From positions 1 through 63,106 of the IMG/VR virus record IMGVR_UViG_3300024520_000071: a stretch of 63,106 nucleotides of DNA, one strand, 5' to 3'. A program made the position numbers and the translations under genes. Of this stretch, positions 1 through 63,106 are shown in pieces. Within the stretch, counting starts at the first letter, position 1, and the number at the start of each line of letters is the position of its first letter. This DNA is from a virus. The notes under the pieces are model-generated. The model saw only the letters and a list, made by a program, of their open reading frames with translations. It was not told the DNA's origin and did no database searches.

Positions 1-352
1 TCGGGTACACATCGTCGGGCGTCGGCATGTTCATTGACGCATCAATCGTCCCGTACTGCGACATGACTTGGACTGACGTGGTCCCGTGGTCGTTGACGAT
101 ACTTACCTGCTTTGTCTTGGCCGTGGAGATGATCTGCTTTGCGCTAGCCTTGGACAGCAGGAACGGATCGCAGGGTTGCGGAATCAATTCGTCGTCCTCG
201 CGCGCCGGTTGTTCGGGCAGGTCCATCATCACCAGTATGCAACCATTGCTGGCGACGGTCTTGTCAGGTAGGCACAGGACATTCTGTATTGCGCCACGAG
301 CTTCGGGCCCGGTGAAGTCATGAAGGGCGAGATTTGCCTTGTCGTACTGCAT
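1..352 (-). CDS. Sliding clamp (DnaN-like), 5' part, allele 1, cut by window edge
   Basis: This encodes the first 117 residues of the clamp-like protein found complete at 62278-62988. The start is the ATG ending at 352, preceded by GAGG. Against the complete copy there are 11 amino-acid differences (for example K to C and L to I after the SNG motif, and D-F to A-S), several needing two or three base changes in one codon. The rest of the gene lies outside the window or, if the genome is circular, is the 62278-62636 part. Confidence 0.85.
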   Translation of the reverse strand, partial: MQYDKANLALHDFTGPEARGAIQNVLCLPDKTVASNGCILVMMDLPEQPAREDDELIPQPCDPFLLSKASAKQIISTAKTKQVSIVNDHGTTSVQVMSQYGTIDASMNMPTPDDVYP

Positions 353-470
353 TGGTAGCCTCAATGTTGATCGTTGTGGTTGATTAGGTCTGGTCGTCGT
401 CGCGCGGTTCCTCCGGCACCACTAAGAATTGATAGTTGCAGGATGTTCGAGCGCATCGATGGCGCTGGAT
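1..470. repeat. Imperfect terminal direct repeat, left copy
   Basis: Matches 62637-63106 base for base without an indel, with about 32 substitutions. The differences sit mainly in three blocks (128-147, 236-245 and about 271-314), while 1-127 and 148-235 are identical. It covers the 5' part of the clamp gene and the 3' part of the following zinc-ribbon gene. A true packaged terminal repeat should be identical, so this more likely shows two alleles of one locus at the ends of a circular or permuted genome. Confidence 0.95.
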
Positions 471-572
471 GATGTCGTCCTCGTCACAATGCAAAGGATC
501 GCGAGTCCGTGTCCCGCACTTGGGGCAGGTCGTCGGGTCGTCCGTCATGTAGTAGCGGTCGAGCTCCGGCAT
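384..572 (-). CDS. Small zinc-ribbon protein (62 aa)
   Basis: A short protein with CPKC near residue 16 and a second Cys/His group (HC, C-x4-C) about 20-30 residues later, consistent with one zinc ribbon; the tail is acidic. The start was set at the ATG whose first base overlaps the last base of the upstream stop (TAATG at 570-574), so translation is probably coupled. It lies upstream of the clamp gene in leftward unit A. Its 3' half is duplicated at 63020-63106. The function is unknown; DNA, RNA or protein binding is possible. Confidence 0.75.
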   Translation of the reverse strand: MPELDRYYMTDDPTTCPKCGTRTRDPLHCDEDDIIQRHRCARTSCNYQFLVVPEEPRDDDQT

Positions 573-916
573 TAGATCACCGCCTTCCAGCCTTCGATGA
601 TTTCGTGGCAGTTGTGGTCGTTCGCGCACATGATCGATTCGAGCTCGTTGTCCGCTTCCTCGGATGATACGATTGCCATCCGGTATCGCTTCGATTCGTC
701 GTCATTGTCGACAACCATGATCGCCTCGTGGTGGTCATAGTCGCCGCCAACCTGATTGTCATCACGCGCCGTGATCTTCAATGTCAGGTTGTCGAGGTCG
801 ACGGTTCTGGTCGCTTGGAGCCGTTCGCCGCAGGGTGTCAGCTTGCCGTTGTCGCCATAGACCATGACAGGACAGGCCGGCAGCAATTTGGGTTCGGTTT
901 CGGGTTTCAGGTTCAT
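572..916 (-). CDS. Hypothetical protein (114 aa) with Cys pairs
   Basis: The start is the ATG at 914-916 with GGAG six bases upstream; the longer open frame beyond it lacks a ribosome site. The N-terminus has two widely spaced Cys residues (ACP, PCG) in a motif like small phage proteins that bind one metal. The middle is rich in Asp and His and there is a further C-x5-C near the end. It overlaps the next gene by one base. No family is recognised. Confidence 0.7.
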   Translation of the reverse strand: MNLKPETEPKLLPACPVMVYGDNGKLTPCGERLQATRTVDLDNLTLKITARDDNQVGGDYDHHEAIMVVDNDDESKRYRMAIVSSEEADNELESIMCANDHNCHEIIEGWKAVI

Positions 917-939
917 TGGGTCTCCGTCGGGTTGGGGGT

Positions 940-1152
940 TTACATCAATGCTTCGCGTAGACAATCGACGCATGTTTCCTCGTCGATGTTCGTGCCGCCA
1001 CAATCCATGCAGCGGACTGGTTCCGTTGGTTCGGGTTCCACGTCCGGGTCCGGGAGCCATACCCCGTCCCAGGCCATCGCCCGTCCCCTGATGATCGCTT
1101 TGTGCTTAACCATTGCTTTGCTCCTTGGGTTTGCATTATAAATCTCCTTCAT
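940..1152 (-). CDS. Small zinc-ribbon protein (70 aa)
   Basis: The start at 1152 follows AGAGGAACGAAA, a good ribosome site. The C-terminus carries CMDC and CVDC about 12 residues apart, a compact four-Cys ribbon, after a Pro/Glu-rich linker. The basic N-terminus (KHK, RGR) could contact nucleic acid. It is in line with the neighbours in unit A but separated from them by 14 and 23 bases instead of overlapping. Function unknown. Confidence 0.7.
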   Translation of the reverse strand: MKEIYNANPRSKAMVKHKAIIRGRAMAWDGVWLPDPDVEPEPTEPVRCMDCGGTNIDEETCVDCLREALM

Positions 1153-1166
1153 TTTCGTTCCTCTGG

Positions 1167-2042
1167 TTAGGTGTTCTTGTCTACTATCGCTTCGGCCTTC
1201 TTCCATCGGCTACCATGGGCAGGAAAGCCAATCACATAATCACGGTCACGGATCGCGCATAGACCACAGGTGGCGCATGTCGTTTTGTCGTCGTTGTAGG
1301 CAGGGCAACGCACCACACGAGCACCGCCCGCCGTCATCGTCACCTTGGGTGCCGCTTTCTTGAGCATCGTCACCACAGGTGCCTTAATGCCGGTCGCTAA
1401 TATCCGGTCTACGTCCTTTGGGCCATTGGCCGATACGTTGACAGCAAAGCCGCCAGCATTAGCCGCCTCGATGTGCCGCCGGTTCGCCGCCGTCAATGGC
1501 TTGTGAGTGTACGCGAAGCCTCGCCGCCCGTGTTGCGCCGCGGTGATTGCGGCCAGCGCCTTGGGATTGATGCGCTTGTCGATGCCGGGCAAGTCGCCAG
1601 CCTGACCATGGCGCCACAGCTGAAACCGCGGGAGCCCTTGCAAAGCCTCGCAGAATTCCGCCAGTGTCAGACCTTTGCCACCGGTCACGTTGCGCCAGTG
1701 AATCATTAAGGGTCCAGCCTCAGCATAACATCCGTTTCCCATCAACGGACACGACGTCGGGCACGTCTGCGCGCCCACAGTGCCATAGGGTATGAAGCCC
1801 ACCTTTTGATTTGGCGTATCCGCTTTCAGGATCCTCGGTACTCGCAGCGTGTAGCGCGTGCCGTCGTCTTTCGGCAGGTCCAGCAGCTTGGGTCTGTTCG
1901 TGCCGCTGCCGCCCGCCTGGGCGATTATCTGTTCGTGCAGGAGCTCAGACATCACGGCCAGTATCGCCGGATCATGCACGAGCCGCGGTGCCTCGGTTGT
2001 TAAGACCTTGGCCAGCGCGCGTCGGTAGTCGCCTTGCGTCAT
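1167..2042 (-). CDS. Cys-cluster phage protein, Gp37/DUF-like, possible Fe-S or metal enzyme (291 aa)
   Basis: Two Cys clusters frame the protein: C-x3-C-x6-C followed by YA (around residue 95-108), and C-x9-C-x2-C-x2-C near residues 250-265. Between them are conserved-looking stretches (TLAEF, GLPRFQLWRHG, NVSANG). The first cluster and the YA that follows recall the uncharacterised Gp37/Gp68-type phage proteins, often noted as radical-SAM-like, but the spacing differs from the classic C-x3-C-x2-C. The ATG at 2042 overlaps the upstream stop by one base; a GTG at 2045 is possible. It is the largest gene in this part of unit A. The assignment rests on motifs only. Confidence 0.6.
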   Translation of the reverse strand: MTQGDYRRALAKVLTTEAPRLVHDPAILAVMSELLHEQIIAQAGGSGTNRPKLLDLPKDDGTRYTLRVPRILKADTPNQKVGFIPYGTVGAQTCPTSCPLMGNGCYAEAGPLMIHWRNVTGGKGLTLAEFCEALQGLPRFQLWRHGQAGDLPGIDKRINPKALAAITAAQHGRRGFAYTHKPLTAANRRHIEAANAGGFAVNVSANGPKDVDRILATGIKAPVVTMLKKAAPKVTMTAGGARVVRCPAYNDDKTTCATCGLCAIRDRDYVIGFPAHGSRWKKAEAIVDKNT

Positions 2043-2236
2043 CACGACTGCCTCTTGATAGTAATCTTGCGATTAGAAAACCACTCCGGAACATCAACCT
2101 TCGAATCAGGATGCGGATTAGATGCGTCTTGGTCTCGTATGTGTGCAATCCCTCCGGATACCTGCAATAGCTTGTAGGTATAGGTGCCCGTGTTGCGATG
2201 GGTGCTTTCGAATATGGTGCCGCATTTCATGTCCAC
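2042..2236 (-). CDS. Hypothetical small protein (64 aa)
   Basis: A GTG start at 2236 is preferred because AGAGG lies eight bases upstream; an ATG two codons later is the alternative. The sequence looks like a small beta protein (KCGTIFES, YKLLQVSGGIAHIRD) with a basic tail. It overlaps its neighbours at both ends in the coupled pattern seen across unit A. No family recognised. Confidence 0.6.
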   Translation of the reverse strand: MDMKCGTIFESTHRNTGTYTYKLLQVSGGIAHIRDQDASNPHPDSKVDVPEWFSNRKITIKRQS

Positions 2237-2400
2237 AGCTGCCGCCTCTGTTGCTGGTAGAATTGGTTCTGATCGATTCGCGGCGTACGGAAGATCACAG
2301 GACCATCCGTATCAGCCGGAACTATGCAATCGGCGTACTCGTCCGCCTCTGGTGTCGCCATGGCCGAATAGGCCAGCAGGATTAGTAGCGCGCGCATCAT
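2227..2400 (-). CDS. Small exported or membrane protein with signal-like N-terminus (57 aa)
   Basis: The protein begins MMRALLILLAYSAMA, a short hydrophobic segment that looks like a Sec signal or a membrane anchor, followed by an acidic and Gln-rich stretch with one Cys. The start is the first of two adjacent ATGs (2398-2400), overlapping the upstream stop, with AAGG upstream. No lipobox is clear. It could act in the envelope (superinfection exclusion or lysis), but nothing in the sequence decides this. Confidence 0.55.
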   Translation of the reverse strand: MMRALLILLAYSAMATPEADEYADCIVPADTDGPVIFRTPRIDQNQFYQQQRRQLWT

Positions 2401-2618
2401 GTCGTGGCCTTGGGTTCGATGTTCCAGCATTCGTTGAGATGTGACGAAGCAGTCATGTTCGGGGTTTTCCGGATCCAGATATCAGGAGCCGGTTTCATGT
2501 GGCCGCGCGTACATGTGCCGCGCCCGATGAAGCTCTTGTTTCTATGCCCCTCGTGGCCGCGCCAGAATCGACACGATACGCAACATCCTTCTTGTTCTCC
2601 TGCTTCCTCGTAGGTCAT
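2397..2618 (-). CDS. Cys-rich small protein (73 aa)
   Basis: The start at 2618 forms an ATGA overlap with the upstream gene. The N-terminal half has C-C-x2-C followed by RFW, then a further Cys after GRGT and one near the C-terminus; the CxxCxFW arrangement is common in small phage metal-binding proteins. It is probably a single zinc site. Function unknown. Confidence 0.65.
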   Translation of the reverse strand: MTYEEAGEQEGCCVSCRFWRGHEGHRNKSFIGRGTCTRGHMKPAPDIWIRKTPNMTASSHLNECWNIEPKATT

Positions 2619-2857
2619 GTGCAACACCCGCAGCATGGCGCATCAATGCAGCGCCCGTTCTTGTTTTGGATGACAGTTTCGCCGCTGTCAGGGAAGTAAT
2701 AGCTGACCACGGCCGGAGCTCCTGAGTCAGAGCAGGCCGGATGTCTCACTATCCATTGCCCGCCTTCTTTCGTCAGGTAGCCGCCGTTAGCCGGAACCAT
2801 CCGCCCGCATGTATGGCACTTCGCGCGGTATGTGTTTACTCGCTGTTGTTCCTTCAT
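2615..2857 (-). CDS. Zinc-finger-like small protein (80 aa)
   Basis: An N-terminal CHTCGRMVPANGG motif with a later HPAC resembles treble-clef or ribbon fingers of phage proteins; the C-terminus ends in a second dense Cys group (C-C-x-C-C). ATGA overlaps join it to both neighbours. The basic N-terminus suggests nucleic-acid contact, which is inference. Confidence 0.7.
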   Translation of the reverse strand: MKEQQRVNTYRAKCHTCGRMVPANGGYLTKEGGQWIVRHPACSDSGAPAVVSYYFPDSGETVIQNKNGRCIDAPCCGCCT

Positions 2858-3240
2858 TTCTTGCCCCTCTTCTTTTCGTAGAGCCAGCCCAGACGGAAGG
2901 TATAGGAGCCCGCATCAGTGATCAGGGAGCCGCACTCGTTTACTTCTGCGAGCGCGTCACCAACGACCAGATAGCAGATGATTTCGTGCCGCTTCACTAT
3001 CCGGCCTTCGGTCTTGTTGAGGTCGCGCCAGACATCTTCTATGTCAACGCCGCGCGCCCAGCTGCCGCCAGTCATGCCGATGATGCAACGCTTGGACGTG
3101 TCCAGTATCGCGGTAGGTCGCGACAGGGCATCGACGACGGCTTTGGCCAGTGCTGCCGTTTCGTATGGCAACAATGGATTACTCATGGGTACGGCCGATA
3201 GCGCCGCTTGGATCTGTTCGATTCGTTCTTGCTCTTTCAT
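2854..3240 (-). CDS. Hypothetical protein (128 aa)
   Basis: The start at 3240 (MKEQERIEQ) gives an ATGA overlap with the upstream gene; the open frame upstream of it has no ribosome site. The N-terminal 40 residues are helical, followed by a mixed region with CIIGMTGGSWARG and a C-terminus rich in aromatic and basic residues (YTFRLGWLYEKKRGKK). No known family is recognised. Confidence 0.65.
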   Translation of the reverse strand: MKEQERIEQIQAALSAVPMSNPLLPYETAALAKAVVDALSRPTAILDTSKRCIIGMTGGSWARGVDIEDVWRDLNKTEGRIVKRHEIICYLVVGDALAEVNECGSLITDAGSYTFRLGWLYEKKRGKK

Positions 3241-3470
3241 GATCTGAATACTCCGTCGCGTTCCATGATCAGGTTGACAGTTTCCCAGCAGAAATCCGCG
3301 CCCGTATTGGACTTGCAATGTGGGCAGGGGTCGACCGCCCGAATAGCGGCAAATGGTTCATACTCGACCGTGGCGACAACAGCCGCCCGCCCGTTAAGAA
3401 CGCAGGCCGCGCCGCGCCACTTGGCACACAGCGTCCGTTTCTCTTTCTCCGTCGATGCTGGTAGGCTCAT
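3237..3470 (-). CDS. Small protein with CPHC motif (77 aa)
   Basis: The single clear motif is DPCPHCKSN, paired with upstream Cys residues (LCAKW, AACV) and a downstream FCW, enough for one metal site. It overlaps the upstream gene by ATGA and has GAGGTGAGACC before the start. Function unknown. Confidence 0.65.
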   Translation of the reverse strand: MSLPASTEKEKRTLCAKWRGAACVLNGRAAVVATVEYEPFAAIRAVDPCPHCKSNTGADFCWETVNLIMERDGVFRS

Positions 3471-3667
3471 GGTCTCACCTCGTTTGTGATGTGTTGCGCA
3501 CCATGGCGCAGCGCCAACGCCAAAAGCAGCGTGAGCGGTAGGTTGGTTTGGGTTCGGAGCTCGGTCAACTGGTCGAGGGTCGCATCGTCGACGCGCGCCA
3601 ACATCCAGCCTTGGCCCTTGCGGCGATCAATGGCGGGGAGATCCCGCTTGCCGTTGGTCAGGTCCAT
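3467..3667 (-). CDS. Small ribbon-helix-helix-like protein (66 aa)
   Basis: After a basic N-terminus, the stretch WMLARVDDATLDQLTELR followed by an Asn-Leu-Pro turn and a Leu/Ala-rich helix fits a ribbon-helix-helix fold (short strand, helix, turn, helix), the fold of Arc/MetJ-type DNA-binding dimers. The start at 3667 overlaps the upstream gene by ten bases. If correct it could be a regulator of unit A. The reading rests on pattern only. Confidence 0.5.
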   Translation of the reverse strand: MDLTNGKRDLPAIDRRKGQGWMLARVDDATLDQLTELRTQTNLPLTLLLALALRHGAQHITNEVRP

Positions 3668-4086
3668 AATGCACCGCCGCACAGGTCGCAGTATGTTCCG
3701 TCGCATTGCGTGTATTGGCAAACGCCGCATTGCAGCGTCGGCCACTTGCTACGGTCGCTGCCGCGGAGCATCGTCAACGTGGTATCGGACGGTGTCCCGT
3801 CGTCGTTGGTCAATGGTCCGCAGCTTTCCGTCTTGAGTTCGGGCTCAGGTTCCAGATCGTCGAAGCGAACGATCGCCAGCGCCAGCCAGCCGCGCACATC
3901 AGCAATCGTCTTGAGTTCGGGCTCAGGTTCCAGCGCCAGCCAGCCGCGGACGTCTTTGATGTTCAGGTCTCGTTCGCTGCCGTCGTCCGCATAGACGTTG
4001 TCGTTGTCGCTGTCCCGCTCGCATTGGCATAGCGCAATGTCAAGCAGGTCCACCAGTTCGGAGCGCGTCAGTCGTTTGGTGCTCAT
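3658..4086 (-). CDS. Protein with internal duplication and C-terminal zinc ribbon (142 aa)
   Basis: The middle holds two copies of a DVRGWLAL / LEPEPELKT unit, encoded by the near-identical DNA repeat at 3829-3954, with an extra AIVRFDD insert in one copy. The C-terminus has C-x2-C, then C-x5-C-x2-C followed by GG, a compact zinc ribbon. The N-terminus (TRSELVDLLDIAL) is helical. ATGA couples it to its upstream neighbour. The repeat looks recent because the DNA copies are almost unchanged. Confidence 0.65.
   Translation of the reverse strand: MSTKRLTRSELVDLLDIALCQCERDSDNDNVYADDGSERDLNIKDVRGWLALEPEPELKTIADVRGWLALAIVRFDDLEPEPELKTESCGPLTNDDGTPSDTTLTMLRGSDRSKWPTLQCGVCQYTQCDGTYCDLCGGALWT
3829..3954. 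repeat. Two-copy tandem repeat inside a CDS
   Basis: A 27-base unit at 3829-3855 recurs exactly at 3907-3933, each followed by CCAGCCAGCCGCG-type sequence. A 20-base insert (3856-3875) separates the first unit from its partner block. It keeps the reading frame of the 142-residue zinc-ribbon protein. Confidence 0.9.
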
Positions 4087-4331
4087 GATGCCACCGCCGC
4101 GCCGCTGTCGTCGTACGTGTAGTCGAGCTCGTATGCCAGCCCAGACTCCCCGTCGACGTCGTTACTCCACTCCCAATCAGGACCGTCTACAACTTCCCAG
4201 CTCCCCCCGAGGGGCAAGCCCCCCCGAAAGGTATTGAGATCCTGCAACTCGCAGAAGTCCAGACTATCAGTATCCGCCGTCAACGCTTCCAGCATGCCAG
4301 CCGGTATCACATAGGTCTCAGTCGCTTTCAT
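4083..4331 (-). CDS. Acidic hypothetical protein (82 aa)
   Basis: Strongly acidic, with a Trp/Asp-rich C-terminal half (WEVVDGPDWEWSNDVDGE) and no Cys pair apart from one FCEL. The overall charge and small size resemble phage DNA-mimic proteins, but that is only a resemblance. It overlaps both neighbours by ATGA. A run of seven C on the plus strand lies inside it around 4217. Confidence 0.6.
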   Translation of the reverse strand: MKATETYVIPAGMLEALTADTDSLDFCELQDLNTFRGGLPLGGSWEVVDGPDWEWSNDVDGESGLAYELDYTYDDSGAAVAS

Positions 4332-4954
4332 AGTCCAAGCCCCCCGTTACAGTCTGGGCAGCGGCCGCTTTTATGGCCTTCCCAGTCCGATTCTGCCGGA
4401 TACCACCGTTTAGCGCAAACCGTACAAACTACGCCAGTGAAGACACCATCATCAACGCCAGTAGGATTAACCGCGGCGTTGAGCTCGTCTATAGCTGCGT
4501 CGGTCGGATGCACCGCGGCCTCTTCCCATTGCGATGGATCATCAACGCCAGTAGGCGCCGTCGCGATAGGGTCGTCGAGCTCGTACGGTTCTTCGCCTCG
4601 CAGCGCCCGCAACTTAGCCAGCGCCGCAGTAGCAGAAGCCCGTAAGTCAGCAGCAACCGCCGCTTGCTTGTCGTAGCTGTCAGCCGGTCGACCAGTGCAG
4701 TACTCGCACCTGTTACGGTGCGGCAGACGCAGGTTGTAAGCCTCGCCACAGGTGCAGCCGCTATCACCCTCGTCGTCGTCGCCAACAATCTCCCAAGCCC
4801 CGCAGGTGTTGCCGTTGATGTCGCGCAGCTTGCCAGCTGTCTCGTCAAACGATTGCAAGTCACCCGCTAAACCTTGCAGGATCCCCGACAGTTCCCAGCT
4901 GCAATCCTCGCAGAAAGCCGCGCCGTTAGTCTCAATTCGTAGGCGAAAATGCAT
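4328..4954 (-). CDS. Multi-zinc-ribbon protein (208 aa)
   Basis: It has at least five Cys pairs: FCEDC near the start, CTC and CEYC in the first half, CTVC and CPDC at the C-terminus. The central part is a helical Ala-rich segment followed by two PTGVDD repeats encoded by an exact 18-base direct repeat (about 4449-4466 and 4543-4560). The start at 4954 has GGGG seven bases upstream; the long upstream extension of the frame is antisense to the previous gene and not used. Function unknown. Confidence 0.65.
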   Translation of the reverse strand: MHFRLRIETNGAAFCEDCSWELSGILQGLAGDLQSFDETAGKLRDINGNTCGAWEIVGDDDEGDSGCTCGEAYNLRLPHRNRCEYCTGRPADSYDKQAAVAADLRASATAALAKLRALRGEEPYELDDPIATAPTGVDDPSQWEEAAVHPTDAAIDELNAAVNPTGVDDGVFTGVVCTVCAKRWYPAESDWEGHKSGRCPDCNGGLGL

Positions 4955-4955
4955 A

Positions 4956-5327
4956 TCAGCACCCCGCCCGTCGTTCTGCTTCTTCCATCGCAATGAACGA
5001 CTCCAACGCTTCCAGATGTTCAGCCATCGCGCGTTGGCCATCGACCGTGACAGGATCAAGAACCTTGCCGGATCCAGTGCAGGTATGGCACCGCAGATCG
5101 TAGACGCCGCCGTGATACTCGCGCTCAAAATCAGGGTCAGCGGCGAAATCAGCATCGCTTATACCCATGTCATCAATGGCAGGGTTGACGTAGCTGCCGT
5201 CACCGTCGCAGGTAGGACAGATAGCCCACGTCGCAGCGTACTGTTCTTCCGGTGCATCATCAAACCAGAGCACCTTTGACCGGACATCAAATGATATCCC
5301 CGTTCTTACCATGTATCGCTTATCCAT
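4956..5327 (-). CDS. DnaJ-type CxxCxGxG protein, first gene of leftward unit A (123 aa)
   Basis: It carries CPTCDGDGSY and CHTCTGSGK about 45 residues apart, the two halves of a DnaJ-like zinc centre, common in small phage proteins without a J domain. The region between is acidic. The start at 5327 follows GAGGCTACCTC. It is the promoter-proximal gene of unit A, 66 bases downstream of the likely transcription start, so it may be among the earliest proteins made. Confidence 0.7.
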   Translation of the reverse strand: MDKRYMVRTGISFDVRSKVLWFDDAPEEQYAATWAICPTCDGDGSYVNPAIDDMGISDADFAADPDFEREYHGGVYDLRCHTCTGSGKVLDPVTVDGQRAMAEHLEALESFIAMEEAERRAGC

Positions 5328-5380
5328 GAGGTAGCCTCTTATGGGTTTGCGAGTTGTCCAGCGGCGAAATACCGCCAAAC

Positions 5381-5393
5381 GCCGACTCTCGGC
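5381..5393. promoter_or_regulatory. Short perfect inverted repeat at the unit A transcription start
   Basis: GCCGA-CTC-TCGGC lies at the expected start of transcription of unit A, just downstream of the -10 box. It may be an operator half-site pair or a 5' hairpin in the leader. Short repeats of this size also occur by chance. Confidence 0.35.
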
Positions 5394-5399
5394 ACTGTA

Positions 5400-5428
5400 C
5401 TTATACCGTATCGCCGCCATACTTGCAA
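5400..5428 (-). promoter_or_regulatory. Sigma70-like promoter of leftward unit A
   Basis: On the minus strand TTGCAA (5423-5428) and TATAAG (5400-5405) are 17 bases apart, near the consensus spacing. The start would fall near 5393, giving a 66-base leader to the first gene at 5327. The -35 overlaps an ATACTTG box repeated at 5494-5500, with the inverse AAGTAT at 5470-5475 and 5569-5574, possible binding sites for a regulator. Confidence 0.6.
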
Positions 5429-5735
5429 GGCGCAGAAAGAGCAAAGTTCACGCGCGGTTGCCGTGGCGTAAGTATCTTAGAATACACGATGTTATACTTG
5501 AAGTAGAAACAACAAAACGATCAGTAGTGGCGGGAGATCCTTTCCCTTGCAGCGTGGCAAAGACTGTTAAGTATACGCAAATCTGGCCGAAATTGCAAGT
5601 CGTGATGACGTGACGTGGAGTCGATAGGTCGGGCGAAGCCCAACACCAGCGCCGCCAACATCGCCCCGTTCCCTATCTCAGCACTACGCCAAATTAGCTG
5701 AGTAGCGGCAATCGTAAACGCTGCAATCGTACAGG

Positions 5736-5858
5736 CTGTTGCTGCTGCTCACACTGGCCATGGGCATCATAGCCGCTGTTGTTGCTGCGTTGCTGGCTGC
5801 TGCTGTTCATGCGTTGCTGGCTGCTGCTGTTGTTGGTCATTGCTGCTGCTGCTGCTGA
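5736..5858. repeat. GCT-rich low-complexity repeat
   Basis: A run of GCT/GTT triplets containing a 21-base unit twice in exact copies (5787-5807 and 5811-5831) and a terminal (TGC)5. It lies in the largest non-coding region. It reads as a hydrophobic Ala/Val/Leu peptide ending in five Cys on one strand and as Ser/Gln repeats on the other, but neither frame has a ribosome site. Confidence 0.8.
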
Positions 5859-6087
5859 TCAGTGGCGCACTGGGTCTATACCTTCGCAGAGCCCCAGATC
5901 ACAGGAAGATTCGAGAGTACCTAACACTTACTAGCTCGTATACATATGACCTGGAAGGCGTCCCCCCCCACCCCCCTAATTGAGGATGGTCCCATATCTT
6001 CGGAAATCTATACCTACCCAGCCACACAAACTCCCCCAAAAATTACCACTTCTGGAACCGGGGCCCCTTTAAAAAATTACAATATTT

Positions 6088-6348
6088 TCAATCCTGGCGG
6101 CGTATCGGGGTTTGTTCCCACTGGAAGTCAGCGTCGTGGAGTGTGTAGTCTTCGAGTATGATTGCGTCTTCGATTCTGGTCTTTATCTCTTTCACTGCTT
6201 CTGCCGGCAGTACGGCAAAATCGGCTCGGCACCTCCATTCTTTCCTGGCGCCGTCGCAGTAGACGATTCCGGAGTGGGAGAACCGTGCGAATTCGTGGAT
6301 CTCGAGTTCGGTGCATTGGTATGTGAGGATTTTGATCAGCTTTGTCAT
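6088..6348 (-). CDS. Hypothetical protein, last gene of leftward unit B (86 aa)
   Basis: The start at 6348 forms ATGA with the upstream gene. The protein is mixed alpha/beta with HEFARFSHSGIVYCDG and a helix AEAVKEIKTRIEDAI. The C-terminal 15 residues are polar (WEQTPIRRQD). No family recognised. No hairpin terminator is evident just downstream. Confidence 0.6.
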   Translation of the reverse strand: MTKLIKILTYQCTELEIHEFARFSHSGIVYCDGARKEWRCRADFAVLPAEAVKEIKTRIEDAIILEDYTLHDADFQWEQTPIRRQD

Positions 6349-6539
6349 GGCTCTGTGGTTTCCAGGTTCTCGAGCATGCGGTCTCTGGCTTCGCAGTATG
6401 ATGCTGCGATCGAGTCTGTCTCTTCGATGAAGAAATCGCACATATCGTCATCTGGCGGTCTGTGTCCTTGTGCGATTCGATCGTGGAACATGCGGATGAA
6501 GCTGGCGATTGCTGCTGTTTCGTGTCTTGAGATGTTCAT
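6345..6539 (-). CDS. Small helical hypothetical protein (64 aa)
   Basis: The start at 6539 has GGGAGAAACC upstream, and the ATG overlaps the stop of the tiny membrane protein before it. The sequence is helical with IASFIRMFHDRIAQG and a DMCDFFIEE segment. Function unknown. Confidence 0.6.
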   Translation of the reverse strand: MNISRHETAAIASFIRMFHDRIAQGHRPPDDDMCDFFIEETDSIAASYCEARDRMLENLETTEP

Positions 6540-6649
6540 GGTTTCTCCCTGTATTTCTGTATGATTGCTTGTGCGGCGGCTATCGCAAGCAACAGCCATA
6601 TCCACGGTGGTACAAGCATCATGAAGATAAAGTTGATGTCATCCCTCAC
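6536..6649 (-). CDS. Tiny single-span membrane protein (37 aa)
   Basis: A GTG start (6647-6649) with an ideal AGGAGG site, fully coupled on both sides: GTGA with the upstream stop and ATGA with the next start. The 37 residues hold one hydrophobic helix (LVPPWIWLLLAIAAAQAI) followed by a basic tail (QKYREKP). Its size and layout fit a small holin, antiholin or envelope effector, but no family is recognised. Confidence 0.7.
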   Translation of the reverse strand: MRDDINFIFMMLVPPWIWLLLAIAAAQAIIQKYREKP

Positions 6650-7035
6650 GATTCCTCCTGGTTGTTGGTGCCCGGGGCAGGATTCGAACCTGCAACCATC
6701 GGGCAACGGTTTGCGGCCGTTTCCCTCCCGTCGAGGGTTGCCCGGGCTTCTTTGGCGAGTTTGGCTGCTTCGGTCTCAATTTCATCGAGGATCACGGTAT
6801 CGATCATCTTGCACACCTCAAGTTCGTTCCGGAGCTTGACGAGTGGGTCGACCTCACTGTTGAACTGCTCCCAGGACCGGTTGATCAATAGGGGGACATC
6901 CAGGAAGGCACCTCGGATCCCTACCACATTGTCGACTCTCTTCCAGTGCTCTTGCAATCGTTCAGCGATGAATGCGTCGAGTTTTCTGGCGGTTTCCTCT
7001 GCTTCCGGGGGATTCCACTTGTACGTGACTTTCAT
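6646..7035 (-). CDS. Hypothetical helical protein whose 3' end contains a tRNA-like gene (129 aa)
   Basis: The start at 7035 couples to the upstream gene by ATGA and the stop couples to the GTG of the next gene, so the frame is very likely used. The N-terminal part is charged and helical (AEETARKLDAFIAERLQEHW, then a long Glu/Lys helix). The last 34 or so residues (ending AGSNPAPGT...) are encoded by a tRNA-like sequence on the same strand (6666-6747). Confidence 0.6.
   Translation of the reverse strand: MKVTYKWNPPEAEETARKLDAFIAERLQEHWKRVDNVVGIRGAFLDVPLLINRSWEQFNSEVDPLVKLRNELEVCKMIDTVILDEIETEAAKLAKEARATLDGRETAANRCPMVAGSNPAPGTNNQEES
6666..6747 (-). tRNA. tRNA-like gene, probable Cys (GCA), aberrant
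   Basis: Acceptor stem GCCCGGG/CCCGGGC, discriminator A and encoded CCA, a perfect T arm GCAGG-TTCGAAT-CCTGC and anticodon arm AACGG-CCGCAAA-CCGTT give anticodon GCA. Oddities: position 8 is C instead of U, position 33 is C instead of U, and the variable loop is 11 bases. It lies wholly inside the 3' end of a coding gene. It may be a working divergent phage tRNA or a decayed or tRNA-mimicking element. Confidence 0.65.
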
Positions 7036-7340
7036 CCTTCTCCACCGATGTTTATCCGTTTCCAGTGTTCTTCTGGTCCTTCGGGCTGTTTTTCGATCTC
7101 CTGGGGGTCGTATGCTTCGAGGGCGACTCGGTACTTTATGAACCACTGTTCGCGGGAGTGTTCGTACTTGGTAGGGAACCTGGGTAGTGCGGGTCGTCCT
7201 CGCATGGCGATGTATTCCTTTGCGGCTGCGAATGCTACTTTGAGCAGGTGATACTCGCGATCGAGCTCTTCGAAGGCTTGCGGGTTGCAGGCCATCTTGT
7301 CGCACTTCTGGCATTTTTCGATGATCATTGCTTCGTCCAT
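7032..7340 (-). CDS. Hypothetical protein with C-x2-C-x4-C start (102 aa)
   Basis: The start at 7340 lies within the upstream gene, overlapping it by 16 bases. The N-terminus has EKCQKCDKMAC, then a helical segment and an aromatic/basic patch (SREQWFIKYRVALEAY). The C-terminus is EEHWKRI-like, echoing the HWKR of the next gene. Function unknown. Confidence 0.6.
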   Translation of the reverse strand: MDEAMIIEKCQKCDKMACNPQAFEELDREYHLLKVAFAAAKEYIAMRGRPALPRFPTKYEHSREQWFIKYRVALEAYDPQEIEKQPEGPEEHWKRINIGGEG

Positions 7341-7540
7341 GGTTGCGTGCCGTCGTTGGGCCAGATTTCCCATTTCAGCCCGCGGCCCCAGTAGAAGCGT
7401 GCGAACGCGATCATCGGGAGCGCTATCTCCATTGGCTGCTGGCTGTTTCCCTCGCGCCTGTGAACTGGGATTGCGAAGGTCATTTCCTGGCCCATCGTCT
7501 TTGGCGGCGGCAGCTGCTTGCGGATATCGTCGTAGGTCAT
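7325..7540 (-). CDS. Hypothetical small protein (71 aa)
   Basis: The start at 7540 forms ATGA with the upstream stop. The protein begins MTYDDIRKQLPPPK and holds a predicted strand-rich middle (EMTFAIPVHRRE) and a Trp-rich end (GRGLKWEIWPNDG). No family recognised. Confidence 0.55.
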   Translation of the reverse strand: MTYDDIRKQLPPPKTMGQEMTFAIPVHRREGNSQQPMEIALPMIAFARFYWGRGLKWEIWPNDGTQPWTKQ

Positions 7541-8043
7541 CCTGGAAGATGCTCCGCTGCCGGCCCGGACCACCGGCAGTGGTGCGAGTCTGAGCCGTGG
7601 CAATTAACCATCCGGGCCATACCGCCGCCGCGTTCGGACGTCCCGAACCAATGCGACCCGCATTTTGGGCATGTGAACGAGTAGTCGTCCTCCATTTTCG
7701 TTGGCGACTGATTCTCTTTGAAGGTGAACACGACGTATGGCGGCACCCCACCGAGCAGTTCCATGTTCTCCTTGCTGATCGTGATCGTCAGGGGGCCGGG
7801 CTCTTCTTCTGGCTTCACCTCTTCCAGGGATATCGCCGGCCCTTTCGTCGCCTTGTTGTGCCTCTCCTGGGCTTCCCTGAACTCCGGCCGCTCTGTCTGC
7901 CCGACTGGCCATTCCTTCGCACAGCACATCCTGACGACCTTCGTGAAGGTTTGGACGTCCCGCCAATCGAGGAATTCTTTGTTGGTGTCCTGTATGCTGT
8001 TGAACCACTGTCGGATCCGGTCCCAATCATCCTTGGTTAGCAT
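7537..8043 (-). CDS. Hypothetical protein with C-terminal zinc ribbon (168 aa)
   Basis: The N-terminus is helical (DDWDRIRQWFNSIQD), the middle is Glu/Pro-rich followed by a small beta unit (GPLTITISKENMELLGG), and the C-terminus has CPKCGSHWFG and later Cys/His residues (NCHG, HHC). The start at 8043 has GGAG six bases upstream and overlaps the upstream gene by seven bases. Function unknown. Confidence 0.65.
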   Translation of the reverse strand: MLTKDDWDRIRQWFNSIQDTNKEFLDWRDVQTFTKVVRMCCAKEWPVGQTERPEFREAQERHNKATKGPAISLEEVKPEEEPGPLTITISKENMELLGGVPPYVVFTFKENQSPTKMEDDYSFTCPKCGSHWFGTSERGGGMARMVNCHGSDSHHCRWSGPAAEHLPG

Positions 8044-8378
8044 GATCGTCTCCATTGCTGACGTTGATCTGGATGATTGATGCACCTCACCTCATGCATC
8101 TTGACGGTGCCCGGGCAGAACTCGCATTTTGCTACGACATCAGCATCCGGGGATTCCTCGGCCGGCCCATGATCCATGTAGTCCTTGACGAGCTCCCGGA
8201 TCTGGTCCTTGAGATCGGTGTAGCAACCCTTGCACAAATGCTGTTGCCAGACGGCGTTGGCCTCTGTGTCGATGAATTCCTGGCTTTGTCCCCCTGTGTT
8301 GATGCACACAAAGTTTTCCGGCCAGATGTCGTGTAGCGTGGTCTTCATGTCGCACTTGTTGCATTCGAGCGTGATCAT
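8037..8378 (-). CDS. Multi-Cys zinc-ribbon protein (113 aa)
   Basis: Three Cys pairs: CNKC at the start, CKGC in the middle and CEFC near residue 85, each flanked by charged residues; the middle has a short helix (DLKDQIRELVKDYM). The start overlaps the neighbour by ATGA. It probably binds two zinc ions. Function unknown. Confidence 0.65.
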   Translation of the reverse strand: MITLECNKCDMKTTLHDIWPENFVCINTGGQSQEFIDTEANAVWQQHLCKGCYTDLKDQIRELVKDYMDHGPAEESPDADVVAKCEFCPGTVKMHEVRCINHPDQRQQWRRSC

Positions 8379-8605
8379 GGCAGATCCACATCCAGTTCAG
8401 ACAACGCCTGAACGACCATGTCTTCCATAGTCCAGGATCCGAATTCCGTGGAGAGTCCCGTGAGCTTCCGGAAGTTTTTGACGCAATCGATGCGCTTCTC
8501 GTAGCCTTCGCTTGATGCTCCGATGATGTTTCTGGTCCTGGGCTCTCTCAGGCGCCACCGGCATTCCCCGACGTTGTCGGCGTAAATCTCGAGGGTGTAG
8601 TTCAT
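8375..8605 (-). CDS. YegP/DUF1508-like protein (76 aa)
   Basis: The N-terminus follows the YegP (DUF1508) pattern: a strand (LEIYADNVGECRWRL), a second strand ending in IIGASSEGY and a helix with a conserved Cys/Asn region. The family forms small dimeric beta-sheet proteins of unclear role, sometimes linked to stress or nucleic-acid binding. Usual single-repeat members are close to 60 residues, so the C-terminal 20 residues are an extension. ATGA overlaps join it to both neighbours. Confidence 0.6.
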   Translation of the reverse strand: MNYTLEIYADNVGECRWRLREPRTRNIIGASSEGYEKRIDCVKNFRKLTGLSTEFGSWTMEDMVVQALSELDVDLP

Positions 8606-9264
8606 GATTCTTTGGTCTCCGTTGGCAGTGGTAGGTTGATGTCGAGTTTTTCCCAGGTTGTCCCTGTTTCGTTGATAGTGAAATGGAGGTTCGCGACCGG
8701 CCTTTTTGTGGATTTGATCGCTTCGTTGTACGACAGGACGGGCAGGAGCGGGATGACTGCGACGTCACCGCCGAGACAGCACTTGCTAAGGCTCGCCCTA
8801 AGTGCATCTTCGAGTCGTTGGTCTGTGATCTTGTATTTCCGGTCATGGCTGTACCATGCCGCGGTTTCCTCGCCGCCCTCGACGTGGAATCCCCATCCTT
8901 TCATGAGGCGCGGCACCTTGCACTGGGCCAGCTCGACTTCGATGAAGTGATCGGAGACCTCGAAGGACCAGTACTTCGACTTGTCGATTACGAGCGTATC
9001 CCGCATCGCGGTCTCGTACGCTTCCTTGGCATCCCGCAGCCGTGTCTCGTACGCTTCCTTGGCATCCCGCAGCCGTGAACCAGTAAATCCGAAGCACCCT
9101 ATGTACTCCCTGGCCTTCCCGAGCAGATTCGTCATAGATTCCAGCCGCAATGCGGCCTCGGCCATCAAAGCGGACGTGGTTTGCGGATGGTCACCGCTGC
9201 CAGCTTCTTCGATCAGTTGAGTTGTGAGCTCTGAACTCGACATTCCTGTTAAGCATGATGCCAT
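8602..9264 (-). CDS. Hypothetical protein with a tandem helix repeat (220 aa)
   Basis: The start at 9264 has GGAGGAAACT upstream. Residues 64-86 contain two exact copies of RLRDAKEAYET, encoded by the 33-base tandem repeat at 9011-9076, probably a coiled coil lengthened by duplication. The rest is mixed (HFIEVELAQCKVPRLMKGW, then a beta-rich C-terminus). No family recognised. It lies next to the RNA island. Confidence 0.65.
   Translation of the reverse strand: MASCLTGMSSSELTTQLIEEAGSGDHPQTTSALMAEAALRLESMTNLLGKAREYIGCFGFTGSRLRDAKEAYETRLRDAKEAYETAMRDTLVIDKSKYWSFEVSDHFIEVELAQCKVPRLMKGWGFHVEGGEETAAWYSHDRKYKITDQRLEDALRASLSKCCLGGDVAVIPLLPVLSYNEAIKSTKRPVANLHFTINETGTTWEKLDINLPLPTETKES
9011..9076. 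repeat. 33-base tandem duplication in a CDS
   Basis: Two exact 33-base copies (9011-9043 and 9044-9076) encode the repeated RLRDAKEAYET unit of the 220-residue protein and keep the frame. Exact identity points to a recent duplication. Confidence 0.95.
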
Positions 9265-9283
9265 AGTTTCCTCCCTTTTCTGT

Positions 9284-9311
9284 TTGACGTTTGGTGAAAG
9301 TGTGGTATCGG
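9284..9311 (+). promoter_or_regulatory. Possible promoter for the RNA island
   Basis: TTGACG (9284-9289) and TATCGG (9306-9311) are 16 bases apart on the plus strand, just upstream of the structured RNA/tRNA region, which is antisense to unit B and needs its own promoter. The -10 match is weak. Confidence 0.3.
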
Positions 9312-9325
9312 TATGGTTGCTGCTG

Positions 9326-9389
9326 GCGCGTAGCTGGCAACCACAGGTTCGGTTGGCCTCCCTGGCTTTGATCCTGTCCAGCTACGCGC
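9326..9389 (+). ncRNA. Strong stem-loop: possible structured RNA
   Basis: GCGCGTAGCTGG (9326-9337) pairs perfectly with CCAGCTACGCGC (9378-9389), enclosing 40 bases that can form further short stems (ACAGG/CCTGT, AACC/GGTT). It lies just upstream of a row of tRNA-like sequences. There is no T-tract, so it is not a typical terminator. The strand is ambiguous because the stem is symmetric. Confidence 0.5.
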
Positions 9390-9400
9390 TGGTTATTTGT

Positions 9401-9472
9401 TGCGGGCGGGCAGGTGTTCGCCAGTGGTTCATATCCACAGGACGCTCGGCTCGGTACCGAGGCCCGCAACCA
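9401..9472 (+). tRNA. tRNA-like gene, Met (CAT), atypical
   Basis: Acceptor TGCGGGC/GCCCGCA with discriminator A and encoded CCA; an anticodon arm GTGG-TTCATAT-CCAC reads CAT with U33; a T arm CTCGG-CTCGGTA-CCGAG with a seven-base loop. The D region is short (15 bases) and U8 is missing; the T loop is CTC instead of TTC. The GCGGG acceptor with ACCA end recalls an initiator tRNA. It may be a divergent phage tRNA or a tRNA mimic. Confidence 0.5.
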
Positions 9473-9525
9473 ACCCGTAGAAGCCGCCACCCTAATGGGT
9501 TTGGCGAGATTTCTGAAACTGAGAC

Positions 9526-9594
9526 TTCCGTATTGTGTTTGACCACGGTACGGAGGCAAGGCGTATCAGGCTGGGTTCAAATCCCTGGCGGGAA
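9526..9594 (+). other. Degenerate tRNA-like sequence with a T arm
   Basis: A T-arm-like CTGGG-TTCAAAT-CCCTG is present, preceded by a possible TACG/CGTA arm, but no good acceptor stem can be drawn. A long hairpin with CTTCCGTA/TACGGAGG arms overlaps it. I read it as a tRNA relic or as part of a structured RNA rather than a working tRNA. Confidence 0.3.
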
Positions 9595-9600
9595 CATTTT

Positions 9601-9671
9601 ACCTCGGTGGTGTAATGGTAGCACATTGCGCTGTTAACGCTTTTGTGTAGGTTCGAATCCTGCCCGGGGTG
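9601..9671 (+). tRNA. tRNA-Asn (GTT)
   Basis: Acceptor ACCTCGG/CCGGGGT (one G-U), U8, a D arm GTGT-AATGGTA-GCAC, an anticodon loop CTGTTAA giving GTT with U33, and a T arm GTAGG-TTCGAAT-CCTGC with discriminator G. The outer two pairs of the anticodon stem are T-T mismatches. CCA is not encoded (CTT follows). This is the most canonical of the phage tRNAs. Confidence 0.75.
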
Positions 9672-9673
9672 CT

Positions 9674-9850
9674 TCATCGTCCCCTGCCTGCTTCTTCGTC
9701 CATTTCGAATTGCAGCTGTTCTGGCCGCGTCCTCTGCACCTTCTTCGCTCTGGTACACATCTCGTCGCAAGTGTCGGCGTTGCCGGATCGCTTGAACGAG
9801 AAGTACCGCATCTGACAGACGACGCAGCATTTTGTGGCCTTACGCTTCAT
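9674..9850 (-). CDS. Small zinc-finger-like protein (58 aa)
   Basis: The frame starts at the ATG ending at 9850, overlapping the upstream gene by 11 bases, and stops two bases before the tRNA-Asn. It holds C-C-x2-C near residue 8, a basic/aromatic middle (MRYFSFKRSGNADT) and C-x3-C about 17 residues later, like a small treble-clef finger, followed by a charged helix. The competing frame in this region is a shadow. Confidence 0.6.
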   Translation of the reverse strand: MKRKATKCCVVCQMRYFSFKRSGNADTCDEMCTRAKKVQRTRPEQLQFEMDEEAGRGR

Positions 9851-10154
9851 TGGCCTCTTCCTCCGCTTTGACCCTCTGGCGTTCCTTGTATTCCGCGGCC
9901 TCGCGCTGCCCTTCCAGCCGGAGCTCGTGCATCAGCTGGCGATCGTTCGCTTCGACGATCCGGCGCAAGATCAGGTCTGCCTCGATCCTGGGCGCGCGTT
10001 CCGCTTCCTTCTTTGCCGCCGCGGCCCGGCGCGCTACCGCGGCATCCTTCGCTTTCTGCGCCCGCTTGCGTTTGCTGTGGCCGCGCGGGTACTTCACCTT
10101 CTTGACGTCTGATACATACAGCGTCATCGTGTCAGAGATTTTCTTCTTCTTCAT
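9840..10154 (-). CDS. Highly basic coiled-coil protein (104 aa)
   Basis: The start at 10154 (MKKKKISD) lies inside the upstream gene. The N-terminal 30 residues are Lys/Arg-rich with a short strand (TMTLYVSDVKKV) and the rest is one long Ala/Glu/Arg helix. This could bind nucleic acid or bridge proteins. No family recognised. Confidence 0.6.
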   Translation of the reverse strand: MKKKKISDTMTLYVSDVKKVKYPRGHSKRKRAQKAKDAAVARRAAAAKKEAERAPRIEADLILRRIVEANDRQLMHELRLEGQREAAEYKERQRVKAEEEANEA

Positions 10155-10449
10155 CTTTACTCCTTTGGCGGTTCGCTTCTTCAAAACCCAGGATGATCCT
10201 GGCCTCTTCGTCCTCTTCCCGTGCAAACTCGTACTTGTGGGCTGTCGGCCCCAAGAGCCTCGATCCCAGCGGCTTCACCCACAGGAATTCACCGTCGCAC
10301 GTAAAGCCGTAGAGATGCGTTGTCGTCCTCGCGACGTGGCACATGTAGGACTCAGACACGATCCAGTCTATCGGCTCGTCGCTGCCAATGAATAATCGCG
10401 CGCGTACGATGTGCGACTCATCCCATCTCGTCCCTCTGTATACGCTCAT
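10132..10449 (-). CDS. Hypothetical protein (105 aa)
   Basis: A beta-rich protein with two Cys (MCHV, TCDG), repeated hydrophobic strands (LYGFTCDGEFLWVKPLG) and an acidic C-terminal helix ending DEEEENL. The start at 10449 couples by ATGA to the upstream gene. Function unknown. Confidence 0.6.
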   Translation of the reverse strand: MSVYRGTRWDESHIVRARLFIGSDEPIDWIVSESYMCHVARTTTHLYGFTCDGEFLWVKPLGSRLLGPTAHKYEFAREEDEEARIILGFEEANRQRSKDEEEENL

Positions 10450-10754
10450 TGCGGCGTCCTCATCTGTTCGAGCAGCTCGGATCCCATCTTCTGAATCCGA
10501 TAGAATTCCTCTGATCCCATATCGCTTTCCCGGACCCTCTTCAAGATCATCGTGACCACTTGGATCGGGATGTCATAGATGTCCGCCATGATCTCTTTCT
10601 GCGCTTCCAGCACTGCGATATCCGGAAGCTCCGGGCAGTCTTCGATCTCCCGCTTCACAACGTGCTTTTTTATTTTCTTGATAATTGCGATATCCAGGAC
10701 CAGATATGACCCGGCATGATCCTCTTCGATTAAGAACTGGCGCTTGCTGATCAT
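10446..10754 (-). CDS. Hypothetical helical protein (102 aa)
   Basis: Begins MISKRQFLIEEDHAG with a basic patch (IIKKIKKHVVKREI) and a helical C-terminal half. The start at 10754 forms ATGA with the upstream gene. No motif is recognised. Confidence 0.6.
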   Translation of the reverse strand: MISKRQFLIEEDHAGSYLVLDIAIIKKIKKHVVKREIEDCPELPDIAVLEAQKEIMADIYDIPIQVVTMILKRVRESDMGSEEFYRIQKMGSELLEQMRTPQ

Positions 10755-11131
10755 TTCCCCACCATCGCCGCATCATAAGCGGTACTCTGGGTGATCGCCG
10801 CCTTTCCGGCGCCCATGGCGACCTCGTGCGACAGTCGTAGATCCTTGATGTGCTCGTTCTTTGCGTCGACGATACCCTTGGTGTCCACGAAGTCCCGCGG
10901 TCTCAGGCCGCCGGCCCAGAGGTCGTCCATGATCCGCTGCATCCGCTCTTCCGCAAGGAGGATGTCGCACCCCCTCGACACTTCGCTCCGCCCGCCCGTG
11001 GAACTGTAAGCGTCCATGGTAATAGCTACGCATTCGTGCGTGACGCGGTCATCTTCATCTGCGCTGACGACGGACATCACCCATCCCAGCCGATACTCAT
11101 CTTTGTGTAGCCGGATTGTCATGTGGCTCAT
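10751..11131 (-). CDS. Hypothetical protein (126 aa)
   Basis: The start at 11131 has AGGTCAATC before it; a second ATG three codons later is possible. The first half is beta-rich (MTIRLHKDEYRLGWVMSV), the second helical. Its upstream side faces the plus-strand gene at 11184, so its own leader and the promoter of that gene overlap. No family recognised. Confidence 0.6.
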   Translation of the reverse strand: MSHMTIRLHKDEYRLGWVMSVVSADEDDRVTHECVAITMDAYSSTGGRSEVSRGCDILLAEERMQRIMDDLWAGGLRPRDFVDTKGIVDAKNEHIKDLRLSHEVAMGAGKAAITQSTAYDAAMVGK

Positions 11132-11133
11132 GA

Positions 11134-11161
11134 TTGACCTATTGGATTGTGGTTGTACTTT
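11134..11161 (+). promoter_or_regulatory. Possible promoter for the lone plus-strand gene
   Basis: TTGACC (11134-11139) and TACTTT (11156-11161) are 16 bases apart on the plus strand, 22 bases before the start of the 96-residue gene. A separate promoter is needed because this gene lies in the opposite direction inside unit B. The match is modest. Confidence 0.35.
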
Positions 11162-11183
11162 GCATGAACCCAGGAAGGATCCG

Positions 11184-11474
11184 ATGACGAAAATGGAAGC
11201 TATCCAGCAATGGCTCGAAGAACACGAAGAGACAGCACTGACCGCGGACGGCTTTGATGATGCGGTGATTGGAATTGTCGGTGGTCATGTCGGCCGGCCG
11301 TATCGCGTGGTCTACGACTACGAGAAGTGCGTGCAGGTCTTGATGTCCCGCGACGAGATGTCAGAAGAAGACGCATTCGATCACATGGAGTTCAATGTTG
11401 TGGATGCGTACGCTGGTCCTGAGACGCCGGAGTTCCTGGCGTCGGCAGAAGCGATTCTGGAACAGGCGTCTTAG
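11184..11474 (+). CDS. Lone plus-strand small protein, YDYEKC family-like (96 aa)
   Basis: The start at 11184 has AGGAAGG eight bases upstream. It begins with a helix (EAIQQWLEEHEE), then AVIGIVGGHVGRPYRVVYDY and a MSEEDAFDHMEFNV helix, a pattern I recognise from small uncharacterised proteins of phages and bacteria. It is the only plus-strand CDS in unit B, and its last 83 bases overlap tail to tail with the next minus gene. It may be expressed at a different time. Confidence 0.75.
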   Translation: MTKMEAIQQWLEEHEETALTADGFDDAVIGIVGGHVGRPYRVVYDYEKCVQVLMSRDEMSEEDAFDHMEFNVVDAYAGPETPEFLASAEAILEQAS

Positions 11475-11958
11475 CCGCGTCGAACTGAACAAACTCCAAT
11501 CGATCGACCGGACAGAAGTAGCACTCCTGGCTCCGGCCGTGGAATGTCTTTGCCTCTACGGTCCAGTATGAGCGCGTGGTATGGCAGTTGACGACCGCGA
11601 CCGTGGTCAGCGTCGTGTTCCAGATGAAGTAGTAGAACGGCTTCGGGAACTTTTTGTCGTGCGTGTGCTTGATGTCGACCATGATCGTGCGATACGGGAA
11701 GTCCCGGGCACAGCTGAACTGAATGTTCTGGCGCCCCTTGCTCTCGACCATCACGCTCACCTCGACGGGCATGGTCATCCGGATATCGCCAGCGTCGGCG
11801 TACTGCGCGCGCACAGACGGATCCGGGCGGACCACCGTGGGCATGACCCTGGATTGCAGTCCGAGCGTGTGCTCGAGAAATTCACCGGTTCGGTGTGCTG
11901 CGTGTACGGACCCTTCCAGATCCGCGACAAACGTGGGATCGATTTCGTCAAGATTCAT
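11392..11958 (-). CDS. Hypothetical protein, possible nuclease-like fold (188 aa)
   Basis: After an N-terminal helical part, residues 80-150 form strong strands with FPYRTIMVDIKHTHDKKF, PFYYFIWNTTLTTVAVVN and CYFCPVDRLEFV. The D-x-K and aromatic strand pattern recalls small nuclease-type folds (for instance VSR or PD-(D/E)XK), but the catalytic set is not complete by eye. Its 3' end overlaps the antisense gene at 11184-11474. It couples to the downstream gene by ATGA. Confidence 0.55.
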   Translation of the reverse strand: MNLDEIDPTFVADLEGSVHAAHRTGEFLEHTLGLQSRVMPTVVRPDPSVRAQYADAGDIRMTMPVEVSVMVESKGRQNIQFSCARDFPYRTIMVDIKHTHDKKFPKPFYYFIWNTTLTTVAVVNCHTTRSYWTVEAKTFHGRSQECYFCPVDRLEFVQFDAAKTPVPESLLPTPGTPASQDQRTHPQH

Positions 11959-12326
11959 GCTCTTACCTCGATTTGTATTTCTGTTGCTTCCCCGTGGACT
12001 TCTTGGATGTACTCGAAGGTAATCCCATCTTTTTCTGAATCGCCTTTGAGCCCGAACGCGGCAGCGACAGCATCGCGTAGCTCTTTACAGCCCCCTGAAA
12101 AATTGTCATCGTCGAGGATGGATCTTTGATCACGCACGCGCCGTATAATTTTAACATGCAGCGGGCCAGGAAGATCGACCATGCCATTCGCGTCTTCGCC
12201 TTTTCCGCCCAGTGCAGCACGTTTGCCTCGTTTCTGCTCAAGACGTCGCAGGGCAGCACGAGAGTCAACACCAAGTTTTTCCTCGGCTTGCTTTCGGTAG
12301 TTTTCGGGGAGGTCTTCAAGTCGCAT
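11955..12326 (-). CDS. RusA-like Holliday junction resolvase candidate (123 aa)
   Basis: The C-terminal half has SILDDDNFSGGCKELRDAV followed by a second acidic group (DSEKDGITFEYIQE), the layout of RusA-type enzymes (DDDN, then an Asp-rich turn before a strand). RusA resolves four-way junctions as a dimer at the end of recombination or replication. The N-terminus is a helical basic extension. ATGA couples it to the next gene. The frame shift alternative (11963-12319) is a shadow because it breaks the overlaps. Confidence 0.5.
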   Translation of the reverse strand: MRLEDLPENYRKQAEEKLGVDSRAALRRLEQKRGKRAALGGKGEDANGMVDLPGPLHVKIIRRVRDQRSILDDDNFSGGCKELRDAVAAAFGLKGDSEKDGITFEYIQEVHGEATEIQIEVRA

Positions 12327-12615
12327 CTTCCTTCTCGGGCAGTTTCAGATCCAGTCTATTCATGGTATGCTCGATACCTTGGAGGAAGTCAAGTGCGGTC
12401 GTGTCATCGCCGCACAGCGAGGCTCCATGGACCATCGCGCCAAGTACCGCCTTATACACGAGTGTCGACACAATCCACCCTTCCAGGACTTCCGAGGTCC
12501 AGGAGCGGTCCTCAAGCATCGCGAGAATCTTCTCGAACTGCACCATTATCCGCTTCGAATCGAGCTTGGAAATATCAATCCCGATGTCGTTTTCTTTTTC
12601 CGTCGCCATCACCAT
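12316..12615 (-). CDS. Hypothetical helical protein (99 aa)
   Basis: The start at 12615 (ATG-GTG-ATG cluster) has AGAGG six bases upstream. The sequence is a chain of helices (SKRIMVQFEKILAMLEDRSW, VYKAVLGAMVHGASL) and an acidic C-terminus. It overlaps the next gene by 11 bases. No family recognised. Confidence 0.55.
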   Translation of the reverse strand: MVMATEKENDIGIDISKLDSKRIMVQFEKILAMLEDRSWTSEVLEGWIVSTLVYKAVLGAMVHGASLCGDDTTALDFLQGIEHTMNRLDLKLPEKEDAT

Positions 12616-12626
12616 CACCAACCTCT

Positions 12627-13319
12627 CTATCGCAGCAACTTTTCGCGCGCTTTGCGCTGGCCGCGGGTTTCTTCGTTCCATCTCACCTCGGCGAATGCGA
12701 TGCCGAACCGAATGCCGTGTTTGATCTTGCACTTGTGTCCACGAAATTTCTTGAACTTCGCCCACCACAATTCTTTCATGTCCTCCGAGCTATGCCACCC
12801 CGGCAGGCGCCACATGACGATCCAGGACTTGTGGCCGCGGGAATTAACCGCCGGCACCCGGCCGCACCGGTATCCGTGCGTGACTGTCCATTCGAAGTGA
12901 CTCGTCGTGAGACCGCCTTTCTGACTGCTTACGCCGCCGCCGTCGCACCGTACGATCACTGCCTTCCATCCGCAGCTGACAGCCCAGATCCGCGCCGCCT
13001 CTTTCGTCTTCCGGACGGCCTCGGCCATCTTTAACGTCACGAGCCGGTTGGGATACCCCAGTTGCGCCGCCTCCATCCGCTTCCATGCTGTCGGGAAGAA
13101 CTGGCGCATCGGCACGTAGTAGGTCACGCCCGGGATCATCCGTGTCCCGAAATCGCTGTCGCGCAGGATGGGGACGAGCTCTTTGCTCTCGTTCAGGAAG
13201 AGCATGCCGAACGTCAGCTTTTTTCCCATCGTGCCCTTACATGCATAGTAGGGACGACCCTGGTACATGATCAGGTCATCTGACTGAGGACCGCTTCGAG
13301 TTTCGCCGACAGGCTTCAT
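12627..13319 (-). CDS. Hypothetical basic protein (230 aa)
   Basis: The start at 13319 forms ATGA with the upstream gene. It has an N-terminal strand region (YYACKGTMGKKLTFGMLF), a helical middle and a strongly basic C-terminus (KFKKFRGHKCKIKHG) ending in a charged helix. The basic end suggests DNA or RNA contact. No family recognised. Confidence 0.55.
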   Translation of the reverse strand: MKPVGETRSGPQSDDLIMYQGRPYYACKGTMGKKLTFGMLFLNESKELVPILRDSDFGTRMIPGVTYYVPMRQFFPTAWKRMEAAQLGYPNRLVTLKMAEAVRKTKEAARIWAVSCGWKAVIVRCDGGGVSSQKGGLTTSHFEWTVTHGYRCGRVPAVNSRGHKSWIVMWRLPGWHSSEDMKELWWAKFKKFRGHKCKIKHGIRFGIAFAEVRWNEETRGQRKAREKLLR

Positions 13320-13507
13320 AGGGCAGCGCCCTCCGCACATAAAATGCACCTGACCGGCAGAGTCTCGGTGTCTGCGGCCTGGCCCTGACACTTGACGCAC
13401 ACTGGCAGGTTGTTGCCGCAGCAGGAGCACTGATACGCATCGAGGTCTTCGAGCGAAAGATTCATCAAATCGCTCTCTTCGCCGCAGTCGTCGCAGAAAG
13501 ACGTCAT
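13316..13507 (-). CDS. Small multi-Cys zinc protein (63 aa)
   Basis: It has CDDC, CSCC, CVKC and CILC pairs in 63 residues, enough for two zinc ions, with acidic spacers and a Pro-flanked middle. The ATG at 13507 follows a GTG at 13510; the ATG is preferred because it overlaps the upstream stop. ATGA couples it to the next gene. Function unknown. Confidence 0.7.
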   Translation of the reverse strand: MTSFCDDCGEESDLMNLSLEDLDAYQCSCCGNNLPVCVKCQGQAADTETLPVRCILCAEGAAL

Positions 13508-13734
13508 CACTCACCTCTGTATTTTGTATGAATTGCAATTACGATCGCGCTCAGAACCAATCCCAGTATAATTGCAAGGAAGACGAGCTTGAACCCCAGG
13601 AATGCGTCTGCCCCGGTAAACGCAAAAACCCCGTCTAAGCAGATCCCGCCCCGGTGAACCATGACCCCCGCGGTGGCGGTAGAAATGGAAAAGACAGGAT
13701 CTGCTTGGAAAGGGTTTTTGATAGACAATTGCAT
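13507..13734 (-). CDS. Single-span membrane protein, first gene of leftward unit B (75 aa)
   Basis: The start at 13734 follows AGGTGAACC. A hydrophobic segment (about residues 47-68: LVFLAIILGLVLSAIVIAIH) near the C-terminus is followed by a basic tail (TKYRGE), so the end would face the cytoplasm. The N-terminal half is moderately hydrophobic and has one Cys. It is next to the divergent control region and could be an early membrane protein. No family recognised. Confidence 0.65.
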   Translation of the reverse strand: MQLSIKNPFQADPVFSISTATAGVMVHRGGICLDGVFAFTGADAFLGFKLVFLAIILGLVLSAIVIAIHTKYRGE

Positions 13735-13775
13735 GGTTCACCTATAGTCAATAGACAAGTGCCAGTTTATTTTTC

Positions 13776-13805
13776 AATATACAAAAAATGTTTTTCACTG
13801 TACAA
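13776..13805 (-). promoter_or_regulatory. Sigma70-like promoter of leftward unit B
   Basis: TTGTAC (13800-13805) and TATATT (13776-13781) are 18 bases apart on the minus strand. The start would fall near 13770, about 35 bases upstream of the first gene. The -35 lies inside the 17-bp palindrome 13799-13815, so a bound repressor would block it. Confidence 0.6.
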
Positions 13806-13815
13806 TTTTTGTACA
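13799..13815. promoter_or_regulatory. Perfect 17-bp palindrome, likely operator
   Basis: TGTACAA-TTT-TTGTACA is fully symmetric (7-base arms, 3-base spacer). It covers the -35 of the leftward promoter and lies ten bases upstream of the possible rightward -35. This is the expected position of an operator controlling units B and C together. No repressor is identified in the window with confidence. Confidence 0.6.
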
Positions 13816-13823
13816 CCTACCTC

Positions 13824-13853
13824 TTGCAATTGTCGGATACGAGCCCCAATATT
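13824..13853 (+). promoter_or_regulatory. Possible promoter of the rightward virion unit C
   Basis: TTGCAA (13824-13829) and AATATT (13848-13853) are 18 bases apart on the plus strand, about 39 bases upstream of the portal start. The -10 is weak, so a phage activator may be needed. The position between two divergent units supports it. Confidence 0.4.
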
Positions 13854-13891
13854 ACGCAACGGCCCCAATTTCGACAACGAAAAGGTGATCA

Positions 13892-15916
13892 GTGCCGATT
13901 GCAATCAATCAATCTCCTGGCGAATCGAGCCGGAGCGGCGGCGCGGGCGGAATAGTATCCTCCGGCGCTCGTACGCAGTTGAAAGGAATGGATCGGCTGG
14001 CGGAAACGCGCGAAACAGCGGCGAATAAAGTCCTGTCGACAGCATTCCCGGGGAATTTATCGGCTTTCTTGAAGCGAAAGTGGAATAATGCCCACAGCGC
14101 GAAAGAGCCGATGGAGCAGGAACTCTTCAAATCCCAGCGCCAGCGCAACGCTGAGTATGAGCCGGGACTGCTCGGGATCGTCAAGGAAGTTGGCGGATCC
14201 GAAGACTACATGCCCATTACCGCCGACAAGTGCCGCGCCTTGCTCGCTTGGATCGTCGATGTTCTGCTTACGACCGGCGAACGCCCATGGTCACTGAGGC
14301 ACACACCGGTCCCGGATCTGCCGCAGGAGGCCATCCAGGCCATTCAGGAAGAGGTCGTCAACCTAGTGATGACCGGACAGCTGCCGGAAGAGGCCGCGTT
14401 CGAGGCTTCCGCGTTATATGCCGATTATCTGAAAGATCAGTCTGTTCGAGAAGCAGCAGAACGCGCGAAGAAGATGGAAACTCAGATCGAGGATAACTTG
14501 GTCGAAAGCAACTTCGACGAGGAATTCCGGGCATTTCTCGATGATTTCGTCACATTCCCGACTGCGATCTTGGCGGGGCCATTCATCCGGCCGAAGAAAG
14601 TGACGAAGTGGGAAGGCGGCAAACTATCGATCCAGACCGACCTCCGGCTGATGTTCGAGCGCGTGAGCCCCTTCGACATATACCCGGGCCCGACGATGCG
14701 CCATCTGAACGAAGGCTACTTTTTCCACAAAGAGACCGCGGATCGCCAGTATCTCTACGAATTGAGACCCCTCCCGGGTTTCAATACGACGATGATCGAC
14801 TATGTCCTGGCCCAGCCCAACACGGGCTCGCTCAGTACGGGCGTCGATGAGCAGGAGCGTAACGACCTTGAGGATCGACCGCAGCAGCAAATCTTCGAGA
14901 ATGAGGACAGCCAGGTCACCATTTACAAGTATTGGGGCCAAGCCCGGGGACGCGATCTCGTTGAGTGGGGACGAAATGACTCCGAGATCGCAGACCCCGA
15001 GAAAATGTACGAAATCGAGGCGTGGATGGTCAACGACATCATCATCCGCGCGGTGCTCAACCCACATCCGCTGGGGATCCGCCCGTACTACTCGTCCTCG
15101 TACGAAAAGAAGCCCGGGTCGTTCTGGGGATTCTCGGTGCCCGATCGTATGCGGAACATCCAGGACATCATCAACGCCGCGTGCCGAAGCCTCGTCAACA
15201 ACATGAGCATCACCGCGGGACCGCAGATCATCGTGAACAACGATGCCATCCCGTCCGGCCTCGATATCATGCATCATCAGGCATTCCGGGTCTGGCCATA
15301 CCAAGGCGGCTATGCCAGCAACCCCTCGGGCAAGCCCCCGATCGAATTTTACCAGCCACAGTCGACCGTCGAGAAATTGATGGGCGTCTTCCAGTACTTC
15401 CGCGAGCTCGCCGACGATGCCAGTGGCATTCCCCGATACGTTCACGGAAACTCCGAGATCGGCGGTGCCGGCTCGACTGCATCAGGATTGAGCATGTTGC
15501 TTGGTGCATCGGCCCGGGGCGTAAAGCTGGCGATCTACAACATCGACATCGACATCATCCACAAAATCGTCGATGCCTTGTTCACGTTTAACATGCTGTA
15601 CAACCCAGATAGCTCGATTAAGGGTGATGTGAATATCGTGTCTGCTGGTGCTTTGGCTCTTCTCAACCGGGATCAGCTGCAACAAGGTCGTCAGGAATTC
15701 TCCGATCGAACCAATAATGAGATGGATTCCCAGATCATCGACTTGGAAGGTCGCGCGGAGCTCTTGCGCCAAATTGCAGGACCGCTGGAATTGAATCCAG
15801 GGGTCATCCCAACGAGAGAAGAGTTGGCGGAAAGATTGATCCGGATGGCGGAAGCTGCCCGGGCCGAGGAAATCGCCGGAGATCAACAAACAACCAAAAA
15901 GGAAGGAGCGGCTTAA
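13892..15916 (+). CDS. Portal protein (674 aa)
   Basis: The portal ring sits at one capsid vertex and is the channel for packaging and ejection. The sequence has the traits of podovirus-type portals: charged helical N-terminus, a central beta/alpha wing (around residues 200-460, with FDIYPGP), the GLSMLLGASARGVK segment (about residue 530) that is common in this group, and a helical crown at the C-terminus. The start is a GTG (13892) with AAAGGTGATCA upstream; length is usual for the class. It opens unit C and is followed by the decoration and scaffold genes. Confidence 0.85.
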   Translation: MPIAINQSPGESSRSGGAGGIVSSGARTQLKGMDRLAETRETAANKVLSTAFPGNLSAFLKRKWNNAHSAKEPMEQELFKSQRQRNAEYEPGLLGIVKEVGGSEDYMPITADKCRALLAWIVDVLLTTGERPWSLRHTPVPDLPQEAIQAIQEEVVNLVMTGQLPEEAAFEASALYADYLKDQSVREAAERAKKMETQIEDNLVESNFDEEFRAFLDDFVTFPTAILAGPFIRPKKVTKWEGGKLSIQTDLRLMFERVSPFDIYPGPTMRHLNEGYFFHKETADRQYLYELRPLPGFNTTMIDYVLAQPNTGSLSTGVDEQERNDLEDRPQQQIFENEDSQVTIYKYWGQARGRDLVEWGRNDSEIADPEKMYEIEAWMVNDIIIRAVLNPHPLGIRPYYSSSYEKKPGSFWGFSVPDRMRNIQDIINAACRSLVNNMSITAGPQIIVNNDAIPSGLDIMHHQAFRVWPYQGGYASNPSGKPPIEFYQPQSTVEKLMGVFQYFRELADDASGIPRYVHGNSEIGGAGSTASGLSMLLGASARGVKLAIYNIDIDIIHKIVDALFTFNMLYNPDSSIKGDVNIVSAGALALLNRDQLQQGRQEFSDRTNNEMDSQIIDLEGRAELLRQIAGPLELNPGVIPTREELAERLIRMAEAARAEEIAGDQQTTKKEGAA

Positions 15917-15918
15917 TC

Positions 15919-16677
15919 ATGAGTTTTTTCAAGAAAGGCAAACTGAGACTCAAGGAACTTTTCCTTGACGCTGGCGGATCGATCAAGGTGACACAGGGTT
16001 TCTGGCGCGACTGTCCGTTGTTCGCGAAGCCGGGCGATCTGATCCAGTACGACGACGACTTCATCAAGTACAACGACGAAGAGTGGACTGTCACATCCGA
16101 AAACAGTTCGGCGACTGCCCATGCCTCATCGCATGGCGGTGCCATCACTCTGACAACGGGTACGACCGACAACAATGCTCATGCGCAGAACCTCGGCGAC
16201 ACGAGTCTGACGCCGTTTATCGACATCCAGGCCGGCAAGAAAGCGTGGTTCCAGTGCAAAGTCACGGAGACCGCCCCAGTAACGGCCCTCAAGGCTGGTT
16301 GGTCGCTTGGCTTGATCACTGCCGCAACGCTCGACGTGCCTTTGCTGGATGCTGGCACTGGCGCCACGGCTGATCATGACGGTATCTACTTCTGCAAGTT
16401 CGAAGGTGGTACGACCGTCACTGGCCGAACCTCCGATGAGACGACGCAGGCGGAAAAAACCATGGGCGCTCATGCAGACGGCGGCAGTCAAACGCTGGGG
16501 TTCAAGTGGGATGGCGTCGGCGAAGTCGAATGGTTCACTGGCGACACGAGTTTCGGGAAGAGCACGTTGTCTCCGACCAGTCTTGACCCGATGACCGTCT
16601 TCGCAGCGGTGAAGACACACGCTGCCGAGGCTCAAGTCCTGACGATCGATCGCATCACCCTGATCGCCGAGCGATGA
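15919..16677 (+). CDS. Probable capsid decoration or structural protein (252 aa)
   Basis: Starts three bases after the portal stop. The N-terminus is basic, then the sequence becomes beta-rich with many Thr/Gly (FIDIQAGKKAWFQCKV, WDGVGEVEWFTGD), a jelly-roll or lectin-like character typical of outer capsid proteins and spikes. The place between portal and scaffold fits a decoration or head-fibre role, but the family is not recognised. Confidence 0.5.
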   Translation: MSFFKKGKLRLKELFLDAGGSIKVTQGFWRDCPLFAKPGDLIQYDDDFIKYNDEEWTVTSENSSATAHASSHGGAITLTTGTTDNNAHAQNLGDTSLTPFIDIQAGKKAWFQCKVTETAPVTALKAGWSLGLITAATLDVPLLDAGTGATADHDGIYFCKFEGGTTVTGRTSDETTQAEKTMGAHADGGSQTLGFKWDGVGEVEWFTGDTSFGKSTLSPTSLDPMTVFAAVKTHAAEAQVLTIDRITLIAER

Positions 16678-16895
16678 AAAACGTAGCGAAAGCAGCAAAG
16701 CGCCTGATGTCGCCTTCTAATCTGGTCGAATTCAAGAAGGTTCTTGAAGAAGAGCAGACGGCGATTATCAAGGCGTTGCTTTCGCCCGACACTGACATTC
16801 AACAACCAGAAATCTTTCGGTTACGCGGGCAGGCCCAGGTCGTCGCGTTACTGATACGTGCCGTAGGCGACGAGCTCGCGGCACTGAGAAAATGA
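16674..16895 (+). CDS. Small helical protein in the head module (73 aa)
   Basis: Overlaps the upstream stop by ATGA. It starts with a Lys-rich helix (KNVAKAAKRLMSP) and continues as two helices (FKKVLEEEQTAIIKALL; AQVVALLIRAVGDELAAL). Its size and place between structural genes resemble small head-assembly factors. No family recognised. Confidence 0.5.
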   Translation: MKNVAKAAKRLMSPSNLVEFKKVLEEEQTAIIKALLSPDTDIQQPEIFRLRGQAQVVALLIRAVGDELAALRK

Positions 16896-16968
16896 AATAC
16901 AACCACAATCAACGCCCCTGTGGATTAGCCGATCCGTGCTCCCCCAGGACTGTAAGAGGACAACAACC

Positions 16969-18069
16969 ATGAACACCAACGTAGACGACACACTGCCCCC
17001 GGCGTTACGCAGGAAGAACGACGCACTTGACGAACAGCTGAAATCAGGCGGTGCCGCTCCGGCGCCCACGCCCGAACAGCTGGTTATCGAGGCCCCGGTT
17101 ATTCCAGCGGCACCTTCCGTGATCGAGCCAGTGGTCACTGCACCAACACCCACACCAGCACCTACGCAACAGATTGTTCCCCAGCAACCGTCACCCGGGG
17201 TATCTCCGGACTTGGCACGGCTGGAAACTGAAAATCAGACGTTGCGCCGAGACCTCGCGATTGCCGAACAGCGATTTCGTACATCCGAAGGCCGGTATGA
17301 GAGCCAGCACGGTCAGGTGAAAGCCGAGAATGAGCAGTTACGCTTGCAGATGACGGCCAATGAAACAGCTGTCGAGTCAATGCGCAACGAGCTCGCCCAG
17401 CTTCGCCAGCAGACCAAGGTGTCATATACCGATTTCCTTGACGCTGATACGAAAGAAGAGTTCGGCAATGACACGTTCACGCCAGATGCGATGCAGAAGT
17501 ACATCGCCGCCATGACGGGCCAGAAAGACGATGAGATCATCGAGCTCCGAAAGACGGTTGACGCTATGCGTGAGAATTTCGCATCAATGGACAATCAGGT
17601 CAACGCAATCAAAGGCGACGTCACAACCGTCATCCCGGATTGGAACGACGTGAACAATGGCCTTGGAGAATGGGCGTTTTGTGGAGGGTGGGGAACATGG
17701 CTTGGCCCCGAGGAACCACCGAGTGAGCGACGGTCGGCAGTTACAGCTGCTTTCCAGAACGGCGATTGGTACACTGTCAGCGCCTATGTCAATCAGTTCA
17801 AGAGCGACAAGGCAGGCGAATCTGCTACGGCGCAGTTGCAGAACCAAATAGTACCTGAGTATCAGGGGAGTAACGGATCTTCGGTCCCATCTCAACCATC
17901 CGCGACTCAGCAGGATAACCCGGTTTACACAAGCCAGAGATTCGATGAATTTCGGCGTAAATCTCGTGATCACAGCTGGGCGAATTCGGAAGAGTGCAGA
18001 CTCGAAGAACAAGCACAAAAAGAAGCTATGCAGGCTGGGACATTTGAACCAATGTTCAGTCCTGCTTAA
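16969..18069 (+). CDS. Scaffolding protein (366 aa)
   Basis: A scaffold guides capsid assembly and then leaves the head. The start at 16969 has AGAGGACAACAACC upstream. Residues 30-85 are a Pro/Ala-rich disordered region, residues about 85-210 form a long coiled coil (ENQTLRRDLAIAEQRF, ENEQLRLQM), and the C-terminus is mixed with a Trp/Gly patch (LGEWAFCGGWGTW) and a charged end. It is immediately before the capsid gene, the normal position. No protease domain is seen. Confidence 0.75.
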   Translation: MNTNVDDTLPPALRRKNDALDEQLKSGGAAPAPTPEQLVIEAPVIPAAPSVIEPVVTAPTPTPAPTQQIVPQQPSPGVSPDLARLETENQTLRRDLAIAEQRFRTSEGRYESQHGQVKAENEQLRLQMTANETAVESMRNELAQLRQQTKVSYTDFLDADTKEEFGNDTFTPDAMQKYIAAMTGQKDDEIIELRKTVDAMRENFASMDNQVNAIKGDVTTVIPDWNDVNNGLGEWAFCGGWGTWLGPEEPPSERRSAVTAAFQNGDWYTVSAYVNQFKSDKAGESATAQLQNQIVPEYQGSNGSSVPSQPSATQQDNPVYTSQRFDEFRRKSRDHSWANSEECRLEEQAQKEAMQAGTFEPMFSPA

Positions 18070-18086
18070 ACTAAAGGAATCAGATC

Positions 18087-19010
18087 ATGGGACTTGGAGT
18101 ATCACCAGGCCATCCGCAGCAAACCGGCGTTCTCACTCCGGAAGTGTGGAGCACAAAGCTGCTCGTGAAGTTCTACAAGGCGACGACCTACGGGGCGATT
18201 GCCAATACGGACTACGAGAACGAAGTCAAGGATTACGGCGATCAGGTGAAGATCCGCACGACTCCTGACATTACCATCCACGACTACACCAAGGGGCAGT
18301 CTCTCACGACGAGTCGTCCGCTCCCGAATGTCGTCACGCTCACGATTGACAAAGCGAAGTATTGGAATTTCCTGGTCGAAGATGTCGACCACTTCCAGTC
18401 CGACGTCGACTACATGGAAGACTGGACGCAGGAAGCGGCACTCAAGACGGAGGAATCAGTCGATTTCGACCTGAACGCCGATATCTTCGCGAACGCTCAT
18501 GCCTCGAACAAGGGCAATTCCGCAGGCGCGATCAGCGGCAACATCTCGCTGGGTGCCACTGGCGCCTCGCTTGCGCTCAACAACGGCAATGTGATCAATC
18601 ACATGGCTGACGTCGAGTTGGCTCTGAACGAACAGGAAGTCCCGGAGTGGGACCGGTGGTGGGTCGCCCCGTCGTGGTTCATCAAGCTCGTCCGGACGTC
18701 CGACGCGGTCAACGCCGAAATGCTCGGTGACGCCTCTTCGATGATCCGCGGCAGCAAGCGCATCGGTGAGCTCTACGGCTTCACGTTCTACCGCAGCAAC
18801 CAGTTGAGCACAGTCACGGACGGCGCATACACCGTTACGCACTCGCTCGCCGGCCAGCGCAAGGCGTTGTCGTTCGCTTCCCAGTTCACTCAGACTCAAC
18901 TGCTCACGAGCGAAGACCAGATGGGGCACAAGTGCCGCGGTCTGTACGTCTTCGGTTATGACGTGCTCAAGTCGGAAGCTCTGGTGGACGACTACATCCG
19001 CGAAGGCTGA
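18087..19010 (+). CDS. Major capsid protein, HK97-fold type (307 aa)
   Basis: The shell protein. It has the layout of podovirus capsid proteins of about 300 residues: an N-terminal arm, an early strand/helix region (VWSTKLLVKFYKATTYG), a long helix near residues 110-140 and a C-terminal P-domain ending in GLYVFGYDVLKSEAL. The start has AAAGGAATCAGATC upstream. It follows the scaffold gene directly. Identification is by context and sequence character. Confidence 0.8.
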   Translation: MGLGVSPGHPQQTGVLTPEVWSTKLLVKFYKATTYGAIANTDYENEVKDYGDQVKIRTTPDITIHDYTKGQSLTTSRPLPNVVTLTIDKAKYWNFLVEDVDHFQSDVDYMEDWTQEAALKTEESVDFDLNADIFANAHASNKGNSAGAISGNISLGATGASLALNNGNVINHMADVELALNEQEVPEWDRWWVAPSWFIKLVRTSDAVNAEMLGDASSMIRGSKRIGELYGFTFYRSNQLSTVTDGAYTVTHSLAGQRKALSFASQFTQTQLLTSEDQMGHKCRGLYVFGYDVLKSEALVDDYIREG

Positions 19011-19062
19011 TAGCCTGACCGGATTCCCAACAACCTCAACATGATACATAAGGAGAAATATC

Positions 19063-19524
19063 ATGGCAGTTGATCTCGACCTCGCAATCGGCGGAACTAC
19101 TGGTTCCCCCGCAAACACACGCGGTATCCCGGGTCCGTTCGCGGGCTCGCTTACCGTGAATTTCGCAGACAGCCCGCTGGCGATTCAGCCAGCATGGCAT
19201 GTGATCGCGAATATGCCTGCTGGCGCCATCATCCAGCACACGGTGATCCTCGCCGAAGAGGCGGTCACTGGCGGTACTGGGTTCAACCTCGGTACTGCTC
19301 TTGACGGCAGCAGCTACACCGTTGACAACATCCTCGACGGGGCTGACATGAGCGCCGCCGGGAATTTTGAAGTCGGCGACAGTGATGAAGCTGCTTTGGG
19401 CGGATTCTTCACTGCGGCCTCCGAGCTCCGGCTCGAAGCTGTGGCAGCTGCGACTGACGGTATCATCACGATCCAGTGGGTCGGCTGGTACTTCGGTACG
19501 GCGGTAGGTGAAGTCCGCACGTAA
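19063..19524 (+). CDS. Structural protein, possible head decoration (153 aa)
   Basis: Starts with AAGGAGAAATATC upstream. Gly/Thr/Ala-rich and beta-like throughout (LTVNFADSPLAIQPAWHV, ATDGIITIQWVGWYFG), a character shared with capsid-stabilising and tail proteins. It follows the capsid gene, where decoration proteins often sit. No specific family recognised. Confidence 0.5.
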   Translation: MAVDLDLAIGGTTGSPANTRGIPGPFAGSLTVNFADSPLAIQPAWHVIANMPAGAIIQHTVILAEEAVTGGTGFNLGTALDGSSYTVDNILDGADMSAAGNFEVGDSDEAALGGFFTAASELRLEAVAAATDGIITIQWVGWYFGTAVGEVRT

Positions 19525-19627
19525 GCGACAATGTTTCGAGTCGGCAGCGTTCTCAGCCTTGTGGTTGGGCGGGGGGCGCGGCCGGCTCGATTCCTTTTTC
19601 TCAAATTCAACCACACCGGAGAAGTTC

Positions 19628-20383
19628 ATGAAGAAGAAAAATGCAGGCACAACGACTGATACGACCTCGATCCCGGAAGCCGCTCCGACAGCGGAGCCAG
19701 TGGTCGTCCAAAACGATTTGCCCGGCAACAACACGATGGCCGCGCCCACTCTCGAAACAATCATGGTGCAGATGATGCAGGCCCAGCAGGCCCAGTCTGC
19801 ACAGATGATCGCATCCCAGGAAGCGATGACGACCCTGATTTCCCAGCTGGCAGTGCAGAATCAGGCATTTGTCACGCTGCACGAGGAAAGCCAGTCGTTA
19901 CAGGCTATCCGCACCGGCAAGATCGACGCTCCCGGCGAACCCGTGTACGACGAAAACACGATCTATCTGGTCGACAACCGTCCGGAGCAACTTGGTCAGG
20001 TCTTGATCTACAACGAAGGACTGCTTCCCCGCGTCGGCCAGGATTTCGATATCTGGATTCCGCCCGGCTGCAATGCCAAAAGCTGTACCCGTTCTCTCGA
20101 GCTCTACAACGGCCTGAACGCCACGGTTGCGAAAACGACCGAGACGATGACCAGGACCGAGCTCTTCCAGTACATCGGGCGTCGGCAGCTGGCGATGGAG
20201 AGCGGTGTCGCGGATCTGTCTCTCGAGGAACTGCGCGAAGCAGTATCGAAAGCGGACCATTTCCAGACCAACACTCCGAAAATCTCCCGGACGGCGATTA
20301 TCGACGGGGCAACAGGTCAGACGGTCGCCGAGGCCATAGCCTCCGAGCACGGCAAGGCGCCAGCACCATCCGGGATCGGCTGA
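19628..20383 (+). CDS. Hypothetical structural protein (251 aa)
   Basis: The start at 19628 follows CCGGAGAAGTTC. The first 50 residues are Thr/Pro-rich and disordered, then a Gln/Met-rich helix (MVQMMQAQQAQSAQM), a beta-rich centre (NTIYLVDNRPEQLGQVLI) with two Cys, and a helical C-terminus (LSLEELREAVSKA). Its place between capsid and adaptor genes points to a head or neck component. The gap of about 100 bases before it includes a G-rich hairpin-like stretch, possibly a partial terminator. Confidence 0.45.
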   Translation: MKKKNAGTTTDTTSIPEAAPTAEPVVVQNDLPGNNTMAAPTLETIMVQMMQAQQAQSAQMIASQEAMTTLISQLAVQNQAFVTLHEESQSLQAIRTGKIDAPGEPVYDENTIYLVDNRPEQLGQVLIYNEGLLPRVGQDFDIWIPPGCNAKSCTRSLELYNGLNATVAKTTETMTRTELFQYIGRRQLAMESGVADLSLEELREAVSKADHFQTNTPKISRTAIIDGATGQTVAEAIASEHGKAPAPSGIG

Positions 20384-20384
20384 A

Positions 20385-20714
20385 ATGGCATTCCTCGTAT
20401 CCAGCATTGTTGATGAAGTGAGGGTTCGGATGAAAGATTCGATCGCTCCGAACCGGTATTCAGATGCATTCCTGATCGATGCCGTCAACAGTGCTGGCGA
20501 GGACGTGGTTGGCAGATATCCGCAGGCGTTACACGACGGGGCCATGTCGACAACGACGGAGTTTACGAGGGTCACTGCTCTTACGGATTCGGTTTTGGTG
20601 AACGATACCTACCGGAAGCCTTTCGTGAACAACATGGTCGCGCAATGCTACGAGCTCGACGGCGAACATGCCGGCAATCTCAGAACCGCTGACTATCACA
20701 GGAAACTCGGCTGA
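20385..20714 (+). CDS. Head-tail adaptor-like protein (109 aa)
   Basis: Starts one base after the upstream stop. The helical sequence (IVDEVRVRMKDS, SDAFLIDAVNSAGEDV) matches the small adaptors of short-tailed phages that bind the portal and extend the channel (P22 gp4-like group). Size (about 110 aa) fits. The assignment is by pattern and place. Confidence 0.55.
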   Translation: MAFLVSSIVDEVRVRMKDSIAPNRYSDAFLIDAVNSAGEDVVGRYPQALHDGAMSTTTEFTRVTALTDSVLVNDTYRKPFVNNMVAQCYELDGEHAGNLRTADYHRKLG

Positions 20715-21415
20715 TGGCTACCGTCAACACAGACAAGAAGATCCCCGAGGCTCGGTACTTCATGGACCTGGATCTCGTTGATGCCGGGGCGCGATTATTC
20801 GCTTCGACCAATGTCGTGACCCAGGTTCCGAAATGTTCGGACGTGGAGCTCAAGCTGGCGTTGCAGAAGCGGATGCGCGACTTCTGTACGCAAACGCTGT
20901 CGTTGGAGATCGACTTACTTGCCGAAGACATCATCGCGGATCAGAACGACTACGAATTCCTGATCATCGACGACAGCGACGAATGCTTCGAGATCGAGCA
21001 TTTGGTCAAGGTTCTGGTGGACCGCGTCGAGATGGTCCCTATGAAGGACTACATCATACCGAATCCTGGGAAACTGTTCTTCTATGCTCCGCCCGGCCTT
21101 GCGATCACTGGCGGTCTTGAGATGCGCGCAGCTATCAAGCCTCGCGTCGGCACCTCTGACATGGATCGTGTATTTTTCGATGAGTGGTATGAAGCGTTCG
21201 AGCACGGCGTCATCTACACGATGTTGCAGATGAACAACAAGCCATGGAGCAACCCTACCTTGGCGAATTTCCACAAGAGCGAGTGGGATCGGCTTATCAC
21301 GGATGCGATTGTAGATCGGCAGCTGGACGGCACGAACGGCATACCTACGGCGAGATTCAAGAACTGGACTGGCACGTCTGCCGGTCGTGGACGAGCAGGC
21401 CGGCTGTCGGCATAA
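20714..21415 (+). CDS. Neck/tail-adaptor protein candidate (233 aa)
   Basis: Begins at the stop of the previous gene (TGATG). It has a helical N-terminus, an acidic middle (IIADQNDYEFLIIDDSDE) and a C-terminal helix (DEWYEAFEHGVIYTMLQM) followed by NKPWSNPTLA and an Arg/Gly tail. Such a helix plus the Trp-Ser-Asn-Pro motif is seen in podovirus adaptor or nozzle-associated proteins. Role inferred from context. Confidence 0.5.
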   Translation: MATVNTDKKIPEARYFMDLDLVDAGARLFASTNVVTQVPKCSDVELKLALQKRMRDFCTQTLSLEIDLLAEDIIADQNDYEFLIIDDSDECFEIEHLVKVLVDRVEMVPMKDYIIPNPGKLFFYAPPGLAITGGLEMRAAIKPRVGTSDMDRVFFDEWYEAFEHGVIYTMLQMNNKPWSNPTLANFHKSEWDRLITDAIVDRQLDGTNGIPTARFKNWTGTSAGRGRAGRLSA

Positions 21416-21427
21416 CGGAGTGATTCA

Positions 21428-21763
21428 ATGGCAATTCACGAATTGACAGCAGGCGACGATCTGCCGCCATTCAAATTCAACATCCAGAAGCCTTTGGGGA
21501 CGAATCTGGCACTGGCCGCGGCGGACACCGTCCATTTCTCATTCATCCGGCGCAGCACGAGCGCGGAAATCTTCAACGTCCAGTGTACCGCGATCACTGG
21601 CGGCACGACAACCTGGAAGGCGACTCCCCCGGCCAACGCCTTTGACGGTCTGGCGGGCGGCATCTATCTGGGGATCATCTATTTCTTGATCGGCGGCACT
21701 GATCGGCAGACCTCGACCGACCAGATCATGTTCCGGGTCAAAAAGAAACTGAGTACGACATGA
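21428..21763 (+). CDS. Structural protein, beta-rich (111 aa)
   Basis: A single beta-sandwich-like protein (DDLPPFKFNIQKPLG, IYLGIIYFLIGGTDR) of the kind found at tail tips or as fibre-attachment modules. ATGA couples it to the following tiny gene. No family recognised. Confidence 0.5.
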   Translation: MAIHELTAGDDLPPFKFNIQKPLGTNLALAAADTVHFSFIRRSTSAEIFNVQCTAITGGTTTWKATPPANAFDGLAGGIYLGIIYFLIGGTDRQTSTDQIMFRVKKKLSTT

Positions 21764-21921
21764 GCCTATCGACAGAACAATGTGATTTTCACATCACTGA
21801 TTTTACCGTGGATCAACTGCGCGTAGTGGCATTCGAGTGTTTGCCAGCAACCTACGAAGATGAATATTCACCCGAACTTGGCGCCTATGACTTAGGTGGA
21901 CCGGAGAGTGTAGCCCCATGA
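21760..21921 (+). CDS. Tiny acidic protein (53 aa)
   Basis: ATGA overlaps on both sides (21760-21763 and 21918-21921) make this 53-codon frame a convincing gene although it is short. It is acidic with one Cys in each half and ends in a Gly/Pro tail. Function unknown. Confidence 0.65.
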   Translation: MSLSTEQCDFHITDFTVDQLRVVAFECLPATYEDEYSPELGAYDLGGPESVAP

Positions 21922-22124
21922 GATATGTACGACAATTGAATGACGACTGGTGCGTGACGACAGGAGGTAATCGAGTTCTCCTGAACTGCGGCGATAGCGA
22001 AGCAGATGCCCAGGCCGAATGTGACCGCCTCAATGGCGTCGAGCCGAAACCCGTCCTCACGAAACCAGCGCCTGTAAAAAAGGCCCCTGCGAAAAAAAAA
22101 GCCCCGGCAAAGCGGAAGCGATGA
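21918..22124 (+). CDS. Small protein with Lys/Pro/Ala-rich tail (68 aa)
   Basis: The first 40 residues contain two Cys and a short strand-helix unit; the C-terminal 25 residues are a Lys-Ala-Pro repeat tail (APVKKAPAKKKAP) like nucleic-acid-binding histone-H1-type tails. It overlaps both neighbours by ATGA. Role unknown. Confidence 0.6.
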   Translation: MRYVRQLNDDWCVTTGGNRVLLNCGDSEADAQAECDRLNGVEPKPVLTKPAPVKKAPAKKKAPAKRKR

Positions 22125-22774
22125 ACGAAGGCCCTCTAATCTGGAAGCCGATGGTTGAAGCTGCGTGCGATGTGTACGACAGCCCCAATCGATTCAGTGC
22201 TGCCGGCGTCGAGTTCTCGACCGAGAAGGTAGGGGATCTGGATTGCTTCATCTTCGCCGGGACCAACGCGGGGAAGTCAGACAGCAAGATCCAGCGCCTT
22301 GCGGCCCGCCTGACCGATTGGGCGCGTAACTGTCGCCGCGGCCGGAAGTCCGTCACTGTCCGAGGGCGAAAGGTCAAGGTGCATTCCGGCTACTGGGAAG
22401 GCGCCGGGATCGCGATGACTCATTTAACAGCGTTTGCGGAGAGGCATGAAGAGATCGGAATCATCGGGCACAGTGCCGGTGCGGCCGAGGCTGCTTTGGC
22501 GGGAATCCAGATCGAGAGCAGGTTCCCCGGCAAGATCAAGCGACTCTGTTGCGCGGCCATGCCTCGGATCGGCAATCAGGCACTGTCCAACGCATTCGAA
22601 AGCCTCTTTCCGATGGCCGATCGTTACCGCCTGTATGGTCGCAAGCGTGATCCTATCTGCTTCCTGCCGGTATTCGGATACAAATTCCTCGCGCCAATCA
22701 CCTGGCTCCCAAGCAAATTGGACGGCAAGCTCGATCACGGCTGCTCGCAATACGCACAACTCGTCAACGAATAG
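22121..22774 (+). CDS. Class-3-lipase-like alpha/beta hydrolase (217 aa)
   Basis: The serine elbow is GHSAG (Ser118), preceded by strands IGIIG and by VHSGYW (residue 87-92), the VH-x-G motif of class 3 lipases. A later RKRDPI offers the Asp and LDHGCSQY near the C-terminus offers the His, completing the triad in order. It overlaps the previous gene by ATGA and lies directly before the tail spike. In a phage this may cleave acyl groups of the host surface, act in entry through the envelope, or assist lysis. No signal peptide is seen. The fold call is fairly firm, the role is inferred. Confidence 0.7.
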   Translation: MNEGPLIWKPMVEAACDVYDSPNRFSAAGVEFSTEKVGDLDCFIFAGTNAGKSDSKIQRLAARLTDWARNCRRGRKSVTVRGRKVKVHSGYWEGAGIAMTHLTAFAERHEEIGIIGHSAGAAEAALAGIQIESRFPGKIKRLCCAAMPRIGNQALSNAFESLFPMADRYRLYGRKRDPICFLPVFGYKFLAPITWLPSKLDGKLDHGCSQYAQLVNE

Positions 22775-22781
22775 GGATATC

Positions 22782-25187
22782 ATGTCCAACGTAACTGAAA
22801 ACGTCCTGATGGCGAACTACATCAGCACCACGCTGAACGGGGCGATCCTTGCCGGTGACCTCGCGATGACTTTGACCTCCGTGACCGGACTGCCGACGAT
22901 AACCACGGCAAACGGCAAGCATACCTATCTGGAATTACAGCAGGTGGCAACTCCGGCGAATCGCGAGATCGTCAAGGTTACGGACATCACCGGTTCCGTG
23001 CTGACCATCGTCCGGGCACAGGATGGCACGTCCGCGCTGGGTTTCGCCGATGGCGACCGGGTGCGTATGACGATTACGCGAATCTTGGAGGAGGACTTTC
23101 GTAATGAGCTCAAGGACGTGATCGATTACGTGGACTACGCTCTGCCGGGAATTGCCGACCAGACTGATGCGGCCGTAACCAACTCGATCGCTGAGATTAT
23201 GGCGAATTACGGCGCCACGACGTATCACACAATCATCCTGCGGCCCGGCACGTACACGATTCCAGACAACCTAACGTGCGACCAGTACACATCTTTCCAC
23301 ATTCTCGGGGGCGCCGAGTTTGACATCACGGTGAACAGTAAGACGCTGGCAATCAATGGGGGCGTGATGGCAGGCCACTATCCGATTAAGACGGCACCGT
23401 CAGGAACTGCTCGGAAGATGGAAATCTTCAATCAACCGGCTCTCGTTGAGTGGTATGGCGCCACGCCAAACATGGCAGCAGGAAAGGCAGTTCTCGAAAA
23501 CGCCGCATTGGGTGCCATTCATTTGGTCGTTTCGAGTGGTATCAATGTCGAAGATGATCTCACCTTGGACACCACCCTGGAAATCTTGGAAATCCGCAAC
23601 GGAGCCATCCTCACGGCAACGAGCACAAAGACACTGACGTTCTCTGGGCAGTTTATTCATGCGATTGAAGGCGATCAAGTCTTTGGATCGACAGGCATGG
23701 CTGGAACGATCAATAACGACTCGATAAGCGCACACTGGTTTGGAGCACAGGGCGACGGCGCAACGGACGATGAAACGTCAATCGAAGCCGCAATCACCTT
23801 CTCGCGCGCTGGCGGCACGATCACGTTTATCTCCGGGCTCACATACCTGACCGGCCAGATCAACGTCACCAAAGAAATCATCCTCGACGGCGGACACTTC
23901 AAGAGCACCGCGGCCAATGCCGGGGACTCGCTAATCGATCTGAATGGTTCGGGACCGTCCGACTCAACGATCAGGAATTGCTACATCGAAGTCCCAGGCG
24001 CGACTGTCGGCGGTGATGTCGCCGGTATCAAGATCGAGTCGTCTACCGGCGTGTTCATCTCCAACTGCACATTCAGCGGCGCCAAGGCCGCGGCAAGCAA
24101 CTCGGCCTGCGTTTATCTTGTATCGGCCCAGCGGGTCAATATCGAAAACTGCCGGTTCACCGGAGCGGACGAAAACACAGTGACTTTCGAGAACTCTTCG
24201 AATTGCACGCTCAACAACTGCATCCTGACATCGGCCGGCGCCGTAGGGTCCAGTGTTGAGGTTGCTGGCACGGGCGCCGCCTGCATGATCAGCGCGAACG
24301 TCATCAAGAGCCACCTCGGCAATGGCGTCACAGTCACGGCCTCTGATGTTGCGATCATCAATAATATGATCACCGGCAACGTACTAGACGGGATTGTGGC
24401 GGACGGATCGAACATTGCGATCACTGGCAATAACATCACTGGCGGCGGCGCGAAGACAGATAGTGGCGTGGCTTGCGGATCGAGCGCCAGCGGTATCGTG
24501 ATCTCCGGAAACTCGATCACTGACTTCTCGAACGCGGGTGGAGAAGCTGTGGACATCGATGCGGCAGCGACTGACATCGCCATCCAGGGCAATGTGCTGA
24601 CCGGTAACTTCGCCACCATTACCGATGCCGGCGGCACCAATGTCAAGATCGGCGCGAACGTCGGCGTCGACGACGTGTACATGGCCCAGTACGATACCGC
24701 CAACACGGTTGATGGCGTTGTTCTGGCAGACAACGTATGGACGATCATCCCGATAAACACCGAAATGGTTGGTGCGGATTTCGCGGCGGCACCGGCGGCA
24801 AGTCAGATCACAGTCCAGCCGGGCACTTATGAGTGCAGGTATCAGGTGATGGTGTCGAATGGAGGTGCCCAGACAGGCACATTCCAGGCAAAAATTCGCG
24901 ACACGACCGCCGATTTAGATATCAGCGTGGCAGACGGGTACAGTAGCGACTCTTACTCCCTGGTCGCGAATAGGACAGCGGGCGACGCATCCCAAACACC
25001 CATTGGTAAAACCTTTCGATTCAGTTTAACTGCCGCATCAGACCTTGAAATGCGAGTCTATGCAAACTTAGGCGTGGCAGGCGGAACAGGCAAAGCAGCT
25101 TTTGCCGCATCGGCTATCATTGAACTTCCGGGGGCTTCGGCACCAAAGGAAGTCTACGCCTGGCTCGAAATCCGGAGGGCTCAGTAA
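22782..25187 (+). CDS. Tail spike with right-handed beta helix (801 aa)
   Basis: The start at 22782 has AATAGGGATATC upstream. The N-terminal 110 residues are a likely virion-binding domain (TTLNGAILAGDLAMTLTSVTG, then EILEEDF-type helix). Residues about 330-650 repeat strands with Asn/Ser/Thr turns and ISNCTFSGA, ITGNNITGG, ISGNSITDF rungs, the pectate-lyase-like helix of depolymerase spikes. Residues 650-801 form a jelly-roll C-terminus (TVQPGTYECRYQVMV). It would bind and probably degrade the host surface polysaccharide. Catalytic residues cannot be chosen by eye. Confidence 0.8.
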   Translation: MSNVTENVLMANYISTTLNGAILAGDLAMTLTSVTGLPTITTANGKHTYLELQQVATPANREIVKVTDITGSVLTIVRAQDGTSALGFADGDRVRMTITRILEEDFRNELKDVIDYVDYALPGIADQTDAAVTNSIAEIMANYGATTYHTIILRPGTYTIPDNLTCDQYTSFHILGGAEFDITVNSKTLAINGGVMAGHYPIKTAPSGTARKMEIFNQPALVEWYGATPNMAAGKAVLENAALGAIHLVVSSGINVEDDLTLDTTLEILEIRNGAILTATSTKTLTFSGQFIHAIEGDQVFGSTGMAGTINNDSISAHWFGAQGDGATDDETSIEAAITFSRAGGTITFISGLTYLTGQINVTKEIILDGGHFKSTAANAGDSLIDLNGSGPSDSTIRNCYIEVPGATVGGDVAGIKIESSTGVFISNCTFSGAKAAASNSACVYLVSAQRVNIENCRFTGADENTVTFENSSNCTLNNCILTSAGAVGSSVEVAGTGAACMISANVIKSHLGNGVTVTASDVAIINNMITGNVLDGIVADGSNIAITGNNITGGGAKTDSGVACGSSASGIVISGNSITDFSNAGGEAVDIDAAATDIAIQGNVLTGNFATITDAGGTNVKIGANVGVDDVYMAQYDTANTVDGVVLADNVWTIIPINTEMVGADFAAAPAASQITVQPGTYECRYQVMVSNGGAQTGTFQAKIRDTTADLDISVADGYSSDSYSLVANRTAGDASQTPIGKTFRFSLTAASDLEMRVYANLGVAGGTGKAAFAASAIIELPGASAPKEVYAWLEIRRAQ

Positions 25188-25651
25188 TGCGGGTACTCTA
25201 CGTTGATGACGATGACGACAACCGCAAGCAATTCTTGATTGCGGCGAGGATCGCACAGGTCGATCTGGATATCGATCTGGCGGCGAGCGTCGATGAGGCC
25301 GAAACGAAGATCAACGGCGTTGGGCAGTACGACATGATCGTCAGCGACGTCATCATGCCGGCGCGCAAGGGATGGGAGTTGATTCCGAAAGCGAAGAAAC
25401 GCGGGTTTCCGCTCGTGTTTGTCACCGCCTACACAGATCAAGCAGAGAAAGATCAGCACCTGTCAGGACATCTGGTCCTGGGGAAAGGCATGAATGGCTC
25501 GCCGACACAAGTCGAACTCTGTCAGGCTATCAGCAATGGAAGATTGGCAGTCATGGCAGCGGTAGATGACCTAAGCCGTTCAGCGGACGAGACGCAGATC
25601 ATGGCAAGGCAGATGACGCGCGAGACAGGACAGATGGTGGCACATGGATGA
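25187..25651 (+). CDS. CheY-like response-regulator receiver-domain protein (154 aa)
   Basis: All five receiver (REC) landmarks are present: the acidic pocket VDDDDD (Asp8-Asp9), phosphoacceptor Asp54 in SDVIMP, Thr80 in VTAYT and Lys100 in LGKG, on alternating strands and helices. The C-terminal 30 residues are a helix with Ser/Gln/Met. No DNA-binding domain is attached, so it resembles a stand-alone CheY. It begins at the stop of the tail spike (TAATG), overlaps the following coiled-coil/TM gene by eight bases, and lies inside the virion operon. A phage receiver domain in this place is unusual. Confidence 0.85.
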   Translation: MRVLYVDDDDDNRKQFLIAARIAQVDLDIDLAASVDEAETKINGVGQYDMIVSDVIMPARKGWELIPKAKKRGFPLVFVTAYTDQAEKDQHLSGHLVLGKGMNGSPTQVELCQAISNGRLAVMAAVDDLSRSADETQIMARQMTRETGQMVAHG

Positions 25652-26030
25652 TAAAATTCTCGAAAACCTTGGCTTCATTAAAGGCACAATGGAAGGCGTA
25701 CAAGGTGAAATTGGGAAGGCTCGCGAAAATATCGCCACCTTATTCAACTCGGAAGCGGAGCATGACACAGAACTGCAAAAACAGTTACAGCGGATTGAGG
25801 CACTGGAAAAGGTCAATGACGATGCCTCTGAGTCTCAGGGAGATTGGAAGCGCGGGCTTGTCATGCCTTTGCTTGTTGCTGTTATCATGGCCGTGGCAAC
25901 GGCTATCGTCGGTGCCTATATCTGGGTTCAGGTGCAGCGCCAAATTGAAAACATGCGGATAGACCCGACAACACATGCCTTCATTGAAAGTCAACCAGAT
26001 GCGGGGGATGTCGCCGAGGACGGACGATAA
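25644..26030 (+). CDS. Coiled-coil protein with one transmembrane segment (128 aa)
   Basis: Residues 1-65 are a polar coiled coil (GEIGKARENIATLFNSEAEH; QKQLQRIEALEK), residues about 73-97 one hydrophobic helix (VMPLLVAVIMAVATAIVGAYIW), then a short polar tail. The layout fits a holin-like or spanin-like lysis protein or a phage membrane signalling partner. It overlaps the receiver gene at its start and the nozzle gene for 56 bases at its end. Topology is predicted, function inferred. Confidence 0.65.
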   Translation: MDDKILENLGFIKGTMEGVQGEIGKARENIATLFNSEAEHDTELQKQLQRIEALEKVNDDASESQGDWKRGLVMPLLVAVIMAVATAIVGAYIWVQVQRQIENMRIDPTTHAFIESQPDAGDVAEDGR

Positions 26031-27918
26031 ACTCCTTCCGGCGTCATACTCATCCAGCGCAAAAGATGTCGATCTGCTCTCCGGCAAAATCCGTGCTATC
26101 CTCAACACGGCAGTCGTTGAGGCGATCGGCAGCGGCCAGATGTCCATCTACTACTGGGACGGCCCGAACAAGTGGTTGTCCTGGACTACGGATGTCGATG
26201 TTGTGCGCACACCTATTGGCGGCGACATCTACAACCGGATCTACTTCACAGGTGACGGAACACCGAAAGTCCGTGGGATCGATGCTACTGTCGATTCGGA
26301 ATACGATCTGGGGCTCCCGGCGCCCTCGAACACCCCGACCATCGTCACGCAGCAAAAGAGCCTGACCAACTGGACGCGGACTTGGTACTACTGGTACGAA
26401 GAGCCCGGCGGCAACACTGTCGACGCTGGCACGCTGACCGAAGGCGTGGACGTGATCGAGGTCACCCCGGGTCAATCCTGGACGATCTCGAGCATTCCCG
26501 CGAAGGTCACGGCAACAGCTGATGCTGTGTTCGTGGCCTACTTTGACGGCACCAGCAGCGGTGGCACGCACCTCGGTCGCCTGTGGCCTGATGTTTCTCT
26601 CTACTCTGGGTCCACCGATTTCGTACTGAACGGTGGTATCGGAACTATGACCCAGGTCACGGCCAGCGGTGTCGCGACCTTGACGCTGTCACTCGCAGAT
26701 CCGGATCCTAGCAACTACTCTGTCGATCGAACCTACGCCCAGACCTACGTGTCAGCATGGGGCGAAGAAGGGCCTCCAAGTACGATATCGACCGTGCAGC
26801 GAGTGTCCCCGGCCCAGGATGCTGTGATTTCGAACCTGAACACGACACTGGCCGGGAACTACAATGCCGCCAGCAAGCGGATCTACCGATCGATCACGAG
26901 CTCGTCGGGAACAACCTTCTTCTTGGTAGCCGAGGTTTCTCTTGCAACAGCGACCTACACCGACAGCAAGCTCGACAGCGAGATCAACGGGGCCCTGAAT
27001 GAGCTCAAGTCGGATGGCAACGGCACAGTCGGCCGATCCTGGCAACCGCCGCCTGCCGGCCTCACCGGTCTCGTAGAGATGCCGGGCGGGATCCTGGCCG
27101 GGTTCGTCGGGCGCGAGGTCTACCTGTCGGAGCCGTACCAACCGCACGCATGGCCTACCGGCTATTCCAAGGGCGTCGACTACGATATCATCGGCCTCGG
27201 CGTCACCGGCAACACCCTGGTCATCATGACTGACGGGTTCCCGTACGCCTTGAACGCGATCGATCCGGCCGTGTCGCAGATGACGCGCGTCGAGATCAAC
27301 CAGCCGTGTGTGGCGAAGCGTGGGATTGTCGACGGCGGATCCTTCGTGATCTACCCGTCCCAGAACGGGCTCATCTTCGTTCAGGGCAGTTCTGCCTCGA
27401 TCGGATCCGAGCAGTTCTACACACGAAAGGAGTGGAGCGCCATCAACCCCGAGACCATGGTTGCGGCGATCCACAATCGAAATCTGTACCTGTGGACCGA
27501 CAATATCGGCCTGATTGTCGACATCGACGAACGCGAGATCGGGATTATCGAGACGACTGTCACCGCTACTGGGGTTCACTCAGACCTGGAAAGTGACCGG
27601 TTATACCTCATCTCCGGATCTGACATCGTGGAATGGGAAGGCGGGACGACCCAGATGACCGGCTACTGGCGATCGATGGAGATGACATTCGAACGTGAGT
27701 TCACCCCGGTGATCTATCGCGTGGTTTCCACTGTGTACCCGGTGAGTGTCGAGTTCTACGCGGAGGGTTTGCTCGTGCAGACACTCTCTTGTCCTGACGA
27801 TGAAGCGGCCAAGGTGCCAGTACTCCGGCCAGAGAAGCACTGGATGATCGCGACGTCCGTTGCCGGTGACGTGGATCAGATTATCGTTGCCGACTCACTA
27901 TTGGAGCTCGATCGATAA
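25975..27918 (+). CDS. Tail nozzle/hub protein (647 aa)
   Basis: Large beta-rich protein with SYSSSAKDVDLLSGKI, YFTGDGTPKV, a Tyr/Trp-rich centre (TRTWYYWYEEPGG) and many blade-like repeats to the C-terminus. This is the layout of the nozzle of short-tailed phages (T7 gp12/P22 gp10-like propeller). The start at 25975 overlaps the TM gene; later ATGs at 25999 and 26008 are alternatives, and the homologous-looking part begins around MRGMSPRTDDKLLPA. It is followed by a fibre-like gene. Confidence 0.65.
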   Translation: MPSLKVNQMRGMSPRTDDKLLPASYSSSAKDVDLLSGKIRAILNTAVVEAIGSGQMSIYYWDGPNKWLSWTTDVDVVRTPIGGDIYNRIYFTGDGTPKVRGIDATVDSEYDLGLPAPSNTPTIVTQQKSLTNWTRTWYYWYEEPGGNTVDAGTLTEGVDVIEVTPGQSWTISSIPAKVTATADAVFVAYFDGTSSGGTHLGRLWPDVSLYSGSTDFVLNGGIGTMTQVTASGVATLTLSLADPDPSNYSVDRTYAQTYVSAWGEEGPPSTISTVQRVSPAQDAVISNLNTTLAGNYNAASKRIYRSITSSSGTTFFLVAEVSLATATYTDSKLDSEINGALNELKSDGNGTVGRSWQPPPAGLTGLVEMPGGILAGFVGREVYLSEPYQPHAWPTGYSKGVDYDIIGLGVTGNTLVIMTDGFPYALNAIDPAVSQMTRVEINQPCVAKRGIVDGGSFVIYPSQNGLIFVQGSSASIGSEQFYTRKEWSAINPETMVAAIHNRNLYLWTDNIGLIVDIDEREIGIIETTVTATGVHSDLESDRLYLISGSDIVEWEGGTTQMTGYWRSMEMTFEREFTPVIYRVVSTVYPVSVEFYAEGLLVQTLSCPDDEAAKVPVLRPEKHWMIATSVAGDVDQIIVADSLLELDR

Positions 27919-28814
27919 TGCCTGATGTCGTTTCAATCCCAGACGTTTCCAGGGTCACGGATACCGAGACTCGCCGGATCCTTCTGGCCATGAAAACGCA
28001 GATCGACCGACTTTCCGGAGTTGGGCGGCAGAGCGACCGGCCTGTTACGGTCCAGGAGCTCACGGATGCGGGTATGCTGGTCGATAACGGACGTAGCCTG
28101 ATATCGAGTGCGGTTCTGGTCAACGGCACCGATACAGGGCCTGTAAGCGCCGCACGTCCGGAAAACTTCCAGATCACGAATAACAACCTGACGCTGATCA
28201 CTGCTTCCTGGGATGCTGCGCTCTCGAGGAACCACTTGCTCACGGAGCTCTGGTACAATACGACCGACGACTCCGGGACCGCCACCCGGCTTTTGACTGA
28301 GCGCGGGACGTCCGTAACCTTTCGCCCGCCCACTGAGTTTGGGACGACGCTGTATTTCTGGACCCGGCACATCAATCGAGATGCTGCTCCGAGCGCGTAC
28401 CATGCCACAAGCGGAATTGCGTTGTCCACAAATGGAGAGGTCGACGAGCGGGTTTTGCGGATCCCGTTCGATATTCCTTCTGGCGGTCTGGCCAACGGTG
28501 TACATACGTTGCCTGGAAAACTTCCGAATAATGCGACGGTCATACGGACCCGTTATAACGTCACTACTACCTTTACCACGGCCGGAGTGACGAGGGTCGC
28601 GCTCGGGATTGATGCTGACGATACTTCGGGGCTTCTCGCGGCTGTAACCCTAGTCGCTGGATGGACATCAGGATGGCACGAGGGTATCCAACAGGGCGCG
28701 ACATTGGACTATTCAATTGCGACTACGGCAGAACGATCGATCATCGCTACGGTAACAACCGGACCAATAACTGCCGGCAACGCTATCATTCACCTCGAAT
28801 ACGTGGTCAATTAA
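27918..28814 (+). CDS. Tail fibre/appendage-like protein (298 aa)
   Basis: Overlaps the nozzle stop (TAATG). Residues about 10-30 form a helix with TETRRILLAMKTQIDRL, then an Fn3- or Ig-like sandwich (ITASWDAALSRNHLLTELWYNT) and a Thr/Gly-rich C-terminal sandwich. The composition is that of tail appendages. No family recognised. Confidence 0.55.
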   Translation: MPDVVSIPDVSRVTDTETRRILLAMKTQIDRLSGVGRQSDRPVTVQELTDAGMLVDNGRSLISSAVLVNGTDTGPVSAARPENFQITNNNLTLITASWDAALSRNHLLTELWYNTTDDSGTATRLLTERGTSVTFRPPTEFGTTLYFWTRHINRDAAPSAYHATSGIALSTNGEVDERVLRIPFDIPSGGLANGVHTLPGKLPNNATVIRTRYNVTTTFTTAGVTRVALGIDADDTSGLLAAVTLVAGWTSGWHEGIQQGATLDYSIATTAERSIIATVTTGPITAGNAIIHLEYVVN

Positions 28815-28829
28815 CACAAGGAGAACATC

Positions 28830-29027
28830 ATGGGCAAGTTGAAGACAATCCAACGGGGCGGCGGCGTTGTGGGTAACGTGGTATCGTCGCCGTGTCCTGA
28901 ATGCAAAGGCAAAGGCAAGATCGGCACTTACCAGTGCTTCATGTGCAACGAGGGTCGCCGCGGTGGCGTCGTTGACGAGTTCAAAGGCAGTAAGATCAGA
29001 ACCTGCGAGGCCCGGGAACAAGGATGA
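28830..29027 (+). CDS. Small CxxCxGxG protein (65 aa)
   Basis: Has AAGGAGAACATC upstream. CPECKGKGKIG and CFMCNEG form a half DnaJ-like zinc centre, the same motif type as the first gene of unit A. The rest is basic. It is unusual inside a virion operon. Overlaps the next gene by ATGA. Confidence 0.7.
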   Translation: MGKLKTIQRGGGVVGNVVSSPCPECKGKGKIGTYQCFMCNEGRRGGVVDEFKGSKIRTCEAREQG

Positions 29028-29557
29028 GCGACGTCACGACAGCTGAGTTCGAAGTGGTTGCTACGGTGCGGAAGCCGAAGCCAGAGATCCGTATTGCTAA
29101 CGCATCGGATGTCGCGGGCCTCACTCAGTGCATGATCGACTTTGCCGAGGAAATGGAACTGGGAAGTTTTGGATTGAAGGTCAATCCCCTATCGTTCCAT
29201 GCTTCGTTGCTGAATCAGATGATCAATGCACCTGGGACTTTCGTACTCGTTGTCGAAGCTGATTCTGAGATCATCGGCGGTGCAATGCTTTCTCTCGAAC
29301 CCCAATGGCTTTGCTCGTCGCAGATCGTGGCGATGGAGAAGTTCTGGTACTTGCATCCGGATTGGAGAAAAGGATCGAGCATTGCTATCAGGATGTGGAA
29401 AGCCTGCGAAGAGTGGGCACGCGATTGCAGAGCCGAACTCATGTGCGTAGGCCACTTCGCGAGCGCGCCTCCGGCCGCTGCCGCCATCTATGAACGTCGA
29501 GGCTTTACGCCTTACTTTATCGAATACATGAAGGAGATCAGGCCATGCCAGTCGTAA
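29024..29557 (+). CDS. GNAT-family N-acetyltransferase (177 aa)
   Basis: Transfers acetyl from acetyl-CoA to an amine. Motif A is visible as YLHPDWRKGSSIAIRMW (residues 109-125, acetyl-CoA loop WRKGSSIA), preceded by the FVLVVEAD-IIGGAML strand pair and followed by YERRGFTP near residue 156. Length is typical. Such enzymes are often encoded next to ejection proteins of short-tailed phages; the target is unknown. The gene overlaps its neighbours on both sides. Confidence 0.75.
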   Translation: MSDVTTAEFEVVATVRKPKPEIRIANASDVAGLTQCMIDFAEEMELGSFGLKVNPLSFHASLLNQMINAPGTFVLVVEADSEIIGGAMLSLEPQWLCSSQIVAMEKFWYLHPDWRKGSSIAIRMWKACEEWARDCRAELMCVGHFASAPPAAAAIYERRGFTPYFIEYMKEIRPCQS

Positions 29558-30486
29558 GCGCAGCTCTTGGATTAGGGACCATTATCGCAGGTGCTGCCAG
29601 CACTGCCGGAACTGTCGCAGCTGGCTATGCGGCCGGTGGTGCTGCTGCGCTTGTAGGTGGAGGACTTGGTGGTGTCGGCCCGGGTCTCATAGGTGCTGCC
29701 GGCGGATGGGGCGCTGTCGCAAAGGGAGCCCTTGGAGCCTACTCGCTTTACAATGGAATCCAGGGCGCAGAGCAAGCCGCCCAATTTGCGGATCAGCAAG
29801 CGGGTGCAGTAAATGATTCGTTTGACATCCAGAAGCAGCAGTATCGAGAATACCTGAACACTTACCTGCCGCTTGAGCGACAAGCCGCCGCACTTGCGCG
29901 TACTGGCATCCCGGCAGACTACGCGGCCGAGCGTGCTGGCAATGAAGTTCAACAGCAAATGGGTCAGGTATACGAAGCGCAGAATCGCGAGATGGCCCGG
30001 TATGGTGGAGATCCGACCTCCGGCGCGATGACCAGTCAAAGGGCTGATATTTCGCGGATCGCTGGACTTGCAGAAGCTGGCGCCCGGACCAACGCCCGCG
30101 AACGCACAGAGGCTGAGAATTTCCGCAGAAAGCTCGCTATCCTCAAGATTGGGCGTGGTATCCCAGACAACGCAGCAAACGGGATGCTGGACGCAAGCCG
30201 GCAGTTTGGCAGTCTCGCTGATTCGGAAGCTAATGCATCTGGCAATATCGCAGAAGGTATTTCGGCACTTGGCCCAATCCTTGGAAGCATCCTCCAAAAA
30301 CGAACTCCGCCCGCGCCGATCACTACTGGCGGCGGGACCGGGTTTTATCCTGGCACAAAAGTCGCCGCTGGAATACCGACAGGCAAGCCCCTGACGATCG
30401 GTGGAAGCAATCCGTATTTGCCAGCTTGGGCGCCCGTGCCTTCATCGAAATACCCAAAAATGACGCTGGGTAAACCCAAAATTTAA
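29545..30486 (+). CDS. Internal virion/ejection protein with hydrophobic N-terminus (313 aa)
   Basis: The first 70 residues are almost entirely Gly/Ala/Val/Leu (GTIIAGAASTAGTVAAGYAA), followed by a long helical Gln/Ala-rich region and a Gly/Pro-rich C-terminus. This is the character of small ejection proteins (gp14-like group) that enter the host membrane. It overlaps the acetyltransferase by 13 bases and precedes the two larger internal proteins in the usual order. Confidence 0.6.
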   Translation: MPVVSAALGLGTIIAGAASTAGTVAAGYAAGGAAALVGGGLGGVGPGLIGAAGGWGAVAKGALGAYSLYNGIQGAEQAAQFADQQAGAVNDSFDIQKQQYREYLNTYLPLERQAAALARTGIPADYAAERAGNEVQQQMGQVYEAQNREMARYGGDPTSGAMTSQRADISRIAGLAEAGARTNARERTEAENFRRKLAILKIGRGIPDNAANGMLDASRQFGSLADSEANASGNIAEGISALGPILGSILQKRTPPAPITTGGGTGFYPGTKVAAGIPTGKPLTIGGSNPYLPAWAPVPSSKYPKMTLGKPKI

Positions 30487-30498
30487 CGGAGCGGTACA

Positions 30499-32304
30499 AT
30501 GGCATCAGTAAGAGGATACGGTGGACTTGCGAAGGGCATTACCCGAGCAGCCGATACCATGCACAAGCGCGGGATCGAGGACTCCCGGGAGGCCCGGGCA
30601 CAGGAAAGCCATGAGCACGAGATATCTGCAAAGATCCTGGAAGAGCAGATCCGCCGGTATGACTACGGTGAAACTCGTGCGAACCGTCCGTACCGCGACG
30701 ACGTCTGGAAAAAAAGCCAGGAAGACCGGAACGAACATCGCGAACGAAAGGTATTGCGTGACCAGAAAGCTAAGAACGAATCAGATAAGATGAAGGAGTG
30801 GGATAAGTTTGCTGGCACTCGTCAGGCCCAAGATGACGCCTTGAAGATGGAAGCAGATGAATTTACTAGTACTGATGGCGTGGACGCTCGCAAACATGCC
30901 GCAATGACAAAAAAACGAAAAGACGCTGAATGGCTTGAAGGTGAGGCTGGCCGAAGGGACGAAAGGTATACCCAGCAACAGGAGAGGGAGGCCCGCCGCG
31001 CCGCTTTGCGTAATGATCCTGGTCAGTTTTTAGATCCGGAGATGACAAAACAGATAACACAGAGTGGCCAGGAATTAACAATTGCCCTTCAAGGGGAACA
31101 AGCCAATGCGGTAGCGGACGCTGCAAGGGAAATTGCAAAGAAACGATTCGGGGAAGCTGCTGGTCAATTTGCTGCTGTGCTTAAAACAAGGGATCCTGTT
31201 TTCGCAAAACATGCGGAAGATATCTTTAATTCGAATAACAAGGATCAGTCGCTGAAATACATCGGGAATGAGGATGGTAAAATCCAATTCGAAATAACCA
31301 CTCTTGCAACTGGCGAAGTTCGCGAATACAACCTGGACAAGCAGGGTCTGGGATTTCTGATCAAGGCTCAGAATTTCGGTGACTTCCAAAATGGTCGGAC
31401 CTCCGTGAAGGACATAGATAACGCAACTACCGCGTTCACGAAGAGTTGGGGCGAGATGGTCATCCCGGAAGGAGAAGGGATGGAAGATACCTACGATAAA
31501 TTCAGGATGATCGGCGAAGATGCCATTGCACTGATCGGCAATTCCGATGGCGTGCCGATGCCGCCGATCGCTGAGATTCGTCTTGCAGTCATCGGTCTTC
31601 TCAACAACTACTTGGATATCAAGAACGGAATAAACGGTAAGTTTGATGACGAAGCGGATGAAATGGCATGGTTGTCCGAGGCGGATGAAATGATCGCACA
31701 GGCATTTATCCAAAGAGAAAATCCCCCAGTGCCGGAAGATGTACCAAAGAGAGAGTTCGAAGATGGTGAAATTTCTGCGGAAGATCAATATGTTATTCAA
31801 AATCAAAAAAAGTTTTCTCCGGAACGAATCGCGCAGGCAAAGGCTAATGTAGCCAAGGCTAAAGAAGATCATGACGTCAAGTATGCCGGGATCAAAGCGG
31901 AAACTGCCGGAGCATTTGCAGGCGGCATTATCGGACCTCCCTTAAATGTAGCAAAAGGACTTGGTTCAGCTGCATTAGATGTCACCGGCAAGGGGATTGA
32001 TAAGATGATAGATCAAGGAGACCAGTTGATCGATTTCTTTGGAGACTCGAGAACTAATTCCAATCTTCCGGCTTTTGGTTCTGATCCGCTCCAAGTAGAT
32101 CCAATCGGAAGCGCGTATATAGCAAAGAACGGCAATGATCTTGAAGCAGCCAAAAGAGCACTTATGTTAGATTCGAATGAGCAATCCAGCAATGGCAATG
32201 AAAGAGCCGCCAAGCGGCTTCGTGCCTCGGCACTCCTAATCCAGAACAGACAATCCGCTTCATCTACTCAATCGCCCCAACCCGCTCCTGCCGGAATTCA
32301 GTAA
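30499..32304 (+). CDS. Internal virion protein, coiled-coil (601 aa)
   Basis: Highly charged and helical over most of its length (SKILEEQIRRYDYGETRANR; REARRAALRNDPGQF), with a Gly/Ala-rich helix around residues 470-500 and a Ser/Gln/Pro-rich end. The length and place between the small ejection protein and the giant protein match a gp15-like internal core protein. The codon usage is more A/T-rich than its neighbours in the middle part. Confidence 0.55.
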   Translation: MASVRGYGGLAKGITRAADTMHKRGIEDSREARAQESHEHEISAKILEEQIRRYDYGETRANRPYRDDVWKKSQEDRNEHRERKVLRDQKAKNESDKMKEWDKFAGTRQAQDDALKMEADEFTSTDGVDARKHAAMTKKRKDAEWLEGEAGRRDERYTQQQEREARRAALRNDPGQFLDPEMTKQITQSGQELTIALQGEQANAVADAAREIAKKRFGEAAGQFAAVLKTRDPVFAKHAEDIFNSNNKDQSLKYIGNEDGKIQFEITTLATGEVREYNLDKQGLGFLIKAQNFGDFQNGRTSVKDIDNATTAFTKSWGEMVIPEGEGMEDTYDKFRMIGEDAIALIGNSDGVPMPPIAEIRLAVIGLLNNYLDIKNGINGKFDDEADEMAWLSEADEMIAQAFIQRENPPVPEDVPKREFEDGEISAEDQYVIQNQKKFSPERIAQAKANVAKAKEDHDVKYAGIKAETAGAFAGGIIGPPLNVAKGLGSAALDVTGKGIDKMIDQGDQLIDFFGDSRTNSNLPAFGSDPLQVDPIGSAYIAKNGNDLEAAKRALMLDSNEQSSNGNERAAKRLRASALLIQNRQSASSTQSPQPAPAGIQ

Positions 32305-35300
32305 ATGCCCGCACCTCGTCCAAAGGTAGTCCTGAATGCTTACGGTCAGTCGACCCGCGGCATTCCTGGCGGTGTAGCCGGTACGACACAGGGCTACCAG
32401 CCGCGCGTGTCGATACCGAATTACCAAGCTCCCGATCGTCCGGGTGCTTTTGGCGAAGGCGTTGGTGTCGGCATGCAGGGCCTCAAGGAGATGGGCGGTG
32501 CCGCAATTGCTGTTGGCGGCAAGCAATTGGGTAGTCCTGGAATGATGCGATACGGCATCGGCATAATGGATCGCGCCAGCGCCGCACAGCAAGACGTCCT
32601 TACCCGGGCCCAGACCTACGAGGACATCGACGGCTTTGGAACTTTCGTCGAGTGGATGCAGTTCAACATGGGTCGCGCGGCCCCGTCAGTCGCGGAAGTG
32701 GCCGTGAGCTCCATGATTGGCGCGGCAATGGGCGGCGGCGTTGGTGCAATTCCTGGTGCTTTTGGATCCGGCGCCGCGCGTAAAGCGTTGTTGAAGATGG
32801 CCAAAGGAGAAATCCTCGATCGAGCCGAGATGCGTTTGGCGCAGCAGGCAATCAATGCAGCTGGGCGTGCCCAGATTAAAAAGGCCATGGTCAGTGGTGG
32901 CGACGACCTGACCGCGATTACCGCAGCAGTGGGCACAGGTCCAACCGAAGCGATGCAGCTTCTCAAGGCGACTGCGATCGGCCAAGGGGTTCGCGGCGGT
33001 GCTCACGGCGGCGGGATGGCAGCTGGCTACGAGCTCGGCGTCGGAGAGATCGGGTCGAGCCTGTACCAAGCGACCGGCGAGATCCATGCGGGCCCGGCGC
33101 TCGTCGGCGGCATCCCTCACGCCTATCTCGAATACCTTCCCTATGCCACATTGGCTAAGTCCATCGGCAAAACTGTGCGTCGGCAAGCTCAAAAAGATAT
33201 CAACACAATCGTAGCTGAACGAGCCGCTGCCGGCGCTACTCCTTGGAATCCGAACACCGCGATGGCGAAAGCCGCCGCTGCCGGGGTCGCGAAAAGCACG
33301 CTGATCGAGCCGATCACAGAAGAGTTGCAGACTGAGGTCGAGCTCCTGGTCCGTGCTGGCGTCGATCCTACCTTTGATTTTGGCGGCGACGAAGCATTCA
33401 GCCAGCGCATGCACGCATTTATCGACTCGATACCGGGCGGACTGTTCTTTGGAGCTCCTGGGGGTGTCGCTGGCGGCGTACGCGGCCGTAAGGAAGCACA
33501 GGGCATGAATGTCGAGCTCCAAAAGTGGATCGACAAGTACGGCACGGCCCTCGACGACGATCTGGACAATCCAGCTGGCGGCGGTACTGGCGGCACGCCC
33601 GCGGGCACCAAAAATATCCTGGACCCCACGGATTCTGCTGGACTCCCAGTTACTCCGAACCCGGCACCGCCGAACCCGGCACCGCCGACGCCCCCCGCCG
33701 CTCCGGCACCGCAAGGACCGGCCGCGGCACCGCAAGAACCCGCGCCAATGCCGCAAGGCCCCATCGTGCCGCCGCCGCCCGATCCGCCCGCAGCAATGGA
33801 TCCATTCTATGCGATGTTCGAGGCTCATGAGGATGCTTATGTTACTATTAACGGGAAAGACAGTGCGATTCTCATCGCGGCCGAACTTGAGGAAATACGG
33901 TTCAATAGTCCAGAAGAGGTCAAGGCATACGCCATAGATTTATCACGCCAGCAGTTATTCCAGAATATCCAGGCCAAGATAGATGCTGGTATGAACTTGT
34001 CTGCATCTGACCCCAGCGTTGATGACTTTAAGGCGATGCAAGACGCCTTGGAGGGCGCAGGGTTGCCGCGATCGGCCAAGATCGATGAAGAGATTGAATC
34101 TCTCAATGCGCATATTGCCGCAGAGGCAGTTCCAGGGTATGTTGAACCAACCACTCCCGGGGCGCCCGCGGGGGTTGCGTCTGAGCCATCGGTCGGCACG
34201 GCTGGCGATCCAGTGTCAACTTCACAATCTCCACAGGCGACTTCCGGGACTCTTTCGGAAGTCGAAAAACCCAAAACACCAACACAAACGGAGGTGCAAG
34301 ATGCATCCGAAGAACCGGCAGATCAAAACCTCGATGACAATCGGGGACGGGATCGCACACCAAAAGGGGGGAATCGCGTCGAGTCCCCCAAAGACAAGCT
34401 GCGAGGCCGAACGGGCCGGCGGCGAAAAAGGCAAGTCGGAAAAACTGCGGTCGGCAGCGGCCTGCAAGTAGACGGCAAATCGGTAGACCCGGCGGCGAAG
34501 GGCGACCCAGTTCAACCTTCGCTGTCGGAGATGCCTCCCGACCTTCCCGCCGCGAAAGCTACGGTCCCGGACCAGTTCACTACCGAACTTGGATCTACCT
34601 ACGAGATCCATGCAAACAATACCACAACGCGGAATAAGGCTAAACGTAAAGGGCACCCGAATGACTCAGGACTAAAGGATAGGTCCGATCAAACCTACTA
34701 CGTCAAAAGCGATGATGCTTGGCGCCTCGCCCTGCCCGAGGGCAATTTTAGGATCGTTGATCATGGCGACGACACGATAAGTCTCGCCACCCCTGACAAG
34801 AATACAGCGAAATGGGGCATCGCTAAGTCAAATAAAAATATTCCTGTATCGAAGGAACCCTCGGAAGGGACGCATCCTGTCGAGGTATGGTTCAAGACTA
34901 AGACCGAGGGCAGCACGGCCTATCGAAAAGCGCACATCGGGAACAAGATCACCAAAGTGCAGAGCTCGAAGATGACGGAGCAGGAACTGTTTGCGGAGCA
35001 GGAGCAGGAGCAGGAGCAGGAGGCAAAAGAAGTTGCCCCAGAGGCCAAAGAGGATCCACCCGCGAAGAAGCCGGCCGAGAAGAAGAAGCAACCCCTGGCT
35101 ACAAAATCTCCGGTCACTCCGAAAAAGAAACCTGCAAAGAAGGATAATTCGAAACCTACATGGATCAAACCTAGAGAAGGCAAGCCGGCCAGCGATGCGG
35201 CCAAGCAAAGGGCTCTTAGTCTGGGAATCAGAGCCAAAAAACAGCCCGGCGAGAAAGGTCGTTGGGAATGGCTCAACTTAAAAATTTCGAGATTCACAGA

Positions 35301-38300
35301 AGTATTCGTTAAATTTCTCAATGCTGTTGTTGGTATTGACTTTGTGCGTGTAAGGAGTGACATCGACATATCTCATGCACAACTCGAAAGAGATCGTAAT
35401 TCCCTTTATTTAGAGGGCAAGGATTTTGATACGGCTCTAAGAACCGGAGAAGCCACGAAGTCACAGGCCGATGATTTATTGTATTCGATCGGCGAATTTT
35501 CTATTCATGTCAACGAGAGGATGAAACGGATAGACGTCCAGCATCACATGAGCACTTCCTCGGTAGATAAAGAAAAACTTTCAAAGGCCCATAAAGAACT
35601 AAGCGAACTTGCCAGTGCGCTGGATGCTTACTCTGAGGATCTTATCGATTATGCGGAAGTGAATCTAACAGACAAGCCGCGGAAGCAGCCAAAGGCGCCT
35701 GTCGAGAAAAAGGTTCCATTCAAGCCAAAGGAAAATTACGCAGGCCCGCCCCGAGTGTCCTTTCTGGTGACGTGGATGACCGAGAATAAAATCCAGCTGA
35801 AACCCAGAGAAACTACGTCATGGAATAAGGTAAAAACCAAGGGTGTCGCTCTTGATAATAGTACGTTATTTGGGGAGGATCGCGAGGACGAGATTCAGCG
35901 GGCATTAGACTTGATTAAGGAAGTTGATGCATTCGTGGAAAGCCTGAACAAGAAAAAATCACATCCTGATTTTTCGGTGAAACTCTCGACCTTTTCAGCC
36001 GAATTAGTCGATTACTATTCGGACTCTCCGAAAAAGGCTAAAGTGGCACCCGAGCCGACAATCCGGCCACTGGTTGAGCCCAGCAAGAAAATGGCCACAC
36101 ATATTGCCAACTTCCAGGCAGATGTAGAAGCCGACATGCGTGCGTCCCTGGAAAAAGGTCGCACAGTTAAGGTGCCGCCCGCGCTCTCTGTGAAATACGA
36201 TCCCTTCCGACAAGTCGAAGCGAGAGTTGATCCGGATACTCAAGGAATCGAGCTCTTTACAACTTCGAAAAAACATCCGGACGATAAGAGTCCAGGATTG
36301 GTGCCCGGGAAGGCTGGCGAGAAACGTGGCCCCGACTTTGATGACATTGATGGTTTGATCCGTGGTCTGACGGAAGCCGATCAGCGAAGCCCCGCCGAGA
36401 TTGCTGCTGATTCTGCCGAAATTATAGAAGCCTCAAAAGCAGCAAGGAAGCATACTATTTATCGGAAGCTGAAACAAGCTTTTACTGCCGTGCCAAAGTA
36501 CGAAAAGAAAAAAGACAGTAGCGAACGAATTGGGATTGCACGGGCTAATGATGCTGCACGTCATTTTGATGACAAATACAAGAAGGATGATCGCCGGAAA
36601 AACTATCGTATTATCGGCGAAAAAGGATCCGATCAGGTTTTTCTTATAAACAAATTCGATGACGTCATCCAGGAATTCGATTCAATCGATGCCTTCATCA
36701 AAAAATGGGAAGAGAAGGACAAGGAAGAAAAGGCGAAAGATTCTGGCACCCGATTCTCGATGCATCGTGATCCTGATCTTTCCGATGAAAGAGCACCATC
36801 CCGAGCGGAAAATCCGGATTATTCTCCATATAGCGGGAATAAGCAGTCGGGCATAGAAAGGCTGAATAGACTGTCGAAGGACGATAGGGAAGCCCTGTAT
36901 TCCAGAATCAAAACACATCTCACTGATTTCTTCGAATCATGGGATGGGGTTTATGATATCGTCCGATATCTTAGAGAAAGGAGCGTAGATCCAACTGTCG
37001 ATACAGGACAAGCCTACTACAAGAAAGATTACGTCAGAACTGATGGGACTATTGGTATCGGCACAGATAATCTACCCTCGGCTGGGAGAGCGCCCTATGG
37101 CTGGGGCAAGGTCCAAGCCTTTGAAAAGTACTTCGAGGACCATTATCACGATGACCGTCCGAACGATGCTTTAGATACGGATGCACAAATAGAAAAGGCC
37201 ATGGACGTCATGGTTGAATATGTAGCGGTGCGCATTCTTCATAGAGAGGGCATCCTTAGTTCTAAAGAATCTGGAAATCAGCTAGCCATGGCCACTTATA
37301 GTCTATTCGAAAAGGCCCTAAAAGATAATGTCACAGGCATCCGCCCTGATCTGAGAATGCTCATCTTTTTCAACGGCGATCTCGATTATCAAGGCGAGAA
37401 ATTTAAGTCCTATTCTGCCGAGCAAATGGCAAAGAAGCTGGCAGAGCGTCGGAGTAATGCAGAGGCTCTGTATAAGGATCTTCGCACGGAATATGAGTCC
37501 ATGATGAAGGTTCTTGGGGAAAGCGCCGATCCTGATTCATATATAGGCACTCGCTTCTCCCAGCACCGTGACGCGAAACTTGCCGAGGCCGACGAGCTCG
37601 ACAGCCTTGACGAAACCATCGACGACGAGCTCTATTCGCTGCCGGTGGAGATGATGAAGCGAATCTTCGAGTTGAAGGACGCGATCACTCAGGCGTACGC
37701 TGATGGCACGCACGAGACCAAAGAGGTAGAGGACCAGGATGCCGAGCTCGACCATCTCTATAACGAGGCCGAGGCGATACTCGACGCGGCGCACGAGGAC
37801 ATGGGCGCGATCGAGACCGACAACGATCGGTACAAGGCTCCGGAGATTCCCGAGGGTGCCAGTAGCGTGGCATCGCTTGAAGCAGCACTTTCCAAAGTCC
37901 TGGCGGCGAAGGGGTGGACGGAAACGACCAGACCCCATATCGTCCAGTCCGTTGTCGAGCTTCCGTTTGATGCTCCCGCCAACATCCCGGGCGTCTACCA
38001 CAATGGCGAGGTCTGGCTGATCGCCGACAACATCGCGACCGGCCGGGAGCAGCACGCATTTCTCGAGGCCCTGTTCCATGAGCAGGTTGGGCACGTCGGG
38101 GTCCGCCGGATCTTGGGCGACCGCCTCAATGACACGCTCGATCGCGTCTGGGAATCGTATTCTGACAGCGAAGCCATGCTGAAAAACATCGACGTCTACT
38201 TCCCGGATGGCGACTTCGACAGCAATAACCCCGAGCATACCCGTCTGGCGGCAGAAGAGTTCATTGCCCTCCGCGCGCAGCAAGTCCTGCTCGACGGAAC

Positions 38301-41300
38301 AACGATGCCCGGATTCATTAAGCAGATCGTGGCGGCTGTGAGGCAGTTTCTCGCAGATCATGGGTTCACGGTCAAGATGAGCGATCAGGACGTCCTGGCC
38401 CTTATTGTCGCAGCTGACAAAAGTTTGCAGGGACGGCGGAAGTTTTCGGATCAGGTCCAGCGCGGATTGCGGTTTGCCATGGACAACGAGCCGCTGTGGT
38501 TCAGCCAGATGCGCCGGCAGATCGAGGACCATCTCCCGGACAGTGCCACGAACGCGAATAATGCGAAGCGGATCAAGCGATGGATCGGCTCCGGGCTCAT
38601 TACCTCAGAAGAGGTGGAATGGAGCGGGATCCTTGACGAGCTTCAAAGGCGCGGCCAGGACAAGATGTCGAAGGAAGAGGTTCTGCAATACCTTGCCGAC
38701 AATGAGGTCGTTGTTACAGAGAATGTGCTGGGATCCGTGCCCCCAAAGGAATGGCGTGAGGCTGGTGCAGCGTATGCCGAAGCAAATCTCAGAAGAGACA
38801 ATGCCGAACGTGTTCTCCGGGCTCGCAAGATCGAACACGTCAAAGCCGACATCGACTACCTCGACGAGTTGAACGATTTACCGAATCGAAAAAACAGCAT
38901 TGCCAACTATAAAAAGGCATTAGACAAAGCCGAAAAGCTGATGGAAGAGGCCAAGCTCGAAGCAGAAAAAACCACCAAGGAAGCAAATAGGCTATCGAAG
39001 GAATTCTCAAAGGTGCAGCAGGCGAATCCGGCGACGGGATGGGAAGCGCGTCATGACCGCTGGACGCAGCGCGGAGGCGTGGGGTATCAAGAACTGCTTT
39101 TGTTCTACACGCCGAAAGGAAAGCCTGGGGAAGTAGAGAAAGCGCCAAAGGAATACAAAGACGCTCTTTTCTATTATGATGCCCTTGTGGATGATGTTCG
39201 CGATCTGACTTCCTGGGATCAGCACGATCTCGATCTACTCAACAAATGGGATCACGACGAAACCGTGCTGTCGGAAATGGAGAAGGATCACGTTCGGGAC
39301 ATGCTTGAACAGTCACAGATGGACATGGTGACACGAAGCCGTATGGTTTTTCTGGGACAGGGAATATATAGAGCAGCAAAGGGCAATCGATTCTTCATCG
39401 GCACCAGTCATAGAAAATACCGTAACATCGAAGACCGTTTTTTTGTTTACCAAGAAGAGCAGCAGGCACTCGAAGGTGATCATGACGCCGCGCTATTCCA
39501 GACGAACTCGTTCGAAGAGGCACTGAGCGTGGCGACGGGTAGTACGCAAGGAAACGTGTTTTCGTCCGATCACTTCCCGGACACTAACAACTTCTTTGCG
39601 CACGTTCGCTTCAAGACGCGATTCGATGCAGACGGCAATAAGGTTTTGTTCATCGAAGAATACCAGTCGGACTGGAATACGAGAGCGCGCAAAATTCGCC
39701 AGGACCGTATCGCGCAACTGATTAACCAAAACTACACGAAGGCCCAAGCAGAAAGTCTTATTCCTGAGACTTTTGGTTATGGTGACACGCCGGGCATGAT
39801 CTGGACAAGGGTATCCGGAGATGAAATGACCTCAGAGTCTACTCGGGGGGATGGTCGCAAATGGCGATGGACTATCGTCCGAAAGGCCGATAACCATTTT
39901 GATCTAATCAATCCCGCCAATATTCCAGAAAAGTTTTCATCTCTGGCCGATGCCAAACGTCATGCCGAAGCTATCAATTCGGAAATGGTAGAAAGCGTTC
40001 CTGATCTTCCGTTCAAGCAGTCTGCCTTAAAGATGGGCATGCGCCGGATGATTCGCCATGCCGCTGAAAACGGATATGACAAGATCGCCTGGACTCCGGC
40101 AGAGATGCAACTCCGTCTTTATGATACCGGCTTTAATGGCAGAGTCGAATGGACGGTCAACCGAAAAAACATAGATATTGTACTAAGTAATCCCAAAACT
40201 GACCGATCTACGGATTTGATCATCAGCCATAAGGGGGAAGTGGTATCTGGCGATCAACTGAACTTGAACATCAATCGCCAAAAGGATATCTCTGACTTCC
40301 TGCCGCCTGGAATCGTTGACGAAATTCTCGGTTCTCCAAGCGGTCATCGGCAAATGATCGATGATGTTTCCATTGGCGACCAGAAGGCCCCGTTGATCTA
40401 TGACAAGAATATGGTCCGGGATACCGCGAGGTACGTGAAGCAATGGGGCGCGACTGTCGAGAAATCGCCGATCATATTCAACAAAACCAACGCCAGGGTC
40501 CGGATGCTGAACGGAACCCCAACGGTCCTCGACAACCAACCTCCTACCGAGGACAATACCGATTCTGACGATCGCGTAGAATTTCCTACCATTGCAGCGG
40601 CCGAAGCCGAAGTCGAACGCCGTAACCGCCAGCATGCCATGGAGCGTAGTGAATCTTTAGGGCAGGATGTCCACTCTGTCACGATCACGCCGGAGATGCG
40701 GCAAGCTGCCCGACGCGCGGCGCCGATGTTCAGTCGGCCGGCAAAGAATCCGACGACGGACGAGCAGACCCGATTCTCCATGCACAACGCCATGGACGAG
40801 GCAATCGCGCCCGAGTTGGAAGATTCCGGGCACAAGCAAGGCAAGACCGACAAGCTCCGCGGCGCGCGACCGTGGTTCCTGGGCGGTTTCTCTCTTGATC
40901 AAATCCTGGAAGTCTGGGACGATCTCTTCGATAAAGGGCTTGCGCATCATGGCGTGACGTACGGCAAGTTCGATGCCTCGAAGGTCGAGCGGCAGACGAG
41001 GGGCGTGGACGTCGGTCAGCGGCTCTGGGACTATCATGACAGCCACACCGATACCGAGACGGGGCAATATGGTTCTTCTATGACCCGTCTGTTCTTGGAC
41101 GGCACGTTCTTCAAGCTCACGCCACATGGCCCGTTCGAAGAAGGTTTGAACATGGAAGAGACGAAGAGCATGTTGCGTCAGGCGAACCTTGAATATGATG
41201 CCATGGAGAAGATGTCTTCCTCTAAGGAGAAAGAGGAAGAACTGGCACTCGCCAAGAAAGCGATACAGGTCATGGAACGCGACATCCGGGAAGAGGACAC

Positions 41301-43884
41301 CCGCAAAGAGATGCATGATGAGTTGGTGCTGATCTATGCGGCCCTCGACGGCAAGTATGATCCAAAGACAAAGAAGGGATCTGGGCCATTAGGTTTGTAC
41401 CACGACACCCTGAATCATCTGGAAGAAAACTTTGAGGCAATGGAGAAGGCTCTGCATGATCGTGTCGATCGAATTCTCGATGCCATGGGAGTTGATCGCG
41501 AAAGTGACATGGAGAAAAGCCGGAAAGAATTGCATGACGAGATCCGCCTGAGATTCGACGAGGCCCGCGGCATAGGTATCTACTTTCCGTTATCTCGATT
41601 CGGTGATTACATCCTCATCGGAGAGCGGTTAGATGAATTCGGCGACCTGGATCGACGGGTCTCTGCTTACGACAGTGCGACCCGTGCGAATGCAGAGGAA
41701 AAGAAATGGATGGAAGAGGAAGGGTATGCCGTCGTCCAGAAGCACAAGAAGGAATACGATCCTGTAAATGACGGCGTCAGCACGGGATTCGTCCAGAATC
41801 TTTTCGACGCGCTTGATAAGCACGGGATTGAGGATGAGTCATTGCTCGACGAAATCAATCAGATGGCGATTCGGTCGTTGCCGGATCTGAGTACGCGCAA
41901 GCACTTCGGGCATCGCAAATTCATCTCCGGGTACACCCAGGACTTTGTCAGGGCCTTTTCTCACAGTTCTTTCCATGCTGCACATCACATCGCGCGCATT
42001 GAGTATGCGGACATTATCCGTGGCGAAATAAAAGAGATGCAGAAGGATACAGACGAGGTGGAAGACTATACCAAGAACACTGGCCAGACCGGCGAGGCCC
42101 GCACGAAGTCTGCGAAGATGCAGCAGGTCGTGAATGAGCTCCTGCTACGGCAGAAAGCGGCAATGAATCCACAAGGGCACCCGGCTGTCAACTTTCTGGG
42201 GTCAATGGGGTTCGCGTGGATGATCGGCCCGGGGATTGCCGGCACACTGATCAACGCCAGTCAGGTTGGCATGTTCACGATGCCGTGGCTCGGGAGCAAG
42301 TACGGATTCTGGTCCGCAAATAAGGAGCTTCTGGACGCATACAAGTTGTTGCATGGCGAGCGCAAGACTCATTTGACCGATGACGGCGAAATTGAGCCGA
42401 ATAAGCGCCAACTGGACAACTGGTTCGATCTCGAGCAGAGCGAGAAGCTGGTCAAGCATCAGAAAGAGATGCAGAAGAAGCATAAGGAATACAATTTCTC
42501 CGAGTGTTTACAGGAGCTCAAGAATGACGGCACCATCTCCGTCACCCAGACTCATGATCTGAGCGGGCTGGCCAATCTGGATTTCTCTGTCCAGTTCAAT
42601 AGCGCCGCCGCCCGGAAGTTGTTCCAGGCTATGCGTATGGTCGCGTACCCGTTTCATACCGCCGAGGTCATCAATAGGCAGGTCACAGCCAAGGCAGCAT
42701 ACGATCTGGCGATCAAGGGCGTCAAAGGCGTCAAGGGCCGCAAGGGGCATCCGGCGATGAGTCACAAGAAGGCCGTGGCGTTTGCCAGGACCGCGATTAA
42801 CAGCACTCACTTCAACTATCGCTCGACCAACCGCGCCCGGTACATGCAGGGCAACGTCGGCCGGATCGTGTTCATGTTCCGCCAGTACGCGCTGAACGTC
42901 ATGTTCCTGCAAGGTCGCGCGATCCGGAACATCTTCGTCGGGTTCAGGAAGAACAAGAAAGGTGTCGTCGACAAGAATTCTGAGGAATATCAGGCGGCTG
43001 TGGAAGCTACGAAGATGCTCAGTGCCATCTACGGGCTCCATTTCGCCGTTGCCGGTGCGGTGGGGCTCCCGATCTGGGGCGCGTCCGAAATGATGATCAA
43101 CGCCATCATGAACGGTTTCGGCGACGACGACGATCCGTACGACTTCAAGACGAACTTCCGCAACTTCATGGCCGATACCCTCGGGACCACGGCCGGCGAG
43201 TTCATTTCCCATGGCGCGATCCGGGGCCTTGGCGCCGACGTGTCCGCCAGGATGTCGATCGATGTGATGGATATGATGCTGCCGCGTACGCCCGACACCC
43301 AGAGCCAGGGTCGTCGCAAGTTCCAGGAGATGTTTACAGCTGTTGGTGGGCCCGTCGTCAGCATCGCCAGCAACCTTTATGCGGGCATGAGTCAGTGGAG
43401 TCAGGGAGACATCTATCGTGGCACCGAAACAATGATGCCGCGGTTTATACGTGACTTTATGCGTGGGGGACGTTACTTTGTGGAAGGCGTGACCACGCAT
43501 GAAGGCGAAGAGCTCATGGACATCAGTGCATGGGAAGCTGGGTTGCAGGCACTGGGGTTCACGCCCGGCGACGTCGCTGAGATGTATCAGGGGCGTCGAT
43601 CGATCAAGAAGAAGGAAACACTTTTGAACCGGAGGCGCCGGGAGCTCTTGAACAAGTACGACAAGGCCCGTCGAGCCGGAGCACGGAAGCGTCTCAGGAG
43701 TTTGAGGTCTGAGATCCGCAAGTTCAATGCGATCAATCCCGAGTTCGAGATCCGCAAGGAACACCTGCAAGCCTCGAAGAAATCCAAACAACGTGCCCGC
43801 CGACAGACGAAGAGGGGCACTTACCTACAAACAGAACGTAAAGACCTGAGAAGGGTCGGACGTTTCGCAAACATAGGAAACTGA
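32305..43884 (+). CDS. Giant polyvalent internal virion protein with zincin motif (3,859 aa)
   Basis: The largest gene, starting directly after the upstream TAA. Parts seen in order: Ala/Gly-rich N-terminus (to about 420), Pro/Ala linker (452-495), long charged and EQEQ/Lys-Pro linkers (about 890-1000), helical domains, a zincin-type HEQVGH (1925-1930), a conserved module with VLFIEEYQSDW (2447-2457) and MGMRRMIRHAAENGYDKIAW (2577-2596), and a C-terminal half with YFPLSRFGDY and an INSTHFNYRSTNRARYMQG/MFRQYALNVMF block (3493-3535) as in LPD38-type proteins. RF-S/A-x motifs at 1483, 1750, 2056, 2809 and 2823 mark domain junctions. Such polyvalent proteins are injected with phage DNA and protect it or act early. 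No RNA polymerase motifs were seen. Confidence 0.8.
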   Translation: MPAPRPKVVLNAYGQSTRGIPGGVAGTTQGYQPRVSIPNYQAPDRPGAFGEGVGVGMQGLKEMGGAAIAVGGKQLGSPGMMRYGIGIMDRASAAQQDVLTRAQTYEDIDGFGTFVEWMQFNMGRAAPSVAEVAVSSMIGAAMGGGVGAIPGAFGSGAARKALLKMAKGEILDRAEMRLAQQAINAAGRAQIKKAMVSGGDDLTAITAAVGTGPTEAMQLLKATAIGQGVRGGAHGGGMAAGYELGVGEIGSSLYQATGEIHAGPALVGGIPHAYLEYLPYATLAKSIGKTVRRQAQKDINTIVAERAAAGATPWNPNTAMAKAAAAGVAKSTLIEPITEELQTEVELLVRAGVDPTFDFGGDEAFSQRMHAFIDSIPGGLFFGAPGGVAGGVRGRKEAQGMNVELQKWIDKYGTALDDDLDNPAGGGTGGTPAGTKNILDPTDSAGLPVTPNPAPPNPAPPTPPAAPAPQGPAAAPQEPAPMPQGPIVPPPPDPPAAMDPFYAMFEAHEDAYVTINGKDSAILIAAELEEIRFNSPEEVKAYAIDLSRQQLFQNIQAKIDAGMNLSASDPSVDDFKAMQDALEGAGLPRSAKIDEEIESLNAHIAAEAVPGYVEPTTPGAPAGVASEPSVGTAGDPVSTSQSPQATSGTLSEVEKPKTPTQTEVQDASEEPADQNLDDNRGRDRTPKGGNRVESPKDKLRGRTGRRRKRQVGKTAVGSGLQVDGKSVDPAAKGDPVQPSLSEMPPDLPAAKATVPDQFTTELGSTYEIHANNTTTRNKAKRKGHPNDSGLKDRSDQTYYVKSDDAWRLALPEGNFRIVDHGDDTISLATPDKNTAKWGIAKSNKNIPVSKEPSEGTHPVEVWFKTKTEGSTAYRKAHIGNKITKVQSSKMTEQELFAEQEQEQEQEAKEVAPEAKEDPPAKKPAEKKKQPLATKSPVTPKKKPAKKDNSKPTWIKPREGKPASDAAKQRALSLGIRAKKQPGEKGRWEWLNLKISRFTEVFVKFLNAVVGIDFVRVRSDIDISHAQLERDRNSLYLEGKDFDTALRTGEATKSQADDLLYSIGEFSIHVNERMKRIDVQHHMSTSSVDKEKLSKAHKELSELASALDAYSEDLIDYAEVNLTDKPRKQPKAPVEKKVPFKPKENYAGPPRVSFLVTWMTENKIQLKPRETTSWNKVKTKGVALDNSTLFGEDREDEIQRALDLIKEVDAFVESLNKKKSHPDFSVKLSTFSAELVDYYSDSPKKAKVAPEPTIRPLVEPSKKMATHIANFQADVEADMRASLEKGRTVKVPPALSVKYDPFRQVEARVDPDTQGIELFTTSKKHPDDKSPGLVPGKAGEKRGPDFDDIDGLIRGLTEADQRSPAEIAADSAEIIEASKAARKHTIYRKLKQAFTAVPKYEKKKDSSERIGIARANDAARHFDDKYKKDDRRKNYRIIGEKGSDQVFLINKFDDVIQEFDSIDAFIKKWEEKDKEEKAKDSGTRFSMHRDPDLSDERAPSRAENPDYSPYSGNKQSGIERLNRLSKDDREALYSRIKTHLTDFFESWDGVYDIVRYLRERSVDPTVDTGQAYYKKDYVRTDGTIGIGTDNLPSAGRAPYGWGKVQAFEKYFEDHYHDDRPNDALDTDAQIEKAMDVMVEYVAVRILHREGILSSKESGNQLAMATYSLFEKALKDNVTGIRPDLRMLIFFNGDLDYQGEKFKSYSAEQMAKKLAERRSNAEALYKDLRTEYESMMKVLGESADPDSYIGTRFSQHRDAKLAEADELDSLDETIDDELYSLPVEMMKRIFELKDAITQAYADGTHETKEVEDQDAELDHLYNEAEAILDAAHEDMGAIETDNDRYKAPEIPEGASSVASLEAALSKVLAAKGWTETTRPHIVQSVVELPFDAPANIPGVYHNGEVWLIADNIATGREQHAFLEALFHEQVGHVGVRRILGDRLNDTLDRVWESYSDSEAMLKNIDVYFPDGDFDSNNPEHTRLAAEEFIALRAQQVLLDGTTMPGFIKQIVAAVRQFLADHGFTVKMSDQDVLALIVAADKSLQGRRKFSDQVQRGLRFAMDNEPLWFSQMRRQIEDHLPDSATNANNAKRIKRWIGSGLITSEEVEWSGILDELQRRGQDKMSKEEVLQYLADNEVVVTENVLGSVPPKEWREAGAAYAEANLRRDNAERVLRARKIEHVKADIDYLDELNDLPNRKNSIANYKKALDKAEKLMEEAKLEAEKTTKEANRLSKEFSKVQQANPATGWEARHDRWTQRGGVGYQELLLFYTPKGKPGEVEKAPKEYKDALFYYDALVDDVRDLTSWDQHDLDLLNKWDHDETVLSEMEKDHVRDMLEQSQMDMVTRSRMVFLGQGIYRAAKGNRFFIGTSHRKYRNIEDRFFVYQEEQQALEGDHDAALFQTNSFEEALSVATGSTQGNVFSSDHFPDTNNFFAHVRFKTRFDADGNKVLFIEEYQSDWNTRARKIRQDRIAQLINQNYTKAQAESLIPETFGYGDTPGMIWTRVSGDEMTSESTRGDGRKWRWTIVRKADNHFDLINPANIPEKFSSLADAKRHAEAINSEMVESVPDLPFKQSALKMGMRRMIRHAAENGYDKIAWTPAEMQLRLYDTGFNGRVEWTVNRKNIDIVLSNPKTDRSTDLIISHKGEVVSGDQLNLNINRQKDISDFLPPGIVDEILGSPSGHRQMIDDVSIGDQKAPLIYDKNMVRDTARYVKQWGATVEKSPIIFNKTNARVRMLNGTPTVLDNQPPTEDNTDSDDRVEFPTIAAAEAEVERRNRQHAMERSESLGQDVHSVTITPEMRQAARRAAPMFSRPAKNPTTDEQTRFSMHNAMDEAIAPELEDSGHKQGKTDKLRGARPWFLGGFSLDQILEVWDDLFDKGLAHHGVTYGKFDASKVERQTRGVDVGQRLWDYHDSHTDTETGQYGSSMTRLFLDGTFFKLTPHGPFEEGLNMEETKSMLRQANLEYDAMEKMSSSKEKEEELALAKKAIQVMERDIREEDTRKEMHDELVLIYAALDGKYDPKTKKGSGPLGLYHDTLNHLEENFEAMEKALHDRVDRILDAMGVDRESDMEKSRKELHDEIRLRFDEARGIGIYFPLSRFGDYILIGERLDEFGDLDRRVSAYDSATRANAEEKKWMEEEGYAVVQKHKKEYDPVNDGVSTGFVQNLFDALDKHGIEDESLLDEINQMAIRSLPDLSTRKHFGHRKFISGYTQDFVRAFSHSSFHAAHHIARIEYADIIRGEIKEMQKDTDEVEDYTKNTGQTGEARTKSAKMQQVVNELLLRQKAAMNPQGHPAVNFLGSMGFAWMIGPGIAGTLINASQVGMFTMPWLGSKYGFWSANKELLDAYKLLHGERKTHLTDDGEIEPNKRQLDNWFDLEQSEKLVKHQKEMQKKHKEYNFSECLQELKNDGTISVTQTHDLSGLANLDFSVQFNSAAARKLFQAMRMVAYPFHTAEVINRQVTAKAAYDLAIKGVKGVKGRKGHPAMSHKKAVAFARTAINSTHFNYRSTNRARYMQGNVGRIVFMFRQYALNVMFLQGRAIRNIFVGFRKNKKGVVDKNSEEYQAAVEATKMLSAIYGLHFAVAGAVGLPIWGASEMMINAIMNGFGDDDDPYDFKTNFRNFMADTLGTTAGEFISHGAIRGLGADVSARMSIDVMDMMLPRTPDTQSQGRRKFQEMFTAVGGPVVSIASNLYAGMSQWSQGDIYRGTETMMPRFIRDFMRGGRYFVEGVTTHEGEELMDISAWEAGLQALGFTPGDVAEMYQGRRSIKKKETLLNRRRRELLNKYDKARRAGARKRLRSLRSEIRKFNAINPEFEIRKEHLQASKKSKQRARRQTKRGTYLQTERKDLRRVGRFANIGN

Positions 43885-43886
43885 CA

Positions 43887-44177
43887 ATGGCAGTCGAAAC
43901 TGGAACAACTGTAATCACTCCGTTTACGGGGTCAACGGCGTTCACGTCGCGCGGTACGATTCCCAAGGGCACGAATTCCTGGGGCCTTCACAGCGCGGCA
44001 CCCGGCGGCGTCTGGTACTGGTTGGTGACGACCGGCCCGGCGCCAACCGCCGTAACCGAAATGGTCCCGATGGCCGCGACCGATCTCCACTACGTCCGTG
44101 ACGGGGACACGATCCCGATCGGCGAAGTCTACCTCCACGATGCCGGCGCTGGCGCGTGGGTCATCGAAAAACAGTAA
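43887..44177 (+). CDS. Small structural protein (96 aa)
   Basis: Preceded by AGGAAACTGACA. Beta-rich and Gly/Thr-rich (TTVITPFTGSTAFTSRGTIP) with a Trp-containing centre (GGVWYWLVTTG), resembling small virion or fibre-attachment proteins. No family recognised. Confidence 0.5.
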   Translation: MAVETGTTVITPFTGSTAFTSRGTIPKGTNSWGLHSAAPGGVWYWLVTTGPAPTAVTEMVPMAATDLHYVRDGDTIPIGEVYLHDAGAGAWVIEKQ

Positions 44178-44187
44178 GGAGACGATT

Positions 44188-44601
44188 ATGCCTACGACAA
44201 TAGGGAGTGCAGGTGGTGGTGGTGGCGGTGGTGGGGCAGCGACAGGCGGCGCAGGCTCGCTCGCGGTCCTAACCGGCGCTGACCTCACAAGCGGCACGGA
44301 CGAGAACATCGGCGATGTCGTTGGCACAGGCAAGGTGTGGATCTGCACCGGTTTCATGGCGCGGATCGTGTCACGGACGGGCGGTACGGCACTCTCGAGT
44401 CTCGGCTTGAAGGGTGACGCTGTGACGATCATGGATAGTTACGCTGACCTCGACCTCGACACAGTAGGCGAAGTCGTGCAGTTCAAGAAGTCGATAGTGA
44501 TCGCGGCGGGCGTACAAGTGAAGCTACTCAAAGGTGTTGCCTCTGATGCGTCACCACACACGGCAAACATTACACTCATGGGGTATGAAGAAGATGCGTA
44601 A
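44188..44601 (+). CDS. Small structural protein with poly-Gly stretch (137 aa)
   Basis: The start at 44188 has AAGGAGACGATT upstream. Residues 7-20 include eight Gly in a row, then a beta-rich domain (IVSRTGGTALSSLGLKG, VVQFKKSIVIAAGVQVKLL). The poly-Gly part may be a flexible hinge in a fibre complex. It overlaps the next gene by 17 bases. Confidence 0.55.
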   Translation: MPTTIGSAGGGGGGGGAATGGAGSLAVLTGADLTSGTDENIGDVVGTGKVWICTGFMARIVSRTGGTALSSLGLKGDAVTIMDSYADLDLDTVGEVVQFKKSIVIAAGVQVKLLKGVASDASPHTANITLMGYEEDA

Positions 44602-46825
44602 ACTACTGATCTTAATTCTGGTGGCGGCAGGCGCGTGGGCAAATGAACCGTTCCATGACGACATTGCGACCAATGACGTCACGGCGATCGGCACTGAACT
44701 GACGTTCAATGAAGCTGGTGCGGCTGTTGACCTGCGCATTGAAACTGACGACGAAGGCAACCTTGTGTTCATCGACGGCAGCGAGGATGACTTCCTGCTG
44801 GGCGGGACTACGGCAGCGGCGGCGGCAGTCTCAATCTCGTTTAACACAACCGCACTCGATAATATCGTATTCAACGAGCAAGCGGCAGACGCGGATTTTC
44901 GTGTCGAAACCACTGGTGAAGCGGCGGCGTTCTGGGTTGATGGCTCGACTGATCGAGTCGGCATCGGCGGCGTTGTGAGCGCAGGCAATATTATTTTCTA
45001 TGCTGCCACCGGCCAGGGCACATTTGGGGGTCCAGTATCAGTCAACACGCTCGGCACTGCGTCAGGAGACTTCCGCGCCGCGGGGGACACTGAATCGTCG
45101 GCACTCTGGGTGGATGCAAGCGCAGATCAAGTGGGCATCGGCGGCACTGTTGGCTCTGGCGACATTGAGTTCTTCCCCGCCACGGGCGCTGCGGTGTTTA
45201 ACGAAAAGGGCAATGACGCCGACTTTCGTGTCGAAGGCGATACAGATGCAAACTTGTTCTATGTGGACGCGGGGAACGAAGAAGTATTGATCGGCGGAAG
45301 CACTTCGGCGGGTGCGGGCATAGCGTTTGGCAATGAAGGCGGCGCGATATTCAATGTCCAGGGCAACTCGACCTTCTTTCAGATAAAGGGGGGCTCAAAC
45401 GATAACACGCTTTATGTAACCGGAAGTTCTAACGCGGTTTCTTTCGGAACAGCCACGCCCTTCTCAGGCGGTTCAACGATTGCTGCCACCGGAAGGGCCG
45501 AATTTAACGGTGCGGCAAGCGCACAAGCCGACGCCTTCGTTGTAGATGGTAGTGTAACCGAAGCCATCCGCGTGGACAGCGTGGCCGAAGCGTTTATCGT
45601 GAATGAGGCCAGCGGCGACATTGACTTCCGCGTCGAGTCGGATAACTCTGCCGGTATGCTGGTTGTTGATTCCGCACTTGACGGGGTGTACATCGGAGAC
45701 GTTGCTGCGGGTGCGCCGGACTTCACATTCCTCGCCACAGGTTCGGCTTCGTTCAATCAACAGACCAATGATGCCGACTTCACAGTGTCATCGGATACCG
45801 TTGCCAGTATGCTGGTTGTTGATGCTGGCGCTGACACGGTGTACATCGGCGGCGCAGGAGCGTCGGCAGAAATTACATTTAATTATCTTGGCGCTGCGGT
45901 ATTCAACGATCAGGGCGATGTCAATGGAGACTTCCGCGTTGAAGCCGACACCGAAACACAGGCTTTCCGCGTCGATGCGGGTGGTCATGGCGCGGTCATC
46001 ATAGGCGACGGTTCAGCGCTCGGCGATGTGACAGGATACCTGCATATACCGTCGTGGGCAGGGGCACCGACAACGGCACCAACAAACAAAAGTGGCACTA
46101 TCGCAATAGGCGTCGATCGCACGAACCGACACTTGTACATGGAGACGGATAACGGGTGGCGGAGCATACAGCGCACTAAGCCGCACTACTGGGGTAGGAT
46201 CGGGCCGAATACGTCCGCGCTATCAATGACGGGTGATGGGTTATTGCTTGCGAGTATTGCGACGGACGCATCCGCCAGCTACACGCACACTGCTGCTGGC
46301 ATGGGGTTTGCGCAGCTTACCGCAGCGAGTTCTGGCAGCGATGCAGGGATGTACACCCCTGCCGTAAATGCCATACAGGTAGGATCTCTTCCTCATCTTG
46401 TCACATTGATGGACATTGGCGACGTTGCTGATGTTCGGTGGTTCATTGGACTATGTGATGCAGGCAGTGTTAGTGTGGCTGTTGGAGCCGATGACCCTGC
46501 CACATATCAGTGCGCCTTTCAATTCTCGACCCCAAGAGCAGACACTAATTGGCAAATAGCCCTTGATGATAATGGCACGCAGACGTTGACCGACACTGGC
46601 TACGCTGCCGCAACAGGGGTTCATACATTTGAAATCGACTTCATTACCTCGACCTCGGCGATATTTCGCATTTACGATAGTAGTGGGGTGGAGCAATATG
46701 AGGCGACTATATCATCCGGTCTTCCTTCTACTGGCAATTCCATGAAGTACACGGGTGGCGTGGAGTCGCAAGCCGCCGCCGCTAAAACCTCAACAACCTA
46801 TTGCGTGGAGTTATACGGACCATGA
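44585..46825 (+). CDS. Large repeat protein with signal peptide, tail-fibre-like (746 aa)
   Basis: Starts MKKMRKLLILILVAAGAWA, a convincing Sec signal with a likely cut after AWA. The mature part has about eight repeats of a 45-75 residue unit with FNE-x-DFRVE, an acidic turn, xVDAxxDxVxIGG (for example FNEKGNDADFRVEGDTD and LFYVDAGNEEVLIGG), followed by a distinct C-terminal domain (about residue 520 on). Such units are common in phage fibres and surface proteins. The signal peptide is odd for a virion component. The starts at 44585 and 44594 are both possible. Confidence 0.65.
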   Translation: MKKMRKLLILILVAAGAWANEPFHDDIATNDVTAIGTELTFNEAGAAVDLRIETDDEGNLVFIDGSEDDFLLGGTTAAAAAVSISFNTTALDNIVFNEQAADADFRVETTGEAAAFWVDGSTDRVGIGGVVSAGNIIFYAATGQGTFGGPVSVNTLGTASGDFRAAGDTESSALWVDASADQVGIGGTVGSGDIEFFPATGAAVFNEKGNDADFRVEGDTDANLFYVDAGNEEVLIGGSTSAGAGIAFGNEGGAIFNVQGNSTFFQIKGGSNDNTLYVTGSSNAVSFGTATPFSGGSTIAATGRAEFNGAASAQADAFVVDGSVTEAIRVDSVAEAFIVNEASGDIDFRVESDNSAGMLVVDSALDGVYIGDVAAGAPDFTFLATGSASFNQQTNDADFTVSSDTVASMLVVDAGADTVYIGGAGASAEITFNYLGAAVFNDQGDVNGDFRVEADTETQAFRVDAGGHGAVIIGDGSALGDVTGYLHIPSWAGAPTTAPTNKSGTIAIGVDRTNRHLYMETDNGWRSIQRTKPHYWGRIGPNTSALSMTGDGLLLASIATDASASYTHTAAGMGFAQLTAASSGSDAGMYTPAVNAIQVGSLPHLVTLMDIGDVADVRWFIGLCDAGSVSVAVGADDPATYQCAFQFSTPRADTNWQIALDDNGTQTLTDTGYAAATGVHTFEIDFITSTSAIFRIYDSSGVEQYEATISSGLPSTGNSMKYTGGVESQAAAAKTSTTYCVELYGP

Positions 46826-47091
46826 AGAGACTCACACTTATAATCGCAACGCTGTTTACGTGCCTATCGTTGCAGGCAATGGAAGTGCAGTTCGACGGAC
46901 TCACAGATCTTGACACTGAGTACTCGCCGATCAAGGCTCAGTTTGTGAACCTCAACAAGTACTGCCAAAGCACTCGCTCATCCACGTCTGTAACGGTCGT
47001 GTGTTCGGCAGACCTTACAGCACAGGAAGAGGCAGACATCGTTGCTTGGGGCGAATCCCTCGGCTACACCATAACCGTCACACAGGAGTAG
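46822..47091 (+). CDS. Small exported protein with signal peptide (89 aa)
   Basis: ATGA overlap with the repeat protein. MKRLTLIIATLFTCLSLQA is a Sec signal, then a mature part of about 70 residues with two Cys (KYCQST, VVCSAD) that could form a disulfide, and a C-terminus like QEEADIVAWGESLGYTI. It is likely periplasmic or surface exposed. No family recognised. Confidence 0.65.
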   Translation: MKRLTLIIATLFTCLSLQAMEVQFDGLTDLDTEYSPIKAQFVNLNKYCQSTRSSTSVTVVCSADLTAQEEADIVAWGESLGYTITVTQE

Positions 47092-47093
47092 TC

Positions 47094-47324
47094 ATGCGTT
47101 ACTCATTCTTTCTGGTACTGGTCGTCGCAATCTCGATGCTGTGCGGGTGCAATAGCCTCGATGCTCTTAACGTGTCGCTGATCCACACGGAGCGCGGAAA
47201 ATTGACGATCATCCAAAGCGGCGAGATGCATGAGATCAAGCAACCCACGAACGCCACAGAAGCTGGCAAGAACTTATCGGACATGCTCAAGGGTGATCCG
47301 GAGATCGATGTCGGCGGGCTGTGA
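47094..47324 (+). CDS. Probable lipoprotein (76 aa)
   Basis: The start at 47094 has CAGGAGTAGTC upstream. MRYSFFLVLVVAISMLCGC is a hydrophobic signal with a Leu-Cys-Gly-Cys lipobox-like end, then a short polar mature part (NSLDALNVSLIHTERGK). It could be an outer-membrane lipoprotein such as an o-spanin or an exclusion factor. It is the last gene of unit C and is convergent with unit A. Confidence 0.6.
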   Translation: MRYSFFLVLVVAISMLCGCNSLDALNVSLIHTERGKLTIIQSGEMHEIKQPTNATEAGKNLSDMLKGDPEIDVGGL

Positions 47325-47344
47325 TGCCTGATCGGCAATATGGT

Positions 47345-47983
47345 TCAATTCAGGTCCATACACTTCTGACACAACCCCGGAGTAGCGATCGGCGCCTTGC
47401 AGTCCTGGCACTGGCAGTCTCGCTTTTTCTTTAGGGCCTCCGCAGACATATCGCCCATGTCCACCCTGTCGATGAATTCCATGGCCTCCTGGGTCTCTCC
47501 ACGGTCTGCTCGGCCAATGACGTCGTCGATGTTGTCCGCGGCCTCCTGGACCCTTACGTCGACTTCGCTGGTGACCATCTTTGTCTTCGGCCGGGCCCGG
47601 TGCAGCGTTACGACCATCGGGGGCGTGACCTCGTCAAACACGATGACCGCGGCGTGATCATCGATTATGGACCGGGCGACCAGTTCCTGCCTGACGCTAT
47701 AGTCGATCGGGATATCGATCGCTCCGAGCCATGCTTCTTCTGAGACCCAGGCGAATTCGACGCCGCCGTTGTGCTCTGCCGTGATGATTGCCGGCGCCGC
47801 GATGACCATGACGCCGTTGCCTTGCTCGAGAAAGGCTTTGTCTGCTTCCATCAAGAGCGCGGGTCTCTCAGCACCGAGCGTCCGCACTATGAGATCCTTC
47901 TGAACCTCCCCGTACTGTTCCGGGAATGAATTGCCGTTGGATGCGTCCTCGACGACCGTACTGCCTACTGTGAACTTGCCCAT
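47345..47983 (-). CDS. Hypothetical protein with C-terminal zinc ribbon, last gene of unit A (212 aa)
   Basis: The start at 47983 follows AAGGGAGGACACC. The first 150 residues are alpha/beta with strong strands (GNGVMVIAAPAIITAEH, AAVIVFDEVTPPMVVTLH), the C-terminus has CQCQDC and CQKC in 20 residues. It lies downstream of terL. No terminator hairpin is seen in the 20-base convergent gap. Function unknown. Confidence 0.6.
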   Translation of the reverse strand: MGKFTVGSTVVEDASNGNSFPEQYGEVQKDLIVRTLGAERPALLMEADKAFLEQGNGVMVIAAPAIITAEHNGGVEFAWVSEEAWLGAIDIPIDYSVRQELVARSIIDDHAAVIVFDEVTPPMVVTLHRARPKTKMVTSEVDVRVQEAADNIDDVIGRADRGETQEAMEFIDRVDMGDMSAEALKKKRDCQCQDCKAPIATPGLCQKCMDLN

Positions 47984-47994
47984 GGTGTCCTCCC

Positions 47995-49635
47995 TTATGT
48001 TTTGATGCGTCCGCCGCTCTGGGTGATCGGGCGCCGGTTGATGATGGTTTGCTGTGGCCACATGAGAGCCAAGGTCTCGAATGCTTTCGCGCCATGGCTC
48101 GCCCAGTTGTGTTCCGGTGCGTTTTTGTGCTTCCCCCGTTTCTCATCCCACTCACGGCGATACTGCCGCAGAGACTTGATCCCGACTTCTTTACCGAGGA
48201 AGAAGGGGTTGCAGTGCTTCACGTCGAACCAGCACATCGGCAGTAGCTCCCGGACGGCGTTGATGCCTTCGGCTTGGTTCCCGATCGCCGGGCACACTTG
48301 GAACGATAGGCCCATTTGCCGGGCAGTGTCGCGGCGGGATATGCCTGTGCCCAATTCCCGGACCTCGATGTCATGCGGCCCTACGTGTCGACCGTAGATC
48401 CACTGGTGCTTTTTGGCGAGCTCGTCCAGCTTGTTGACGTAGTGGGCCAGGCCCTCGTTGCAGTCTTCGAGGTAGTAGATCAGGTGGATCTCGCGGCCGA
48501 CCGTCTGAGAGAACCAGATCGAGGTTGAGTCGTCCATGCCCAGATCCCACCACGTATCGACCTTGATCCCAGGATGCATCGGGATGTTGCAGATCCGATT
48601 CTCTGTGTCAATTGCCGCAAATTGAGTCGCGTAGTAGGCTCCGTCGACACTGGCCTTGAACGCCTCGTCCGGATCCGAGGGGTGCTCCTTGAACATCGAC
48701 TCTTTGTGGGTCTTCTCGGTGGCCACGTACCATGCCTTCTGCCCTTTGGTTAGTTCCGGCGGCTTGACGATCTCGTTGATGCCCCGGATGAATGGCTTGG
48801 AAGAGATCATGTCGAAGTAATCGTCCATCCGTTTGGGGATTTGGATCAGTTCTGCGTCAGCTTCGGTCAGTGTGTTGATTTCGTCTTCCCACCACGCGAA
48901 GAATACGAAGTACCATTCGATTGCAGCGAGATTGCGCCCGGTCCTGGCGACTTCCCGGGCTTCCTCGCAGATGTCAAAGAACTTTCCTTCCATGCCTTCT
49001 GCGGTACTCTCCATGATGATCTGGCCATTGAGGGCCACGGCCGGCAAGGATCCGTCGATGATTTCCTTCGCCACCTCCGGACGGATCGCGCTGATCTTCC
49101 CAAACTCGGAGATGTGTAGCCGGTCGAGGGACGTCGAACGCATCGTTGTGTCGACAAAGCACTGACTGTGATTGATGAATCTCTGAGATTCCTTGTTGTC
49201 CTCGATCCGGAACTTGGTTCGGCCGGGACCGAAATGCTGCCGCCACCGGTAGTTCAGGAAGCGGTGAACGATGCTGTCTTCCGGGTCGTTCCACTTCTCC
49301 TTGCCCATGGTTTCGTAGACCCAGGAGAATTTTGTGTCGAGCAGATCCTTGCCGTCATCCAGGTCATCCGCTACCAGACCGCATCGGACATTGCCTGCTG
49401 GTGTCCAGATACAGTCATCGAGCATGTCGATGAGGCCCCAGCTGCTAATCCCGTGCTGGCGGCTCTTGAGGACTACTTGTCGTGGATGGCGGTGTGTCGC
49501 CAAATACGCCTGACGAGAGTTCAGCGTAAAACGCATCGGATCCCCGCCCTTCTGCTGGATCCAGTAGAGGTTGTTCATCCTCCACATTTTGTCCGACAGT
49601 AGGCCCGCCAGCTTCTGTGCTGACATTGACGACAT
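47995..49635 (-). CDS. terL: Terminase large subunit (546 aa)
   Basis: Packages DNA into the head. The ATPase part holds a Walker-A-like VLKSRQHGISS (coded at about 49440-49472), a Walker B LHISEFG and motif GQIIMESTAEGMEG; the nuclease part has TWWDLGMDDSTSIWF and GPHDIEVRELG, with a final helix HGAKAFETLALMWP. The frame is open upstream to 49707. I set the start at the ATG ending at 49635 because the usual N-terminus (LSDKMWRMNNLYWI) begins soon after; no strong ribosome site exists, so coupling to terS is likely. Its first 190 bases overlap terS in another frame. Confidence 0.85.
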   Translation of the reverse strand: MSSMSAQKLAGLLSDKMWRMNNLYWIQQKGGDPMRFTLNSRQAYLATHRHPRQVVLKSRQHGISSWGLIDMLDDCIWTPAGNVRCGLVADDLDDGKDLLDTKFSWVYETMGKEKWNDPEDSIVHRFLNYRWRQHFGPGRTKFRIEDNKESQRFINHSQCFVDTTMRSTSLDRLHISEFGKISAIRPEVAKEIIDGSLPAVALNGQIIMESTAEGMEGKFFDICEEAREVARTGRNLAAIEWYFVFFAWWEDEINTLTEADAELIQIPKRMDDYFDMISSKPFIRGINEIVKPPELTKGQKAWYVATEKTHKESMFKEHPSDPDEAFKASVDGAYYATQFAAIDTENRICNIPMHPGIKVDTWWDLGMDDSTSIWFSQTVGREIHLIYYLEDCNEGLAHYVNKLDELAKKHQWIYGRHVGPHDIEVRELGTGISRRDTARQMGLSFQVCPAIGNQAEGINAVRELLPMCWFDVKHCNPFFLGKEVGIKSLRQYRREWDEKRGKHKNAPEHNWASHGAKAFETLALMWPQQTIINRRPITQSGGRIKT

Positions 49636-50209
49636 CGGTGCTTGCCGAGTCGGCATCGGTGGGGGAGATAATCCTGGCATCGTCATGTTGGTTAAAGGCG
49701 GCATCAACCTGCTGGAAGAAGATGTTGATTTGATTGCCCTCGTCGTCGTTGCCGTCGCCGGGGCGTTGTACCTTCATGAAGCGTTCTATGGCTGTCACCT
49801 TATCGTGCAACTTGACGTCTGTCAACGTGCCTTCCTTGTCACGGACGAGCTCCTTGATCACCGCGGTCCACTCATCTGGCCACTCCGATTGCGGTTTCAG
49901 CTGCCCGTCCTTGTAGAAGAGCGTGATGTCGGCCAGTCCGATCTTCATCAGATCGACCATCATCGCCGGTTCGGCCACGGGCAGGTATCCTTCGAATTCG
50001 GCCCGGTAGTGCTCCACGGCCCGGTCAATCGCCTCCTTGACTGCCGGGTTGTTCGAATACGCCTTCCTGCCTTGGAACGTCTGAGCGTATCCGGCTTCGG
50101 TCGCTCCTTCGCTTAGTGCCGTCCCCAGGGTCGCGCCAGCTGCCAGCTGCTTGATTGCGTGCTGGACGAGGGACAGCTGCTTCTTGGTCATGCGGGTGTC
50201 GTCTGTCAT
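49445..50209 (-). CDS. terS: Terminase small subunit (254 aa)
   Basis: The start is the second of two ATGs, with AGAGG seven bases upstream. The N-terminus has KKQLSLVQHAIKQLAAGATLG and a helix-turn-helix-like EAGYAQTFQGRKAYSNNP, then a coiled helical part (FEGYLPVAEPAMMVDLMKIG) and a Pro/Ser/Thr-rich tail. The last 63 residues are overprinted by the start of terL (about 190 bases, more if terL starts further upstream). It directs the large subunit to phage DNA. Confidence 0.75.
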   Translation of the reverse strand: MTDDTRMTKKQLSLVQHAIKQLAAGATLGTALSEGATEAGYAQTFQGRKAYSNNPAVKEAIDRAVEHYRAEFEGYLPVAEPAMMVDLMKIGLADITLFYKDGQLKPQSEWPDEWTAVIKELVRDKEGTLTDVKLHDKVTAIERFMKVQRPGDGNDDEGNQINIFFQQVDAAFNQHDDARIISPTDADSASTDVVNVSTEAGGPTVGQNVEDEQPLLDPAEGRGSDAFYAELSSGVFGDTPPSTTSSPQEPPARD

Positions 50210-50508
50210 CATCCCCCCTCTTGCTTTGCCGCGTCAACCGCGGCGTTGACTGTTTCGCGTAGCTGATCGCTGATACTTACATGAAGTCGCACCATGCGCT
50301 GAATCTCGATCAAGTAATCGCGCATCGCCGCGATCCGCTTTTCGTGCGCAGACTTGAACTTCTTTAACCCGTCAAAGTCGCACTCCCTGCCGCCGCTGGC
50401 CGTCCAGCACTTCATGCAGTACAGCGTGCTGCAATAAACCCGCAGTTGTTTCGCTGGCAGGTTCGCGTCGTCCCCGCACTGGCAATCGTATAGGGGTTCG
50501 TGGCTCAC
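50209..50508 (-). CDS. Small zinc-ribbon protein, HEPL paralogue 1 (99 aa)
   Basis: A GTG start with AGGAGGACTCACC upstream and a GTGA overlap with the gene before. It starts SHEPLYDCQCGDDANLPA and has CSTLYCMKC, like the protein at 57897-58214 (EHEPLFGCCQC and WCDPC), so the two are probably paralogues. The C-terminal half is a basic helix (KSAHEKRIAAMRDYL). Confidence 0.65.
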   Translation of the reverse strand: MSHEPLYDCQCGDDANLPAKQLRVYCSTLYCMKCWTASGGRECDFDGLKKFKSAHEKRIAAMRDYLIEIQRMVRLHVSISDQLRETVNAAVDAAKQEGG

Positions 50509-51077
50509 GGTGAGTCCTCCTGGCGAACTGTCCGGAATTTCCGGATAGTTGCCTCCGCCTCAGTCGGCGGCTCGCGGCTCCACTCTGGCGCGGGTTCAGT
50601 TGTCAAGGATTCCTTTACGACTGGCGCGGGTTGCGTCGCCTCTGCCGCCCGATTCAACTCATCAATGCCAGTGCCGCCGTACTTTACTGGCTCTGCGGGT
50701 TGCGCATCGTCGTGCGGGAGCGGGATGTCCGCGGCGGGGGCGTCTCTGTATGCACAGGGAGCGCATGTCACTGCTCGCTTATCCCCAACGAATACGCGCT
50801 CACATTCTTGACAGATGCGCTGATATGGACCGCGTGCCCATCCTGCGCGATGCGGTCGCTTGTCGCGATAGCCGATAACGTCATCCTCTGTCGTCTCCCC
50901 CTGCGCGGCGTAGGCGTTCAGCGCGGCGGCGATGTATGCGCCGATATCGCTCGCTCTGCATTCCCCGTCTGGTACGTGGTATAACATGTCGCAGAGGTAA
51001 TTTCCGCTGGCATCGAATACCGTTGCAGGAACGGGGTCATAGCGAAACGGCGGCGTCAATCCTGCTGGTGCTTCCAT
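50505..51077 (-). CDS. Hypothetical protein with zinc motif (190 aa)
   Basis: The start at 51077 has GGAGGACAGTAGG upstream. N-terminal half contains YLCDMLYHVPDGECRASD, the middle CQECERV and CAPC about 18 residues apart (zinc), and the C-terminus is Pro/Glu-rich and disordered. It lies just downstream of the tiny TM protein. Function unknown. Confidence 0.6.
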   Translation of the reverse strand: MEAPAGLTPPFRYDPVPATVFDASGNYLCDMLYHVPDGECRASDIGAYIAAALNAYAAQGETTEDDVIGYRDKRPHRAGWARGPYQRICQECERVFVGDKRAVTCAPCAYRDAPAADIPLPHDDAQPAEPVKYGGTGIDELNRAAEATQPAPVVKESLTTEPAPEWSREPPTEAEATIRKFRTVRQEDSP

Positions 51078-51078
51078 C

Positions 51079-51210
51079 CTACTGTCCTCCGCGTTTTGTG
51101 ATAAATGCGTGGATTATGATACAGGCCGATATCGTCAATGCGGCGAAAAACAGATCCATCGACAGCGCGTGAATGGCTGTCACGATTACCTCTGTTGCTT
51201 CTGTGATCAT
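51079..51210 (-). CDS. Tiny single-span membrane protein (43 aa)
   Basis: ATGA overlap with the upstream gene and a stop one base before the next start. The 43 residues hold one hydrophobic helix (LFFAALTISACIIIHAFI) between a polar start and a basic end (TKRGGQ). The size is right for a holin- or pinholin-type protein or an anti-superinfection peptide. No family recognised. Confidence 0.65.
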   Translation of the reverse strand: MITEATEVIVTAIHALSMDLFFAALTISACIIIHAFITKRGGQ

Positions 51211-51467
51211 GTCGATTCTCCGTTGTCGATCGTTCCGCGTGGCTTCACCGCCGTGCGTACCGTGATGTCCGGCTTCATCCGGCCCGTCACCTGGTCCAGC
51301 AAGTCCACGCGGATATGCTCGACGATGCCGAGCAACTCATAGATCGTGAATCCGCTGTTGTCGCGGCGATGGAATGTACTGCCATCGGCGTGCCTGATCC
51401 CCCTGATACTCCATCGCTTTTCTTCGACGACGTGCCCGTGTTTCTCGATTGCTTCTTCTTCGCTCAT
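51207..51467 (-). CDS. Hypothetical small protein (86 aa)
   Basis: ATGA overlaps at both ends. A charged helix (MSEEEAIEKHGHVVEEKRW) followed by a strand-rich middle (GFTIYELLGIVEHIRVDLL) and TVRTAVKPRGTIDNGES at the end. The ending GTIDNG-S/D-T is shared with the next gene (LGTIDNGDTT), suggesting a short duplicated end. Function unknown. Confidence 0.6.
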   Translation of the reverse strand: MSEEEAIEKHGHVVEEKRWSIRGIRHADGSTFHRRDNSGFTIYELLGIVEHIRVDLLDQVTGRMKPDITVRTAVKPRGTIDNGEST

Positions 51468-52522
51468 GTCGTGTCTCCGTTGTCGATCGTTCCGAGATAG
51501 TCCATGTCGAGTATGTCGGCGGCTCCCATGTTTACGGTGCCGGTCACTACAATGCGTTCCAAGGCAATCTCAAAAGCGACGCACGTTGCATAGCCACCAA
51601 AACCGTCATCGTGAATGGATGTCAGTAAATACACATAGCCGTTGCCCCTCCACCGCTGCCCGCTCTCAACGGTCGACGGCTTGGCGGACTCTTCGCAGCA
51701 CTTAGGGCAGCAGACGGGAGCACCGCACCGTGGGCAATCGTCTATCAGCGCCGTCGAACAAACATCGCATTGATCAACGGTCACCGGCTTGGCGGGTTCC
51801 GCGTGCCACCACGTAGTTGTCGGCATCCCGCAAAGATTGCAGCATTCGACCGCCGTTGTCCCTGTCCGGTCGGGGCATTTGCACGCGATCTCCTTTAGCC
51901 TGTCGCATTGTTCCTGTGGCGTCGGTTTGGCGGGCGGGTTCGCGGCGATAGCATCCATGACGCCATCAACCACTATGTCAATGTCAATGTCAATTAGCAG
52001 TTGGACGGGTGATAGCGCCACCGCTATCCGCTCCCGCAGCGCCTCCGGTGACGGGAACGCGGCGGGGTGCTGCTCATCATCCACGCCAACAGTAAAAAAG
52101 CACTCATCGCACTGCAATTCGTTATCCGTGCAAGCTGAACAGGGCGGGTTAATATGGCAAGAGCAATTTACGACGGGCGGCAGGATGATAGTCCCCTTGC
52201 ATCCGTTGCGGTTACAAGTGTCATCCTCTTCTATTCCAGCGGTGGGTAATTGCTGCGATTCGAGCGCGGCTATATTTAGTCGCAATTCGACTGCATATAC
52301 GCCAAGTTCCGCATTCTTGGATTCGAGCGCGGCTATGCGGTCGTCTCGCTTTTCGATCAGGCTATCAGCCACCGCATCCGCTTCGCGAGCGCATGCCATA
52401 TCAGCCTCAAGCGCGGCTATGCGGTCGATGGCTTCGTCGAGGAGGTTGCGCCAATCTGAATGTTGCAAGGTTAGTACCAATTCCTGACGCTTGCGTGCTG
52501 CCCTGTATTGGTCGAGTGTCAT
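51464..52522 (-). CDS. Multi-zinc-ribbon and coiled-coil protein (352 aa)
   Basis: The start at 52522 couples by ATGA. N-terminal 90 residues are a coiled coil (DEAIDRIAALEADMACAR, then repeats of RIAALESKNAEL). The rest has many Cys clusters (CNRNGC, CSCHINPPCSAC, CDEC, CKC, CCNLC, CDVC, CPRC, CCPKC), at least four zinc sites. The C-terminal domain is a strand-rich fold (GNGYVYLLTSIHDDGFGG). Function unknown. Confidence 0.6.
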   Translation of the reverse strand: MTLDQYRAARKRQELVLTLQHSDWRNLLDEAIDRIAALEADMACAREADAVADSLIEKRDDRIAALESKNAELGVYAVELRLNIAALESQQLPTAGIEEDDTCNRNGCKGTIILPPVVNCSCHINPPCSACTDNELQCDECFFTVGVDDEQHPAAFPSPEALRERIAVALSPVQLLIDIDIDIVVDGVMDAIAANPPAKPTPQEQCDRLKEIACKCPDRTGTTAVECCNLCGMPTTTWWHAEPAKPVTVDQCDVCSTALIDDCPRCGAPVCCPKCCEESAKPSTVESGQRWRGNGYVYLLTSIHDDGFGGYATCVAFEIALERIVVTGTVNMGAADILDMDYLGTIDNGDTT

Positions 52523-53217
52523 AGCTGCCCCTTGGTTTCGCCGCGCCGATCGGGTCCATCGACCCCAACAACAAAGCACATTTCCTGTATCCTGGACACC
52601 ACCCTGGCGCCATACCGTGATTCGATCGAGTTCGCACCGGTCATCGGCAGATTGCTCGTGATCAGTAGCGGGCCTACCGCGGATCCCCGGCGACGGATCA
52701 GGTCCGACCGGATCATCACTGCCTCGTGGAACGCTTCGGTCTTGACCCCGTAGTCGCTGGCCAGTGGCTCCGTACCAACGTCGTCGATGTACAGAGCCTT
52801 GTAGGTGTACGTTGGGATGTCGTTGGTCATCTCGACGAGGCTCCGGCCGTGGATGAACTCACGGAACGTATCGTTGCTCTTCTTGAGTTTGCCCGGTAGC
52901 TCGTTCGCAGCAGTGTACCGACACATGCGAACCTTGGTGGCCAGCAGGTCCATCAGCACGGACTTACCGCACCCGACAGCGCCATGGAGGTACAATCCGG
53001 TCATATTGCCCTCTTGCCGGTGCCTGAACAGCCAACGCGCCCCGATCTCCACAAACTTGTCCACGGGCCACGTCAGGGCCTTGCTTTCGATCCATGCACG
53101 GTAATCTGACCTACTCCGCGAAATCGTCGCCGCCGGGGAGCCCGGTTCCTGCAACGGTGTCGAATAGAATGTTTCCTGCGCCATTTCCTGCGCCGCCTTG
53201 ATGATCCTTGTGTCCAT
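52519..53217 (-). CDS. DnaC-like helicase loader, AAA+ ATPase (232 aa)
   Basis: Loads the host replicative helicase onto the phage origin. Walker A GAVGCGKS (residues 79-86), Walker B ALYIDDVG (141-148), sensor 1 LITSNL and an Arg-finger region SRYGARVVSRIQEM fit the DnaC/IstB-type group. The start has AAGGAGCGA upstream. The gene overlaps the upstream gene by 107 bases in a different frame. With no DnaB-type helicase in the genome it would act on the host enzyme. Confidence 0.8.
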   Translation of the reverse strand: MDTRIIKAAQEMAQETFYSTPLQEPGSPAATISRSRSDYRAWIESKALTWPVDKFVEIGARWLFRHRQEGNMTGLYLHGAVGCGKSVLMDLLATKVRMCRYTAANELPGKLKKSNDTFREFIHGRSLVEMTNDIPTYTYKALYIDDVGTEPLASDYGVKTEAFHEAVMIRSDLIRRRGSAVGPLLITSNLPMTGANSIESRYGARVVSRIQEMCFVVGVDGPDRRGETKGQL

Positions 53218-53944
53218 TCGCTCCTTGATCCTGGGCTCTTCCGAGCCATCCTGTTATGAATCTCTTGACTCCTGCCGGGGTTTTCTTCTTCTGCGGGTTG
53301 CTCAGAACCCATTGACGCATCTTCCTGATCTCCTGCGCGATGTTGACGATGGGATACGATACCATCCATTCCTCGATCTCGCTGTCCAGTGCAAGATACA
53401 CACCGCCACCGGTCACCGGTATCGCCAGCGTCAACAAAGTCTCGTCCAACTCTTCGGTATCGGGGAGGTGTCCTGTCGGGATACTCCGGGGTGTATTCCC
53501 TTCCTTCCCTTCCTTGTCCTCCTTCCCTTCCCTTATATGCATACCTTCGGTCCCTGCGGTATCCTCGTGGTATCCTTCCGGTGTTTCGCCATGTTCCTCG
53601 ATCCACTCTATCCTCTTCTCAGTGCAGAGGTTAAACATAGTTTCGAAGTACTTTTTGGGGATGTCAGTCATCAATTGCAGGTCGTTTGCGGTCCATGGGT
53701 CGCCGGTTTCGGTCCCATCGTCGGTCAGCCAGCCGGATCTGACAGCTTTCGACTGCCTCGAACACCGCTGGACCGTCGAGATAAATGCCAGCAGCGCCTC
53801 GGGTCCGCCCTTCTTGCTGAGTAGCAGCCGATACGAGTGACCGTCCTGCTTGTTGGGGATCGCGACCCAGGACAATGCGTCGATCGATCGAGACTTTGCC
53901 GTTTCGAAGTGCTTCTGCCAATTGTGGATGCGGTAGGTGATCAT
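53111..53944 (-). CDS. Replication initiator/organizer-like protein (277 aa)
   Basis: Residues 1-100 look like a winged-helix region (IHNWQKHFETAKSRSID; LLLSKKGGPEALLAFIS), a central linker and a C-terminal helix ending KRFITGWLGRAQDQG, the conserved end of phage replisome-organiser proteins. It lies just before the DnaC-like gene, the same order as in lambda-like and related phages (O then P). The start at 53944 (MITYRIHNW) forms ATGA. Origin binding is inferred. Confidence 0.65.
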   Translation of the reverse strand: MITYRIHNWQKHFETAKSRSIDALSWVAIPNKQDGHSYRLLLSKKGGPEALLAFISTVQRCSRQSKAVRSGWLTDDGTETGDPWTANDLQLMTDIPKKYFETMFNLCTEKRIEWIEEHGETPEGYHEDTAGTEGMHIREGKEDKEGKEGNTPRSIPTGHLPDTEELDETLLTLAIPVTGGGVYLALDSEIEEWMVSYPIVNIAQEIRKMRQWVLSNPQKKKTPAGVKRFITGWLGRAQDQGANGHKDHQGGAGNGAGNILFDTVAGTGLPGGDDFAE

Positions 53945-54228
53945 TCGACGACACCTCCGCCAAGAAAGTCGCCGACGCCCGGAACCTCGATGATCGAACT
54001 CATTCCGTGTTGCCGGGCCTTGATCGTCGTCATGCTCACATCCTCCTGACAGCACGATTCTGCGTCAGCGTGACTTGACCAGATCCGGCGACACTTCGCG
54101 CATCTGAACTTCGGCGCCTCTCTCCAATCTATCGGATCTTGTTTGGGGCAGCAGGAGCTCGCCGCTTCTTCCGTTGCGAAGTAGTAGTTGCATTCCGGGC
54201 ACGCCCAGTCCAGTGTGATTGGATTCAT
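53941..54228 (-). CDS. Double zinc-ribbon protein (95 aa)
   Basis: Two ribbons: CPECNYYF and C-C near the start, CAKCRRIW and CC later. The C-terminus is Gly-rich (PGVGDFLGGGVVE). The start at 54228 couples by ATGA. Function unknown. Confidence 0.65.
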   Translation of the reverse strand: MNPITLDWACPECNYYFATEEAASSCCPKQDPIDWREAPKFRCAKCRRIWSSHADAESCCQEDVSMTTIKARQHGMSSIIEVPGVGDFLGGGVVE

Positions 54229-54521
54229 GTCACGTCCTTGTAAGCTGTGATCTCCACCCGCACCGGACGGACTTCCTTGCACTCGACTTCCTTGCCTGTC
54301 TCGATCTCATACTGGTACGGACTTTCGTCCTGGCTCTCCGTCGCGCCGTTCCGGAAGTAGGCCGTCCAGTACTTCGTTCCGTCCGTGAATATCATCGTAT
54401 GTTCCGACGACCACCGGCTCATGCCGTGGATCCACTCCTTGACCTTTCGCAACGCTTGCTTGTCGAGGTCGCTCTCGCCTTCCCACGCCAACTCACGCAG
54501 CACAATTGGATTGAACTTCAC
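54225..54521 (-). CDS. Hypothetical small protein (98 aa)
   Basis: A GTG start (54519-54521) with AAGGGAGG upstream is clear. The N-terminal 40 residues are helical (DLDKQALRKVKEWIHGMSRW), then strands (HTMIFTDGTKYWTAYF). No family recognised. About 80 bases upstream of it (54522-54604) contain no gene. Confidence 0.6.
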   Translation of the reverse strand: MKFNPIVLRELAWEGESDLDKQALRKVKEWIHGMSRWSSEHTMIFTDGTKYWTAYFRNGATESQDESPYQYEIETGKEVECKEVRPVRVEITAYKDVT

Positions 54522-54604
54522 TTTTGCCTCCCTTGGTTAATGGTTCTGAATCGGCAATCGGGAATCGGACCCGATCGAAGCAGCCAGCTGCCGATCACCG
54601 TCGC

Positions 54605-55087
54605 TTAGAACGGGATTTCGTCGATCTCTTCCTCCACTTGATCCTTCGGGAACGGCAACGTGCTCGGAGTCGCCGGCTTGTCGAGCGCGACCACGTCCGG
54701 ATCCGTGAACACTTCGGATTGCGGCGCTGGTTCGGAGAACTGCGACGGCGGTGCCTCCCCGCCTTGCTCGTCGAGCTCGATGCCCCAAGCCTTCAACGAA
54801 TTGAAGACACGGGCAGGATACTTGTCCGTCTTTTGGGACAGGCGACCGGTGACGTCGAACTTGACCGTGATGACGGAGCCGACGACGACATTGGCATCTT
54901 CGAGGAGATGCAGTTTGTCGTAGTTCTCGCCGCTCTTGGTCAGGTCGAACTCGATTTCCTCGGTCCAGTCCTTGTCCTCCTGAATCTTGTATTTCAGCCA
55001 GAAGCTACGTTTCTCGAACTTCCCGCCAAAGGTTTTGATGTCACCGATGTGCGTGACCGTTCCCGTGATTGCGTTGATTACCGGCAT
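54605..55087 (-). CDS. Single-stranded DNA-binding protein, SSB-like (160 aa)
   Basis: N-terminal 100 residues read as an OB fold (KRSFWLKYKIQEDKDWTEEIEFDL, SVITVKFDVTGRL), followed by a Pro/Ser/Glu linker and an acidic tip ending EEEIDEIPF. That tip is the hallmark of bacterial-type SSB tails (DDDIPF), which recruit repair proteins. It sits with the recombination genes. Confidence 0.8.
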   Translation of the reverse strand: MPVINAITGTVTHIGDIKTFGGKFEKRSFWLKYKIQEDKDWTEEIEFDLTKSGENYDKLHLLEDANVVVGSVITVKFDVTGRLSQKTDKYPARVFNSLKAWGIELDEQGGEAPPSQFSEPAPQSEVFTDPDVVALDKPATPSTLPFPKDQVEEEIDEIPF

Positions 55088-55089
55088 GC

Positions 55090-55440
55090 TTACGGCACCT
55101 CCAATTCATCTGGCGGGATGGTCAGGTTCGGATCGGTGTCGGCCACATCGTCGAGCAGGTCCGCGGCAGGATCCGTGGGTTGCTCGTTGCCTTCCGTTGC
55201 CGATACGTCGAGCCCGGACGGGTAGACGACGCCGCACATGCCGCAGATGTAAGCAGCGAGCTCTTTCAGCGTGCCCTTGCAGATCTGGTTGCATTTCAGC
55301 TGCGCCGACCCCGGCTTGACGATCACGAACGTATTCAATTCGTAGCCGCCACCCTTTGACGGTGAGAATTGAACCGGTCGTGAGAGTTGTGCCTGGGCCT
55401 GTGCCGCCATGTTGCGGACGGCAGTGATGGTGAACTTCAT
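55090..55440 (-). CDS. Hypothetical protein next to SSB (116 aa)
   Basis: The start at 55440 has AAAGAGGAACACC upstream. N-terminal MKFTITAVRNMAAQAQAQLSR, a beta-rich part (GGYELNTFVIVKPGSAQLK) with CNQICKG and CGMCG, and an acidic tail. The frame is open upstream to 55626, but 55441-55500 is a typical leader (CCACAACCACAA-type), so I prefer the shorter start. Role in recombination is only suggested by place. Confidence 0.55.
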   Translation of the reverse strand: MKFTITAVRNMAAQAQAQLSRPVQFSPSKGGGYELNTFVIVKPGSAQLKCNQICKGTLKELAAYICGMCGVVYPSGLDVSATEGNEQPTDPAADLLDDVADTDPNLTIPPDELEVP

Positions 55441-55635
55441 GGTGTTCCTCTTTTGTGGTTGTGGTTGGGTGATTAGGGTCATGAAATGTTTGTGTATGGA
55501 GGTTGGAGCACCCCAACGCAGGTTCTTCATTCTCCACGCTTTGTTTTCGATAGCCTCCCTGCAAAGGTCATAGAAGATGCCTTCGTTACCCGAGGGCGTG
55601 ATTGGGATGACGATTCGGCCTTTCATATCAGTCGT
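55441..55635 (-). other. Leader or gene remnant between the nuclease and the 116-residue protein
   Basis: About 195 bases with an open frame that continues into the next gene (up to 55626, ATG with a weak ribosome site). The first 40 codons look coding (NEGIFYDLCREAIENKAW) and the rest like a leader. It may be a truncated gene or a real N-terminal extension. Confidence 0.4.
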
Positions 55636-56715
55636 TCAGTCATCCTTCCATGCGTCGTCGGTGTGAACGCCTTGCGGCCACGCTGGCCATTCGTTGAGGC
55701 GACGGCACCTTGCCATTTCCTCAAGACCGTCGTTGACCGCGTTGCGCCACTTGATGACTCGTCCCGGTGCTGGCTCGTGAACGACGACAGCATACGGCGG
55801 CGTCTTCTCGACCACGACCCACAAGTAGATGTAGTCGTCTTCGGCACCCACGCAATTGTCGATGGTGTTGGCCACGTCCGGATACATGCATGCCGCGTAG
55901 CCGTAGCCGTACTTCCTGACGTCCCGATACCAGTACCACGGCGTTGCCGACTGTGCCGTTTTCAGGTCAGGAATGATCCTGCGGGGAACGTCCGATCGTC
56001 CGTACGCCGAGCCCATGCCATGAAACCCGTTCGGATGACGACTGTCAGGACGGATCCGGCATTCGGTCAGGCCGAGCCGCGCGTAGCCGCTGACCTCGTT
56101 GATTCCGGTTGCCAGGAACTCCAAAGCACTGTGCCCGTCCCAGACCTCGTAGTTGGCCAGGGCCTTGCGCATGCCCTTGATGTGTTCGAGCTCAGATTCG
56201 GTGACCAGATACCAGTCGCCGATCGTATGCTGCCACGCCGTTGCCCGCTCCTTCTCTAACTCTTCCCACGGCAGGTCGAACAGCATGTCGTTCTCCATCA
56301 GCATCTCGCGCCACGGGTCCGTTGGTGCGTTCTCGACGCAATGAACGTGACAGTGCTTGTCGCCCTTGACGAAGTTCTCATTGCCCTTGACGATCATGAG
56401 ATCGCAGAACACGCAAGGGAATTCCTTCGATGCCGTCTTGGTCGTCATCCCGGTCCAGTCCGCCACGCGCCGCTTCGACGCCGGGGCCAGAAGGATGTTG
56501 TTGTCGAACTTCACCGGTTCGAGGATCGCCGCATGTGCCAGCGTCCCGACGTTGTGATGTTCTTTCGCCGCTTCCGGGTTGAGCTTCTTCTCCATGTAGT
56601 GCGCCGGAGTCGTGTCGATGAAATGCGCCATCTCCGACCGCGAGACCGCCTGCTCCCGGATGTCGCCGGGAGGATTCAGGTATTCCGCGAATGAGTCTTC
56701 AATCCACTGTCCCAT
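55636..56715 (-). CDS. RecE-like PD-(D/E)XK exonuclease with zinc insert (359 aa)
   Basis: Degrades one strand at dsDNA ends for recombination. The layout follows RecE/PDDEXK phage exonucleases: GTLAHAAILEP (57-67), Glu218 in LTECRIRPD, Asp224, then IIPDLKTA with Asp250 and Lys252, and the RKYGYGYAACMY helix afterwards. A segment at 100-126 (CVFC ... HCHVHC) is a zinc-binding insert not typical of the family. The gene lies next to SSB and to the RDF-like protein and overlaps it by 17 bases. Confidence 0.75.
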   Translation of the reverse strand: MGQWIEDSFAEYLNPPGDIREQAVSRSEMAHFIDTTPAHYMEKKLNPEAAKEHHNVGTLAHAAILEPVKFDNNILLAPASKRRVADWTGMTTKTASKEFPCVFCDLMIVKGNENFVKGDKHCHVHCVENAPTDPWREMLMENDMLFDLPWEELEKERATAWQHTIGDWYLVTESELEHIKGMRKALANYEVWDGHSALEFLATGINEVSGYARLGLTECRIRPDSRHPNGFHGMGSAYGRSDVPRRIIPDLKTAQSATPWYWYRDVRKYGYGYAACMYPDVANTIDNCVGAEDDYIYLWVVVEKTPPYAVVVHEPAPGRVIKWRNAVNDGLEEMARCRRLNEWPAWPQGVHTDDAWKDD

Positions 56716-57850
56716 CAGAAGCCTCCATCATTGTCAGGTTGGGAGTTACTGTGCCCGCATCGTCCGCCTGAACGTGATCGTCGTCAGGTGCGTCCGGTTG
56801 CACGCCGAGATCCTGATACCGGGCACACAGGCCGCGCCACTGTTCAGGTTGCTCCGATGCCAGATCCTTCCAAGCACCGATACGGAAGTGGCTTGCAACG
56901 GCATCGCAGAACTGCTCGCCGCCACATTCCTCGACCAGATCATCAACGTCCGCGCCAGCTTGATTCTCCGGATGGAATTCCTCCGCGAGATCCGTGACCT
57001 CGATCACGTCCTCGTCTTCCCCCGGCGCCGACAGCAGCTTGGTGTACTGCGCGTTCAGCCGTTTCATCTCGACGCCAGCGTTCAATTCCATCTGGGCCAT
57101 CTCGATGCACTGCTTTTGGATCGCGACCAGATCAGCGCCGTGGGTTTCGATGTGAACCACGTAGACGGTCGACCGATGACTTGCGATCCGCCGTGGTGTC
57201 AGGCTCATCGTCAACGGCACGCCGCGGAGACGGCCGGCAGTCAGGGTCTTGATCAGCATGAGACAGCTGTACATGTTGTCCAGGCTAATCTGCGACGTCG
57301 TCCGGAACTTGTAGATGCCGCCCCAGCGCGCCGCTTCCGCGCCGATTACGCATGACAGCGACGAGTGACACTTGAACAGCGGCGCATCGCCCAGCTTCTT
57401 GTCCAGTAGCCGCGCGTCCCATGCCGTCTCGATCGGGGAGTCGAGCTCTTTGCCGACCTTGAGCTTGCCCGTGGACTTCGAGATGCCAAACTCGTTGTAC
57501 TTCCACAGCGTCTTGCCGTCGCTTCGAGCAAGGCAACGGTCGCCATGATAGATCACGTACGCCGCTTGCAGCACAACGTCCGGATCGTCGTCGAGCAGGA
57601 TAATTGGAATCGTCCGCAGCTTCTGGTCGTCGTCGCCGTGAGTCTTGACAAGGCTCGCCATCAGATCCTCGTCCAGTCGCAAGTCGCCGGATTGCTCCCG
57701 GAACATGGTCGTGATTGTGAAGTGATCGTCCTTGCGGGGAACGCGGTAGGTGCCGCCGCCGCGGCTTTGCCGTTCGTCCCCCTTGCCGCCTATTTTAATT
57801 TTACCGAGCTCAACCAGATGCGGTGCTCGGCAGATATCTGCCAGTGCCAT
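56699..57850 (-). CDS. Gp3-like/RDF-like recombination protein (383 aa)
   Basis: The N-terminus LVELGKIKIGGKGDE with GGTYRVPRKDDHF is the opening of the phage family named after recombination directionality factors, also labelled hydrolase or metal-binding. It has one Cys group (CIEMAQ, FKCHSSLSC, ECGG) and an acidic C-terminus. As no integrase is present, a role in recombination with the adjacent RecE-like nuclease and SSB (for example strand annealing) is more likely than directing an integrase. The start has GGAGGCTACA upstream. Confidence 0.6.
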   Translation of the reverse strand: MALADICRAPHLVELGKIKIGGKGDERQSRGGGTYRVPRKDDHFTITTMFREQSGDLRLDEDLMASLVKTHGDDDQKLRTIPIILLDDDPDVVLQAAYVIYHGDRCLARSDGKTLWKYNEFGISKSTGKLKVGKELDSPIETAWDARLLDKKLGDAPLFKCHSSLSCVIGAEAARWGGIYKFRTTSQISLDNMYSCLMLIKTLTAGRLRGVPLTMSLTPRRIASHRSTVYVVHIETHGADLVAIQKQCIEMAQMELNAGVEMKRLNAQYTKLLSAPGEDEDVIEVTDLAEEFHPENQAGADVDDLVEECGGEQFCDAVASHFRIGAWKDLASEQPEQWRGLCARYQDLGVQPDAPDDDHVQADDAGTVTPNLTMMEASDGTVD

Positions 57851-57896
57851 TGTAGCCTCCCTGTGTGTTGTGGTTGGTGTCCGTCTTTCCGGACTG

Positions 57897-58214
57897 TCAT
57901 TTAGTCATAGACTTCCTTGCCTCCATGTAATCAAAAAGCAGGTCGTTCAGAAATACTGCAACCTGGGTGTCGGTGACGATCTTGCAGTAGTCCGCCAGCT
58001 TGTCGGCCGCGCGCAGTACCTCCTCATGCTCCGGGACGAATTGCCGCAGTGTCGACCAGCAACGTCGCTTCTCGCCATCTTCCGCCTGTCCGTCGTCGTA
58101 TTCTTCCCAACACGGATCGCACCATAGTTCCCCGTCAAGTATTTTCAGATCGCCAGCAGGGTAGCTGTATTGGTCGCGGCACTGGCAGCAGCCGAATAGC
58201 GGTTCGTGTTCCAT
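57897..58214 (-). CDS. Small zinc-ribbon protein, HEPL paralogue 2 (105 aa)
   Basis: The start at 58214 follows AGGGAGGAATATTC. MEHEPLFGCCQC and LWCDPCWEEY form one ribbon; the C-terminal half is helical (EHEEVLRAADKLADYC). It resembles the protein at 50209-50508, so the two are probably paralogues. Function unknown. Confidence 0.65.
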   Translation of the reverse strand: MEHEPLFGCCQCRDQYSYPAGDLKILDGELWCDPCWEEYDDGQAEDGEKRRCWSTLRQFVPEHEEVLRAADKLADYCKIVTDTQVAVFLNDLLFDYMEARKSMTK

Positions 58215-58345
58215 GAATATTCCTCCCTGAAAATTAGGCACCGATCGCAAAACCAAGGGGGACTTAGCTTGCATTCGAGGGACGAGATGGGGACTCCCGC
58301 GTCGTCAACCTCACGCGCTCGGTACAACACACGTTAGCAGAGAGG

Positions 58346-58564
58346 CTACCCCTGCGTCGATTGTTTGTCGTGTACGCCGATCGTGTCGCAGCATTGACCG
58401 GTGCGTTCGTCGTAGATTTTCACCTTGTCGATTTCCGGAGCCTTGTACAGATCACGCGCGACGGTTATCGCCAAGTCTGCCTTGAGATTCGGGGTGGAGC
58501 TACACCTTGATCCGTCACTGCGGAATGACTCCACTCTTCGTGTTGCATAGTCCAGGTCCATCAT
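58346..58564 (-). CDS. Hypothetical small protein (72 aa)
   Basis: ATG-ATG start overlapping the upstream stop. A short helix-strand protein (ADLAITVARDLYKAPEIDK) with GQCCDTIG near the end. About 130 bases downstream of it have no called gene. No family recognised. Confidence 0.5.
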   Translation of the reverse strand: MMDLDYATRRVESFRSDGSRCSSTPNLKADLAITVARDLYKAPEIDKVKIYDERTGQCCDTIGVHDKQSTQG

Positions 58565-58806
58565 TTGCTCTCGTTATGGGATTGTTTGTTGGTTGAGAGT
58601 TTGATCTTGTCGCGGTAGGCGCGGACGTCGTTGAGGCAGAATTGCCGCCGATGACGGCGAATCGGAATCCCGACTTCCTCAAAGACACCTTGCTTGATCA
58701 GCGTGAAGAATTGCACACGCTTGAGGCCTATGATCTCAGCCGCATCCGCAGCTGTACCGTAGGTCAGCTTACCGCCCGTCGTGGTGTTCTTAATCGTTTT
58801 TGACAT
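58561..58806 (-). CDS. MerR/excisionase-like helix-turn-helix protein (81 aa)
   Basis: The start at 58806 (MSKTIKNTT) has only a weak ribosome site. KLTYGTAADAAEIIGL, then VQFFTLIKQGVFEEVG and a basic wing (IPIRRHRRQFCLNDVRAY) match the winged helix of MerR-like or excisionase proteins. It could regulate transcription or assist recombination. No integrase is present to pair with it. Confidence 0.6.
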   Translation of the reverse strand: MSKTIKNTTTGGKLTYGTAADAAEIIGLKRVQFFTLIKQGVFEEVGIPIRRHRRQFCLNDVRAYRDKIKLSTNKQSHNESK

Positions 58807-58860
58807 GATGCAACGTAGTCCAGTGTAAGTGTATAGCAAGTACGGGGAAAGAAAACCTTG

Positions 58861-59076
58861 TCACTTGCTTTGATTCAGCACTTTCATGCGTTCGTAGTCG
58901 CAGTGGAACGGGTAATGAATCGCCCAGATCGAGCCGCCGAGGCACGTCCGCACGTACCGCGACTTAGGCCCAGGACCGCATTGCAGCCACTGGCCGCATT
59001 GCAGCTTGAGTGCTCCGAGTCGAAGCGCCGCCGAGATGCCAGGATCCCAAGCGTTGATGGTTGGTAGGTACTTCAT
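58861..59076 (-). CDS. Hypothetical small protein (71 aa)
   Basis: ATGA overlap at the upstream side. Basic and Gly/Cys-containing (LQCGQWLQCGPGPKSRYVRTCLGG) with a His-Tyr-Pro-Phe-His segment. It may bind one metal. Function unknown. Confidence 0.55.
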   Translation of the reverse strand: MKYLPTINAWDPGISAALRLGALKLQCGQWLQCGPGPKSRYVRTCLGGSIWAIHYPFHCDYERMKVLNQSK

Positions 59077-59456
59077 CGTTCGTACCCCGCTTGAGCTCCG
59101 AGCGCGTCGGCGACTTGGGTCCGCGCGTACTCATCCTCGTCGTTGTTGTCGCACCGGGCGCACCGGTCCGCCTGATCGTCCTGAGTCGCAGTCCACCACG
59201 GTGGCCGCGGTGAGCGCGTGGACTTAGCACCGCACGATGGGCACAGGGGATTGTCGACGACACACGGCGCCAGGATCAGCCCGCAGTCCCGGCACTTGAC
59301 GCCGATGATCCACGGCAGAACCTTGAAGTTCCCGACGTCGTCGTCGAACTCGAAGGTCGTCGGCACTGGCACGAGATGGTGCAGCAGCGCGTTGAAGTTC
59401 TTGCACCGCGGGCAATCCGGCTCGTCGCCGTTCCATGATGTTCGTAGCAGCTTCAT
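59073..59456 (-). CDS. Multi-zinc-ribbon protein (127 aa)
   Basis: Four pairs: CPRC, CRDC, CPSC and CARC, in three or more sites; the middle is a beta strand region (GNFKVLPWIIGVKC) and the C-terminus helical with Tyr. Such clusters recall RNA-polymerase-binding or topoisomerase-like ribbons. Function unknown. Confidence 0.65.
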   Translation of the reverse strand: MKLLRTSWNGDEPDCPRCKNFNALLHHLVPVPTTFEFDDDVGNFKVLPWIIGVKCRDCGLILAPCVVDNPLCPSCGAKSTRSPRPPWWTATQDDQADRCARCDNNDEDEYARTQVADALGAQAGYER

Positions 59457-59460
59457 AGTG

Positions 59461-59769
59461 TCACCAGAGTTTGAGGTTGCGGATAAATTCCCACTGCGCC
59501 GTGAATATACTCAGCAGCGTTGGCGGATCTTCGCCCGGAGGGCAGATGTCTGCCGCGACAACCCAGTTCAGGATCACGATAAACAGGTAGACGACGAAGA
59601 GAATGCCGCCAATCCAAGCAGGGACAAGCCACCACGGATCCGGCTTGCTTTTGTATTCGTAGTCGCAGTGCTTGCACACGACCTTTGTGCTCTTGGTCTT
59701 GTCGCAGTTCGGGCATTTCGGGGCGGGCGTGCTTGAGATAGGCACGGGCATCATCATTGGTGTGTTCAT
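59461..59769 (-). CDS. Membrane protein with N-terminal zinc ribbon (102 aa)
   Basis: CPNCDKTK and CKHC near the start form a ribbon; a hydrophobic segment (WLVPAWIGGILFVVYLFIVI) then crosses the membrane, followed by a short end with one Cys. A cytoplasmic ribbon and a single anchor would fit a phage envelope factor. It overlaps the upstream gene by ATGA. Confidence 0.65.
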   Translation of the reverse strand: MNTPMMMPVPISSTPAPKCPNCDKTKSTKVVCKHCDYEYKSKPDPWWLVPAWIGGILFVVYLFIVILNWVVAADICPPGEDPPTLLSIFTAQWEFIRNLKLW

Positions 59770-59999
59770 GCAGGTTCTCCGTCAGTGATCTCTTGAAGTG
59801 TGTGCTGGATGGTGACCCGCCGGCAATGTGGGTGACCGTCCGGTATCGGGTGACCTGTGCAACGGATATCGACAAAGGAATCGTCCTTCTCGATATAGTC
59901 AATGACGAAACCTTCCTCATCCAACACAACGTCGGTCAGGTACTGTTCCCGCGTAGCTGTAATGCCCGCGCCGCAGATCGTGCATTTGGTGATGTTCAT
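59766..59999 (-). CDS. Hypothetical small protein with CTIC motif (77 aa)
   Basis: MNITKCTICGAGI begins with a Cys pair, then a strand-rich middle (VLDEEGFVIDYIEKDD) and Cys/His residues (IRCTGHP, HPHC) that may complete a zinc site. The start at 59999 forms ATGA. Function unknown. Confidence 0.6.
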   Translation of the reverse strand: MNITKCTICGAGITATREQYLTDVVLDEEGFVIDYIEKDDSFVDIRCTGHPIPDGHPHCRRVTIQHTLQEITDGEPA

Positions 60000-60415
60000 T
60001 TCGCCAGCCTCCGTGCCGCAGTCACCGCTGGGCATTTCTCGTCACCGTGTTCCAGATCGACGCGCCGTTTCATGTCGTACCGGTCAGCCCATGACCCGCC
60101 GCATTGATAACAGCCCATCTTCTGATGCGCCTCCTGATCGACGATCACGATCGAGTCGCCGCTGATCTCTTCGCTCTCGCAGAACGGGCAGCACAGATTC
60201 GACTCCGGCTCCCCGTGCAGCGACGTGTACAAATCTTTGCCGAGTTTAGTGAAGAGCCGCAGCGTGATGTTCGGCTCGTCGTCAGGCATCACGCCTATCG
60301 TGCGGACGTGCAATTCGTACTGCGTGAAGAACGGCGCGTTCCCGTCCCCCAAGTCTCGCCGTTCCATCTTTAGTGAATCGACGTCGTGGATGCTTACTGT
60401 CGTGGTTTTCATCAT
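59996..60415 (-). CDS. Hypothetical protein with zinc ribbon (139 aa)
   Basis: N-terminal beta-rich part (TTVSIHDVDSLKMER), then CCPFCES and CYQCGGSW about 30 residues apart, a typical ribbon, and a C-terminal basic helix. The start has GGGG seven bases upstream. ATGA couples it to the next gene. Function unknown. Confidence 0.65.
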   Translation of the reverse strand: MMKTTTVSIHDVDSLKMERRDLGDGNAPFFTQYELHVRTIGVMPDDEPNITLRLFTKLGKDLYTSLHGEPESNLCCPFCESEEISGDSIVIVDQEAHQKMGCYQCGGSWADRYDMKRRVDLEHGDEKCPAVTAARRLAK

Positions 60416-60416
60416 C

Positions 60417-60878
60417 TTAGTACCCCATCATTTGCGCGTACTGATCGTACACTGGTTCTTGTGTTTCGTCCTGCCAGTCGGGTTTCCCCCACCCGTCCGG
60501 ATCCTGATAGTCATCGTCCCGCGGGATCGACCGCATCGACGACCAGCGGCACGACCGCGAGCCGCCGCCGCCATGACGACCGTCACAGTCGCGAGAGTCC
60601 GTGTACCACCTTTCGATGATCTTCCCCTCGTCAGCATCGTATTCCCATTCCGTGCTGGTGTAGCTGTATCCTTCCTCGTGCGGCCCGCCTTCGTTGTAGT
60701 TCAGGATCTGGCCAGGGCGAAGGGTGAGCTTGACCCACCCGTCCCCGATCCATACCCAGAAGCAAACATTGCAGGGCGGCAGCTTCGCGAATTCACTGAT
60801 CATAGTCGATCTGCAATCCTGTTCGGCCAGCATTGGCCCAGCATCAATCATGCTGTCGATGATTTCGTCGAGGTTCAT
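60417..60878 (-). CDS. Hypothetical protein with Asp/Gly/Trp-rich tail (153 aa)
   Basis: The start at 60878 (MNLDEIIDSMIDAGP) forms ATGA. Helical N-terminus, then PPCNVCFWVWIGDGW and repeated aromatic/acidic segments (YTSTEWEYDADEGK; GGGGSRSCRWSS). No family recognised. Confidence 0.55.
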   Translation of the reverse strand: MNLDEIIDSMIDAGPMLAEQDCRSTMISEFAKLPPCNVCFWVWIGDGWVKLTLRPGQILNYNEGGPHEEGYSYTSTEWEYDADEGKIIERWYTDSRDCDGRHGGGGSRSCRWSSMRSIPRDDDYQDPDGWGKPDWQDETQEPVYDQYAQMMGY

Positions 60879-61423
60879 AGCGTGTCCCACTCCCCGGTCT
60901 CGGCATTGTGATACCGGATCTCCGTGCAGCCAGCGTTCGGTGTGCCGTAGTCGTCGAGCGGCGAGAACTCTTGCTCGGCACAGCGGCCGTAGTAGTAGAG
61001 CACACCGTCGTCGTCGTACATCTTGAACTGGTGTCCGCCGCCGTTGACGAGCACAGCGACCTGTGCGTCCGTAATCGTCCGCGGCCCAGTGATCGGTGTC
61101 GCTTCGTTGCACACGCAATTGTAGGTCTCAGTGATAATCCACGGGTAGACGTCGCCATCGTCGTACAAGTGGTCGCCGGGGATCGTCATGGCTATCGGCA
61201 GGCTTGCGACGTAGCCGAGCAGTTCCTTTCTCGTCGGGCAGTCGAGGATCGCATCGTCCAGCAGGACTTGACCGTGAACCCAGAACTTGCCGTACAGCGT
61301 CCAGAACGGCTTGCCGATAGTCTTCCAGTTCCCGATGTCGCCGTCACTGATGCGGTGGACGGAAACAGGATCACTGTCGACCTTGATGCATTTTTCGATG
61401 TGGTAGCTCACATAGTTTTTCAT
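60875..61423 (-). CDS. Hypothetical protein (182 aa)
   Basis: An ATG at 61423 is preferred over the GTG three bases before it, with AGAGG seven bases upstream. The sequence is beta-rich with YHIEKCIKVDSDP, FWTLYGKFWVHGQVLLDD and a TDAQVAVLVNGGG segment; five Cys are scattered. Two short motifs (TDTQVAVFLND in 57897-58214 and TDAQVAVLVNG here) are alike, hinting at a shared module. Function unknown. Confidence 0.55.
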   Translation of the reverse strand: MKNYVSYHIEKCIKVDSDPVSVHRISDGDIGNWKTIGKPFWTLYGKFWVHGQVLLDDAILDCPTRKELLGYVASLPIAMTIPGDHLYDDGDVYPWIITETYNCVCNEATPITGPRTITDAQVAVLVNGGGHQFKMYDDDGVLYYYGRCAEQEFSPLDDYGTPNAGCTEIRYHNAETGEWDTL

Positions 61424-61668
61424 CACATTTCCTCTTCGAGTTTCGGGATGTCTTCGAGTTCACTGGCGGCATCGCAGGCAAGATCGTGAGCATTGCGAAG
61501 GGACGTGGCCGCGTTCTCTGCCTCGAGCGCGCGTTCGCCTTCCTGCATGTTCTCCGGAATCGCCGCGACTATGTCGTCCTCGGTGCAAGCGAGCTCGTCC
61601 AGCCGGAGCGAGATGTCGGTCAGTTCGTTGTAGATGGCCGCGGCCAGTTTGCGTCGGGCTATGTTCAT
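61423..61668 (-). CDS. Small coiled-coil protein (81 aa)
   Basis: The start at 61668 (MNIARRKLAAAIYNEL) follows TGATATG with the stop of the upstream gene. Almost all helix, with two heptad-like segments and an acidic C-terminus (ELEDIPKLEEEM). Function unknown. Confidence 0.55.
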   Translation of the reverse strand: MNIARRKLAAAIYNELTDISLRLDELACTEDDIVAAIPENMQEGERALEAENAATSLRNAHDLACDAASELEDIPKLEEEM

Positions 61669-61669
61669 A

Positions 61670-62101
61670 TCAACATTCCTCCGGCAGCGTGTCGGCCATA
61701 GCGCCGCAGTCGATGCATTCCGTTCTGCCGCCGCCGATGCCCCGTGTATTAGAACACGAGCAGGCACCGTCGTCGAGGTTGTCCACGTCGTAGCACGCCA
61801 TCTTTGAAGCGATGTCCGCCATTGCAGCATCACGTTCGGTCTGGCGAGTTAGTACCGCCTCCATGCCATAATTAGTCAGGGCATCTTGCAGGAGCACCAG
61901 ACTCGGAGTGTCCAGCGGTCCCTCGATCCACTTGTGGCCGTCGATGGTCACGGTGATTCGCCGGCTAAACAGGATGTCGAGACGGACGATGATAGCAACG
62001 GCCTCACCGTTGCGTAAAGTCATGAACACTTTGTTGTCGTCTTGTTCCATCGATATGGCGTTGTCGAAGATCCGTTGCAGTTCTCTTTTGAATGTAATCA
62101 T
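61670..62101 (-). CDS. Hypothetical protein with C-terminal zinc ribbon (143 aa)
   Basis: N-terminal helix (ITFKRELQRIFDNAISME), a beta region (KVFMTLRNGEAVAIIVRLD) and a C-terminal CSCSN and CIDCG pair about 15 residues apart. It begins at the ATGA shared with the tiny gene upstream. Function unknown. Confidence 0.6.
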   Translation of the reverse strand: MITFKRELQRIFDNAISMEQDDNKVFMTLRNGEAVAIIVRLDILFSRRITVTIDGHKWIEGPLDTPSLVLLQDALTNYGMEAVLTRQTERDAAMADIASKMACYDVDNLDDGACSCSNTRGIGGGRTECIDCGAMADTLPEEC

Positions 62102-62271
62102 TTGCTCACCTTGGTTGCCTGTGGTTTAGTTCGAATGATGTGGACGGCAACATCGACGACCGTGCCCACCTCGTCCGCCGACAGTGGCGAACGAAGGGGC
62201 ATGGTCTGGCGATGGTAACATCCGCGCGATGTGATCATCACGGTCGTACGGGATTGGACCTTTGCTTTCAA
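62098..62271 (-). CDS. Small basic protein, TTG start (57 aa)
   Basis: The frame opens right after the clamp stop and ends in the ATGA of the next gene, filling the gap. The likely start is TTG (62269-62271) with GGGG upstream, or an internal ATG (12th codon). It is basic with RTTVMITSRGC and a strand ADEVGTVVDVAVHIIR. Function unknown. Confidence 0.5.
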   Translation of the reverse strand: MKAKVQSRTTVMITSRGCYHRQTMPLRSPLSADEVGTVVDVAVHIIRTKPQATKVSK

Positions 62272-62277
62272 TTGCGA

Positions 62278-62988
62278 TTATCCCCGCTTCGGCATGATGA
62301 TCGTCGTCATGCGTCCGGAGCAGGATATCCCGCCAGTGGTAATCCGTACCGGTTCCATGGCGGCATAGTTGCCTTTGATGTGCGCCCGGATGGATTCGGC
62401 CAGCGTCGTTCGGTGCGCCATCCCGCTGACGGTGTCGCCGTCATAGTAGTCTGGCGCCGCTTCCCGCATGTCCTCGATCACAGCCTCGATCACAGCCTGT
62501 GCGGGCGTTGCCGGATAGTCCAGGGTCAACGTCGCAACATCCGCGAGCTTCGCGACCTTGCACACCTTCGCGAGCATATCCACGTCGAGATGGGCAATGT
62601 AGCCTTCCGGTCGATCCGGAATGACTTGCTCATACTTCGGGTACACATCGTCGGGCGTCGGCATGTTCATTGACGCATCAATCGTCCCGTACTGCGACAT
62701 GACTTGGACTGACGTGGTCCCGTGGTCGTTGACGATACTTACCTGCTTTGTCTTGGCCGTGGACGTGATCGATTTCGCGAAATCCTTGGACAGCAGGAAC
62801 GGATCGCAGGGTTGCGGAATCAATTCGTCGTCCTCGCGCGCCGGTTGTTCGGGCAGGTCCATCATCACCAGCAGCTTCCCGTTGCTGGCGACGGTCTTGT
62901 CAGGTAGGCACAGGACGTTGCGGATCGCCGCCCGTGCGTCGGTCCCGGTGAATTCGTGAAGGGCGAGATTTGCCTTGTCGTACTGCAT
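62278..62988 (-). CDS. Sliding clamp, DnaN-like (236 aa)
   Basis: The clamp would hold a polymerase on DNA. Clues: ASNGKLLVM near residue 38 (like the ATDG-HRL strand), DVYPKYEQVIP around 116-126 (like FPDYRRVIP of beta clamps) and a C-terminal MTTIIMPKR ending similar to the PMRL tip. The length (236 aa) is shorter than the 366-residue bacterial clamp, so it may be a two-domain version. The start has GAGG upstream. The phage encodes no polymerase, so the host enzyme would be the partner. Its 5' part is repeated with substitutions at 1-352. Confidence 0.65.
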   Translation of the reverse strand: MQYDKANLALHEFTGTDARAAIRNVLCLPDKTVASNGKLLVMMDLPEQPAREDDELIPQPCDPFLLSKDFAKSITSTAKTKQVSIVNDHGTTSVQVMSQYGTIDASMNMPTPDDVYPKYEQVIPDRPEGYIAHLDVDMLAKVCKVAKLADVATLTLDYPATPAQAVIEAVIEDMREAAPDYYDGDTVSGMAHRTTLAESIRAHIKGNYAAMEPVRITTGGISCSGRMTTIIMPKRG

Positions 62989-63106
62989 TGGTAGCCTCAA
63001 TGGTGATCGTTGCGGTTGATTAGGTCTGGTCGTCGTCGCGCGGTTCCTCCGGCACCACTAAGAATTGATAGTTGCAGAATGTTCGAGCGCATCGATGGCG
63101 CTGGAT
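62637..63106. repeat. Imperfect terminal direct repeat, right copy
   Basis: Second copy of the 470-base segment 1-470, collinear and about 93% identical. It contains the 5' part of the clamp gene and the 3' part of the zinc-ribbon gene. Closing the circle through it gives about 62.6 kb. Confidence 0.95.
63020..63106 (-). CDS. Small zinc-ribbon protein, 3' part (cut by window edge)
   Basis: The last 28 codons of the same 62-residue gene that is complete at 384-572. The window ends inside it. It differs from the left copy by one base (63073). Confidence 0.8.
   Translation of the reverse strand: MQRHRCARTFCNYQFLVVPEEPRDDDQT

Follow-up and report, generated by a model that had tools for sequence, protein, structure and literature searches.

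A stand-alone response-regulator receiver between the tail spike and nozzle genes of a Bcep22-like podophage, with a tentative tie to lysis timing

A 63,106-base linear virus record (the window) was found to carry, between the tail spike and nozzle genes of its late operon, an intact gene, phage-like in codon use, for a 154-aa receiver (REC) protein (25187-25651, plus strand). As judged from the sequence and a structural model, the product is a stand-alone receiver with all catalytic residues, for which phosphorylation is predicted. Among related phages the spike-nozzle interval is a variable slot, and its content there suggests, tentatively, that the receiver takes part in the timing of lysis.

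The receiver gene is an uninterrupted frame with an ATG start and a TGA stop. As the sequence-only reading of this DNA had stated, it begins at the stop of the spike gene: the spike TAA (25185-25187) and the receiver ATG (25187-25189) have one A in common (TAATG). A Shine-Dalgarno sequence, GGAGGG (25174-25179, plus strand), was read within the 3' end of the spike gene, 7 nt upstream of the ATG, and no promoter-like site was found between spike and receiver. At its 3' end the gene overlaps the next one by 8 nt. Its GC, GC3 and codon use are close to those of the neighbouring late genes, so its composition does not mark it as an obvious recent arrival.

The domain assignment was obtained by Pfam, PDB sequence search, AlphaFold and Foldseek. 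Response_reg (PF00072) matched residues 3-91 with an E value of 7.3e-9 and 36.2 bits, against a curated cut-off of 30.2, and the named natural proteins matched in the PDB sequence search were all response regulators or kinases (best 3a0r, 1.1e-5). The AlphaFold model (pLDDT 76.5, pTM 0.68) shows a (beta/alpha)5 fold with strands at residues 2-6, 28-32, 50-54, 76-80 and 96-99, and helices at 10-22, 35-44, 62-72, 83-88, 108-116 and 119-153, the last being a long C-terminal helix of lower confidence. The input was an 11-sequence alignment; the relatives' sequences stopped before alpha4, and strand 5 of the model is for this reason unbiased. When run on the receiver's single sequence, AlphaFold was uninformative (pLDDT 37). 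Foldseek returned 298 PDB matches to the model at E <= 0.001, those listed being nearly all receivers or receiver-containing proteins, and among viral proteins the model matched gp30 of phage V22. The earlier identification of a stand-alone CheY-like receiver is thus borne out.

The catalytic set consists of the acid pair D7/D8, the phospho-Asp site D54, T80 and K100; the sequence-only reading had Asp54, Thr80 and Lys100 right but placed the acid pair at Asp8/Asp9. In the model K100 lies one residue past strand 5, while the Pfam match ends earlier, and it falls in the invariant Lys column when the protein is aligned with bacterial receivers. Some multiple alignments that include the tails of viral receivers misplace this residue; a shortened alignment was used instead, and the K100 assignment rests on the bacterial-receiver alignment together with the AlphaFold model.

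A C-terminal DNA-binding domain of the PhoB or NarL type was sought in the protein, and only the helical tail was found after the receiver domain. The aromatic switch residue of CheY is Tyr106, three residues before the Lys. The corresponding position here is V97, and CheY orthology was rejected because the aromatic residue is absent; no chemotaxis genes were seen near the receiver. Searches of phages, plasmids, IMG/VR and GTDB genomes gave no close relative. The plasmid matches were generic receivers; hybrid-kinase receivers and response regulators are among the nearest bacterial matches. The large proteins behind phrog_5982 and phrog_20458 carry a receiver of their own close to the C-terminus.

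The gene directly 5' of the receiver (22782-25187, plus strand) encodes a tail spike with a right-handed beta-helix, itself preceded by a Lipase_3-family gene (22121-22774, plus strand), the product of which, a putative esterase, is possibly a late or envelope enzyme or a lysis enzyme. The overlapping 3' neighbour (25644-26030, plus strand) encodes a small membrane protein of 128 aa with a predicted N-terminal coiled coil and one transmembrane (TM) helix at about residues 70-95, a layout that resembles hemolysin/XhlA-type proteins. Its match to phrog_937 is weak (E 8e-4), and this family is unspecific, with matches in 10 of 14 control genomes, archaea included; PF10779 gave no match to it. The nozzle-like virion protein (phrog_511; 25975-27918, plus strand) follows directly. 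The window also encodes a portal, a major head protein, a GNAT protein and a 3859-aa protein, and its late-gene order (fibres, nozzle, GNAT, virion proteins, giant protein) is that of Burkholderia phages BcepIL02 and CSP3 and Pseudomonas phage Skulduggery. By its nozzle homologue and this order, the phage is a Bcep22-like podophage. Neither an integrase nor a HATPase_c kinase was found in the window, and no endolysin was recognised there.

Some features elsewhere in the window were observed in passing. The giant late protein (32305-43884) has a PLxRF-like motif near its C-terminus (FPLSRFGDY) and, as in Bcep22 relatives, is probably a polyvalent-type protein that is ejected. It is followed by a 763-aa protein (44534-46825) with repeats and a signal-peptide-like stretch past an internal Met, for which no family match was obtained. 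On the minus strand, far from the portal, two genes (47998-49707 and 49448-50212) encode a terminase small subunit-like protein (PF03592 just under the cut-off) and an adjoining 570-aa protein, which is possibly the large subunit.

Relatives were collected through the nozzle gene, which served as the anchor, and comprised 80 related IMG/VR records, many of them fragmentary. Response_reg was found in none of these 80 records, so the receiver is not conserved among them. In the closest relative (L002) the spike runs to position 10000 and the nozzle begins at the next base, 10001, with neither the receiver nor the TM/coil gene between them; for this reason the claim that tight packing speaks against an accidental insertion is weak. 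Genes 5' of the nozzle in relatives encode enzymes as well as small TM proteins and Rz-type proteins that combine TM and coil. The nozzle-abutting gene is T4-lysozyme-like in L007 and its relatives (1.4e-13); lysozyme-like and holin-like proteins occupy the interval in L036, and an Rz-type protein those of L017 and L013. In L045 the interval encodes papain-like, TM/coil and small TM proteins together with an M23 peptidase (1.1e-9) and an Rz-type protein. In total, lysis genes (lysozyme or M23 endolysin, holin, Rz spanin, papain-like protein) lie just before the nozzle in at least 20 loci of about eight lineages, a lower bound from a search seeded with these interval genes. The late operons of relatives also hold varied accessory genes, such as PAPS reductase and GNAT.

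These neighbourhoods indicate that the position described earlier as a virion operon is largely a lysis or accessory position in this phage group. That the gene is tightly embedded between spike and nozzle, inside the late operon, stands; the virion-operon setting as a pointer to packaging is not supported. With its receiver and overlapping coiled-coil/one-TM gene, the window's interval may be equated with the lysis slot by position in relatives, no endolysin having been recognised in the window itself. As a separate observation, very different lysis cassettes fill the same fibre-nozzle interval in L007, L036, L045, L013, L017 and L065, which makes it a hotspot of lysis-gene exchange in the Bcep22-like relatives.

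Receivers near phage tail genes are already on record, as "class II AMG" or "PhoB". CheY-like genes were described in the host-recognition modules of the Alteromonas phages V22 (a myovirus) and A5 (a schitovirus), and are said to be shared with P24 (PMC7289586, PMC10579305). The sequence-only reading, which called receiver proteins rare in phages, knew of none with an established role between spike and nozzle; receivers do occur in V22, A5, PB15, XX1924, R8W and the IMG/VR record L108, either directly behind the tail fibre or within the block of virion and tail genes, among lysis or small membrane genes, and the finding in the window therefore has precedent. V22 and its relatives have the order papain-like, TM/coil, REC, Rz spanin, which environmental relatives retain, and A5 has TM/coil, REC, Rz and an annotated endolysin. 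In both, a TM/coil protein lies just 5' of the receiver and an Rz-like spanin directly 3' (V22 ORF31, 8.5e-6; A5 gp12, 2.9e-8). In PB15 a hemolysin-family coil-TM protein (1.8e-16) is followed by REC, endolysin (1.6e-31) and holin (2.6e-40), an order similar in XX1924; the TM/coil protein of the window does not align with the PB15 coil-TM protein. The T7-like R8W has fibre, holin, TM/coil, a 153-aa REC, a TM protein and terminase, and L108 has a LamG/fibre-type gene, a hydrophobic ORF, REC and a papain-like phrog_1128 protein, a kind that V22 and L045 also have. Active-site residues are retained in these phage receivers, with Ser in place of Thr in several.

Similarity of the receivers, irrespective of position, led to PB15 and L108, while V22, A5 and R8W were taken from papers, which introduces a selection bias into the neighbourhood pattern. 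Two other stand-alone receivers (L111 and L113) had no lysis or tail genes among the neighbours read, so the association of receivers with lysis genes is not universal. The window receiver is 11-23% identical in alignment to the Alteromonas group and nearer to L108 and bacterial receivers, which suggests, from sequence comparison, an independent capture. Listeria, Staphylococcus and fecal "phage" records matching V22 gp30 were set aside, by judgement, as likely bacterial contamination. Two further details concern these loci. The annotated start of the PB15 receiver (L124) at 6013 omits strand 1, and an in-frame ATG at 5992 yields a full receiver. The small permuted papain-like protein of phrog_1128, whose PHROGs label (enoyl-CoA hydratase-like) is doubtful, recurs by lysis genes and receivers in L114, L117, L119, L108 and L045.

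Most accounts of lysis timing invoke an intrinsic holin clock, which antiholins adjust in some cases. We propose, at somewhat less than an even chance of being right, that the receiver is a phospho-switch, expressed late and coupled to the lysis module, and that it sets the time of lysis according to phospho-signals of the host. The gene would have been captured by this phage lineage and placed between tail spike and nozzle, in the slot for lysis genes, and would be made late, presumably on one transcript with the spike and the small coiled-coil/one-TM protein. Host histidine kinases or acetyl phosphate would phosphorylate D54, and phosphorylation would shift the alpha4-beta5-alpha5 face, possibly together with the long C-terminal helix. 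The shifted face would alter binding to a putative partner, either the neighbouring membrane protein, through its coiled coil, or another lysis protein, and lysis timing would come to depend on host energy or envelope state.

The computed receiver fold and catalytic residues, the overlaps with the spike and TM genes in the absence of a promoter-like site between spike and receiver, the lysis genes before the nozzle in relatives and the receivers in like settings elsewhere all favour lysis timing, as does the lack of a HATPase_c kinase in the window. Against it stand the weak link of the TM/coil protein to hemolysin/XhlA proteins, the absence of a recognised endolysin from the window, and the lack of a near homologue of the receiver with which conservation of the receiver-TM pair could be checked. 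No paper tying phage tail-region receivers to lysis was found in the open-access literature. More doubtful is a wider proposition, that a hitherto unrecognised class of lysis regulator is common to several phage families: a stand-alone receiver of the lysis cassette that would read host phospho-signals and gate the holin or spanin step by way of a neighbouring membrane protein with a coiled coil. The window would then be a divergent case in a new phage lineage.

The main rivals to lysis timing are a late kinase decoy and passive cargo. As a decoy or phosphate sink, the receiver would drain or compete for the phosphoryl groups of host kinases and silence an envelope-stress, motility or defence response, its lysis neighbourhood reflecting shared late timing only. 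We regard this as rather unlikely, though a receiver with a complete phospho-site, no output domain and no phage kinase fits it, as do the hybrid-kinase receivers and response regulators among its nearest bacterial matches. It also has a precedent in PIT4 of phage LSL4, a protein devoid of conserved domains that acts on host two-component kinases (PMC10714779). A decoy, however, would not need repeated siting by membrane lysis genes in several phage types, and late expression would leave little time for transcriptional effects. The more general suggestion of the sequence-only reading, a receiver made late to alter host behaviour, may hold.

Decidedly less probable is a passive or recently captured cargo gene (moron) of little selected function, in a slot that tolerates accessory genes. 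The absence of the receiver from all 80 related records, the direct run of spike into nozzle in L002 and the varied accessory genes of the relatives' late operons are as expected of cargo. The intact frame and the full catalytic set are not, nor are the overlapping starts, the strong ribosome-binding site and the codon use, which is phage-like; comparable genes also turn up at comparable sites in other phages. A virion-packaged effector, injected to act at the start of infection, is very improbable. The giant protein does sit where relatives have virion-associated DarB-like proteins, and the regulator CsrA, detected by one peptide in virions of the Bcep22-like phage JC1 (PMC9144972), hints at virion-associated regulators in this group; but the site is the relatives' lysis/accessory slot and not the ejection-protein block, the receiver is not fused to a virion protein, and no packaging signal is known. 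Hardly to be credited is a spike or fibre assembly factor with a receiver fold and no signalling, for although the receiver directly follows the spike and downstream fibre chaperones are common (V22 gp27), the catalytic site is retained, and in V22 and A5 a chaperone gene distinct from the receiver lies between it and the fibre gene.

If true, lysis timing by a receiver sited among lysis genes would link this step to host two-component signalling. The recurrence of such receivers spans podo-, myo- and siphophages, with isolates at hand (V22, A5, R8W and PB15). Three of the phage receivers were labelled auxiliary metabolic genes by the authors who described them, with no function test reported, a loose label that the lysis-regulator reading would supersede if confirmed. 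What is new here is another phage lineage with a receiver, and the positional equivalence of its site to a lysis cassette.

Bacterial receivers, such as that at the end of a large response-regulator protein of Caballeronia (L107, 36%) and the TrrA/CheY-type single domains, have the same fold and catalytic residues as the window protein, but belong to host kinase/regulator pathways and not to a phage context. Receivers that bind membrane machines exist in bacteria, PorX and CheY-like flagellar regulators being examples. The cREC domain of jumbo phages is likewise a receiver-derived phage domain; it is divergent in sequence and linked to NAD/ADP-ribose enzymes, never to kinases (PMC7824862), whereas the window receiver is a canonical Response_reg match with a spike and a TM protein as neighbours, and no NAD/ADPr genes were seen nearby. 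Within the same phage group, the Bcep22-like morons CsrA, GNAT and PAPS reductase are also accessory genes in or near the late operon, but all three are different proteins, and GNAT and PAPS reductase are located after the nozzle (PMC9144972).

The Alteromonas phages PB15, XX1924 and R8W share with the window a receiver that lacks a DNA-binding domain and follows the tail fibre. Theirs sit among coil-TM, holin or endolysin genes; in contrast to the window, lysis genes are recognised there, and the coil-TM gene precedes the receiver. V22 gp30 (149 aa) and A5 gp11 (147 aa) differ from the window protein in hosts, virion types and 3' neighbour, an Rz-like spanin, and at 11-17% identity in alignment they are not close relatives of it. 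They are nonetheless stand-alone receivers of the same size class, with a C-terminal tail, 3' of the fibre gene (PMC7289586, PMC10579305), and, as in the window, their 3' end overlaps the start of a small TM/coil gene.
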